A stretch of 44,179 nucleotides of DNA. Source: Archaeoglobales archaeon. Lineage in GTDB: Archaea; Halobacteriota; Archaeoglobi; Archaeoglobales; Archaeoglobaceae. How positions within the stretch are numbered: position 1 is the first letter of the stretch; each line of letters begins with the position of its first letter. The notes beneath the pieces were generated by a model. The model did no database searches. It had not been told where the DNA came from and saw only the letters and a list, made by a program, of their open reading frames with translations. This document shows positions 1-44,179 of the stretch, one piece after another. Both the position numbers and the translations under genes were made by a program. The stretch spans positions 1 to 44,179 of the forward strand of contig JARQZL010000069.1 in assembly GCA_029984855.1 (NCBI GenBank), read 5' to 3'.

Positions 1-59
1 TCAATGAACGCAACACTCTCCAGCCTTGCAGTTGGACGGCTAAAGGCTATTTTAGTCAT
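1..59 (-). CDS. Start of a gene cut by the window edge; probable uroporphyrinogen-III synthase
   Basis: The bottom strand reads from an ATG at 57-59 off the left edge without a stop, giving 19 residues (MTKIAFSRPTARLESVAFI). The opening, a short beta strand followed by an S/T-R-P triplet and an amphipathic helix, resembles the N-terminus of HemD, which closes hydroxymethylbilane to uroporphyrinogen III in tetrapyrrole synthesis. A TATA-like element (TTAAAATATT on the bottom strand, 81-90) lies about 22 bases before the ATG and suits a leaderless message. With so few residues the gene is likely real but the HemD name is a guess. Confidence 0.45.
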   Translation of the reverse strand, partial: MTKIAFSRPTARLESVAFI

Positions 60-138
60 TATAATCATTATGCAACTTGTAATATTTTAATTTTTTGCTT
101 ATGATGTCTGGTACCGATTAGATCAGAATATTTGTAGG

Positions 139-1575
139 CTACACTTCCTTTAGCACACCTCCCATTAATCCGGTATAGTTCCTGAGCGGTTCTCCAATCT
201 TTAACCCCTCTCCGCTCTTCATGTGGAGCACTCTCAATGTACGCTCGTGATCACCGAACCGGTTCTTCATCACCGCTATTACCTTCAGGAGTTCCCCATT
301 CGTCTCCATGAATCTTCCGAGGATGAGATAGTCGCAGAAGTAACTTATACCGCCGCCTGTGAACTGGAAGACGTCAGTGGCCTCACTGACCTCGTACGTT
401 TGTAGCATGAAAGCTCCTCTTGCGGAAAGATACGGGCATAGCAACTGTAAAGCTCTCGTCAGCTCCTCCGAAGTTAATGCCATGCGCTGCAGGCTGTTGA
501 TGGGGTCTATAGCTACTATACTTGGATCGTATGCTTCCACATCGTTCATCACCATTCTGTAGAACCTTCCGAGGTTCATGCCATACGGGGAGATATGCCT
601 CACTATCAGCTTTGAAGGTGTGTAGTTGAAAAGCGTTCTTAATCTGTGGGCAATCACTTCTTCAGTCTCTTCGAAGGAGTAAAGTATCCCCACCTCACCT
701 CTTCCATCGTTCTCTATTAGCATCTGGAGGCACATGTTGGTCTTTCCGACACCACTCTTTCCGGCTATGAGCACGTCAGAACCCTCGTATATGCCACCGC
801 CAAGCATTGCATCGAGTTCTGGACTTCCAGTGGATACAATTCTCTGGGCTTTCTTTGCCTCCCCGACACTTAGAGGAATGATTGGATGGACGACCATTCC
901 CTGAGGTGTTATATCGAAATAATGCCTTCCGAGCCATGCGTTGCCACCCCTGTACTTCAATACATTTATGGTTCTGAAAACTTCTCCGTCGTTTCTGACG
1001 ACCCTTTCCAGAATGAACTCGCCACTGGTGAGATAGCTCACAATCTCTCTTCCCACTTCCGCCGTCAGCTCTTCCGCTATGATTGACGTTATGTTTTTCC
1101 TGTTGAGGAACTGTATTATTGAGGAGACTATCCTCCGGTATATCGATGGGTCTCTGGAAGCATCCTTTAATATACTCATTCCATCTATGAAAACTCTGCT
1201 CGCATCTTCAAGCTCCTTGAGCTTTGTTATTGACTCCACGAAGCTGTATATCTCATTAACTGAGTCGAAGCCAATGAAAAGCAGGTCTGAGGACAGTATA
1301 TCCATCTCCGATACTTTGTCTATGAGGTGAAAGTTCGGAGAATCGATGTTCCAGCCAAAGGACTCCGCTTGCATTACTATCTCTTCCTTTGGTTCATCAA
1401 AGGAGATGTAAACGACTTTTTCTCCTCTCTTAGCTCCTTCGAGCAGAAACTGCAGACCAAAAATTGTTTTTCCACTCCCAGGCCCGCCTTTGAGCAGATA
1501 AGCCCAGCCCCCCTCCAGACCACCCCTCAAAACCTCATCGAGACCCGGAACACCTGTGGATACTTTTTTGTGCAT
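139..1575 (-). CDS. Two-domain KaiC-like RecA-superfamily ATPase
   Basis: The protein has 478 residues and two tandem KaiC/RecA-type ATPase domains. The first has a Walker A GGPGSGKT at residues 30-37, an acidic pair in SFDEPKEE, and a Walker B-like VFIDG. The second half repeats the plan with GKSGVGKT, SFEETEE and VAIDP. KaiC-like proteins in archaea are ATPases or kinases tied to signalling, motility or DNA-linked processes. No circadian partner (KaiA, KaiB) is present here, so the cellular role is open. The ATG at 1575 has a good ribosome binding site (AGAGGTA, bottom strand of 1584-1590) and a TATA box further upstream. It appears to be a single-gene unit. Family assignment is firm; function is not. 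Confidence 0.9.
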   Translation of the reverse strand: MHKKVSTGVPGLDEVLRGGLEGGWAYLLKGGPGSGKTIFGLQFLLEGAKRGEKVVYISFDEPKEEIVMQAESFGWNIDSPNFHLIDKVSEMDILSSDLLFIGFDSVNEIYSFVESITKLKELEDASRVFIDGMSILKDASRDPSIYRRIVSSIIQFLNRKNITSIIAEELTAEVGREIVSYLTSGEFILERVVRNDGEVFRTINVLKYRGGNAWLGRHYFDITPQGMVVHPIIPLSVGEAKKAQRIVSTGSPELDAMLGGGIYEGSDVLIAGKSGVGKTNMCLQMLIENDGRGEVGILYSFEETEEVIAHRLRTLFNYTPSKLIVRHISPYGMNLGRFYRMVMNDVEAYDPSIVAIDPINSLQRMALTSEELTRALQLLCPYLSARGAFMLQTYEVSEATDVFQFTGGGISYFCDYLILGRFMETNGELLKVIAVMKNRFGDHERTLRVLHMKSGEGLKIGEPLRNYTGLMGGVLKEV

Positions 1576-1596
1576 GATATTTTTACCTCTTCACGT

Positions 1597-1607
1597 CTTA
1601 TAAGCTT
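1597..1607 (-). promoter_or_regulatory. TATA box of the KaiC-like gene
   Basis: The bottom strand reads AAGCTTATAAG, a good archaeal TATA box about 22-32 bases before the ATG at 1575. A Shine-Dalgarno site also lies between it and the ATG, so the leader is very short. Inferred from sequence only. Confidence 0.5.
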
Positions 1608-1671
1608 TCTCACACTTATTTGGTTATATTATCAATTTGGAAATGTAATTTTTTGCCGATAGAATAAATAT

Positions 1672-2529
1672 CTAAGAGATGTTCTCCATCTGATAGTCTC
1701 CATCGTAGGGTGTAGTTTCTTCTGTCAGCTTTACGAACACAAGCTGGAGAATTCTGGCATTTTTCTTGAGCCATATTCCATCGCTGTAAATAACTAATCC
1801 AACCTCACTTCTGCCCCTGTAGCCGGCATCCCATACTGCCGTGAGCAGATTTGCTCCACAGCGAACCAGCGAGCTCCTTGGCCTTCCGAACGCCATCAGG
1901 TCATTGCCCAGATTGACAATCTCGTTTATTCTCACTCTGTAAAAACCTTTTGGCAGAAAAATCCAGCCGTTCTCGAAGGGTATTTCTTCAATTTCCGGCA
2001 ATTGCCTTTCCATGTTATCGAAATCGAGCTTTCCCTGCCCTTTCAGCCTTGCTACGCTTTGTAACGTACAATCAAATCCATTCGGCTGCAACTGGGTTTT
2101 GAGGTCTGTGTAATTTTCTATAAGCCTGTTATCCCTTATCCTCCTTTCTATCTCCTTTTTGCTCAGAACGCTACCGTACGGCAGGTCATACACCTCCGCA
2201 TAGGGTTTTATATCGAGTACAGGTGTGTTGGGAAGCGCATCAAGCCCCCTGACCTTCAGGACATTTCCCTCAATGGAAAGCAGCCTTACTGCTGTGAGAC
2301 CTATCCTGTTTGGCCTGTTTGGGGAGCGGGTGGAAAATACGCCCCTTAAAGGACGTGTAACATCACCTTTTGGGTGCACAAGAAGTTTCTCCTCAGCAAG
2401 ATGGAGAAAGTAGAGAATCCAGAGGTACTGGCTTTTGAGACCCTTAAGTCCACCCACAAATTCGGGAAGTATTTCTATCGTGTTCTCGTCAACAACGTAT
2501 CCCACGGGTCTTACTTTCGCTTCCTCCAT
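1672..2529 (-). CDS. Fusion protein: TrmO-type tRNA methyltransferase domain + dUTPase-like domain
   Basis: This 285-residue protein has two unrelated domains. Residues 1-120 match the TrmO (YaeB/UPF0066) family, with the signature RSPNRPNRIGL at 68-78. TrmO N-methylates threonylcarbamoyl-adenosine at position 37 of tRNAs. Residues about 121-285 match the trimeric dUTPase/dCTP deaminase fold: QPNGFDCTL (149-156), RPRSSLVRCG (216-225), DAGYRG (234-239), and a C-terminal YDGDYQ (275-280). The glutamate that dCTP deaminases carry in the LEL segment after this DxGFxG-type motif seems to be replaced (RSEVGLVI), so dUTP hydrolysis is the likelier activity. No stop or frameshift separates the domains. 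It is the last gene of a four-gene operon and its start overlaps the SWIM gene by 19 bases. Confidence 0.85.
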   Translation of the reverse strand: MEEAKVRPVGYVVDENTIEILPEFVGGLKGLKSQYLWILYFLHLAEEKLLVHPKGDVTRPLRGVFSTRSPNRPNRIGLTAVRLLSIEGNVLKVRGLDALPNTPVLDIKPYAEVYDLPYGSVLSKKEIERRIRDNRLIENYTDLKTQLQPNGFDCTLQSVARLKGQGKLDFDNMERQLPEIEEIPFENGWIFLPKGFYRVRINEIVNLGNDLMAFGRPRSSLVRCGANLLTAVWDAGYRGRSEVGLVIYSDGIWLKKNARILQLVFVKLTEETTPYDGDYQMENIS

Positions 2530-2861
2530 TCTCCCACCATGTAATCGATATAATATGTATCGTATTCATCATAACAGTGCATAAGCTTTGCCGTTTTGAC
2601 GGCTATGATGTGGGCACATGGCTTTTTTGCTTTGAGGTTGAACTGGAAATCCCGACATGTACAAAAGTTGTTATCAACTATATACTCGTGTTTGCCAATT
2701 ACAACAAAGAAGTCCCTGTACTTCTTAATGTTCCTGTCTCTCAGGTAGAAAAATGCCTTCTCACCCCTCTTTCCGTATTCGAGCAGAAGTGCTTTGTAAA
2801 GCTTGTAGTCAATTTTTTTTGCAGCTTTTACAACACTTTCCGGTAGCTTAAAACTCTTCAT
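2511..2861 (-). CDS. Small SWIM-type zinc finger protein
   Basis: This 116-residue basic protein has a SWIM zinc-binding signature, CxC...CxH: C67-T-C69 and C82-A-H84, about 12 residues apart. SWIM domains bind DNA or protein and often accompany recombination factors or appear as stand-alone small archaeal proteins. The N-terminal 60 residues are helical and Lys/Arg-rich, with no known enzyme motif. The start overlaps the end of the DUF2150-like gene by 14 bases and the end overlaps the TrmO-dUTPase fusion by 19 bases, so translational coupling is likely. The domain is clear; the partner and role are unknown. Confidence 0.85.
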   Translation of the reverse strand: MKSFKLPESVVKAAKKIDYKLYKALLLEYGKRGEKAFFYLRDRNIKKYRDFFVVIGKHEYIVDNNFCTCRDFQFNLKAKKPCAHIIAVKTAKLMHCYDEYDTYYIDYMVGEWRKRK

Positions 2862-3486
2862 CTGAGGAATCTATCTCGAGGAGAAGCATCACCGTGTTTA
2901 TCGCATCAACTCCATCAATCCAGTTGAGAACCATGCCATCTTCCGGCACTTCTATGTTTTCGGGCAGCTTTTCACCCTTGAAAACCTTTGCACCCGCTCT
3001 TGCAACTGCATCGAACGCTCCCTCAAAATCACCCCTCCTCTCTTTCTCTACAGCCTCCTTTACAAGGGTCTGCACATCCTTTTTGCTGATTTTTCCCTCT
3101 ATACAGTACTTTGCTGCCCTTACAACTGTTTTAAGCCCCTCTCTCACAAACTCGAAGAAATCACTTTTTAGAGGGTCCTCGAAGTTCACCTCTGTGTTGA
3201 GTATCCCTTCCATCCCCTCCAGTTCTGAAATCGCATTCTTCTTTGTTATCTCTCTTTCCTTCACAGCCCTTATGACATTGAGACATGCAACTACGAAGTC
3301 CTCCATCATCTGGTCGAAAACTGCAAGCGAATCAGCATCGTCTAAGTCCAACTCTGCCTCCCTTATCCTGTTGACCCAGTTGTTGAACCTGGTTTCGCTG
3401 TAGTAGTTCATTGTCCCGTCATTGGCAATGGTAGTTATAATACTTTTGTTTAACTTATCATCTGCAGAGCATCCATCATCAATCAT
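2848..3486 (-). CDS. DUF2150-like conserved archaeal protein
   Basis: The reading frame gives 212 residues, acidic and mostly helical. The stretch beginning MNYYSETRFNNWVNRI resembles the archaeal DUF2150 family, which has no assigned function. Two starts are possible. The ATG at 3486 overlaps the archease stop (ATGA), typical of coupled genes. The ATG at 3411 begins exactly where family similarity seems to begin and would give 187 residues; the 25 extra N-terminal residues look unlike the rest. Neither start has a strong ribosome binding site. It sits between archease and the SWIM protein in one overlapping operon, so a link to RNA processing is possible but is only inferred. Confidence 0.75.
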   Translation of the reverse strand: MIDDGCSADDKLNKSIITTIANDGTMNYYSETRFNNWVNRIREAELDLDDADSLAVFDQMMEDFVVACLNVIRAVKEREITKKNAISELEGMEGILNTEVNFEDPLKSDFFEFVREGLKTVVRAAKYCIEGKISKKDVQTLVKEAVEKERRGDFEGAFDAVARAGAKVFKGEKLPENIEVPEDGMVLNWIDGVDAINTVMLLLEIDSSDEEF

Positions 3487-3893
3487 ATATCAACAACAAC
3501 AAACGCATGCCATTCATCGTTCCTCTCAACCTTGAAGTTATGGAGAGTTATTGCCTTTGGTTCAACTTTAACCGCTCCTGCTTTCAGCTTTCCACCGTAA
3601 AGCTTTCCTCTGGCCTTTAAAGTGCCCTCTCTTTCAATTTCCACTTCCGCTCGCAAAGCAACGAAGAATTCTGTGCCAAACAGAAAAAGTAACTCGTTCA
3701 GCCAGTGATACAGGAGCATGTCTTCAGCCTCACCTTTCACTTCTATTTCCTTCTCGAGGCCATTTTCAAGTTTTTCAGTATAAACGAACGCATCACAGAA
3801 AGCGAGCGTTGCATTCTCCATGAGTTCTTCCAGTGTTCTGCCGAAAATCTCAAAGGCTATGTCGGCTGTGTGGTCAATGAATCGATACTTCAT
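3483..3893 (-). CDS. Archease, RtcB RNA ligase cofactor
   Basis: This 136-residue protein is full length for the archease family. It begins with the signature DHTADIAF (residues 7-14), including an acidic metal-binding residue (D11), and ends with VVVDI, where the family's other conserved acidic residue lies (D135). Archease speeds guanylylation and turnover of RtcB, the GTP-dependent ligase that joins tRNA halves after intron removal. No rtcB is in this window. It is the first gene of the minus-strand operon that ends with the tRNA-modifying TrmO fusion, which makes a tRNA-maturation theme plausible. A TATA-like CTTAAATATC (bottom strand) lies about 25 bases before the ATG, suggesting a leaderless message. 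Confidence 0.92.
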   Translation of the reverse strand: MKYRFIDHTADIAFEIFGRTLEELMENATLAFCDAFVYTEKLENGLEKEIEVKGEAEDMLLYHWLNELLFLFGTEFFVALRAEVEIEREGTLKARGKLYGGKLKAGAVKVEPKAITLHNFKVERNDEWHAFVVVDI

Positions 3894-3996
3894 GTATCAG
3901 GCTCGATTTACGGATATTTAAGTTCACCCTCATATTTAAACATTAAAAATCGAAAGACTTAAAGGTTAAAAAGTAAGGCATAAAGCGGGTGAGCAG

Positions 3997-4968
3997 ATGA
4001 GGTTCGGTGTTGAGTTCGTTCCCAATGTCAAGTACTATGAGCTTGAGTACTATGCCAAACTTGCGGAGGATAACGGCTTTGGTTATATGTGGATTACCGA
4101 TCACTACAACAACAGGAATGTTTATGCAACGTTAACTCTTCTGGCAATGAGAACGCGGGAAATGAAAATTGGTGCGGGAGTGGCAAACCCGTATCTTGCC
4201 CATCCGGCCGTTATTGCATCTGCAATTGCAACAGTTAATGAGGTAAGTGGGGGAAGGGCCATACTCGGGATTGCTGCGGGGGATAAGGTAACGTTTGAAA
4301 GAATAGGTGTGAAGTGGGAGAAACCACTCAGCAGGATAAAAGAGGCAGTTGAGGTGATAAGAGCCCTACACACTGGCAAACCCCTCAGTTATGAAGGTGA
4401 ATTCTTCAACTTAAAGGGTGCGAAGCTCGATTTTAAGACGGGAAGTATACCTATATACATCGGAGCGCAGGGGCCTAAAATGCTGAAGCTTGCAGCAGAA
4501 ATAGGCGATGGTGTGCTGATAAACGCCTCTCATCCAAAGGATTTTGAGGTTGCGATGAAAAACATGGAAATCAGGGAAAATTTTGATGTTGTAGCATATG
4601 CATCGCTGAGTATTGACAAGAACAGAGAGAAAGCGAGAAATGCAGCAAAAATCGTTGTTGCTTTTATAGTTGCCGGAAGCCCGGATTTGGTTTTCGAGAG
4701 GCACGGAGTTGATACAGGTAGTGTTGAAAATGTGAGAAATGCCCTAAACAATGCATTCGCAACCGGCGACTGGAAGTCCGTCCATGAAGCGGTTACGGAC
4801 GAGATGGTGGACATTTTCTCGATAAGTGGAACACCGGATGATGTTAAGGAGAGGATAGAAGAATTAAAGAAGGTTGGGGTAACGCAGGTTGTTGCCGGAA
4901 GTCCTCTCGGGCCAGACAAGGCAAAATCCATAAAGCTGATGGGAAAGGAGATAATTCCAGAGTTTTAG
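3997..4968 (+). CDS. mer: 5,10-methylenetetrahydromethanopterin reductase (F420-dependent)
   Basis: The 323-residue protein is a bacterial-luciferase-like TIM barrel of the Mer type. The N-terminus (MRFGVEFVPNVKYYELEYYA), WITDHYNNRN, and the Gly-rich GAGVANPYLAHPAV segment are typical of this family. Mer interconverts methylene- and methyl-tetrahydromethanopterin with coenzyme F420. In Archaeoglobales it works in the oxidative direction of the C1 branch, or in the reductive acetyl-CoA pathway. The start has a ribosome binding site (GGGTGA, 3987-3992), and an AT-rich TATA-like stretch precedes it. Its stop overlaps the stop of the convergent isomerase gene. It is a stand-alone gene, not clustered with other C1 genes here. 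Confidence 0.95.
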   Translation: MRFGVEFVPNVKYYELEYYAKLAEDNGFGYMWITDHYNNRNVYATLTLLAMRTREMKIGAGVANPYLAHPAVIASAIATVNEVSGGRAILGIAAGDKVTFERIGVKWEKPLSRIKEAVEVIRALHTGKPLSYEGEFFNLKGAKLDFKTGSIPIYIGAQGPKMLKLAAEIGDGVLINASHPKDFEVAMKNMEIRENFDVVAYASLSIDKNREKARNAAKIVVAFIVAGSPDLVFERHGVDTGSVENVRNALNNAFATGDWKSVHEAVTDEMVDIFSISGTPDDVKERIEELKKVGVTQVVAGSPLGPDKAKSIKLMGKEIIPEF

Positions 4969-5909
4969 TCAAAGTGTTTTGGAGAGATCTTCAGCTCTCC
5001 CTCCTCGAACACAGCATAGCCAAGCCTCTCTTTTATTACTAAGTAAGCCATCTCCGGAGGAATCGCCCCCATCTCGGTGATTATTACGTCTATATAGTCC
5101 CTTGGCGTTACGTCGAATGCGGGGTTTCTCACATTAACACCTTTAAGCTTCAGGATTTCTTCCGGTGCAACTTCGCTCGCTTCTCTCTCTTCTATTGTGA
5201 CAAGTTCACCGAAGAGCGTCTTCGGGCTGAACTTGTAGGTTTCAGCAGCTACCATGAACGGGACTTTTGCCTCTTTCGCAGATAGGGCGATCTGGGAAGT
5301 CCCTATCTTGTTTACCAAGGCACCATTGGCAGTTATCGTGTCGGCTCCCACAACGATGCAGTCAACCTCCTTCATGAAGTATCTCGCTGCAGAGTCAACT
5401 ATCAGTGTGGCAGGAATGCCAGCTTTGCTGAGCTCTCTTACGGTCAAATGACCCTGAAGTCTGGGCCTCGATTCGGTTGCAAAAACCTCCTCAATCTTAC
5501 CCTGTCTGAATGCCTCCTTTATCACGGAAAGAGCCGCTGAAGAATTACAGTGAGTCATTACCACAGAACCTTTCCTTATCCTCCTTGCTCCTATCTCTCC
5601 TATCTTTTCATGAGCCGTTTCAACCCATCTTATGAATTCCTCGCCTCTTTTTACAGCACTCCTTCTTTTTTCTTCATCGCTTTCCCCTTCGTAGCGCATC
5701 ACGTAATTAACGGCATTATACAGGCTTACGGCTGTGGGACGGGTGTTTAAAAGAATTTCCGCAGCTCTCTTCATCTTTTCATCAAATTCGCTATCAACAG
5801 ATTCTGCGAAATTCCTTAGTGTTTCCGCAGCAAACCTTGCTATTCTCGCCGCCCCTCTTATCTCCATACTCCTTATTTTCTCTGCCGCTTCTTCGACGAT
5901 CCAGAACAT
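4965..5909 (-). CDS. Ribose-1,5-bisphosphate isomerase (eIF2B-like family)
   Basis: The 314-residue protein belongs to the eIF2B alpha/methylthioribose-1-phosphate isomerase family. THCNSS carries C121 and GADTITANG carries D190, which match the catalytic Cys/Asp pair (C133/D202) of the Thermococcus ribose-1,5-bisphosphate isomerase at a constant offset. ESRPRLQG (146-153) and NKIGT are further family marks. The enzyme makes ribulose 1,5-bisphosphate in the archaeal AMP pathway that feeds form III RuBisCO. The AMP phosphorylase and RuBisCO genes are not in the window. A strong ribosome binding site (GAGGGGG) precedes the ATG. A translation-initiation regulatory role was the older annotation and is less likely. 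Confidence 0.9.
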   Translation of the reverse strand: MFWIVEEAAEKIRSMEIRGAARIARFAAETLRNFAESVDSEFDEKMKRAAEILLNTRPTAVSLYNAVNYVMRYEGESDEEKRRSAVKRGEEFIRWVETAHEKIGEIGARRIRKGSVVMTHCNSSAALSVIKEAFRQGKIEEVFATESRPRLQGHLTVRELSKAGIPATLIVDSAARYFMKEVDCIVVGADTITANGALVNKIGTSQIALSAKEAKVPFMVAAETYKFSPKTLFGELVTIEEREASEVAPEEILKLKGVNVRNPAFDVTPRDYIDVIITEMGAIPPEMAYLVIKERLGYAVFEEGELKISPKHFD

Positions 5910-6196
5910 TTTTTACCCCCTCAATTTATATTTTTCTTACTTCTTCTTCACTTTTTTAATCTTTCCTGACTTTTTAACTCAAATGCAGTTGCCCATCTGC
6001 TTTATATACTGCTACTTTTATTTCACTTCATAGCTTTGTCATAGCTTTGTCCGATAAAATAAAATGATTAAAAATTAAAGTTTTCGTCGTTCGAAAAAAT
6101 TCTGGAAATAAATAATTACAGAATCGGTCGAATTTTATTTTAATTCGTCTAACGTCTAACCATAGATTTAAATATGTCGAATTGAAGAATAGAATC
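5910..6196. other. AT-rich intergenic region with a short tandem duplication
   Basis: No convincing gene lies in these 287 bases. The left part holds the leader of the isomerase gene, with a TATA-like element (bottom strand GTATATAAAGC near 6000-6010). An 11-base unit TCATAGCTTTG is repeated exactly in tandem at 6028-6038 and 6039-6049. Further right are a palindrome-like CGAATT...AATTCG near 6129-6148 and a doubled GTCTAAC. The right end carries TTTAAATA, a likely TATA box for the small ORF at 6197. Whether the repeats bind a regulator is not visible. Confidence 0.5.
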
Positions 6197-6376
6197 ATGG
6201 AAATGCGAGAGATGCTGGCAAGACCTAATGAACTTGAGGGGGGAAAAGAAGAGGTCGTATGGCTCATAGAAGCAAGACTGTTTTTGAAGGATAAAAGGGA
6301 AACAGAGCTTTTTGTAAAGACCCTTGAAGATAAGGGCTTTCACGTTGAAACAAAGCCTTTAATATTTGAATACTGA
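6197..6376 (+). CDS. Small hypothetical protein upstream of thiC
   Basis: This ORF gives 59 residues from the ATG at 6197; an in-frame TTG at 6182 would add five. The product has a plausible protein-like pattern: a charged N-terminus, EVVWLIEARLFLKDKRE, then TLEDKGFHVETKPLIFEY. It has no Cys and no motif I recognise. TTTAAATA about 22-29 bases upstream would give a leaderless message, which favours the ATG. It ends 85 bases before thiC and runs in the same direction, but thiC has its own TATA box. It could be a small regulator or a chance ORF. Confidence 0.5.
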   Translation: MEMREMLARPNELEGGKEEVVWLIEARLFLKDKRETELFVKTLEDKGFHVETKPLIFEY

Positions 6377-6405
6377 TAAAAATACAAAATGAAGGGGGGT
6401 CTTCC

Positions 6406-6422
6406 GCTGAGCTTGGCTTAGC
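6406..6422 (+). promoter_or_regulatory. Palindrome just upstream of the thiC TATA box
   Basis: GCTGAGC and GCTTAGC form an inverted repeat separated by TTG, with one non-matching pair. It ends about 10 bases before the TATA element, immediately upstream of where the BRE would lie. That position suits an operator or activator site. An RNA hairpin is less likely, because transcription should begin downstream near the ATG. The regulator is unknown; a thiamine-responsive repressor is one possibility. Confidence 0.4.
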
Positions 6423-6432
6423 AAGCAAAGCA

Positions 6433-6440
6433 TTTATAAT
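6433..6440 (+). promoter_or_regulatory. TATA box of thiC
   Basis: TTTATAAT lies 22-29 bases before the thiC ATG, so transcription would start at or next to the start codon. This leaves no room for a riboswitch leader. Confidence 0.55.
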
Positions 6441-6461
6441 CATACATAAACACACTGTTTC

Positions 6462-7745
6462 ATGGAAACTTTAATAGAGCAGGCAAGGAAGGGAAAATAT
6501 CCGGGCTGGATTGAGGATGTTGCCCGGTTTGAAGAAATAGATGTTAATACTCTTCTCAGGCTTATCTCCAAAGGAGAGGTGGTCATCCCCAGAAACGTGA
6601 GAAGGGAATGTGTTCCCAAGGCAATAGGTAGATTCGTGAGAACAAAAATCAATGCCAACGTCGGAACTTCAATAGATTATGTGAATGTGGATGAAGAAGT
6701 GGAGAAGGCAAAAACAGCAGAGAAGTACGGGGCAGATGCTGTAATGGATTTATCAACAGGAGGTAGCATCGACGAAATCAGGAAGAGAATAATGAGGGAA
6801 GTAAATGTGCCTTTTGGAACCGTGCCAATCTATCAGGCTGCCCGAAGTGCGGGTGTTGTTGTGGAAATGGACGAAGACGACTTCTTTAAAGCTGTAGAAA
6901 AGCAGGCAAAGGACGGCGTTGATTTCATGACAATTCATGCTGGCGTTAATTGGACGAGTGTTGAAAGGCTCAAGAGGAGCAACAGGCTGCTTGGTGTGGT
7001 CAGCAGAGGCGGGGCAATAACCATCGGCTGGATGCTCCACAACGAAAAAGAGAATCCGTACTACGAGAACTTCGACTACCTTCTCGAGATTTTGAAGGAG
7101 TATGACATAACGATTAGCCTTGGAGATGCGTTCAGGCCAGGATGCATTCACGATGCAAGCGACAGAGTGAAGTTCATGGAGTTTATAGTTCTCGGAGAGC
7201 TTGTTGAGAAGTGCAGAAATGCTGGAGTCCAGGCAATGGTTGAGGGGCCGGGACACGTGCCAGTAGATGAAATCGAGACTTCAGTTAAGGCGATGAAATA
7301 TGTAACAAGAAATGCGCCGCTTTACCTTCTTGGCCCGCTCGTTACTGACATCGCAGCTGGTTATGATCATATTGCAGCAGCGATAGGTGCTGCAGTTGCG
7401 GGAATGTATGGAGCTGACCTGATATGCTACGTAACTCCGTCAGAACATCTTGCTCTGCCGGGGGTTGATGAAGTAAAGGAAGGAGTTATAGCTGCAAAGA
7501 TTGCCGCCCATGCAGCAGACCTCGTTAAAGAGGGGCAGAGGGAGAGGGCAAGGAGCATAGACTACGAGATGTCCCTCGCAAGGAAGAACCTCGACTGGGA
7601 AAAACAATTCAGGCTTGCAATAGACCCAGATAAGGCGAGAAAGATATGGAAAAACAGAAAATCGAAGAGTGAAGCATGCAGCATGTGTGGAGATCTGTGT
7701 GCAATAAAACTCGTTAAAGAAGCTCTTGAAAAAAAGAACATCTAA
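6462..7745 (+). CDS. thiC: Phosphomethylpyrimidine synthase ThiC
   Basis: The 427-residue protein is the archaeal short form of ThiC, a radical SAM enzyme that rearranges aminoimidazole ribotide into hydroxymethylpyrimidine phosphate for thiamine. Diagnostic segments are [44 protein letters not shown] and LGPLVTDIA...YDH. The C-terminal iron-sulfur cysteines are C406, C409 and C413 in CSMCGDLC, spaced CX2CX3C, whereas bacterial ThiC has CX2CX4C (CSMCGPKFC). I believe the shorter spacing is common in archaeal ThiC but cannot verify it. The stop overlaps the stop of the convergent small gene. No thiamine riboswitch is seen upstream. Confidence 0.97.
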
Positions 7746-7936
7746 AGCAGGTCTTTTGCTCTCTCGAGAAGATTTTCTCCCTCCTCAAATCTCTTTACAG
7801 CTTTAGCAAGCAGCTCTGAGGCTTCAGGGTTTATGTTTTTAATCTTTTCAGCCCACTCTGCATATTTTTCTGTATGTTCTCTGCTGTGCTCTATCCAGTG
7901 TTCGAGCAGATGCCTGAGCTTCTCATGTTCGGACAT
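7742..7936 (-). CDS. Small His/Glu-rich helical protein, unknown function
   Basis: The ORF encodes 64 residues: two predicted amphipathic helices and no hydrophobic core long enough for a membrane. The first helix carries five His ([18 protein letters not shown]), spaced so that several could lie on one face, which suggests metal binding. Similar short proteins occur in Archaeoglobales and methanogens, but I cannot name a family. A TATA-like element (GATATTTATATC, bottom strand near 7957-7968) sits 20-30 bases before the ATG, so it may be transcribed separately from the Mut7-C gene 44 bases upstream. It converges on thiC. Confidence 0.7.
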
Positions 7937-7980
7937 GAGAAACGGGCGTTATTGGCGATATAAATATCTTCCGTAGAGTG

Positions 7981-8463
7981 TTACTTTTTAATACCAGATT
8001 CTTTAAGAAAGCGAAGCATGTTTCTCCAGTGGCTCCCCATCCAGTAGAGCTTTCTACATTTCTCGCAGTACCAGAGCTCGTACCTCTCAAGGATATCGCT
8101 TCCCAGCTTCTCTCTTTCAATGACCTCTTTTGCCTCCTCTATGCTTGCTTTTCTAAGCAGGGTATTGCAGACACTGCACCTTCTCATCACTGGCTCGAAT
8201 TTCACACCCAATGCCATGACTTCTTTCATCTGCCCCTCGACGCTGTTTGATTTGATAAGATAAGCTTCTCTACCTGCTGATATGGCTCTTCTGTACAGTT
8301 CTCTGTCTTTTGTAAGCAAAATTCTGTCTTTGTGGTTGTGAACCATGTAGCTGTCTTCGTTCTCAACATTTAGATCGCCAGCGTAGAGAGTATCGTATCC
8401 CGAAATTCTCAACCAGGTTGCGAGCTTGCCCAGCATACGATCGCATATGAACTTAGCCTTCAA
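7981..8463 (-). CDS. Mut7-C RNase-domain protein (PIN-like fold with zinc ribbon)
   Basis: The 160-residue protein fits the Mut7-C family. It starts with FICDRMLGKLATWLRISGYDT, carrying the conserved Asp of the PIN-like nuclease core. It continues with D...ILLTKDREL, and ends with a zinc ribbon made of CSVCNTLLR and WYCEKCRKLYW (two CxxC pairs). Mut7-C proteins are predicted RNases; substrates are mostly unknown. It overlaps the end of the HD-domain gene by 11 bases, so the two are translated together. Family is clear, substrate unknown. Confidence 0.9.
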   Translation of the reverse strand: MKAKFICDRMLGKLATWLRISGYDTLYAGDLNVENEDSYMVHNHKDRILLTKDRELYRRAISAGREAYLIKSNSVEGQMKEVMALGVKFEPVMRRCSVCNTLLRKASIEEAKEVIEREKLGSDILERYELWYCEKCRKLYWMGSHWRNMLRFLKESGIKK

Positions 8464-8974
8464 GTCTCAGCCACCACCTCGGGTCTGTTTTTCTTATAAC
8501 CTCTGCAAGCTTTTTTGCAGTTTCAGTTTTGAATTCAAGTCTTTCAACATACGCCATGACAGAAGGATGAGATTCAGAGTACTCTCTGGCCTGGAGGAGA
8601 AGCTCGAGTCTGTCTGCATCCTTAACAAACTTTTGCAGTTCTTCTGTTTTAATCACGTTCTGAATTTCCTCAGGCAGAAGCTCAAGCTGCTCCCTGATTG
8701 CTTTTTTATCAACACTCACGTACTTCTTAGATAGTCTGTGGAGGTCAAGTGTTCTGCTCTCCTGAAGATCATGAAGTAACGCAAGAAAAGCTGCTCTGCC
8801 AGCCTTTGCTTCATCTTCGGTTTCAAGGTATGTGAGAATAAATGCTATGAGGGCAGTTCTAAAGGAGTGCTCTGCAACGCTTTCCGGATTCTTTATTCCT
8901 GCTTTGAGCCAGCCAGAGCGGGGAACGAGTTTGAGCGACCCGGCTTCGAAGAGGAACCTGACAATATTTTCCAT
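8453..8974 (-). CDS. HD-domain phosphohydrolase, YfbR-like 5'-nucleotidase
   Basis: The 173-residue protein has the metal-binding residues of an HD hydrolase: H36 in AEHSFRTAL, H68-D69 in LLHDLQESRT, and an Asp in KDADRLELLLQAREY. The E-S-V-A-E-H-S arrangement is typical of the archaeal/YfbR group, which removes phosphate from deoxynucleoside monophosphates. It heads a short minus-strand operon with the Mut7-C gene. The exact nucleotide specificity is inferred from family only. Confidence 0.88.
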   Translation of the reverse strand: MENIVRFLFEAGSLKLVPRSGWLKAGIKNPESVAEHSFRTALIAFILTYLETEDEAKAGRAAFLALLHDLQESRTLDLHRLSKKYVSVDKKAIREQLELLPEEIQNVIKTEELQKFVKDADRLELLLQAREYSESHPSVMAYVERLEFKTETAKKLAEVIRKTDPRWWLRLEG

Positions 8975-9113
8975 ATCTGATGTATGATGTGGCGTATTAA
9001 TTCTTTATCTTCCGTCTGGATGATGAATCTCTTCAATGGGAAACTTAAAAGAAACAATAACTGTAATGAACCGTACAGATGGGAGACATCCAGAAAAATA
9101 CTGACTGGCTCTC

Positions 9114-11426
9114 TCAGAGAAGAGTAGCACAGGAAATACCCTTTCTACTCACTATAACTCCTCTGGCACTTCTTCCCTGCCTCGGTATCGACTTGACTTC
9201 AGTTCTGAGAGCATACCCGTCTCTGCTTACTGTCAGCAGCTCTTCAGTACCTTCCACATACTCCGCAAATACAACATTGCCTTTTGCGTTTATGACGCCC
9301 CTTGCCCCTCTTGAAACAAGTCTGTACCCTTTAACTGCACTCCTCTTTCCGTATCCATCTTCCATCAATGTCAGTATATCTCCACTGCCCCGTATGCACG
9401 TGAGCCAGGCTATAGAGTCATTATTTCTGAGAGAGATTGCTTTTACTCCTTTTGCACCCCTTCCATAAGTTGGAATGTCTTCAGCCTTAAACCTCACTGC
9501 GTATCCATTCTTTGTTGCTATGAAGACCTCCTCTCCATTAAGGAGCCTTGCAAATGATATAACGCCAGAGGAGGCGATAATCCCGGCTCTTTTTGCATTT
9601 TCAAATTCTGAAAGAGGAGTTCTCTTTATGTACCCGTCCTCGGTGAGTATGAGCAGTTCTCCGGTAAAATCTTGAAATGGTACAGCCGCAGTTATTCTCT
9701 CTTCTTCCGGAATAGACAGATGCATCCTGATACTTGTACCCTTTCCAAGCCTGTCCTGTTTTGGAATCTCATACGCATGTAACCAGTACGCCTTAGATTC
9801 TGTAAAGATGAGGAGCTTATCTTTTGAGTTGCATCTGATGACGAGGAATGGTACACTATTGTTTCTCCCGGCAAGTACGCCCACACCACCTCTCTGCTGG
9901 AGCTTGAACTCCAGACCCATTCTCTTTACATAACCGTTCTTCGTAAAGAGTAGCAGGTTATCTTCCGAGGCAATAAGTTCTTCTTCGGATATTTCGTACT
10001 CTCCTGCAGCTATCTCCGTCCTTCTACCATCACCGTACTTTTCTTCTATCTCTTTCAGCTCTGAGACCACAATTTCATCGATTCTATGTGAAGAAGCGAG
10101 TATTTCTGTATACTCCTTTATTTTCATGGTAAGTTCTTCGTACTCTCTTATTAAGGCACTTATCTCCATTGCTGTGAGTTTCTGAAGTCGTGTCTGAAGA
10201 ATTGCAACTGCCTGCACCTCACTAAGTCTGTATTTCTCTGTAAGAGCTTTTTTTGCCTCTTCAGGAGAGCTTGAAGATTTTATGAGCTGAATCACATTGT
10301 CTATATCCTCCACTGCTCTTTTTAAACCCTCTACTATGTGCAGTCTCTCTCTTGCTTTTTTGAGCTCATATTGCGTTCTCCTTTTGATGACAGTCCTTCT
10401 GTGCTCGATGTAGCACTCTATGAGTTCTTTGAGGTTGAGAATTCGTGGCTCGTTATCTACAAGTGCGAGAAGGGTTATTCCAAAGGTCGTCTGAAGGCTG
10501 GTGTAAGCGTAAAGCTTTTTGAGAGCTGTGTTTATGTCTTCTCTGACCTCTACAACTATTCTTATACCTTCCCTATCTGATTCGTCCCTAACAGTCCTTG
10601 CACTGAGTCGCCCCTCGCTGATCAGCTTGGCTATTTTTTCAACCAGACGTGACTTGTTAACCATGTAGGGAACTTCTTTTATCACGATTGTTGTGTCCTC
10701 AACTTCAACTCTCCCTCTGACCGTTATCTTACCCTTTCCAGTTTCGTAGGCTTCTATAAGGCCCTCTCTACCAACGATGATGCCACCTGTGGGAAAATCT
10801 GGAGCCCTGATATATCCGGTAAGCTCCCTTACTGTTATGTCCGGATTTTTTATGCAGGCTATTACAGCATTGCAGACCTCACGAAGGTTGTGTGGAGGGA
10901 TATTTGTAGCCATACCGACAGCTATTCCACTGCAACCATTTATGAGCAGGTTTGGAATTTTTGCGGGCAGAACGACAGGCTCTTTAAGAGTGGCATCGAA
11001 GTTAGGTATAAAATCAACTGTATCTTTGTTCAGATCCGTAAGCATCTCTTCGGCTATTTTTGCGAGCCTCGCTTCTGTATATCGCATTGCTGCCGGTTCA
11101 TCGCCATCAATACTGCCGAAGTTCCCCTGTCCATCCACAAGCGGGTAACGCATTGCAAAATCCTGAGCCATTCTAACCAGCGCATCGTAAACAGCAGCAT
11201 CGCCATGAGGGTGGTATTTACCAAGAACGTCTCCAACTATTCGGGCACACTTTCTGTATGGCCTGTTGCTCGTGAGCCCCATCTCATGCATTGCATATAA
11301 AATCCTGCGCTGTACTGGCTTTAAACCATCCCGGACATCGGGCAGAGCCCTTCCGGCTATTACACTCATTGCGTAATCAATATATGAGCTCCTCAATTCG
11401 TGGCTTATTTCCCGGAGCAACTCCAT
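9114..11426 (-). CDS. gyrA: DNA gyrase subunit A
   Basis: The 770-residue protein is a full-length type IIA topoisomerase A subunit. The breakage-reunion domain includes [11 protein letters not shown], the CAR-type segment [18 protein letters not shown], and catalytic Tyr116 in AMRYTEAR. The C-terminal third is the beta-pinwheel DNA-wrapping domain, with a GyrA box-like QQRGGVG and repeated GRGAKG/SRGARG/GRSARG blade motifs. The box supports gyrase rather than topoisomerase IV. Gyrase adds negative supercoils and was acquired from bacteria by several euryarchaeal lineages, including Archaeoglobus. gyrB is not adjacent. A TATA box (GCCTTATAAACC, bottom strand of 11446-11457) lies just over 20 bases before the ATG. 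Confidence 0.97.
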
Positions 11427-11445
11427 TGGCCGGCAGTATACTGGG

Positions 11446-11491
11446 GGGTTTATAAGGCTATCCCGTTTTGACTTAGCAACTTACTTTTAAC
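11446..11491. promoter_or_regulatory. Divergent promoters of gyrA and dphB
   Basis: Only 85 bases separate the gyrA and dphB start codons. On the bottom strand GCCTTATAAACC serves gyrA; on the top strand TTACTTTTAAC (11481-11491) lies about 21 bases before the dphB ATG. Both messages would be leaderless. The two promoters face apart with about 25 bases between the TATA elements, so binding at one may affect the other. Confidence 0.5.
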
Positions 11492-11511
11492 CCCGCTGCA
11501 GGCAGTCATAC

Positions 11512-12270
11512 ATGCTGACCTTCATAGGCATGGGCCTGTGGGATGAGAAGGATATCTCTCTCAAAGGAGTAGAGGCTGCAAGAAGTGCGGACGTTGTTTG
11601 CGTTGAGTTCTATACCTCAAAGCTGGTGGGAACTGAGATCAAAAAAATAGAGGAGTTGATAGGGAGAGAAATCAGGGTTCTTGACAGGGGCGATCTTGAG
11701 GATAACTCAAAGTCTCTGATAGAGGAGGCAAAGAAGAAGAATATTGCTGTTCTGGTACCCGGCGACCCGATGGTTGCTACCACTCACTCTGCAATGAGAA
11801 TTGAGGCGGAGCGCATGGGGGTGAGAACAAAAATCATTCATGGAGCAAGTATAATCTCTGCAGTTTGCGGACTTACGGGTTTACACAACTACAGGTTTGG
11901 AAAGTCTGCGAGCGTTGCATATCCATACGGAAAGCCCTCAAGAACACCTGTCAATGTTGTAAAGCAGAACTGGAGCATAGATGCCCATACTTTACTCTTT
12001 CTTGATTTACATCCTGAACCGATGCTCATACCAACTGCCGTGGAGATTTTAAGAGAGGCAGGACTCGACAACTGCTATGCAGTTGGAGTTGCAAGAGCCG
12101 GTAGCGATGAACCTGTTGTTAAATGCGACACCCTTGAGAAACTTGGAAAATACGATTTTGGAGGAGGTCTGCATGTTCTGGTCGTTCTTGCAGCTCTTCA
12201 CTTTATGGAGTATGAATGCCTGAAAACATTTGCTTCCGCTCCGCCAGAAATTGAAGGGCTTGTAGAGTGA
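11512..12270 (+). CDS. dphB: Diphthine synthase
   Basis: This 252-residue protein is a class III SAM-dependent (tetrapyrrole methylase-fold) methyltransferase. FIGMGLWDEKDIS at the start, VPGDPMVATTHS in the middle and IHGASIISAVCGLTGLHNYRFGKS are signature stretches of archaeal DphB (Dph5). It trimethylates the modified histidine of elongation factor 2, the step after Dph2 in diphthamide synthesis; dph2 is also in this window, at 19.4-20.3 kb. Length is normal. It appears to be a single-gene unit read away from gyrA. Confidence 0.95.
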   Translation: MLTFIGMGLWDEKDISLKGVEAARSADVVCVEFYTSKLVGTEIKKIEELIGREIRVLDRGDLEDNSKSLIEEAKKKNIAVLVPGDPMVATTHSAMRIEAERMGVRTKIIHGASIISAVCGLTGLHNYRFGKSASVAYPYGKPSRTPVNVVKQNWSIDAHTLLFLDLHPEPMLIPTAVEILREAGLDNCYAVGVARAGSDEPVVKCDTLEKLGKYDFGGGLHVLVVLAALHFMEYECLKTFASAPPEIEGLVE

Positions 12271-12360
12271 CTTAATTGTTGCTGCATTATTGATAATAGA
12301 ATTTAATAAATTAATCAATTGAGAAAGATGTATATAGGGCAATAAATAAACAAAATCAGT

Positions 12361-13770
12361 ATGCTGCATGAGTATATAGTCTGGCTGAAGCGAATAGTCG
12401 AGAACCCTGCAGCAAAGTCTGTTATAAAGAGACTTTCTTCTCCAAAGAGAATAGACTCCGTTCTTGCAGCATATGCCGGCCTGAGGCAGGCCAAAGGCAT
12501 TACTGAAAAAAGCTATTACGCAATAATATCAAGGGCTGTTAAAAAAGCTGCGGAGAAGTTTGGAATCGATGAGACTTTGCTTAAGGAGGGACTCAAAGAT
12601 CCGTACTACAGGAGGGGGCTTGCAGGTGTTTTGAGAAGCATTGCAGAATATGGAATTACAATGCCCCAGAAGCTGTATGCACCATTTCTTGTGGTCTGGA
12701 ACTTTACAAAGAAGTGCAATCTGAGGTGCAAGCACTGTTATGCAAATGCTGGAAAGGCCGTAAACGAGTTAAGTCTTGATGAAAAGCTTGAAGTGGTTAA
12801 CCAGCTCGATGATGCTGGAGTGGTGGCCATCTCTTTCTCTGGAGGAGAGCCGCTGATACACAGAGACTTCTGGAAGGTGGCAACTCATGCATCTCAGAAA
12901 GGATTTCATCTGAGTGTTGCAACAAATGGAACGCTGATAGATAGAGAGGTGGCGAGAAAGCTTGCCAGATTGAACTTCGGGTACGTTGAGATAAGCCTCG
13001 ATGCAACCAGGCCGGAGATACATGATCACTTCAGAGGTGTTAAAGGAGCATTTGATAAAGCTGTTAAAGGCATAAAATCGTGCGTGAATGAAGGACTGTT
13101 TGTGGGAATTGCCACAACTGCAACCAAGTTAAATCTTGAGAACATTCCAGAGGTTATAGATTTCGCAACCGAACTCGGTGCAGGGAGAGTTATCGTTTTT
13201 AATTTCATACCGACTGGCAGGGGAAAGGAGAACGCACAGCTCGATTTGAGTCCAGAGGAGAGAGGAAAGCTTCTTGAGTACCTCTACGACAGACTCGAGG
13301 AGGGAAAAATCCAGGTATTTTCGACCTCACCGACATATGCTGCGGTTGCGATGCAGAGAATTGCGGCCAGAAAGGGAAAAAGGATAACACCCACTCACTT
13401 TGCAAATGTCGAACTTACGAACATGGAGAAGTATGGAAATGCGACAATAGTGCTTTCCGAGTTCATTGGAGGATGTGGAGCGGGAAGGCTGTACTGCGGG
13501 ATAGAACCAAATGGGGATGTTACACCCTGTGTTTTCATGCCAATAGTTGTTGGCAATGTTATAAAGGACGGTTTTCTCAACGTCTGGCAGGAAAGTGAGC
13601 TGCTTGAGAAGTTGAGGAACAGAGATGCAGAAAAATACGCATGCAGGGATTGTGAGTACCGCTACATCTGTGGAGGTTGCAGGGCGAGAGCCTATGCCTA
13701 CAGTGGAGACGTGCTTGCCCCCGATCCTGGCTGCCACATCGTAAAGTTTGTGAAGGCACAAGGATTTTAA
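12361..13770 (+). CDS. Radical SAM / SPASM-domain protein
   Basis: The 469-residue protein has a helical N-terminal extension of about 105 residues, then the radical SAM CX3CX2C motif (C119, C123, C126) and GGEPL. A C-terminal SPASM region has many cysteines: CGAGRLYCGIEPNGDVTPC and CRDCEYRYICGGC, then C in PDPGCH. It should bind one SAM-cleaving and one or two auxiliary Fe-S clusters. Relatives include heme-pathway AhbC/AhbD, tungsten-cofactor maturases and peptide maturases. No small precursor peptide or aldehyde oxidoreductase gene is nearby, so the substrate cannot be told from context. A TATA-like TGTATATA near 12329 precedes the ATG by about 25 bases. Confidence 0.88.
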   Translation: MLHEYIVWLKRIVENPAAKSVIKRLSSPKRIDSVLAAYAGLRQAKGITEKSYYAIISRAVKKAAEKFGIDETLLKEGLKDPYYRRGLAGVLRSIAEYGITMPQKLYAPFLVVWNFTKKCNLRCKHCYANAGKAVNELSLDEKLEVVNQLDDAGVVAISFSGGEPLIHRDFWKVATHASQKGFHLSVATNGTLIDREVARKLARLNFGYVEISLDATRPEIHDHFRGVKGAFDKAVKGIKSCVNEGLFVGIATTATKLNLENIPEVIDFATELGAGRVIVFNFIPTGRGKENAQLDLSPEERGKLLEYLYDRLEEGKIQVFSTSPTYAAVAMQRIAARKGKRITPTHFANVELTNMEKYGNATIVLSEFIGGCGAGRLYCGIEPNGDVTPCVFMPIVVGNVIKDGFLNVWQESELLEKLRNRDAEKYACRDCEYRYICGGCRARAYAYSGDVLAPDPGCHIVKFVKAQGF

Positions 13771-13792
13771 CCACCTCCAATCTTTTTTACCT

Positions 13793-15331
13793 ATGAAAGG
13801 GGCGGTTGGAAGGATATGCGGTGATGCTTCACCTACAGAATTCAGCTTCATTGTTTTCGATCCCAAGAGTGTCAGGCATACCGATTACATCAAAGCATGG
13901 AACGATGTCGATGGGTGGGTTATGGCCCAAGTTGTTGATATAAAAGCAACATCAGACATCAGCGAGAGTGAGATACTTCAGGGAAGAAATGTGGAAAAAG
14001 AGCTTTATCTTGCCAAAGCGGTTGTTATAGGAAAGAGGGATGAAAGAGGGATGCTGAGAATTCCAAAAACACCTTTTGTTCCGGGAGAGAACGTTTTCAA
14101 AGCTGAGGAGGATCTGGTGGTTGACGTTCTCGGGCTGGAAAAAGATGGCATTTATCTGGGATTGCTTGATGATACTCAAATAAAAGTCAACCTTGATCTG
14201 AACTCGTTTGTTCAGAAGCACTGCTGCATCCTCGCAAAAACCGGAAGTGGGAAGAGTTATACTGCAGGGGTTATCATAGAGGAGTTAATTGAAAAAGGCG
14301 CCCCCCTCTTTATAATTGACCCGCATGGTGAATATGCAACGCTGAAAGAGCCGAACAGGAATGAAGGAGAGCTGGAAAGAATGGAAATCTTTGGAGTTAA
14401 GCCAAAAGGGTACTCCAACGTGATGATCTACGTCCCTCCAAACTCTCCCTTCGTTGACAGAGCTGATGGAGTACTGAAACTTGACGGTACGAATCTTACT
14501 GCTGAAGAGATAGTTGAACTTGCGGGAATTACCAGTTCAACCTCTCAGGCATTGCTCTATCAGGCTATAAAGAACCTGAAGGACAGGAATTACACGATAG
14601 AAGACGTCATTCAGGAGGTTGAGTCGATAAAGCACAACGCAAAGTGGGCACTTCTCGGCCATCTGGAAAAAATAGTTGAAGCAGGCCTCTTTAATGAGAA
14701 TCCAACACCTGTAAACGCTCTCCTTCAGAAAGGAAAGGCGATAGTTCTTGATATGCGGGGTATCCCGCCTGAACATCAGGATCTGATAGTTTCAAGGATA
14801 TGCCACAAACTTTTCGAGCTGAGAAAGCGTGATGACGTGCCGGCGGGCATGATTGTGCTTGAAGAAGCACATAACTTTATCCCGGAGAGGGGGATGGGTA
14901 AGGCTGTTTCAACACCAGTATTGCGAACCATTGCAAGCGAGGGCAGAAAATTTGGGCTCGGTCTGATGGTTATCAGCCAGAGGCCGGCAAGGGTGGACAA
15001 GAACGTTATAAGTCAGTGCAACACTCAGATAATCCTCAGAGTTACAAACCCCAATGACATCAATGCGATAAAAAGAGGGGTTGAGGGGTTAACTGCTGAA
15101 ATGGTCGATGAGGTAAGGCGTTTACCGCCGGGAACGGCAATTGTTGTAAGTCCGGAGCTTGAGAGACCGGTAATTGTGAGCGTGAGAGTTAGAAAGAGTA
15201 TGCATGGTGGGCAGGCGGTGAATATCATCGAGAAAAAGAGGGGTTTTTTCAAGGCTGGAAAGAAAGATAAAAAGAAGGATAGAGGATTAAAGAAGAGGGA
15301 AAAAAGCTTCTTTGAGAAGATGTTTGGGTGA
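13793..15331 (+). CDS. herA: HerA-type DNA translocase ATPase
   Basis: The 512-residue protein has an N-terminal beta-barrel (HAS-barrel) region up to about residue 140. A FtsK/HerA-type ATPase core follows, with Walker A AKTGSGKS (148-155), IDPHGEY, Walker B IVLEEAHNFIP, and the arginine-rich SQRPARVDKNVISQCNTQII. The C-terminal 30 residues are very rich in Lys. HerA hexamers pump DNA and in many archaea work with the NurA nuclease and Mre11-Rad50 in end resection. Here no nurA follows. Instead herA is joined to a UPF0212 gene and a Cas4-like gene. Only 22 bases separate it from the radical SAM gene. Confidence 0.9.
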   Translation: MKGAVGRICGDASPTEFSFIVFDPKSVRHTDYIKAWNDVDGWVMAQVVDIKATSDISESEILQGRNVEKELYLAKAVVIGKRDERGMLRIPKTPFVPGENVFKAEEDLVVDVLGLEKDGIYLGLLDDTQIKVNLDLNSFVQKHCCILAKTGSGKSYTAGVIIEELIEKGAPLFIIDPHGEYATLKEPNRNEGELERMEIFGVKPKGYSNVMIYVPPNSPFVDRADGVLKLDGTNLTAEEIVELAGITSSTSQALLYQAIKNLKDRNYTIEDVIQEVESIKHNAKWALLGHLEKIVEAGLFNENPTPVNALLQKGKAIVLDMRGIPPEHQDLIVSRICHKLFELRKRDDVPAGMIVLEEAHNFIPERGMGKAVSTPVLRTIASEGRKFGLGLMVISQRPARVDKNVISQCNTQIILRVTNPNDINAIKRGVEGLTAEMVDEVRRLPPGTAIVVSPELERPVIVSVRVRKSMHGGQAVNIIEKKRGFFKAGKKDKKKDRGLKKREKSFFEKMFG

Positions 15332-15336
15332 GGGGG

Positions 15337-15675
15337 ATGAACTATCTTGTGGTTCTTCAGGGTGCGTGGATTGTCAGGAAAGCAAGGAGTGTAGAGGACG
15401 CTATGAACATAGCGGTGGCTGAGGCGGGGAAAATGCTTAATCCGGATCTTGACTTCGTCAATATTGATGTCGGAGTTGTTGAATGCCCGAGATGTGGGGA
15501 GTCACTTAAAAGTGCATTCATGGTTGCTGGAATGACCCTTGTGGGACTTATATTTGAGATGAAGGTTTTTAACGCCCAGAATGAAGAACATGCCGCAAGA
15601 ATAGCAAAGTATGAAATAGGGAAAAGACTGCAAAAAACACCTCTTGAAGTTGTGGAGGTTGTGAGGCTTGAGTGA
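15337..15675 (+). CDS. UPF0212 (DUF555) family protein
   Basis: The 112-residue protein matches the archaeal UPF0212/DUF555 family: MNYLVVLQGAWIVR at the start, a CPRCG half zinc knuckle in the middle, and EEHAARIAKYEIGKRL near the end. Its function is unknown. I choose the ATG at 15337, which has a ribosome binding site GGTGA about five bases upstream, over an in-frame GTG at 15328 that overlaps the herA stop. It lies between herA and the Cas4-like gene with almost no gaps, so co-translation is likely. Confidence 0.88.
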   Translation: MNYLVVLQGAWIVRKARSVEDAMNIAVAEAGKMLNPDLDFVNIDVGVVECPRCGESLKSAFMVAGMTLVGLIFEMKVFNAQNEEHAARIAKYEIGKRLQKTPLEVVEVVRLE

Positions 15676-16333
15676 AGTTCTGGTGAGTGACATTTCTGGT
15701 TACCTTTACTGCCCTCGGATATGTTACTTCAGGTTGAAGTTTGGAGGTAAGATTAACGAAGTTCACGCTGCGAAGGAGATATATACAAGCAGGAGAGCAG
15801 GGTTTGATGATGAATGGGCAAAGAGAAAATTTCTCAGCCTTTATGGAGAGGAAAATCAGGAAATTTTTGAAATAGCAGCCGGGAAGTTTATTTACAGCAA
15901 ATCTCTTGAGCAGCTTGAGCAGCTTGACTACGGCATTGTTCTCGAATCAAGCCGTTTAAGACTTAAAGGAAAACTTGACGAACTCATCCAGCTAAAAGGA
16001 GTGAGATACCCTCTTATTCTCTCCTCAAAAGCCCCAGAAGAGGGTGTATGGTATAGGGACAGGATAAAGACTGCAGCTTTCTGCATGCTTCTAAAGGATG
16101 CCGGTATTGTCGATACATCTTCTGGCCTCATCTATCACTGCTTCGATGGAGAGTTGAGGGAGGTGGAGATAGGGCGAAAGGATAAGTATACAGTTATGAG
16201 GCTTGTAGAGAGAGTGTGCAAGTTGAAGAAGGGTTTTATACCCGAGGGAGTCAGCGATTCGAGGTGCACAAGATGCGATTATCGCCGGGAGTGCAGTAAC
16301 GAGCCTGTGACGTTTGCCTCACGTTTCTTATAG
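15668..16333 (+). CDS. Cas4-like (DUF83, RecB-family) Fe-S protein with altered nuclease motif
   Basis: The 221-residue protein follows the Cas4 layout: C15 in YCPRICYF, then GKLDEL with D104, then a C-terminal CTRCDYRREC with C200, C203 and C209, giving four cysteines for a 4Fe-4S cluster. The nuclease motif is not normal. The E-x-K pair is S119-S-K121 (LILSSK), the usual Gln is K134 and the usual Tyr is F138 (DRIKTAAF). The exonuclease activity may be weak or lost. It starts with TTG overlapping the UPF0212 stop; an in-frame GTG at 15683 is an alternative. No other cas genes are near, so a role with HerA is likelier than CRISPR adaptation. Confidence 0.8.
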   Translation: MSEVLVSDISGYLYCPRICYFRLKFGGKINEVHAAKEIYTSRRAGFDDEWAKRKFLSLYGEENQEIFEIAAGKFIYSKSLEQLEQLDYGIVLESSRLRLKGKLDELIQLKGVRYPLILSSKAPEEGVWYRDRIKTAAFCMLLKDAGIVDTSSGLIYHCFDGELREVEIGRKDKYTVMRLVERVCKLKKGFIPEGVSDSRCTRCDYRRECSNEPVTFASRFL

Positions 16334-16826
16334 CATTTTTTAGCTTTTTAGAGCAGTCTTTACAGTATCCTAATCTTTTTGAGTCTATGAGGTCTGTTCT
16401 CTCACAGAATCGCATAACGCAATCGTTTGCGCAGTGCTCCAAGCCGAAGAGATGCCCGAGCTCATGCAGCACTTCTTTTATCACTCTGAGCAGAAAAACC
16501 TCCTCGCTGACACAACTCAATCTGTAAGTTGAGAGGACTGCCGCAACCCCGTTCAGCTCAGCACATCCGAAAACGGAGGTTGAATTTCGGTAGTACATGT
16601 CCTCTGGAGTTATACCCAGAACCTTCTGGAATCCATGGCTGGAAGCAAACTCTTTCAGGCAGGACATTACCCTGAGTGCATCGTATTGCCTCCTCAGGTC
16701 GTCATAAGCATCAAATGGCTTAAATGTATCAAAAGTATAGAATTCGAATGGCTTAATTCTATGAAAAATTCTAAGAAGTTTACTGTTCACATGACCGACA
16801 GGAACGAGAGCAATCAAGCCACTCAC
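16251..16826 (-). CDS. amzA: Archaemetzincin metalloprotease
   Basis: The 191-residue protein has the archaemetzincin active site HELGHLFGLEHC: H121, E122, H125 and H131 for the catalytic zinc. A structural zinc site follows (C132, C136, then C155 and C158 in CKDC), and CVM supplies the Met-turn. The start is GTG, eight bases after the upstream stop, so it is cotranscribed with the coiled-coil membrane protein and cetZ. About 25 residues beyond the family's usual end are encoded, and this tail overlaps the 3' end of the convergent Cas4-like gene by 83 bases. Archaemetzincins are probable peptidases of unknown substrate. Confidence 0.9.
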   Translation of the reverse strand: MSGLIALVPVGHVNSKLLRIFHRIKPFEFYTFDTFKPFDAYDDLRRQYDALRVMSCLKEFASSHGFQKVLGITPEDMYYRNSTSVFGCAELNGVAAVLSTYRLSCVSEEVFLLRVIKEVLHELGHLFGLEHCANDCVMRFCERTDLIDSKRLGYCKDCSKKLKNAIRNVRQTSQARYCTPGDNRILCTSNR

Positions 16827-16834
16827 TCCAGCGG

Positions 16835-18115
16835 TTACTTCAGCTCATCCCATTTCCTGCGCCTCATATACCTTCTGATACCTATAGTAACGGCTGCCAG
16901 TGCGATTACTCCTCCGATCACAAGTCCGGTGAGCCTAAAATCTATGTTTGGCATCTTGAATGGCTGGGATGTGGTTTTGGGTGTTGCCTCAGGTGATATA
17001 ACCTTCTTTAGCTGGTCAAGCAGTCCGTTTGCAGAATTTTTGAGCTCTTCTGCATTATTCAGGATGTTGTTTGCTTTTATTTCCGCCTCTGAGTATTTTC
17101 CATTGGTTAAATAGGCGTTTGCTGTAGTAAGCTCCTCTGTAAGGCTGCTGCTTTCATCCTGCATGCTCTTGAAGCTGGCTTTGTAGTTGAGCAGAGTGGT
17201 TGTATTAACGAGTTTGTTGCTTTCAATCTGAGCAAGATAGAGATCTATTTTATCAAGAATACCCCCGATTTCCCTCAGTTTTTTATCTGCCTGATCGCAC
17301 GCATACTCTGCCTTTACCTTCTTTGCCTCCGTATCAGCCTTTTCAAGCCACTCTGAAGCGAACTTCAGCCTCTCATCTGCCTTTACATAATCTTTATCAC
17401 TGTAGTAAGTTTCTGCAAGCGATTCATTCTTGCTGGCACTGTCAAGATAGCTGCTGAGTGTTGAAGTATCCACCTTACCTATATACTTATCGAGAACGGC
17501 TGAAAGATTACTGTATCTCTCCTTTACAGAGTTCATATCGCTCTGAAATTTTGCATAATCCACAACAAACAAAACAACTGGTGGAAGGCAGTTCTCGTCA
17601 GCATCCTGAACATCAAACCACACCACCTTAACTTCCTGAAGTCTTGAGGATGGGGGCGGTGTTGTTCCGGTAACGTTAACCTTGATCTGATCGAGGGCAT
17701 AAGCATTTGATGCTTCATCGTACTGCACAACTTTCACATCAATAAATGATTGCCCTACCGGGCTCGAAAAGCTTATACCGCCGCCACTTGGAAGATAGTA
17801 TACACTTCCTCTTATAGCCGGCTCACTGGACGGCAGTGCGAGCTCTGTTCTTATTGTATATGTTCTGCCACCCACAATTTTGGCTGCACTGCTGTCTACC
17901 GGCTCAACAGTATAACTTGCTACTATCTGATCTCCTTTTTCACACACCTTGTCTACAACAAATTTGCCGCCCGACAGGATCGGCTTATAATCTTCGCCGT
18001 TTATCTTAAGCGTGACATCAGGCTCCTTGAAGTCACTTGTATTAAGCTTTTCAATGGCCAGAACGGGATGAATCAGGACGAACAGGACAATCAGTGCAAT
18101 TGCTAACCTTCTCAT
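16835..18115 (-). CDS. Secreted, C-terminally membrane-anchored coiled-coil protein
   Basis: The 426-residue protein has a signal peptide (MRRLAIALIVLFVLIHPVLA) and an external beta-rich region to about residue 165. A long helical, probably coiled-coil section rich in Lys/Glu/Ala/Ser follows (about 195-375). A transmembrane helix near 397-415 (LTGLVIGGVIALAAVTIGI) is followed by a basic tail RRYMRRRKWDELK. The bulk would sit outside the cell with a short positive tail in the cytoplasm. I do not recognise a family. Eight bases separate it from cetZ upstream and eight from amzA downstream. A role as a surface partner of CetZ is inference from context. Confidence 0.8.
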   Translation of the reverse strand: MRRLAIALIVLFVLIHPVLAIEKLNTSDFKEPDVTLKINGEDYKPILSGGKFVVDKVCEKGDQIVASYTVEPVDSSAAKIVGGRTYTIRTELALPSSEPAIRGSVYYLPSGGGISFSSPVGQSFIDVKVVQYDEASNAYALDQIKVNVTGTTPPPSSRLQEVKVVWFDVQDADENCLPPVVLFVVDYAKFQSDMNSVKERYSNLSAVLDKYIGKVDTSTLSSYLDSASKNESLAETYYSDKDYVKADERLKFASEWLEKADTEAKKVKAEYACDQADKKLREIGGILDKIDLYLAQIESNKLVNTTTLLNYKASFKSMQDESSSLTEELTTANAYLTNGKYSEAEIKANNILNNAEELKNSANGLLDQLKKVISPEATPKTTSQPFKMPNIDFRLTGLVIGGVIALAAVTIGIRRYMRRRKWDELK

Positions 18116-18123
18116 TCCACCAC

Positions 18124-19290
18124 CTATATGAGAGGTTCTATATCCTCATCGAACAGCTCGAGGGTTTTCTCTATCCGTGCCCTTTCTGCATCCTCTACAC
18201 CTTCCTTTGCCTCAGCGGCCATATGCTGCAACTCCCTGACCCTCGGGACATCTGTGACATTTGCAAGAACTACAAGAGCAGCTACATGCTTGGTCCTTCT
18301 TGTAGGATAGTCACCTGCTCTTACTTCGACACCTGCAATCTGCTCTTCGAGCCATATCTTCGCCTTCTCAAGCCCTTTTCTATCGAGGTGCTCTGGCGGG
18401 CCTGCAACGAGTACAAGTGCTCTTTCAGCACTCTTGATATTGCAGGGAATCGTAAGTCTGCCAAGTGCAGCCCTTCTGACAAGAGATGATATTTTCATCG
18501 CTTTATCGCTCTCCATTATCGGCTCTTCTTTCTTTGGCCTTAAGAAGGGCAAAAGCTTTTTCTTGGATTCCGGTTCAGCGAGAGAGGTTGCATAGCCTAT
18601 AGAGGTTATGCCCCCTCCTTTTAGAGTATTTATAACCTCAGAGCTGTCAACTACCATCTCTCCGACCATACCTTCCTCCAGAGGCTCTCCGGCTCTTGCA
18701 AGGATGGCAAGCCTTCTTATGATTTCCTCGTTTATTCTTGCAAAGCTCTCTCTCAAACTTAGTCCTTCAAATTTCCATGCCCCGTTATCAATGAGGATGA
18801 GGTTATCAACGTATTTCATCAGAGAAATCATGCTTCTTGCTGCATTGAGGGAGTAAAGTTTGCCCTCTTCGGGAGCAGGGAGAATACCGGCCGCATAAAC
18901 AGGCTCTGAGTACATCTCAGACAGATACTTCGCAAGAACTGGCGAACCTCCACTTCCGGTTCCGCCACCAAGGCCGGATATTATGAGGAAGGCATCGATT
19001 TCATGCGTTCCACGGTTATCGATTTCACTCAAAATTGTCTCGATTTCATCTTGAGCGATTTTTGCTCCGAGCCTGTTATCGGTTCCCACTCCATGACCCT
19101 TAACAACTGTCTGGCCTATGAGAATTCTATCCTGCATGGGGACGTGTTTTAAACCCATGAGGTCTGTTCTTGCAGTATTTACTGCAAGAGTCTTCAGCTC
19201 TATATTGCTACCCCTTCTTTTCTCATTTTCAAGGAATAAGTCTAAGATTTTGCCTCCCGCCTGACCAAACCCTATCATGAAGAATCTCAT
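18124..19290 (-). CDS. cetZ: CetZ-type tubulin/FtsZ superfamily GTPase
   Basis: The 388-residue protein has the tubulin-superfamily GTP-binding parts: GFGQAGGKI at residues 7-15, VNTARTDL (38-45), and the signature GGGTGSGG at 108-115. A T7-loop-like VVDSSEVINTLKGGG follows. Starting directly at the nucleotide fold with no long N-terminal extension, and GYA after the T7 region, fit CetZ rather than FtsZ1/2. In haloarchaea CetZ proteins form membrane-linked filaments that control cell shape. This gene leads a three-gene operon with a secreted anchored protein and a metalloprotease. A ribosome binding site GGTGA precedes the ATG. The upstream region holds a near-palindrome GGCTTTAAATTTAAGCC at 19351-19367. 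Confidence 0.9.
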   Translation of the reverse strand: MRFFMIGFGQAGGKILDLFLENEKRRGSNIELKTLAVNTARTDLMGLKHVPMQDRILIGQTVVKGHGVGTDNRLGAKIAQDEIETILSEIDNRGTHEIDAFLIISGLGGGTGSGGSPVLAKYLSEMYSEPVYAAGILPAPEEGKLYSLNAARSMISLMKYVDNLILIDNGAWKFEGLSLRESFARINEEIIRRLAILARAGEPLEEGMVGEMVVDSSEVINTLKGGGITSIGYATSLAEPESKKKLLPFLRPKKEEPIMESDKAMKISSLVRRAALGRLTIPCNIKSAERALVLVAGPPEHLDRKGLEKAKIWLEEQIAGVEVRAGDYPTRRTKHVAALVVLANVTDVPRVRELQHMAAEAKEGVEDAERARIEKTLELFDEDIEPLI

Positions 19291-19387
19291 AGCATTTCAC
19301 CTTCTGCATCTTCTGACTTCACGTTATATGTCACTTTCTCTGCTTTTGCAGGCTTTAAATTTAAGCCTTTCCATCACCGCAACTCGG

Positions 19388-20338
19388 TTACAGAATTTCA
19401 TCTATTTTGTATTGCTCCCAGCTTCTCAATCCCACGACGATTTCGAGTTCCTGAGGAGTGATGATGGGTTTTGATCTCCGGTGATGATCATCGTAGGCAA
19501 TACGGGGGCAGGCGGTGTTGACGTAGCACTCGTAGTTGAAGTTCTCAACACTGAAGTTGTCCGTAATTATAATATCGGATTTTTTACCCGATCTTTCTGC
19601 TATTTTTTTCAATTTTCTTGCGAGATTGAGTCTATTCTGCCCGATCTTCGTGCTGACAACAATACCGAAGCTCTCTGCGTTTAATGCCTTTGACATGATG
19701 AGCATGCGCTCCTTCAAAAAGCAGCCTGTATCCACTTCCTCAAATTCCTTACTCAGCGGGCTGAACCTGTAAACCTTTTTGCCTGTGTATATTGCTGCTC
19801 CTACGGGATGAAAGAGGCCATCACCTATGAAAAGTACAGCCCCAGCCCCGCTCCCTTTCAAAGCAGAATAGTTGCAGCCCAGCACCTGCCCCGGAAGCTT
19901 TACCCTGCCACTCCCTTTTTTAAGCTCCACTTCGTAGCCCTCATTCTCCAGAATTGCCTTTACACTTTCAAGCTTCCATGCATACTGGGCTGCGGCTATC
20001 AGTGCTATTCTATTCTCCTTAATTTTCAGGTGTTTAACAGATTCTTCATGGAAGTCAACTCTGTAGGGAACATAGATAACTCCATCAAGCTCAAAAATAG
20101 GTTCGTGAGCAAAGTGGAGGAGAACATCGACATATGGAAGGATAGAGGTATCCACATCACATGCCCCGAAGCTTGGAGATGCAGAAATGAGAACTTCAAA
20201 ATCCCCGAGTTTTTCTGCTATTTCCTTGCTGAAGTATTTCAAGCCGTCAGGAAGCTGTACCCCAACGGTTCTAACATTACGCCGCTTCAGCTCTTTTAGA
20301 ACTGAATCGAAGTCGATTCTGGAAAGAATGGAAGACAT
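19388..20338 (-). CDS. dph2: Diphthamide synthase Dph2 (2-(3-amino-3-carboxypropyl)histidine synthase)
   Basis: The 316-residue protein carries three cysteines, C60 (GACDVD), C155 (VLGCNYSAL) and C277 (NTACPRIAYDD), spaced like the three that hold the 4Fe-4S cluster of archaeal Dph2 (C59, C163, C287 in the Pyrococcus enzyme). VGVQLPDGLKYF at the start is a further mark. It moves the 3-amino-3-carboxypropyl group of SAM onto a histidine of elongation factor 2 by radical chemistry. It follows ppsA by 11 bases in the same direction, so it is probably read from the ppsA promoter; the two have no obvious functional link. Confidence 0.93.
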   Translation of the reverse strand: MSSILSRIDFDSVLKELKRRNVRTVGVQLPDGLKYFSKEIAEKLGDFEVLISASPSFGACDVDTSILPYVDVLLHFAHEPIFELDGVIYVPYRVDFHEESVKHLKIKENRIALIAAAQYAWKLESVKAILENEGYEVELKKGSGRVKLPGQVLGCNYSALKGSGAGAVLFIGDGLFHPVGAAIYTGKKVYRFSPLSKEFEEVDTGCFLKERMLIMSKALNAESFGIVVSTKIGQNRLNLARKLKKIAERSGKKSDIIITDNFSVENFNYECYVNTACPRIAYDDHHRRSKPIITPQELEIVVGLRSWEQYKIDEIL

Positions 20339-20349
20339 AAAAAATGAAA

Positions 20350-22599
20350 CTAAAGCTTTCTGAGTTTTTCAAGCATCAGCTTCTTTTCAACCCTTGCTAT
20401 TGTCTCCCGTACGGTCTGAACGGCATCAAGGTTGGCAGAAACGCTGTCTATACCCATCTCCACAAGCCTTGCAACGACATGGGGATAGCTCCCGGCCTGT
20501 CCGCATATCGACGTTTTAACGCCGTGCTCCTTGCAGATCCCTATTACTCTCTCTATCAGCTTCATCACTGCAGGATGCGTCTCATTGTACAGATATGCAA
20601 CATTTTCATTGTTTCTGTCAACAGCGAGAGTGTACTGCGTTAAATCATTCGTGCCGAATGATATGAAGTTTATTCCCGCTTTTATTATATCCTCTATTAC
20701 CAGTGCAGCTGCAGGTGTTTCAACCATCACACCGAATTCTATTTTGTCAAGCGACAGCCCTTCACTCTCTATTATCTGCTTTGCCCTTTCGACCTCCCTT
20801 GGATGTGTAACAAGGGGGAGCATTATTCCTACATTTGTGTAACCCTCCTCAACAAGCCTTTTTATGGCCATTATTTCTGCCCTGAAATGCTCTTCATTCC
20901 GCAAGTCTCTTCTTATCCCCCTGAACCCGAGCATTGGATTTGCCTCAATCGGCTCATCTTCTCCACCCTCCATTGTTCTGAACTCGTCTGTTGGAGCATC
21001 AAGGGTTCGAATCCAGACCGGCTTTGGATAGAATGCCTTTGCAACTCTCCTCATACCTCTGTACAGCTCTTCTATGTACTTCTCCGCTTCGCCATCCTTT
21101 ATGTATTTCATCGGATGCTTTTCTAATCCGAGAACCATGTGCTCTATCCTGAAGAGTCCCACACCATCCGCTCCAGTTGCAGCAGCCCTTTCTGCAGCAT
21201 CGGGTATGGAAATGTTCACTTTAACTTCTGTTGCCGTGATTATCGCTGGAGCTGCTGTTATTACTTTCTCCTCCTTTCTCTCTTCTACCTTCAGGCTTCC
21301 TGCATACACTATCCCCTTCTCTCCATCAACGGTAACAACAGTACCATCCTTAAGAACCTTCGTTCCATTCGTTGTTCCGACAACTGCCGGAACGCCAAGC
21401 TCTCTTGAGACAATTGCAGCATGACAGGTCATCCCCCCCTCATCTGTCACTATTGCTGAAGCTTTTCGCATGGCCGGTACCATATCAGGAGTTGTCATGA
21501 TTGTAACCAGAATATCTCCCTGCTCAACCTTTCCTATTTCCTCTTCGTTTAGAATTACCTTGACCTTGCCAATACCTATACCCGGCGAGGCTCCAAGACC
21601 TTTTACGAGAATTTCTCCTTCTTTGATTTCTTCTTCTTTTACTTTGCCCTTTATTGTGGTTACCGGTCTGGACTGCACTATGTAGACTTTCCCTTTCTCT
21701 ATAGCCCACTCCACATCCTGCGGTTCTCCGTAATGCTCCTCTATAACTTCTCCAAGCTTCGCAAGCTCTTCAATCTCATCATCATCCAGAACTCTTGCCT
21801 TTGCCTTCTCCTCAGGCAATTCAACCTCAACGGTTTTGCCATCCTGCTTTACAATTGCTTTATTCTTTACCGAAACTTTAACATCCGCTATTCTATTATT
21901 GACTCTATCGTACACGTATGTGTCAGGAGTTACCATTCCGCTCACTATTGCCTCACCGAGACCCCAAACAGCCTCAATTATTGTAAGCTTCTCACCTGTC
22001 ACGGGGTGTGATGTGAACATAACACCACTCTTGTCGCTGTTGACCATCTTCTGTACAACCACGGCTATGCTCACATCCTCATGTCTGAACCCCTGCTGGA
22101 TGCGGTAGTATATTGCCCTCGGAGTATACAAAGAGCTCCAGCACTTCCTGACGTTTTCAACAAGGTCCTCTTCACCCTTTACGTTCAAAAAAGTCTCCTG
22201 CTGACCGGCAAAGCTTGCTTCAGGCAGATCTTCAGCTGTTGCTGAACTCCTGACTGCAACGTATACCTCCTCGCCCTCCTCTCTGCATAACTCTCTGTAT
22301 GCCTTTTTTATCTCCTCAACGATGTCATCGGGAATTGGAGTTGACTCTATGAGTTTTCTGACTTCCTTTGATACCTCCTGAAGTTTTTCAGTGCTCTCAA
22401 CATCAAGACCTTCAAGAATATCGATTATCTTTTTCTTTATTTTTGTCCGCTCTATGAAATCCATAAAAGTCCGGCTGTCAATGACGAAGCCATTTGGAAC
22501 CGGTATTTCATTTCTTAAAAGCTCACCGAGGTTTGCCCCTTTGCCTCCAACAAGTGGAATGTCATTTTTATCCACTTCACTAAGCCACATCACACCCAT
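20350..22599 (-). CDS. ppsA: Phosphoenolpyruvate synthase
   Basis: From the ATG at 22599 the protein has 749 residues. It has an N-terminal ATP-grasp domain (VGGKGANLGEL, AVRSSATAEDLPEASFAGQQET), a swivelling phosphohistidine domain (GGMTCHAAIVSRELG) and a C-terminal PEP/pyruvate barrel ending with SICGQAGS, which holds the catalytic Cys. It converts pyruvate, ATP and water to PEP, AMP and phosphate for gluconeogenesis. An in-frame GTG at 22608 is possible, but the ATG has a GGTGG ribosome binding site five bases before it. A TATA-like CTTTTTAAAG lies further upstream. No intein or break is seen. Confidence 0.96.
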   Translation of the reverse strand: MGVMWLSEVDKNDIPLVGGKGANLGELLRNEIPVPNGFVIDSRTFMDFIERTKIKKKIIDILEGLDVESTEKLQEVSKEVRKLIESTPIPDDIVEEIKKAYRELCREEGEEVYVAVRSSATAEDLPEASFAGQQETFLNVKGEEDLVENVRKCWSSLYTPRAIYYRIQQGFRHEDVSIAVVVQKMVNSDKSGVMFTSHPVTGEKLTIIEAVWGLGEAIVSGMVTPDTYVYDRVNNRIADVKVSVKNKAIVKQDGKTVEVELPEEKAKARVLDDDEIEELAKLGEVIEEHYGEPQDVEWAIEKGKVYIVQSRPVTTIKGKVKEEEIKEGEILVKGLGASPGIGIGKVKVILNEEEIGKVEQGDILVTIMTTPDMVPAMRKASAIVTDEGGMTCHAAIVSRELGVPAVVGTTNGTKVLKDGTVVTVDGEKGIVYAGSLKVEERKEEKVITAAPAIITATEVKVNISIPDAAERAAATGADGVGLFRIEHMVLGLEKHPMKYIKDGEAEKYIEELYRGMRRVAKAFYPKPVWIRTLDAPTDEFRTMEGGEDEPIEANPMLGFRGIRRDLRNEEHFRAEIMAIKRLVEEGYTNVGIMLPLVTHPREVERAKQIIESEGLSLDKIEFGVMVETPAAALVIEDIIKAGINFISFGTNDLTQYTLAVDRNNENVAYLYNETHPAVMKLIERVIGICKEHGVKTSICGQAGSYPHVVARLVEMGIDSVSANLDAVQTVRETIARVEKKLMLEKLRKL

Positions 22600-22686
22600 T
22601 AAAACCACCAGTGGCTAATTATTCTCAGGGCTTTAAAAAGATTTTTGAAGGCAAAAATTTATAACACCATCATTTTAGCGTAATCG

Positions 22687-24258
22687 ATGAAAGTCCTTGT
22701 CACCGATCCAATACCCGATGAAGCAATAGAACGTATGCGCAGTGAAGGGCTGGAAGTTGATGTGAAGACAGGTATAAGTGAGGAAGAACTTGTTTCAATC
22801 ATTCCAGAATACGACGCTCTCGTTGTTAGAAGTGGAACGAAAGTTACAAGGAGAGTTATAGAGGCCGCAAAGAACCTGAAAATAGTTGGAAGAGCTGGTG
22901 TTGGCGTTGACAACATAGACATTCAGGCAGCAACCGAGCACGGCATAGTTGTGGTCAATGCACCCGGCGGAAATTCAGTTTCTACGGCTGAGCACACCCT
23001 TGCTCTGATATTCTCTGCAGTTAGAAAAATACCCCAGGCACATAAAAGCGTGAGAGAGGGCAGGTGGGAGAGAAAAAAGTTCATAGGCAGGGAGCTCAGA
23101 GGAAAGACAATAGGAGTTATCGGTCTTGGAAAGGTCGGTTTTGAGGTTGCGAAGCGTGCAAAAGCTCTGGAAATGAACGTTCTCGCATACGACCCCTATA
23201 TAAGCGAGGAAAGAGCCAAGGAGATTGGAGCAAAGCTTGTTGAGCTTAAAGAAGTGCTGAAAAACTCAGATATCGTGACAATCCACGTTCCAAAGACGAA
23301 GGAGACGGAGAAGCTCATCTCTCATGAGAACATCTCCATAATGAAAGATGGAGCGTATCTGATAAACTGTGCGAGGGGAGGAATAGTTGATGAAAGGGCT
23401 CTCTACGAAGCATTGAAGGATGGAAAGCTTGCAGGAGCGGCTCTGGATGTTTACGAAAAAGAGCCCCCGGATGTGTCGAATCCACTGTTCAGCCTTGACA
23501 ACCTCGTAACAACACCTCATCTTGGAGCATCAACAAAGGAGGCGCAGATAAGCGTAGGAATGATTATCGCAGATGAGATAATAAACATGGCAAGAGGATT
23601 GCCAGTCAGAAATGCAGTAAACCTGCCGAGGATAGATGTAAGGGAATACGAATATATCATGCCCTATCTGATGCTTGCAGAAAAAATGGGTAAACTTGCA
23701 GCCTCAAAGTTGAAGGCTGTAGGGGACGTCAAAATTACGTTCAGGGGAAAGCTTGCCGGATACAGAACAGAGTTTGTTACAAGAGCTTTGCTAAAAGGAC
23801 TTCTTGAAGGTATAGTTTCCAATGTAAACCTTGTTTCAGCCCTGCCCGTTGCAAAGGAGAGGGGAATTGCTGTAGAAGAGACAAGAGGAGATGTGAAGAA
23901 CTATGAGAGCCTGCTGGAAGCTGAAGTAAGCGATGGTGAACGTAGCATGAGCATAGCCGGTACATGTTTTGGAAAGGAGTACCGCATCCTGAGAATTGAC
24001 CGCTACAAGGTGGATTTTGTACCGGAGGGGCATTATATCATATCCCTTCATGAGGATAAACCCGGAGTTATAGGCAGAGTTGGAACACTCTTCGGGAAAC
24101 ACAACATAAACATCGCTGGGATGGATGTGGGAAGATACGGTGAAAAAGGGGGCGTACAGTTGATGCTTCTGCTGGTTGACGATCCACCGAGCAAGGAAGT
24201 ACTGAAGCAGATGGTGGAACTTGATGGAATAATTGACGCAGTTTATGTACACCTATGA
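22687..24258 (+). CDS. serA: D-3-phosphoglycerate dehydrogenase
   Basis: The 523-residue protein is the long form of SerA. A catalytic/NAD domain carries GRAGVGVDNID, the Rossmann motif GVIGLGKVG, INCARGGIVDE and TTPHLGAST with the catalytic His. It is followed by the allosteric substrate-binding domain and a C-terminal ACT domain (HYIISLHEDKPGVIGRVG) that usually senses serine. It oxidises 3-phosphoglycerate, the first step of serine synthesis. The TATA box ATTTATAAC (22657-22665) lies 22-30 bases before the ATG, so the message is probably leaderless. An Lrp-type regulator follows with its own promoter. Confidence 0.96.
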   Translation: MKVLVTDPIPDEAIERMRSEGLEVDVKTGISEEELVSIIPEYDALVVRSGTKVTRRVIEAAKNLKIVGRAGVGVDNIDIQAATEHGIVVVNAPGGNSVSTAEHTLALIFSAVRKIPQAHKSVREGRWERKKFIGRELRGKTIGVIGLGKVGFEVAKRAKALEMNVLAYDPYISEERAKEIGAKLVELKEVLKNSDIVTIHVPKTKETEKLISHENISIMKDGAYLINCARGGIVDERALYEALKDGKLAGAALDVYEKEPPDVSNPLFSLDNLVTTPHLGASTKEAQISVGMIIADEIINMARGLPVRNAVNLPRIDVREYEYIMPYLMLAEKMGKLAASKLKAVGDVKITFRGKLAGYRTEFVTRALLKGLLEGIVSNVNLVSALPVAKERGIAVEETRGDVKNYESLLEAEVSDGERSMSIAGTCFGKEYRILRIDRYKVDFVPEGHYIISLHEDKPGVIGRVGTLFGKHNINIAGMDVGRYGEKGGVQLMLLLVDDPPSKEVLKQMVELDGIIDAVYVHL

Positions 24259-24325
24259 GCGGTAAAATTCTCATTATCATAACTATTTCTCAAACTATAA
24301 ATACTGTCGATAGCGATTTTATGTA

Positions 24326-24757
24326 ATGAGAGGAATCATAGACGCTAAGGATAGAAAGATAATCGAAATTTTGAGAAAGGACGCTCGAACTCCTTTTACA
24401 AAAATTGCGAAAGAACTGGGTATAACCGAGGCGGCAATCAGGAAGAGAGTAAAAAATATGGAGGAGAGAGGGGTAATTAAGAGGTACACTGCCGAGATTG
24501 ATGGAGCAAAGCTCGGTTACAGCGTAATATCTCTGACGGGTGTAGATACAGAGCCAGATAAGTTTCTGGACATTGCTAAGAAGCTGAAAGAGTATGAGTT
24601 TACCTCCAAGGTCTATATTACAAGTGGGGATCACATGATAATGACTGAAATATGGGCGAAGGACAGAGAGGAACTGATGAAAATACTTTCCGGCATAGGT
24701 AGCCTTGAAGGTGTTAAGAGAGTATGTCCTGCAATTGTTTTGGAAAAGATCAAGTAA
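24326..24757 (+). CDS. Lrp/AsnC-family transcription regulator
   Basis: The 143-residue protein has an N-terminal winged helix-turn-helix ([40 protein letters not shown]) and a C-terminal RAM/ACT-like ligand domain, the usual Lrp length. Such regulators often sense amino acids. It lies 67 bases after serA, with a clear TATA box CTATAAATAC (24295-24304) that predicts a leaderless message, so it is probably not cotranscribed. Its targets cannot be read from sequence; serA and its own promoter are natural candidates. It overlaps the convergent phosphoribosyltransferase gene by eight bases. Confidence 0.92.
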
Positions 24758-25385
24758 ACGAGCTGAGTTGAGTAACCTCCCGAATTGCTTTCAAAACTTC
24801 CTCATCTTTTAGCTCTCTGAAGTCCTCGTAGTAGTCTGCAACCGCAAAAGGCAGGTAGCTCTGAATGTTCAGCACCAGGACACTGGCGTAATTTTTTAAA
24901 AGTTCCACTGTGTCAGCGGGTGCACAGGGGGCTGCAGCGATTATTCTGGAGGCGCCCCTCTTTCTCAAAAGATTTATTGCGGCTATCGCAGTGTATCCGG
25001 TTGCAAATCCATCATCAACAAGCAAAACAGATCTTCCTGAGAGGTCTGGTATTGGCCCATTTCGATACGTCTTCACCCTCCTCTCTACCTCTTTTCTCAC
25101 CTCTCCGGATATGCTCTCTATTTGCTCATCAGTAATACCAGTCCTTCTGACAATGCCCTCATTCAGATAAACAGAGCCGTCTTCAGCAACAGCACCAAAA
25201 CCGGCCTCAGGATTCCAAGGAATCGGAAGTTTTCTTACACCAACAATCAATAAAGGCTTTTTTCTCGCTTTTACAACCTCTGCTCCGACAATAACGCCTC
25301 CTCTCGGTATAGCAGCAACGAGATCGAAATCAACATCGAGCCTTGCAAGCTCTCTTCCGGCATGAGCCCTGGTGTGGTATCTCAT
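24750..25385 (-). CDS. Phosphoribosyltransferase-family protein
   Basis: From the ATG at 25385 the protein has 211 residues. It has the type I phosphoribosyltransferase fold: [18 protein letters not shown] at the start and the PRPP-binding loop [17 protein letters not shown]. The base it acts on is unknown; this group resembles the COG1926 type of predicted phosphoribosyltransferases. The frame is open up to 25487, but that would run into prs and the extra residues look non-coding, so I prefer 25385. It follows prs, the PRPP maker, by 52 bases, a fitting partner. Confidence 0.85.
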
Positions 25386-25437
25386 AATCCATCCTGTTTT
25401 CAGACTTATATTTTTCTTATATATCTCCCTTTGCTGC

Positions 25438-26298
25438 TCACTCTCTCTCAAGGAGTGCCTTTGCAATGAGGGGAGCAACGCTGACATAACTTATGGGGCT
25501 TGGAACTGTATCTGTTCCAACAACTTCTTCAGCCCCGTTCTCATATATTCTTCTGAGGGCGTCAGATGCGAGAACTGGATGAGTGCACAGGACGTAGATT
25601 TTTTTACAGCCGGCTCTTCTGAGAACCTTTATTGCCTGGACAACAGTCGATCCGGTTGCAATCATGTCGTCAACGATTATTACATCTTTTCCTCGAACTT
25701 CCCAAGGAGCCCTCTCTATTATGACGTTTTCAGCATCAACTCTCATCTTCTTCATGCAGTAGCAGTCCACTTCAAGTCTTTCTGCAACGATGGATGCCCA
25801 CCTCAGAGCCTCCTCATCAGGGCCAACCACAACAGGATTGTTTAGATCAAATCTTTCTGCATATTCTGCCAGCTCCCTCATTGCCGTCAGATTTACAGTA
25901 TCAAAAGGGAACTCCGAAATCATCTCTTTAAGATGGAAATCAACAACATACATACGGTCGAGGCAGGAGAACAACCTTGATATTGTTTTGATTGGAAAAG
26001 CCTCCCCCCTTATGACTCTTTCTCTGGAGTACGGAAGGTAGGGAAATACTGCAAGCACTCTTTTTGCTCCATATTCCTTTAAAGTTTCTGCGAGGAATAT
26101 TGACTCCAATATCATCTCGTCTGGGTTATGGGCGAGAGAGTTGACTATTGCAACCTCGTCTTCAGAAATACTTCCAGATAGCCTCACATATTTTTCTCCA
26201 TCCGGAAGCTTCTCAAGCTGGGCATATCCGAGCTTAAAGCCAGTAAGTCTGGAGAGTTTTATGGCCATCAGGCCCTGGGAACCGGGTACCAGCAGCAT
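25438..26298 (-). CDS. prs: Ribose-phosphate pyrophosphokinase
   Basis: From the ATG at 26298 the protein has 286 residues, the usual archaeal (class III) length. MLLVPGSQGLMAIKLS at the start, RVIRGEAFPIKTISRLF, the metal/ATP segment DFHLKE and the PRPP loop VIIVDDMIATGSTVVQ are present. It makes PRPP from ribose 5-phosphate and ATP. The ribosome binding site GAGGTG lies five bases before this ATG. The longer frame (to 26412) would overlap the SPFH gene with low-complexity residues and is rejected. It lies second in an SPFH-prs-phosphoribosyltransferase operon. Confidence 0.95.
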   Translation of the reverse strand: MLLVPGSQGLMAIKLSRLTGFKLGYAQLEKLPDGEKYVRLSGSISEDEVAIVNSLAHNPDEMILESIFLAETLKEYGAKRVLAVFPYLPYSRERVIRGEAFPIKTISRLFSCLDRMYVVDFHLKEMISEFPFDTVNLTAMRELAEYAERFDLNNPVVVGPDEEALRWASIVAERLEVDCYCMKKMRVDAENVIIERAPWEVRGKDVIIVDDMIATGSTVVQAIKVLRRAGCKKIYVLCTHPVLASDALRRIYENGAEEVVGTDTVPSPISYVSVAPLIAKALLERE

Positions 26299-26326
26299 CT
26301 TAACACCTCTCTCGAAATTGCTGTGG

Positions 26327-27073
26327 TCAGTCTTTATTCCTGTGGAGGTATTCAAGTATCTCAATCGGTATCGGCAGCACGACCGTTGTGTTCTCCTGCC
26401 CAGCAGCTTCATTTACAGTTTGGAGGATTCTGAGCATCATAGCAGGTTTGCTTTCCGCCAGTATTTCTGAAGCTTCTCTTAACTTCTTCGCAGCCTGCAG
26501 TTCCCCGTCCGCTCTTATAACTTTGGCTCTTCTTTCTCTCTCCGCTTCAGCCTGCATGGCCATTGCCCTCTGCATCTCTTTTGGCAGTTCTACATCCTTT
26601 ATCTCAACAGCCGTGACCTTGATTCCCCACGGATTTGTCGCCTCATCGATTATCTGCTGGAGCTTTACATTAAGCTGATCTCTTTCAGAAAGAACTTCAT
26701 CAAGCTCTGCCTGGCCTATAACACTTCTGAGAGTCGTCTGGGCTATCTGAGCGGTTGCAAAGCGGAAATCAAGAACCTCTGTAACTGCCTTCTCCGGATC
26801 AACAACGCGGTAGTAAACGACAGCATTAACTTTGACAGTCACATTATCCCTTGTGACCACTTCCTGCGATGGAACGTCGTACGTTACCGTCCTGAGGTCA
26901 ACAATGTTCATGCCTTCGAGAACAGGTATAACAAAGAACAGTCCCGGCCCTCTTGCCCCTACGAGCCTTCCGAGCCTGAATATGACGCCTCTTTCGTACT
27001 CCTTTACAACTCTTATTCCTGAGAGAAGAAACAGGATTGCGACTGCTACAATGCCTACGATTATCAGGTTCAT
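26327..27073 (-). CDS. SPFH/stomatin-like membrane protein
   Basis: The 248-residue protein has one N-terminal membrane helix (LIIVGIVAVAILFLLSGI) followed by an SPFH (band 7) domain: YERGVIFRLGRLVGARGPGLFF, VVTRDNVTVKVNAVVYY, and a helical AMAMQAEAERERRAKVI segment. Such proteins form membrane-bound rings and work with membrane proteases or lipid domains. The NfeD gene that often pairs with archaeal stomatins is absent here. A TATA box (bottom strand TATTTATATAG, 27092-27102) predicts a short leader. It heads the operon with prs, 28 bases downstream. Confidence 0.93.
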   Translation of the reverse strand: MNLIIVGIVAVAILFLLSGIRVVKEYERGVIFRLGRLVGARGPGLFFVIPVLEGMNIVDLRTVTYDVPSQEVVTRDNVTVKVNAVVYYRVVDPEKAVTEVLDFRFATAQIAQTTLRSVIGQAELDEVLSERDQLNVKLQQIIDEATNPWGIKVTAVEIKDVELPKEMQRAMAMQAEAERERRAKVIRADGELQAAKKLREASEILAESKPAMMLRILQTVNEAAGQENTTVVLPIPIEILEYLHRNKD

Positions 27074-27114
27074 GTACGAAGTTGTGGAGGGCTATATAAA
27101 TATGTTTGGAGAAC

Positions 27115-27146
27115 AAAAGGCCAAACAGCCAAAAGGCTAAACAGCC
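27115..27146 (-). terminator. Tandem 16-base repeat with stem-loop and T-runs at the end of the biotin carboxylase gene
   Basis: Two 16-base units, AAAAGGCCAAACAGCC and AAAAGGCTAAACAGCC, stand head to tail and differ at one base. On the bottom strand each reads GGCTGTTT(A/G)GCC then TTTT: a small stem of three or four pairs followed by a T-run. The first unit in transcription direction spans the stop codon of the carboxylase gene (TAG at 27137-27139). A double transcription terminator is likely, separating it from the SPFH promoter just downstream. Confidence 0.5.
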
Positions 27147-28609
27147 GATCTCATATGATAGAGGGCTGCAATTGTCGCAGCTACGACCTCCTCTTTTGTT
27201 AACTCCTCTTCCCAGAATATTTCTGCAAGTCTCCTCTTGAGCGGCTGGAGCTTTTCTGTGAACTCCTTTATATACTCCTTGATGTTCTGCTCTTCTATGA
27301 AGTTCGTGTGCGTTTCGCCCCTTACAAATGCATCATTGTGCATCACTGCCATGTGGAATGGCAGGTTCGTTTCAACTCCGTCTATTATGTAACCGTGTAG
27401 AGCTCTTCTCATCCTCCGTATTGCTTCCATCCTGTTGTTGCCCCATACAGAGAGCTTTGAAATCATCGGGTCGTAGTAGGGCGTTATCTCACAGCCCATG
27501 TGAATCCCGCTGTCAACCCTGACACCCATGCCTCCAGGGCTGCGGTAGTGGACGATTTTACCGGTTTTCGGCATGAAAGTGATTGGATCTTCAGCGTAAA
27601 TTCTGCACTCTATTGCATGCCCTCTAAATTCAATACAATCCTGATCATGTTGTAAAGGTTCGCCATCAGCAATCTCTATCTGGTATTTCACTATGTCTAT
27701 CCCTGTTACAAGTTCTGTGATGGGATGTTCAACCTGAACTCTTGTGTTCATTTCGAGAAAGTAAAATTCTCCATCGTAGTAAAGAAACTCCATTGTTCCT
27801 GCGTTCGTGTACCCGATGTGTTTTGCTCCCTTAACTGCAAATTTTCCTATCTTTTCCCTCGTCTCATCATCAACAACCGGTGATGGAGACTCCTCGATTA
27901 CTTTCTGGTGCCTGCGCTGTATGCTGCACTCTCTCTCACCCAAGTGAATAACACTGCCGTGTTCATCCGCAAGGACTTGGAATTCTATATGTCTTGGCTT
28001 TGGCAGATACTTTTCCACGTAAACTGCCGGATCTCCGAAGTACTTCTCTCCCAACTTCTTCGAGCGATGGTAGGCGGCTTCAAGCTCTTCTTCACTCCAG
28101 GCAATGGATATGCCTATTCCACCGCCACCTCCAGATGCTTTGATTGCAATGGGGTAACCAATTTTTTCGCCCCATCTGTAGGCATCATCAATACTTCTGA
28201 GTTCAGGACTGCCGGGCACAACGGGCACACCTGCCTCACCTATCAGCTTTCTTGCGTTCAACTTGGATCCCATTGTTTCTATGACCTCTGGTGAGGGGCC
28301 GATGAAGACCACGCCCTCCTCCCTGCATCTCCTTGCGAACTCAGCATTCTCCGCAAGAAATCCATATCCCGGGTGAATTGCATCGCATTCCGCCTTCTTT
28401 GCGACCTCAATTATCTTATCTATGTTGATGTAGCTGTCCTTTGGCTCTGGCTTTCCTATCCAGTAAGCCTCATCGGCATAAACCCTGTGGAATGACTTTT
28501 TGTCAGCGGTACTGTAAACCGCAACCGTGGAAATATCCAGTTCCTTGCAGGCACGCATGATTCTTACCGCTATTTCTCCCCTGTTTGCAATGAGTATCTT
28601 ACGGAACAT
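27137..28609 (-). CDS. pycA: Biotin carboxylase; probable pyruvate carboxylase subunit A
   Basis: From the ATG at 28609 the protein has 490 residues. It begins [21 protein letters not shown] and has the ATP-grasp core ([57 protein letters not shown]). It carboxylates biotin using bicarbonate and ATP. In archaea this subunit usually serves a two-subunit pyruvate carboxylase making oxaloacetate. The extra C-terminal tail (about 30 residues ending MRSAV) fits that group better than acetyl-CoA carboxylase, but the partner subunit is not in the window. The frame is open to 28672; the added residues do not fit the family. The TATA box is GTTATTTAAA (bottom strand 28631-28640). Confidence 0.9.
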
Positions 28610-28689
28610 CGGCACTCGTTTGCCCTGCAATTTAAATAACTTATCGGGTTGCACGACCTGAGGTGAAATCAAACAAATCTGAGAAAATC

Positions 28690-28696
28690 TTTATAT
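28690..28696 (+). promoter_or_regulatory. TATA box of the liv/acyl-CoA ligase cluster
   Basis: TTTATAT lies about 25-31 bases before the ATG of the first transporter gene, so the cluster message should begin at or near the start codon. The biotin carboxylase promoter faces the other way 50 bases to the left. Confidence 0.55.
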
Positions 28697-28720
28697 GCCT
28701 GCCATCCTGCAAAACTCCAG

Positions 28721-29506
28721 ATGACCTTGCTCAGAGTCAACAATGTCACTCTCAGGTTTGGAGGAGTTAAGGCGGTAGATGGGGCATCTTTTGATATGAG
28801 AGAGGGCGAAGTACTTGCAATGATAGGGCCGAATGGAGCAGGCAAGACGAGCCTTCTCAACTGCATAAGCGGATTTTACAGACCTCAGGAAGGGCAGATA
28901 TTCTTCCGTGACGAGGAGATAACGAGAAAAAAGCCTTATTCCATAGCGATGAAGGGGATTGCCCGAACATTCCAGAATGTTGAGCTGTATAGGGGCATGA
29001 GTACGCTGGATGTTATAATGTCCGGCAGGCACATTCACTATAAATGCAATCCAGTATTCTCTGGTTTTTATTTCTTGAAAGGGAGGAAAGAGGAGATAAA
29101 GCACAGAAAGCGTGTTGAGGAAATAATAGACTTCCTTGATCTTCAGCAGTACAGGCGAAAGATTGTCTCAACGCTTCCGTATGGGATACAGAAAAGAGTA
29201 GAATTGGGAAGGGCTCTGGCTCTTGAACCCCAGCTTTTGCTTCTTGATGAGCCTATGGGTGGACTCAGCTTTGAAGAGAAAGAGGATATGGCAGTTTACA
29301 TACTCGAAATCAATGAGGATCTGGGGATATCTGTACTCTTAATAGAGCACGACATGAGTTTTGTTATGGACATCTCCGACAGAATAGTAGTTCTTGAGAG
29401 GGGGAGAATTATAGCCAGTGGAACACCGGAAGAGATCAAGAACAATCCGGCTGTAGTTCAGGCTTATGTCGGTGAGGCTGATGCGAGGGCCGAATATGGA
29501 GGATGA
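28721..29506 (+). CDS. livG: Branched-chain amino acid-type ABC transporter ATPase (LivG)
   Basis: The 261-residue protein has Walker A GPNGAGKTS, the LivG-type signature LPYGIQKRVELGRAL, Walker B LLLLDEPMGGL, and the switch His in LIEHDMSFV. It is one of two ATPases of a HAAT-family importer whose other parts follow: livH, livM, the binding protein and livF. It opens the cluster. The next gene, an acyl-CoA ligase, starts inside its last codons. HAAT importers also carry aromatic and other carboxylates, so the substrate here need not be an amino acid. Confidence 0.93.
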   Translation: MTLLRVNNVTLRFGGVKAVDGASFDMREGEVLAMIGPNGAGKTSLLNCISGFYRPQEGQIFFRDEEITRKKPYSIAMKGIARTFQNVELYRGMSTLDVIMSGRHIHYKCNPVFSGFYFLKGRKEEIKHRKRVEEIIDFLDLQQYRRKIVSTLPYGIQKRVELGRALALEPQLLLLDEPMGGLSFEEKEDMAVYILEINEDLGISVLLIEHDMSFVMDISDRIVVLERGRIIASGTPEEIKNNPAVVQAYVGEADARAEYGG

Positions 29507-31385
29507 TACATTCCCCAAATTACTTGTAAGAAACTGTCGTAAGTACGGTAAAAAAGTTGCAATGAGAGAGAAAGACCTGGGGATATGGAGAACGTACACG
29601 TGGAAAGAATACTTCGATGCTGTGAAATATTTTTCCCTCGGACTGGTATCTCTCGGGCTCGAGCAGGGAGATAAAGTTGCGATAGTGGGAGATAACAGTC
29701 CAGAATGGGTTATTGCCGAACTTGCGGCACAGTCAGCTCTGGCAATCCCCACAGGACTGTATCAGGACGGCCTTGCGGAAGAGTTCAAAGCACTGCTTAA
29801 CTACATGGATGTTCGTTTTGTTATTGCAGAGGATCAGGAGCAGGTTGATAAGCTGCTGGCTGTAAGACAGGATACGGCTGTGGAGAAAATAATCTACTGG
29901 GAGCCGAAGGGAATGTATCGTTACGATGACCCGTGCCTGCTTAGGTTCGATACAGTTATGGCGAAGGGTAGAGAGTACGCAAAACGTTACCCTGATCTGT
30001 TTGAAGAGAACGTTGCTTCAACGCAGGCGGACGATACAGCGTGCATTCTCACGACCTCCGGTACCACTGCAATGCCAAAAGGTGCGATGCTCAGTTACCG
30101 CAATATGATTTCGATGGCAGAAAATCTCTCCAAGGTCGATCCGGTTGATGATAGCTTCGAACTCGTATCAAGCCTCCCTCTCGCATGGGCAGGGGAGCAG
30201 ATGATGACGATTTCACTCGCCCTCTGCAAGCGTGCGGTTGTCAACTTCCCGGAGAGTTCAGAAACCGTCAGGCAGGATTTTAGGGAGATAGGCCCTCACG
30301 TGGTGTTCTCTCCCCCGAGAATATGGGAAAACATAGTTTCAGAGGTACTCGTCAGGATGGAAGATGCAAACCGCCTCAACAGAGCAGTTTTTAAGTGGGC
30401 TATGAAAGTCGGCTACAGATGGGCAGAAATGAAGTTTGAAAAAAAGACCTCGCTTGCCCTCAAACTTCAATGGTTAATTGCCTACTGGCTTGTTTTTCGA
30501 TCAATACTCGATAAAACAGGGCTGAAGAGGGTCAAGTATGCATATACGGGTGGAGCTGCACTTGGCCCGGATTACTTCCGCTTTTATCATGCAATAGGCG
30601 TTAACCTGAAGCAGATTTATGGCCAGACGGAGATTGCTGGCATAGCTGTCCTGCACAGAGATAACGACATAAAGTTTGAAACAGTTGGAAAGCCAATACC
30701 GGGAACGGAGATTGCAATATCCGAAGAGGGTGAGATACTCCTGAGGGGGGCGGCTGTCTTCAAAGGGTACTATAAAATGCCGGAAAAAACCGAGGAAGCT
30801 CTGAAGGATGGATGGCTTCATACAGGGGACATGGGCTACATCGATAAAGACGGGCACCTTGTTGTCGTAGACAGACTGAAAGACGTTCTTACTCTGAAGG
30901 ACGGAACGAAGTTTTCACCTCAGTACATAGAAAACAGGCTTAAGTTCAGCCCATACATACGGGAAGCTGTGGTTGTTGGGAAGAACAGGCCGTTTCTTGC
31001 AGCAATCTTCAATATAGACATGGAGAATGTCGGAAAGTGGGCAGAAAGACAGATGATTGGTTATACAAGCTATATGGATCTATCACAGAAAGAAGAGGTA
31101 CTCAACCTGATCAAAGATGTTGTTAAAGAAATTAACAAGACTCTGCCAGAAAACGCAAGAATTAAAAGGTTTGTTTCTCTGTACAAGGAGCTGCACGCAG
31201 ATGATGAGGAACTGACAAGGACGAGAAAGCTCAGAAGGCGGATAGTGGAGCAGAGGTATGCTGACCTCATCGAAGCCATATACAGCAATGCGAAGAGCTA
31301 CGATGCGAGCATAGCTATAAGATATGAGGATGGCAGGGAAAGGCTAATCCGGACTACCATGAAAATCGTTGATGTGGAGGTGTAG
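29496..31385 (+). CDS. Long-chain-type acyl-CoA ligase (AMP-forming)
   Basis: From the ATG at 29496 the protein has 630 residues. It has the adenylate-forming fold: P-loop TTSGTTAMPKG (186-196), YTGGAALGPD, QIYGQTEIAG, TGDMGYIDKDGHLVVVDR and a C-terminal lid. The size and the long insert match long-chain fatty acyl-CoA synthetases. It activates a carboxylic acid to a CoA thioester using ATP. Earlier in-frame starts exist at 29466 and 29481, but 29496 has a GAGGG site six bases upstream. It overlaps livG by 11 bases and sits inside a transporter operon, implying that the imported compound is activated on entry. Confidence 0.92.
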   Translation: MEDDTFPKLLVRNCRKYGKKVAMREKDLGIWRTYTWKEYFDAVKYFSLGLVSLGLEQGDKVAIVGDNSPEWVIAELAAQSALAIPTGLYQDGLAEEFKALLNYMDVRFVIAEDQEQVDKLLAVRQDTAVEKIIYWEPKGMYRYDDPCLLRFDTVMAKGREYAKRYPDLFEENVASTQADDTACILTTSGTTAMPKGAMLSYRNMISMAENLSKVDPVDDSFELVSSLPLAWAGEQMMTISLALCKRAVVNFPESSETVRQDFREIGPHVVFSPPRIWENIVSEVLVRMEDANRLNRAVFKWAMKVGYRWAEMKFEKKTSLALKLQWLIAYWLVFRSILDKTGLKRVKYAYTGGAALGPDYFRFYHAIGVNLKQIYGQTEIAGIAVLHRDNDIKFETVGKPIPGTEIAISEEGEILLRGAAVFKGYYKMPEKTEEALKDGWLHTGDMGYIDKDGHLVVVDRLKDVLTLKDGTKFSPQYIENRLKFSPYIREAVVVGKNRPFLAAIFNIDMENVGKWAERQMIGYTSYMDLSQKEEVLNLIKDVVKEINKTLPENARIKRFVSLYKELHADDEELTRTRKLRRRIVEQRYADLIEAIYSNAKSYDASIAIRYEDGRERLIRTTMKIVDVEV

Positions 31386-31387
31386 AT

Positions 31388-32263
31388 GTGGTCTTACAGT
31401 CTCTGATAAATGGCATAACGATAGGGGGAATCTATGCGCTGATAGCTCTTGGATTTGTACTGATATATAAGGCATCCAAGGTTCTGAACTTTGCTCAGGG
31501 GGAACTTGTGATGATGGGAGGTTTTATGTGTCTTGCCCTGTCAGGGTTTCTTCCAATCTGGATGGCCGTGGTTCTTGCGGTTATCATCTCCGCCTTTATC
31601 GGGTTTCTCATAGAGAAAGTTGTACTGAAGCCTCTGATAGGTGAACCCATTCTCTCAGTGATAATGGTAACTCTCGGTATTGCATACATGTTGAGAGGGC
31701 TTGTTCTTGCAGTCTGGGGCCCTGATATAAGAGCATTCCCTCAGATTTTTCCGGAAGGGGCATTTGAAGTTAATGGAGTTGTCATCCCCTATGTTTATCT
31801 TGGGGGCCTTTTACTCTCCCTGATGGCCATAATCGCTTTCATTCTATTCTTCACTCGAACAACAATAGGCGTGGCGATGAGGGCAGTTGCAGATGATCAG
31901 CAGGCTGCGATGAGTTTAGGGATAAGTGTTGAGAAGATATTTGCAATTTCGTGGGCGATATCTGCAGTTGTGGCTGCAATAGGTGGTATACTTGTCGGCA
32001 ACATATATGGTGGTATTAACGTGAACTTTGCGTTTATAGGACTCAAAGTATTTGCAGTTGTGATACTCGGTGGACTTGACAGCGTTCTTGGAGCCATAGT
32101 TGGGGGAATCATCATCGGAGTTGCGGAATCTGTAGGTGGCACATATCTTGAACCCTTTGTGGGAGGAGGGTTCAAGGACGTATTTCCGCTCTTGCTGATG
32201 CTGCTCATCATGGCAATCAAGCCCTATGGGCTGTTCGGGACAGAGAGGATAGAGAGGGTATAG
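31388..32263 (+). CDS. livH: HAAT-family ABC transporter permease LivH
   Basis: The 291-residue protein is a multi-spanning membrane permease. LINGITIGGIYALIALGFVLIYKAS at the start, LNFAQGELVMMGGF, and AMRAVADDQQAAMSLGIS (the cytoplasmic coupling loop) are typical of LivH. The start is GTG at 31388, two bases after the ligase stop. With LivM it should form the channel of the importer. The last residues are charged and cytoplasmic. Confidence 0.93.
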   Translation: MVLQSLINGITIGGIYALIALGFVLIYKASKVLNFAQGELVMMGGFMCLALSGFLPIWMAVVLAVIISAFIGFLIEKVVLKPLIGEPILSVIMVTLGIAYMLRGLVLAVWGPDIRAFPQIFPEGAFEVNGVVIPYVYLGGLLLSLMAIIAFILFFTRTTIGVAMRAVADDQQAAMSLGISVEKIFAISWAISAVVAAIGGILVGNIYGGINVNFAFIGLKVFAVVILGGLDSVLGAIVGGIIIGVAESVGGTYLEPFVGGGFKDVFPLLLMLLIMAIKPYGLFGTERIERV

Positions 32264-32274
32264 GGGGTCTTGAG

Positions 32275-33342
32275 ATGCCAAGCGGTGTGTTCAAGACAAG
32301 CTATGCAGAGGATATGGCTTTCATAAGATGGCCAATTCACAGGATTGCACTCACTCTTGCGGCTATTTTTCTTTTAACATACCCATTCGTGTTCAGGAAT
32401 AACATCTACATGCTCTACTGGGCGAACTATATAGCAATCTTCCTGATTGCAACACTCGGAATAAATATCTTAACAGGATATGCAGGTCAGATATCTCTTG
32501 GACATGGCGCATTCATGGCTGTTGGAGCTTACGCAAGCACGATAACCGCAATAAAACTTGGATTGCCCTTTCCGCTGACTGTATTTATCGGGGCAATTTC
32601 TTCAATGCTCTTCGGACTGATTTTCGGTATTCCATCGCTGAAGTTGAAAGGGTTCTATCTTGCAATTGCAACTTTAGCTGCTCAATATCTTGTTGACTTC
32701 CTTCTTGTCAATCCAAAGCTTGCATGGCTTACCGGAGGCTCATCAGGCCTGATAGTTCCTGAAGCTTCGCTGATGGGATTTGAAATCACAAAGCTCTCCG
32801 GTTCAGATTTCTACTTCTACTTTGTTACCGTTCCGCTTGCCGTGTTTTTCTTCATCTTTGCAGCAAATTTGACAAGAAGCGATGTTGGGAGAGCATGGGT
32901 TGCCATAAGGGATAACGACATAGCTGCCGAGATCATGGGTATAAACGTTTTTAAATACAAGCTTCTTGCATTCGCGATAGCAAGCTTCTACGCAGGTATC
33001 GCAGGAAGTCTGTGGGCTTACTACATTGGCTATCTAACTCCTGAACACTACACAATAGCATTATCCATAGATTTTGTTGCCATGATACTCATCGGGGGGC
33101 TCGGCAGGCACTGGGGGAGCCTGGTGGGGACTGTTTTCGTTCTGACACTGCCTGAAGTTCTAAAAAGGGTGATAATTCCGGCCATTTCTGGCTTCGTGCC
33201 CGTAACATTTACAGCCGAATCCCTGAGACCAATAATATTTGGAGCAATAATCATACTGTTCCTTATTGCAGAACCGCATGGAATTGTTGAACTGCTGAGG
33301 AAGGTGAAAGAGTACCTCAGACTGTTTCCATTTCCGTACTGA
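32275..33342 (+). CDS. livM: HAAT-family ABC transporter permease LivM
   Basis: The 355-residue protein is the second permease. It has about nine to ten hydrophobic segments, the LivM marker LGINILTGYAGQISLGHGAFMAVGAY, and the coupling loop RAWVAIRDNDIAAEIMGIN. It starts 11 bases after livH. The N-terminal 20 residues before the first helix (MPSGVFKTSYAEDM) are hydrophilic and a little longer than usual. After its stop there is a gap of about 147 bases with a separate promoter for the binding protein. Confidence 0.93.
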   Translation: MPSGVFKTSYAEDMAFIRWPIHRIALTLAAIFLLTYPFVFRNNIYMLYWANYIAIFLIATLGINILTGYAGQISLGHGAFMAVGAYASTITAIKLGLPFPLTVFIGAISSMLFGLIFGIPSLKLKGFYLAIATLAAQYLVDFLLVNPKLAWLTGGSSGLIVPEASLMGFEITKLSGSDFYFYFVTVPLAVFFFIFAANLTRSDVGRAWVAIRDNDIAAEIMGINVFKYKLLAFAIASFYAGIAGSLWAYYIGYLTPEHYTIALSIDFVAMILIGGLGRHWGSLVGTVFVLTLPEVLKRVIIPAISGFVPVTFTAESLRPIIFGAIIILFLIAEPHGIVELLRKVKEYLRLFPFPY

Positions 33343-33415
33343 GTTTAGTTTGGATATCCGTTTTGTTTTAATCACTCCATTATCACTCCACATCCCGGCA
33401 GGAAAAATAGCAACA

Positions 33416-33425
33416 CTTATAATAT
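33416..33425 (+). promoter_or_regulatory. Internal promoter before the binding-protein gene
   Basis: CTTATAATAT lies 65-74 bases before the ATG at 33490, giving a leader of roughly 40 bases with a GGGAGG ribosome binding site. The leader contains TTGAGAGAAG twice (33448-33457 and 33466-33475). Binding proteins are usually needed in excess over the channel, so a second promoter here makes sense. Confidence 0.45.
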
Positions 33426-33489
33426 CATGATTAAAGTTGGCGAAAGGTTGAGAGAAGATTGAGAGTTGAGAGAAGGGAGGAGAAAATTC

Positions 33490-34722
33490 ATGAAGGGTGT
33501 AACAAGAAGAGACTTCCTGAAGTACGTGGGCGTTGCCGGTTCAATGGCATTTGGAGTGCAGTTTCTTGGATGTGCACAGAAAACGGCAACGCCAACACCG
33601 GCAGCAAAGAAAGAAATTACCATCGGAGCACTCTTTGACATCACCGGTCCAACAGGAGACGTTGGGAAGGACTATGCACAGGGTGTGAAGGACTACGTGA
33701 GACTTGCTAATGAAAGAGGTGGAGTTGGTGGATATACTGTAAAGCTTGCATCCGTCGATTACGCATACAAGGTCCCTGAGGCGCTGAGTGCATACAAGAA
33801 CTTTAAGTCCATGAACGTTCCCGGCATAATAGGATGGGGGACTGGAGATACAGATGCACTGAAGCAGGATGTTGCAAGGGATGAAATCGTTTACATCTCT
33901 GCATCTTACTCTCCAAAACTCACAAATCCTGCTGAAGCACCGTACAACTTCGTGACAATTACAGACTATACGTCGCAGCTAAGAGCCGTATTAAAATTTG
34001 CAAAGGAGAACTCCGGAAAGGATAAACCAAAGGTTGTTTTTATATACCCAAACGTGCCGTACGGAACTGACCCCATCGAGGGTGGGAAAGAGTATGCTCA
34101 GGAACTTGGCTTTGAAATAGGGGGCGACGAGATAGTTGGTCTCAAAGCAACGTCTGCGATGGAACAGCTTCAGCGTGTTAAAGAATTTGGAGCAGATTTC
34201 GCATGGGTTGGTGGAACCATAAGCTCCACTTCGGTCATTCTCAAAAATGCAATGGATCTGGGTATGGATACAACGTTTATGGTTAACGTTTGGGGATGGG
34301 ATAAGCGCATAGTCAAGTTAGCTGGAGAAGCTGCCGAAGGCCACTATTATAACTGGCCCGGCGTGCTGTGGGGAGACACCTCCGCAAAGGGCATGGCGGA
34401 TATTATGTATGCACACACCACCTGGCATCCCAACGATGAACATACAATCCACTATATCAAGGGCTGGGTGAATGCAATGATGATGCTCAAAGGAATTGAT
34501 ATGGTTGCAGAAAAGGGAGAAGAAGTTACTGGAGCCAAAATAAAGCAGGAACTTGAAACCTTGCGAAACTACGATCCTGAAGGGCTCGTTCCACCGATAT
34601 CCTGGTATCCTGACGACCACCGCCCGAGCATGGTCAGCAAGATATATACGGTCAAAGGAGGAGAGATAAAGCTTCTTGGAAAGGAAGAACTGGAAAGGAG
34701 GAAAGACTGGCTTGGAAAGTAA
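33490..34722 (+). CDS. livK: Substrate-binding lipoprotein of the HAAT transporter
   Basis: From the ATG at 33490 the protein has 410 residues. A twin-arginine motif TRRDFLK (5-11) precedes a hydrophobic stretch and a lipobox FLGC with C28, so it is probably exported folded through Tat and anchored by lipid. After a Thr/Pro linker the periplasmic-binding type I fold begins (ITIGALFDITGPTGDVGKDY). The name livK reflects family only; ligand specificity is unknown, and the neighbouring CoA ligases suggest a carboxylate. A TTG at 33466 is an earlier in-frame start, but the ATG has the better-placed ribosome binding site. Confidence 0.92.
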   Translation: MKGVTRRDFLKYVGVAGSMAFGVQFLGCAQKTATPTPAAKKEITIGALFDITGPTGDVGKDYAQGVKDYVRLANERGGVGGYTVKLASVDYAYKVPEALSAYKNFKSMNVPGIIGWGTGDTDALKQDVARDEIVYISASYSPKLTNPAEAPYNFVTITDYTSQLRAVLKFAKENSGKDKPKVVFIYPNVPYGTDPIEGGKEYAQELGFEIGGDEIVGLKATSAMEQLQRVKEFGADFAWVGGTISSTSVILKNAMDLGMDTTFMVNVWGWDKRIVKLAGEAAEGHYYNWPGVLWGDTSAKGMADIMYAHTTWHPNDEHTIHYIKGWVNAMMMLKGIDMVAEKGEEVTGAKIKQELETLRNYDPEGLVPPISWYPDDHRPSMVSKIYTVKGGEIKLLGKEELERRKDWLGK

Positions 34723-35500
34723 GCTACTGGAGTTAAACAACGTAGAAGTAGTATACAACGACTTCATTCTTGTTTTAAAGGGAGTCTCGATGGAGGTGGA
34801 GAGAGGCAGTATAGTCACCCTTCTTGGCCCAAACGGGGCAGGCAAGACAACAGCGCTCAAAGCAATATCTGGGCTCATAAAGCCTGAGAGAGGAGAGGTT
34901 ACAAGAGGCACAATAACCTACGGCGGGAAGAGAATAGAGAACAGGGATCCGGAAGAGAATTCAAGGGATGGCATAATTCAGGTTATGGAGGGCAGGAGAA
35001 TATTTGGAGAGTTAACGGTGGAGGAAAACCTGAGGGTAGGGAGCTATATAAGTGGAAGTGCGGACTACGACATTGTTTACAACTACTTCCCGAATCTGAA
35101 GGAGAAGAGAAATCTCAGAGGTGGGTATCTCAGCGGTGGAGAGCAACAGATGCTTGCAATTGGAAGGGCACTGCTTGCAAAACCCAAATTGCTCCTCCTT
35201 GATGAGCCAAGTCTTGGTTTAGCCCCTATCGTTGTTAAAGAGATTTTCGATATAATAAAGAGAATAAACAGGGAGGAAGGGGTAACAATTCTGCTTAATG
35301 AACAGAATGCAAAACTTGCACTGGAGATAGCAGATTATGGTTATATAATGGAGAATGGCAGGATAGTTATGGATGACAACGCTGAAAAATTGAAGCAGAA
35401 CGAAGATGTGAGAGAATTTTATATGGGGATGACAGATATGGGCAGGAAGAGCTACAGAGAGGCTAAAAGATACAAGAGAAGAAAGAGGTGGCTTACTTGA
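34712..35500 (+). CDS. livF: HAAT-family ABC transporter ATPase LivF
   Basis: The protein has about 262 residues if it starts at the TTG at 34712, which has a GGAGG site ten bases upstream and overlaps the livK stop. An earlier TTG at 34676 is possible. It has Walker A GPNGAGKTT, signature YLSGGEQQM, Walker B LLLLDEPSLGL, and the LivF-type GLAPIVVKEIFDII. The switch His region reads LLNEQNAKLAL, with Gln in place of His, as is common in LivF. The C-terminus has a basic tail (RKSYREAKRYKRRKRW). Confidence 0.92.
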   Translation: MESKLLELNNVEVVYNDFILVLKGVSMEVERGSIVTLLGPNGAGKTTALKAISGLIKPERGEVTRGTITYGGKRIENRDPEENSRDGIIQVMEGRRIFGELTVEENLRVGSYISGSADYDIVYNYFPNLKEKRNLRGGYLSGGEQQMLAIGRALLAKPKLLLLDEPSLGLAPIVVKEIFDIIKRINREEGVTILLNEQNAKLALEIADYGYIMENGRIVMDDNAEKLKQNEDVREFYMGMTDMGRKSYREAKRYKRRKRWLT

Positions 35501-36663
35501 GTGATGTCTTGAGATCCCTAAGGACTCAGCTCCGGAGAAACTGTCAGCACCCCTTTTATTTAAGAAAGCTAAAAGAAGCAGGTCTGAAAATAGATAGTAT
35601 AAAAACTCTCCGGGACTTTTCAGCCATCCCATTCATGACGAGAGCTGAGCTTTGTGGAGAGCTTGCAAAAGGTAGCTTCCTGGCAGAAGATGTTGTGAGA
35701 GTGAACCTCTCTCCTTCTCCATTTGGCCTGATACCGATTTTAAACACAAAAAAGGATATTGAAGCGATGAACAGGGCAAATGCAAGGGCTTTTGAGAGAG
35801 CCGGGGTGAGCAAGAAAGACGTTGTGATGATAACATTCGGGTACCATGTCTTTATAGCAGGGCTGATGTTTCAGGGAGGGTTTGAGGAAACGGGGGCGAA
35901 AACAATTCCGCTCGGTCCAGGTTCCACCAGAAAGGCAATAGAGATAGCAAGAAAGCTGAAACCGACTGTTCTTGTATCAAACCCGAGTTTCGCCCTAAAG
36001 CTGGCCAAGGAAGGGCTTGAGGGGATAAAAATTCTCGTAGCAGCGGGAGAACCATTTTCGGCAATTAGAGGGTACAAGGAGAAAGTTCGAGACGCTTTTG
36101 GAGACATAAGTCTCATAGATTACTATGGAATGGCCGAGTGCACACCAATTGCATGTGAGTGCATACATGAAACTGGGCTGCATGTATCGACAGAGTTCTG
36201 CTATGTTGAAGTTGTAGATCCAGAAACGGGAGAGCCTGTGGGAGAGGGAGAGAGAGGAGAGATTGTTGTTACACATCTCAACAAAGATGCCATGCCCCTC
36301 CAGAGGTACAGAACAGGGGATCTTGGGGTTATCGATTCAGTTGAGTGCCCATGCGGTATGAGCCTCACAATGCCCACAGGAGTTTTTGGCAGAACTGATG
36401 AAATGTACAAGGTCAAAGGAGTCAAGATATATCCTTCTCAGATTCCCTTCGTACTGAAGAGTTTTTCAGGGCTAACAGGGAGGTTCAGGATGGAGATATG
36501 CAAAAATGAAAAAGGAACAGATGTTCTCAGGATAATCGTGGAAGGCAATGGTAATGCAGAGCTCATAAAGGAGATGCTGAGAGAATCATTGCTTGTCACA
36601 CCGGAAGTTGAAGTAGTTGAGAAACTATCCAAGGAAGGTGTTGAGGACAGACGATTCAGTTAA
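35497..36663 (+). CDS. PaaK-family (phenylacetate-CoA ligase-like) protein without the usual ATP loop
   Basis: The protein has 388 residues from the TTG at 35497 (ribosome binding site GAGGTG six bases before); a GTG at 35488 is also in frame. It matches the adenylate-forming PaaK family: DVVMITFGYHVFIAGLMFQGG, VSNPSFALKLAKEG, DYYGMAECTPIACE, YRTGDLGVID and FGRTDEMYKVKGVKIYPSQ. The P-loop that reads SSGTTGKPT in PaaK is replaced by NLSPSPFGLIPILNT (70-84), so ATP binding may differ or be lost. It is shorter than typical PaaK (about 430). It ends the transporter cluster and overlaps livF by four bases, so it belongs to that unit. Confidence 0.85.
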   Translation: MSDVLRSLRTQLRRNCQHPFYLRKLKEAGLKIDSIKTLRDFSAIPFMTRAELCGELAKGSFLAEDVVRVNLSPSPFGLIPILNTKKDIEAMNRANARAFERAGVSKKDVVMITFGYHVFIAGLMFQGGFEETGAKTIPLGPGSTRKAIEIARKLKPTVLVSNPSFALKLAKEGLEGIKILVAAGEPFSAIRGYKEKVRDAFGDISLIDYYGMAECTPIACECIHETGLHVSTEFCYVEVVDPETGEPVGEGERGEIVVTHLNKDAMPLQRYRTGDLGVIDSVECPCGMSLTMPTGVFGRTDEMYKVKGVKIYPSQIPFVLKSFSGLTGRFRMEICKNEKGTDVLRIIVEGNGNAELIKEMLRESLLVTPEVEVVEKLSKEGVEDRRFS

Positions 36664-36669
36664 TGGCCG

Positions 36670-39600
36670 TTAAAAGAAGTCGACTATCTTGACCTGCTTT
36701 CTTGCATCACTCTCAAAAAGGGAGCGTATTTCGAGGTCTATAAGCATCAGTCTCTGTCGGGTGTAATTACTCACTTTATAGCTTTCACTTAGATATTTAG
36801 ATATCTCCAGATACTTCTTTATTGAACCGCTGTGAACGGACAGAGTGAGCTTGCCACCACACTTCACGCATTTGCCCTGGAGAGGTACACGCCGGTACTT
36901 TTCATTACAGTTTACGCATCTGAATTCCTGCCTTGAGAACGCTCTCAGGTTTCCAATTATATCCGGCAGGAAGTGGCATGTTATCACCCTCTCTGCAACA
37001 TCGTGCTCGTCAACAGCCATTATCTTCTCGGCAAGTCTCATCTGGGCCTTAACCTTGTCATGCATAGACTTGAGAGCTTTGTAAGAACTCTCCTTCACCC
37101 CGGCAGCTATATCTGCTGTATCGTGAGTGAACGACAAACCGCAATTCTTCAGCTCACTCTCCAGTCTGTCCTCAACTCTTTCTATTCCTACCAAATCTTT
37201 CGGATTTGCGCATTTCAGGGTTGCATAGTAGAAGCTCAGCGGATACTCTTCAACAATATCCATGTTGTGTACCTCGCTGTCAACCTCCTTCGGATCAATA
37301 ATAACCGTGAGAACCAGAGGGGCATCCATTCTCCCACCCCTCTTGTCTGGAAGATAGCTTCGGGAAAAGTTCAGCAAACCATCAAGCAGAAGCATGACGC
37401 AATCCTCGTCTCCATCACAGTTCCTTCTTTTAGCAGCGTGGAAGTAAGGATGGGCATAACCGGCAAGCACATCTGCAAAGCCAATAATTCTGCCGAGAAC
37501 GCCAGCAGATGTGTGAGGAGCCAAACCTATAACGAGATGTCCTATCAGGTCTTCAGCACTCTTTACGTTGTAAAAGGATTCAAGCCCGTAGAATTTAACA
37601 AGCAAATCGTCTATAAAGTTTGCAACTCTGACGAGATAATCGGCAGCTCTCTTGGCCAGAATTATGTCCTGAGGTTTCAGTTCGACTATCTGCTCTTCAC
37701 TCTTTAACTCATTCCCCTTCCAGTCCACCGAGTAGCCAAGTTCCTTGAGTTTTTCAATGCCGACACCTATTTCTCTTGGCCTGAAGTGAGTAATGGGTAT
37801 ATCTGTCATGTCGTAACGGATGGTACCATCTTTAAACACCGATAATCTGTGTTTGGCTCTGAGGATTCCTTTTTCAAGTCTTTCTGGTATCTTATTCCGG
37901 GAAGTCATTCCTATAACACCCTTCAGAACTGGAAAAGTATCTCTCTCACCCAGATTCTGAAGAGCTCTCTCGTAAAGCTCTCTTACGTTTACATTTTTCC
38001 TCGAATATCCTGTGGTCTCCTCTCCGCACTTCGGGCACACTTCTTTCCTTGTCTTAATTTTGCACTTCGGACAGTAGTAATACTGCTCCGTAAGGCCTCC
38101 GCACTCACATCTCGATAGTATTGTCTCTTTTCCGCACTGCCTGCATCTTCGCATGGCTGCTTCGACACTTACAACACCTCTTACAGCATTGTATGAGCTT
38201 GTGTAGTTTATTGCACTCTTTATGTCCCTCGTCTTTCCTCCAGCAAGCCCAATAGGGAACAGAACATGTGGAGGTGGGCTCATCAGTCTCTCCTTCGCTT
38301 TTTCGGGCCTCCCCATTCTCGCTCCTATCCTTGATGGAGCCCTTGCTCTTATGTCAAGGCCAGAAAGCTTTCTTACAAGTTCGAGGGCATCAGCTGCCGT
38401 AGCATCAGTGTACTTTTTTAGCTCGCTGTTAAGGCCAAGGCAGCGAACAAAAACTCTCCATTTTTCTATAACCACTCTGTTGTTTCTAACCTTATGTTCA
38501 AGCAAGATTTTTTCTAGAATCTCCTTTCCCCTCGCATCCATTTCAACAACGAGAGCGCTTTTTCCGTATTTGCCTTCCACCTTTCCCTTAGAAATCCAGT
38601 CCCGCAGATAGAGAACATCATCCACGCTTATATCGTGCCACAGATATGTGTAATCTGGATGGAGAGGAATTCTGTACTCGTCGCAGAGATTTAATGCAGT
38701 ATCCTCGCTTATTCTCTTGTAATCACCCTTCGGAATCTTGTCGCTTACTTCTTGAAGCCACCACTCGTAAACAAAGGGAGAGGGGAGGAGAGGGTGGTTG
38801 TTCTCGAGAAAATCGCCAAAGTTAATCAGGATTTCACCCACATCCAGGATTGAGTCAACCTCATCTTTTACCGCAATAGCCTCCTGAACTGTGTTGACCT
38901 TCAAAACATCTCCGTTCTTCAGCCTTACGGTCGGCCCTTCAATAGATGTGACGGGCACAACACTGCCAGCTTTTCCCGGTCTCTCTATTTTGAGTTGCGT
39001 GCCCACAGCAATGAATCCGTCTGAGATTATCATTGTTGCCGGATTTATACCAACTGTTGCCAGTCCTGAGTTTCTTGCTCTTCCATATCTGAGTCTGAAT
39101 CCACCTTTTCTGGAGGGGTAACTGAAAACAGGCCTGCCAGCGATGATGTCTGCAAGATACTTTTCTTTTGGCTTTACGTCACTGTCCTCCTCCCCCCCCT
39201 TCTTGCCCACGAGCTTTTCAAGCCACTCCCATCCGTCCAGGCCAAGCTCATCAACTATTTTCTTCAGCTTTGGAGCTTTGAGGGCTATACCCTCTGCTAT
39301 AACGAGAGCCATTCCGCCCCTGACTCTGTTCGTCTCAACCCTTGGCAGGTTACGATAGCCTGAAACCTCTGCATCCTCAGTAGGTTCTCCATCTATACAT
39401 ACCGGACAGTTTGAAACTATCAGCCGGATCTCCTCATCACTTGGCAGGTGCTGCAGATTTGCAACCTTCTTGTAGAGAGGTATTTCTTCAATGTATCTCA
39501 GGATTTCCTGCTCTGTAGGGATGTAGCGGTTCAGACCGAGAGCTCGGCGGACGTAGTCGCCAACAAGCACGGATATTACCTGCGCCGTACCTCCTGCACT

Positions 39601-40113
39601 TCTTATTGGGCCGGAGTAGTATATCTTGAGAAATTCACTCCCATCGCTGTTTCTGTCAATTTTTACCTTTGCTATACCCTCAATCGGGGCTGCCACCACT
39701 CCTTCCGTTAAAATTGCAACAGCACTCCTAACGGCCTTGTCTATCGCCTCAAGCACATTGAACTTGCCAAACTTTCCTTTAACGAGTTCTTCAGCTACAA
39801 TGAAGCATATTTTTTCTCTGTTCACACCTTTCTCTTCCAGTTCTATTATTTTTTCTGCAATACCGTCAATGTGGAGCAACCTTTCAACCCTCTCTGCCAT
39901 GTTCCTTGCAACCGGAATCTCAACATCCAAGGATGGATCAAGCCCTTTCTGTCTTGCTTTTCTGGCAATCTCATAAGCCTTACCCATATTTTCAAAAAGG
40001 GACTTGTGATACTGTCTGATCTCTTCAACAAGTGGAATGAATCTCCTGTTTCCCTCATCTCCCTCTTCTGGCGATTCATCGAAAATTGGAAAGAACTTAT
40101 CAAGTGTGAGCAT
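36670..40113 (-). CDS. polC: DNA polymerase D large subunit (DP2)
   Basis: The 1147-residue protein is the catalytic subunit of the archaeal replicative polymerase PolD. Marks are ARAPSRIGARMGRPEKAKERLMSP, two zinc-finger stretches (CRQCGKETILSRC and CPKCKIKTRKEVCPKC), the catalytic acidic motif NCDGDED with its flanking VMLLLDGLLNFSRSYLPDKRGG, and a C-terminal zinc site (CVNCNEKY...CVKCGG). No intein interrupts it, although this gene often hosts one. The small subunit DP1 is not in the window. The upstream gap holds an inverted repeat GATAACT...AGTTATC (40138-40144 / 40162-40168). Confidence 0.97.
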   Translation of the reverse strand: MLTLDKFFPIFDESPEEGDEGNRRFIPLVEEIRQYHKSLFENMGKAYEIARKARQKGLDPSLDVEIPVARNMAERVERLLHIDGIAEKIIELEEKGVNREKICFIVAEELVKGKFGKFNVLEAIDKAVRSAVAILTEGVVAAPIEGIAKVKIDRNSDGSEFLKIYYSGPIRSAGGTAQVISVLVGDYVRRALGLNRYIPTEQEILRYIEEIPLYKKVANLQHLPSDEEIRLIVSNCPVCIDGEPTEDAEVSGYRNLPRVETNRVRGGMALVIAEGIALKAPKLKKIVDELGLDGWEWLEKLVGKKGGEEDSDVKPKEKYLADIIAGRPVFSYPSRKGGFRLRYGRARNSGLATVGINPATMIISDGFIAVGTQLKIERPGKAGSVVPVTSIEGPTVRLKNGDVLKVNTVQEAIAVKDEVDSILDVGEILINFGDFLENNHPLLPSPFVYEWWLQEVSDKIPKGDYKRISEDTALNLCDEYRIPLHPDYTYLWHDISVDDVLYLRDWISKGKVEGKYGKSALVVEMDARGKEILEKILLEHKVRNNRVVIEKWRVFVRCLGLNSELKKYTDATAADALELVRKLSGLDIRARAPSRIGARMGRPEKAKERLMSPPPHVLFPIGLAGGKTRDIKSAINYTSSYNAVRGVVSVEAAMRRCRQCGKETILSRCECGGLTEQYYYCPKCKIKTRKEVCPKCGEETTGYSRKNVNVRELYERALQNLGERDTFPVLKGVIGMTSRNKIPERLEKGILRAKHRLSVFKDGTIRYDMTDIPITHFRPREIGVGIEKLKELGYSVDWKGNELKSEEQIVELKPQDIILAKRAADYLVRVANFIDDLLVKFYGLESFYNVKSAEDLIGHLVIGLAPHTSAGVLGRIIGFADVLAGYAHPYFHAAKRRNCDGDEDCVMLLLDGLLNFSRSYLPDKRGGRMDAPLVLTVIIDPKEVDSEVHNMDIVEEYPLSFYYATLKCANPKDLVGIERVEDRLESELKNCGLSFTHDTADIAAGVKESSYKALKSMHDKVKAQMRLAEKIMAVDEHDVAERVITCHFLPDIIGNLRAFSRQEFRCVNCNEKYRRVPLQGKCVKCGGKLTLSVHSGSIKKYLEISKYLSESYKVSNYTRQRLMLIDLEIRSLFESDARKQVKIVDFF

Positions 40114-40137
40114 TCAGTGAGGGTAAGCCGAAAAGTA

Positions 40138-40168
40138 GATAACTCTTCTGTTCTCTCCGGAAGTTATC
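40138..40168. repeat. Inverted repeat upstream of polC
   Basis: GATAACT and AGTTATC flank 17 bases. The element lies 25-55 bases before the polC ATG, overlapping where the promoter should be. It could be a regulator site or a leader hairpin; nothing in the sequence decides which. Confidence 0.35.
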
Positions 40169-40227
40169 TTCCTATCTTATTATTCTAAGGCTCTTACCTT
40201 TTTAAGATATGACAAGCTTATGACGAG

Positions 40228-42822
40228 CTATTGAGTCACATCCTGGCCTATTATCTGCAGAATCTTTTCGTGCAAGGCTTTCAGTACTTTTCTACGATCC
40301 TCCATAAGCACAACATCTTCTTCTCCAAGCATGTATATGTTGAAAGCAAATGGGCTCGGATAAGGCGTTCTGGTTATTTTTACTTTGACTTCACTACCGA
40401 TCCTCTCAAGATAATCAAGGGCATTTTTCAAGTCCATTGAATCCTCCATTATCTCTCTATAAGTCTCCTTAAGAACGGGAAATTCTGGGAAATTTCTTTT
40501 GAGGAGTCTCAGTAGTGTGTCGGCATTTAGCTGCTGCCTCCATACACTCTTTTCTCTGCCGAGGTAGTTGCGCAGGATCATCATGCTCCTCACTGCTACA
40601 TGCCTGAACCTTCTCCTCAAAATCTCTGTCCTGTCAAGGGCTTTAATCAGATGTTCTTTGAAGCTCTCTACACTGAAAAGCTCAATGATCTCCCTGTCCC
40701 TCAAAACCTTTGTCAGCGGGAGAATGAGCATAAATCCGTTATCGTTCAGGGCAATCTGGACGTTGCAATCCTTCTTTAAGCCAGCACGGTAAGCAAACAC
40801 TCTCGAGATTGCACTGTTAGCCTTTCTGCCGATAAGCGTGTGGAAGACGTAGTAATTTCTATCCTCCTCGAACTTCTCAACAATGAGTTCTCTATCTGTT
40901 GGTATTTCGCTGAATAGCTTTTGTTCGAGGAAGTAGCGATATATTGCCGTTGCAGCATTTCTCTCCAAGCTGTACTCCTCCGTAAGCCATCCAATGATCT
41001 CTGTTTCGCTCCAGCTCTCCAGCATGGATTTCATTTTCCCTCTAAACCGCTGGATTCTCAACGCAAGATCGTAGCTCAGAGGGAGCTGCTCTGAAAACCA
41101 GCTTGGAACAGTCGGTTTCTCACCTTCAACCTCCTCAACGATTATACTCATGCCCTTTGAATGCAGAAACCGGAATGTTCTGCCAGCAAGCACGAAGATG
41201 TCTCCTTTTACCAGCCTCTCCGCAAACTCCTCCTCAACCTTTCCAACTCTCCTCTTGTCTTTTGTTATAACAGATATGGCAACTTCATCCGGAATTGTTC
41301 CGACGTTGAGGTAGTAGATTGGCCTTGCGAGTTTGCCCCTTCTACCAAAAACCTCCTCTTTTTCATCAAACCATATCTTCCCGTACACCCTTTTCTTCTC
41401 AAGTTCTGAATAGCTGCCAGAGAGATAGCGAAGAACTTCAATGAACTCAGACTTTGAGAGATTTCTGTAGGGATAAGCCTGTCTTATCACCGTCAAGGCT
41501 TCATCAACACTCCATCGCTTTTCAATGGCCATTCCTGCAACGTGCTGGCAGAGAACATCAAGGGGTTTTTGTGGAATTTCAATTCTATCAAGCCTTCTTT
41601 CAATTGCCTCTCCTGCAAGAACCGTGCACTCAACGAGGTCGTCCTGATCAACAACAATGATTCTTCCAGTGCTTGTCTCATCCAGACGATGTCCGCTCCT
41701 TCCTATTCGCTGCAAAGCCCTGTTTATGCTCTTTGGCGAACCAAGCAGAACAACAAGGTCTATATATCCTATATCTATTCCAAGCTCGAGGCTCGTTGAA
41801 GAAACAACGCACCTCAATCTACCATGCTTCAAATCCTCCTCAACATCGAGCCTGACCTCCTTTGAGAGAGAGGAGTGGTGAGCTTTGACTGGAAAATCCT
41901 TTCCGAGCTTCTTCTTAAGATAGTAAACAACTCTCTCGGTTGCACTTCTCGTGTTTGTAAATATCAGCGTTGTTCTCGATGATTTTACAAGTTTTGCGAG
42001 TAAATCGTAGAGATTTACACTTACCTCTTCGGCGGTTGCAGTAAAGAAGTCATCTATGGGGGAGATAACCTTTATGTCCATAGGCTTTGCAAACGTTACG
42101 TCTGCGACGATGCAATCTCTTGCATGTCCCCCCTCACAGCCAACGAGAAATTTTGCAACCTCATCGAGCGGGGCTATTGTTGCAGAAAGACCGATTCTAA
42201 CCATCTTACCCTCCTGAATTCTTTGTAATCTCTCCATTGAAAGAGCAAGATGACTGCCACGCTTGTTTTCGGCAATTGAGTGGATCTCATCCACTATCAG
42301 GAACCTGAGTTTTGTTAAAGCCCTCGAGAACTTCGGACTTGAAAGGACAATAGCAAGTGTTTCTGGAGTGGTTATCAGGATGTGGGGTGGGCTTCTGAGC
42401 TGTTTTTGTCTTTCAGATTGTTCAGTATCGCCCGTTCTTACTCCAATCCTTATTGGCTGGAGCTTTATACCTTTCTGTCTGGCAATCCCGTAAATCTCAG
42501 CAAGAGGTTCTTCGAGATTGCGCTTTACGTCGTTATTCAGGGCACGAAGAGGGGAGACGTAAATAACGTAAACTCTGCTCTCAAGTTCTTTCTTCTCTGC
42601 AAGGTCAACGAGCATGCTTATGGCTGCGAGAAAGGCTGCAAGTGTTTTACCACTTCCAGTTGGTGATGTAACAAGGATGCTGTTACCTCTGAATGCTTCC
42701 ACTATTGCATAACGCTGCGGAGGTGTAAAAGTAGAATACTTCGACAGAAACCACTCCTTAACAAGGGGGTGGAGTGTTTCAAGTATTTCTGCGTCGCTGT
42801 ACGCCTTTCCCTCACTGATCAT
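40228..42822 (-). CDS. Lhr-type superfamily 2 DNA/RNA helicase
   Basis: From the ATG at 42822 the protein has 864 residues. It has the SF2 motifs: FTPPQRYAI (Q motif region), TSPTGSGKT, YVSPLRALNNDV, VDEIHSI, LSATIAP, TNTRSATERV, STSLELGIDIG and NRALQRIGRSGHR. The winged-helix/Lhr core region follows. Archaeal Lhr proteins unwind DNA and RNA-DNA hybrids and are tied to repair or RNA handling. The frame stays open to 42933, but those codons run into a CRISPR repeat, so the shorter start is preferred. It also has a TATA-like TATTTTAAG (bottom strand 42848-42856) in the right place. Confidence 0.92.
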   Translation of the reverse strand: MISEGKAYSDAEILETLHPLVKEWFLSKYSTFTPPQRYAIVEAFRGNSILVTSPTGSGKTLAAFLAAISMLVDLAEKKELESRVYVIYVSPLRALNNDVKRNLEEPLAEIYGIARQKGIKLQPIRIGVRTGDTEQSERQKQLRSPPHILITTPETLAIVLSSPKFSRALTKLRFLIVDEIHSIAENKRGSHLALSMERLQRIQEGKMVRIGLSATIAPLDEVAKFLVGCEGGHARDCIVADVTFAKPMDIKVISPIDDFFTATAEEVSVNLYDLLAKLVKSSRTTLIFTNTRSATERVVYYLKKKLGKDFPVKAHHSSLSKEVRLDVEEDLKHGRLRCVVSSTSLELGIDIGYIDLVVLLGSPKSINRALQRIGRSGHRLDETSTGRIIVVDQDDLVECTVLAGEAIERRLDRIEIPQKPLDVLCQHVAGMAIEKRWSVDEALTVIRQAYPYRNLSKSEFIEVLRYLSGSYSELEKKRVYGKIWFDEKEEVFGRRGKLARPIYYLNVGTIPDEVAISVITKDKRRVGKVEEEFAERLVKGDIFVLAGRTFRFLHSKGMSIIVEEVEGEKPTVPSWFSEQLPLSYDLALRIQRFRGKMKSMLESWSETEIIGWLTEEYSLERNAATAIYRYFLEQKLFSEIPTDRELIVEKFEEDRNYYVFHTLIGRKANSAISRVFAYRAGLKKDCNVQIALNDNGFMLILPLTKVLRDREIIELFSVESFKEHLIKALDRTEILRRRFRHVAVRSMMILRNYLGREKSVWRQQLNADTLLRLLKRNFPEFPVLKETYREIMEDSMDLKNALDYLERIGSEVKVKITRTPYPSPFAFNIYMLGEEDVVLMEDRRKVLKALHEKILQIIGQDVTQ

Positions 42823-42847
42823 TGTGGATACATGTTGGATGATGATG

Positions 42848-42856
42848 CTTAAAATA
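42848..42856 (-). promoter_or_regulatory. TATA box of the Lhr-type helicase gene
   Basis: The bottom strand reads TATTTTAAG about 26-34 bases before the ATG at 42822, predicting a leaderless message. It supports this ATG over the upstream ones. Confidence 0.45.
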
Positions 42857-42898
42857 GTTCGTTTGAATTGAGTCGGAATCGGGATGAAGGTATAGATG

Positions 42899-43052
42899 TA
42901 CAGCAGTTCTGATTTCAACCCCGTTACCTGCACGAGTTTATAGCATTCTCAACTTCCTTTCAATCCTACAATAGTCTGATTTCAACCACATTCGAGTTCT
43001 TTGACGACTTCACAACATTAGATACTTTCAATCCTACAAATAGTCTGATTTA
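42899..43052 (-). CRISPR. Small decayed CRISPR array, about three repeats and two spacers
   Basis: A 30-base repeat (42957-42986) begins on the top strand CTTTCAATCCTACAATAG and ends TCTGATTTCAAC. A second copy at 43025-43052 matches for the first 27 bases but has one inserted A, and its end is altered (GATTTACC). A third, at 42899-42919, keeps only the TACA...TCTGATTTCAAC part. The two gaps between repeats are 37 and 38 bases and unrelated to each other, as spacers are. On the bottom strand the repeat reads GTTGAAATCAGA...GGATTGAAAG, the form known from Archaeoglobus, with the 8-base ATTGAAAG handle. That puts any leader on the right. No cas operon is in the window. Confidence 0.75.
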
Positions 43053-43070
43053 CCTTAACTCTACAGCAAA

Positions 43071-43079
43071 CTTTATAGC
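43071..43079 (+). promoter_or_regulatory. TATA box of the tyrosine recombinase gene
   Basis: CTTTATAGC lies 22-30 bases before the ATG at 43101 and only 18 bases from the last CRISPR repeat, so a leaderless message is likely and little room remains for a CRISPR leader. Confidence 0.45.
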
Positions 43080-43100
43080 TATAAGAGTCAAAATAGTATC

Positions 43101-44179
43101 ATGGAACTCGAAGAGTTTGAGGAAGTGAGGCGATGGCTCAACAACGTCAAGGAAGGGAGCAAGCCATCCTACAGAGCAGGACTGAGACTTTTCTGCGAGT
43201 GGTGTGGACTAAATCCGACTCAGCTCCTTGACGAGGCTGAGGAAGATAGGAAGAAGTCAAGAAGGGAAAGAGGTAAGCCCGAAGCAAGGCTGATGGAATT
43301 CTACAACTATCTTATAAACGAGAAGAAGGTGGCGAAGAAGACCGCAACGCTGTACTTCACAGCAGTCAGGAGTTTTTACAAGTGGAACGGCTTTCCTTTG
43401 AACGTCAAAACTCCAAAAGCTGCACCGAAGAAGGAGAACAGGAAAGCAGCCATAACTCCAGAAATTGTCAAAAAGCTTGTTGACCACGCTCCCACGTTAA
43501 GGGATAGGGCTATCATCCTGTTTCTATTCCAGGGAGGATTCGACGTCTCAACGCTCTGCAGCCTTAACTACGGAGACGTGAAGAACGAGCTCGAAAGCGG
43601 AAAGGTTCCCATGATGATTTACGTCGTAAGGGAGAAGGAGGAAGTTGAGTACTTCACTTTCGTTGGAAGAGATGCGGTTGAGGCGTTGAAGGCTTATCTG
43701 AACGATAGAAGGGCGAAGGGAGAAGAGATGAAGTTGGATACTCCCCTCTTCATAAAGGATAAGGCAAAAAGGAGGAAGGGAGAGAGAATCAGCCCGCACC
43801 ACATTCAGAACATGCTCAGGGAGACCGCAATCAAGGCTGGACTGATAACGAAAGAGGAGATGGAAAAAGTTGACTTCAATCCGTACAGGCCGCACGCTCT
43901 GAGGGCAGCCTTTTCATCGATACTAAGGCTGAACGGATTCGACCCAGTGCTTGTCGAGTTCATGATGGGACACTCAATTCCATACAATGGGGCTTACCTG
44001 ATACCTCCGCCTGAGGAGGTGAGGCAGATGTACGCTGATGTTGAGCCTCAGCTCAGCATATCCACGGCTGTGAAGGATGTCAGTGAGATTGAGGAGAAGC
44101 TTGAGACGTACAAGAAGATACTCGAAGATGTGCAGGCTGAGAACAAGAAGCTCAGAGAGCAGTTCAATACCTTGTGGGA
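43101..44179 (+). CDS. Tyrosine recombinase/integrase, runs off the right edge
   Basis: The open frame gives at least 359 residues with no stop before the window ends. Residues 1-110 form a SAM-like core-binding domain (KPSYRAGLRLFCEWCG). The catalytic domain has HALR (H265, R268), GHS (H291) and a Tyr near MYADVEPQL (Y311) as the likely nucleophile. The first catalytic Arg, normally in a GLRISEL-type box, appears as D148 (GGFDVSTLCSL). After the Tyr a coiled coil of about 30 residues follows (VSEIEEKLETYKKILEDV). Proteins of this shape occur in archaeal plasmids and proviruses; a chromosomal XerA would be shorter and keep the Arg. It lies directly beside the CRISPR relic. Confidence 0.85.
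   Translation, partial: MELEEFEEVRRWLNNVKEGSKPSYRAGLRLFCEWCGLNPTQLLDEAEEDRKKSRRERGKPEARLMEFYNYLINEKKVAKKTATLYFTAVRSFYKWNGFPLNVKTPKAAPKKENRKAAITPEIVKKLVDHAPTLRDRAIILFLFQGGFDVSTLCSLNYGDVKNELESGKVPMMIYVVREKEEVEYFTFVGRDAVEALKAYLNDRRAKGEEMKLDTPLFIKDKAKRRKGERISPHHIQNMLRETAIKAGLITKEEMEKVDFNPYRPHALRAAFSSILRLNGFDPVLVEFMMGHSIPYNGAYLIPPPEEVRQMYADVEPQLSISTAVKDVSEIEEKLETYKKILEDVQAENKKLREQFNTLW

Follow-up and report, generated by a model that had tools for sequence, protein, structure and literature searches.

Organization of the locus

The window, a contig of 44,179 nt from an Archaeoglobales archaeon, carries at its right end a gene for an Lhr-type helicase, a short CRISPR array and a gene for a tyrosine recombinase of the integrase type (Table 1). 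The genome to which it belongs, hereafter G000, is a draft of 154 contigs and a member of the same genus as genome G019.

The list of open reading frames places the helicase at 40228–42933. The alignment with its G019 orthologue begins at residue 36 of this longer frame, so that the start is most likely the ATG at 42822, and the array is therefore intergenic, about 85 bp outside the helicase gene.

The CRISPR array at 42908–43051 is confirmed as real. In RNA sense, on the minus strand, it reads AAATCAGACTATTTGTAGGATTGAAAG, a 38-nt spacer, GTTGAAATCAGACTATTGTAGGATTGAAAG, a 37-nt spacer and GTTGAAATCAGA, with repeats of 27 and 30 nt followed by a half repeat and a repeat spacing of 68 and 67 nt. 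The two spacers, S1 and S2, are unique, mutually unrelated and uniform in length. The coordinates, the spacer lengths and the sequence of one intact, one nearly intact and one half repeat given in the first-pass annotation agree with the sequence. Its description of both outer repeats as damaged fits the terminal half repeat, which is degenerate, as are terminal repeats at the trailer ends of arrays in relatives; the outer repeat at 43025–43051, however, looks like a junction rather than the result of simple decay. The same annotation had seen too little space for a leader. Roughly 50 bp, including a TATA-like palindrome, are in fact left, but this stretch corresponds to the likely promoter region of the integrase, which occupies the leader side, and the CRISPR leader of the genus is absent. 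The locus is therefore a fragment and not a complete CRISPR locus.

The palindrome is likely the promoter of the integrase gene, as suggested by its conservation, and could also drive the minus strand. Homologues of the integrase are encoded in genomes of other genera, with 93% protein identity in G014 and 87% in G027; none was found in the viral contigs or plasmids searched. The gene continues beyond the contig through a 127-bp assembly overlap (window 44053–44179) with two contigs. In C120 (19168–19294) the continuation encodes a C-terminus matching those of G014 and G027, and in C89 (1–127) a different C-terminus; a rearrangement or a population variant is a possible explanation of the two 3′ ends. 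C120, in which the integrase element continues, shares several kilobases with G014 at 88% identity. Its region 1763–15332 contains defence-like genes, namely those for an HmaA-like helicase, an HmaB-like methylase divided between two separate ORFs, a PLD-like protein and an AAA ATPase.

Table 1. Features of the CRISPR fragment and its surroundings in the window, and related repeat units on other contigs of G000.
Feature	Position	Strand	Basis or remark
Lhr-type helicase, start ATG 42822	40228..42822	-	G019 orthologue alignment
Terminal half repeat GTTGAAATCAGA, trailer side	42908..42919	-	sequence; direct repeat
Spacer S2, 37 nt	42920..42956	-	sequence
Intact 30-nt CRISPR repeat GTTGAAATCAGACTATTGTAGGATTGAAAG	42957..42986	-	100% identity to G019 22-repeat array
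Spacer S1, 38 nt	42987..43024	-	complement TFEFFDDFTTLD; 21/21 nt match, G004 DUF2341 gene
Outer repeat AAATCAGACTATTTGTAGGATTGAAAG, 27 nt	43025..43051	-	interpreted as chimera
Putative att core AATAGTCTGATTT, 13 nt	43039..43051	+	same 13 nt upstream of G014 integrase
TATA-like palindrome ACTTTATAGCTATAAGAGT	43070..43088	.	conserved upstream of G014 and G027 integrases
Tyrosine recombinase (integrase), runs off contig end	43101..44179	+	Pfam PF00589, E 1.9e-16
C62:2200	C62, unit 2155-2244		repeat + half repeat, leader
C43:857	C43, unit 857-901		repeat + half repeat
C42:4263	C42, unit 4263-4307		repeat + half repeat
C154:3989	C154, unit 3989-4033		repeat + half repeat
C154:2241	C154, 2197-2270		degenerate repeat, leader
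C92:4844-5100	C92, 4806-5115		four-repeat array; leader; half repeat after last repeat

Repeat type and cas genes

The intact repeat is identical over 30/30 nt to repeats of a G019 array with 22 repeats, a leader and spacers of normal length; an identical copy also lies at C62:2200 in G000. A second array in G019, with 68 repeats differing in one base, adjoins genes for Cas3, Cas5b, Cas7b, Cas8b, Cas6, Cas1 and Cas4, which represent a type I-B set. In a pattern search, related repeats were detected in 29 of 55 genomes of the family, mostly in arrays. The repeat is not a chance similarity, because the 30-mer is identical to that of the G019 array and many members of the family have long arrays built from the motif.

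The absence of a cas operon from the window locus, reported in the first-pass annotation, holds. Two Cas1 genes are encoded elsewhere in G000. Since each is located next to csa1 and their products are 25–26% identical to the Cas1 of the I-B set of G019, a cognate I-B Cas1 was not found in G000 among these two genes.

Spacers

The 21-nt match in G004 indicates that S1 may be derived from a DUF2341-like gene. Apart from this partial match, neither spacer has a convincing counterpart in phages, in 57 genomes of the order or, when searched as 20-mers, in IMG/VR; the lone IMG/VR match of S2 was rejected, as its alignment does not extend. The first-pass annotation had proposed a comparison with relatives to see whether the gaps are ordinary intergenic sequence; both spacers are absent upstream of the helicase gene in G019, G022 and G014. 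The G018 fragment ended short of this spot.

Junction of the outer repeat with the integrase element

Nucleotide similarity to the integrase locus of G014 begins at 43038, within the outer repeat, and extends rightwards at 84%. The core AATAGTCTGATTT corresponds to the complement of the 5′ half of the CRISPR repeat, and in both G000 and G014 its end lies 49 bp ahead of the start codon (ATG) of the integrase gene. The sequence upstream of the integrase reads CATAAAATAGTCTGATTTAGCTTAATTCTACAG in G014 and CTACAAATAGTCTGATTTACCTTAACTCTACAG in the window. To the left of the core the window runs on into the CRISPR repeat CTTTCAATCCTACAA; the G014 sequence there is unrelated. A match of at least 12 nt between a 70-nt stretch and the repeat of G014 was obtained in about one of 20,000 random windows (windows over the site excluded). 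The outer repeat is thus interpreted as a chimera, in which 43025–43038 would derive from the array and 43039–43051 would be common to the integrase element; it carries one extra A relative to a clean crossover. The suggestion of the first-pass annotation that the array is a remnant separated from a larger array by the recombinase next to it gains support here, with the outer repeat as the probable site at which a CRISPR repeat was joined to the left end of the integrase element.

Neither an attR nor a second core turned up in the G000 draft, where the element crosses contig ends, or within about 80 kb of the G014 copy. The core varies within the family, because G027 and the G019/C109 pair have other sequences at the corresponding position.

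A comparable arrangement is present in G020 (C112, 1–877), where an array with 12 full repeats breaks off within the 13th, 48 bp before the ATG of an integrase 44% identical to that of the window. This array has the opposite orientation, and its break lies at another position in the repeat. The integrase relatives in G013 and in G020 (C113) have a tRNA gene upstream, and tRNA genes are the usual archaeal integration target (PMC8371274). Most of the integrase homologues have no CRISPR sequence nearby. On contig C105 (about 206–221), a tRNA-Thr gene is followed, after 16 nt, by a 16-nt half repeat of the A. fulgidus type (GTTGAAATCAGACCAA), which may likewise stem from recombination at a CRISPR-like sequence or may be due to chance.

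Repeat units elsewhere in the genome

Eight further full-length copies of the window repeat type, along with degenerate ones, are located on five other contigs of G000 (Table 1). At C62, C43, C42, C154:3989 and the last repeat of C92, a second copy of the 15-nt 3′ half of the repeat follows directly after the repeat. In C62, C42 and C154 the two 3′ halves are identical, including locus-specific variant bases. About 46 bp of the leader of the G019 arrays are present just upstream at C62, C92 (twice) and C154:2241; among stand-alone repeats, leader or promoter-like sequence is found only at C62 and C154:2241. The first-pass annotation had regarded dispersal as a non-CRISPR repeat as a sign against a CRISPR origin. 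Solo copies do exist, but their dispersal does not refute CRISPR identity, because some carry the leader and the motif is a true repeat, arranged in arrays, in relatives.

Most of the five units trailed by a half repeat are located between genes of one large accessory element, and two such loci have a leader. Genes of C154, C92, C43 and C62 have homologues in a single region of G022 (about 444–485 kb); C42 could not be placed in this syntenic region. The accessory region includes phage-like genes (rIIA-like, DUF2201, RNase H) and Csx3, the gene for the latter, which is related to cyclic oligoadenylate, being located at C154 1110–1418. That the solo units are an old feature of the region was rejected, since the syntenic region of G022 has none. 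The third spacer of C92 (5033–5070) matches over 26/27 nt a G019 gene for a membrane protein of unknown function (C1:19348), which is located within a block common to G025.

The pattern of repeat and half repeat gave no true match outside G000 in the genome and viral contigs searched. The single match among genome contigs, within a protein-coding gene in an Aquificaceae MAG, was discarded as chance, and the viral contigs gave zero matches. The predicted RNA structure of repeat plus half repeat is no better than that of shuffled sequences. The solo units resemble virus-borne mini-CRISPRs or RNA anti-CRISPRs.

Origin of the fragment

The window array is probably the trailer end of a larger array, from which it was separated through recombination between an integrative element and one of the repeats; we assign this reading a probability of about 0.6. 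Two spacers, one intact repeat and a degenerate terminal repeat would then be what is left at the trailer end of a parent array whose repeat type, in this genus, is found beside I-B cas genes. An element encoding a tyrosine recombinase would have joined the chromosome at a repeat, with removal of the leader side of the array. The recombinase would recognize the short core corresponding to the complemented 5′ half of the repeat, and strand exchange would leave an attL in which the half repeat from the array abuts the core, the palindromic promoter and the integrase. Such a course implies a former leader-side half of the array, and a present-day fragment that is either silent or transcribed solely from the back-to-back promoter of the integrase. 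At the right-hand junction, the right end of the element would be expected to border AATAGTCTGATTTCAAC, with spacers and a CRISPR leader beyond it. That the junction was made by this particular integrase is what we infer rather than observe, because neither attR nor a second core was found, the outer repeat has an extra A, the G020 case differs in detail and the core varies.

It is possible, although rather unlikely, that the array is a plain decayed remnant beside which the integrase arrived independently, with the half repeat of G014 being a coincidence or a passenger from some earlier location. Degenerate repeats often terminate the arrays of relatives, and both the missing attR in the G000 draft and the lack of CRISPR sequence near most integrase homologues are in line with such decay. 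The 13-nt match to G014 at the same 49-bp distance and with different flanks is, however, unlikely to arise by chance, and the G020 array is broken at a nearly equal distance from its integrase.

The proximity of a short array to an integrase also recalls mini-CRISPR arrays of archaeal viruses, which would make the array a cargo of the integrase element used against competing elements, and another large element in G000 does carry such units. We consider this improbable: the array is absent from the nearest relatives of the element, those of G014 and G027, the similarity to G014 begins inside the outer repeat, and the leader of the genus is missing at the window array. Still further down in probability, and hardly credible, is a seed array formed by off-target spacer integration by Cas1-Cas2, an origin offered in the first-pass annotation. 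The array is short and lacks the leader of the genus, in keeping with such an origin, but seed arrays take a duplicated local sequence as their repeat, and the repeat of the window agrees over 30/30 nt with a CRISPR repeat found in a related genome.

Comparison with known systems

Integration of prophages into the CRISPR loci of Streptococcus pyogenes is already known (Varble 2021, cited in PMC10651486). It resembles the reading proposed here in that a mobile element lies within a CRISPR array and uses repeat-like sequence; the window differs in presenting an archaeal tyrosine-recombinase element, an array reduced to two spacers and a single visible junction. With the classical (non-suicidal) tyrosine recombinases of archaea (PMC8371274), the window shares an intact integrase directly beside the presumed attachment site; it differs in that the proposed target is a CRISPR repeat. 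In its consulted part, PMC8371274 names tRNA genes, coding genes and intergenic sites as targets, CRISPR repeats not being among those listed there.

The other repeat loci of G000 resemble the mini-CRISPR arrays of SPV1 and SPV2 (PMC6858448): they are single repeats or short arrays in accessory DNA, some of them with a leader of host type, and cas genes are lacking. The stand-alone repeats of SPV1 and SPV2 have no recognizable leader (PMC6858448), whereas in G000 a leader accompanies the stand-alone repeat of C62, the degenerate one of C154 and the short array of C92, and a 15-nt half repeat follows. Racrs and solitary repeat units (PMC10651486) combine a single repeat with promoter-like sequence in accessory DNA, an arrangement seen in G000 at C62 and C154:2241 only. 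The G000 units differ from Racrs in the attached partial second repeat and in the presence of several copies per element. SRUFinder requires that no partial repeat be present within the flanking 100 bp (PMC10651486); the solo units of G000 would be discarded by this rule, because the 15-nt half repeat follows directly.

Significance

The mobile DNA of this lineage might exploit CRISPR repeats in two ways, as an att site at which arrays are beheaded and as decoy or minimal-array units with a distinct half-repeat design. The second part of this reading supposes that the solo units of the large element, consisting of leader, repeat and half repeat, interact with the CRISPR machinery of the host, either as decoy RNAs or as minimal arrays. 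Taken as a whole, this twofold reading is doubtful. If true, the solo units would add to the known mini-CRISPRs and RNA anti-CRISPRs a design that occurs in several copies and is trailed by a half repeat. If the integrase does target the repeat, the locus would represent an archaeal mobile element whose insertion into a CRISPR array harms immune memory, at a 13-nt core that is open to experimental test.
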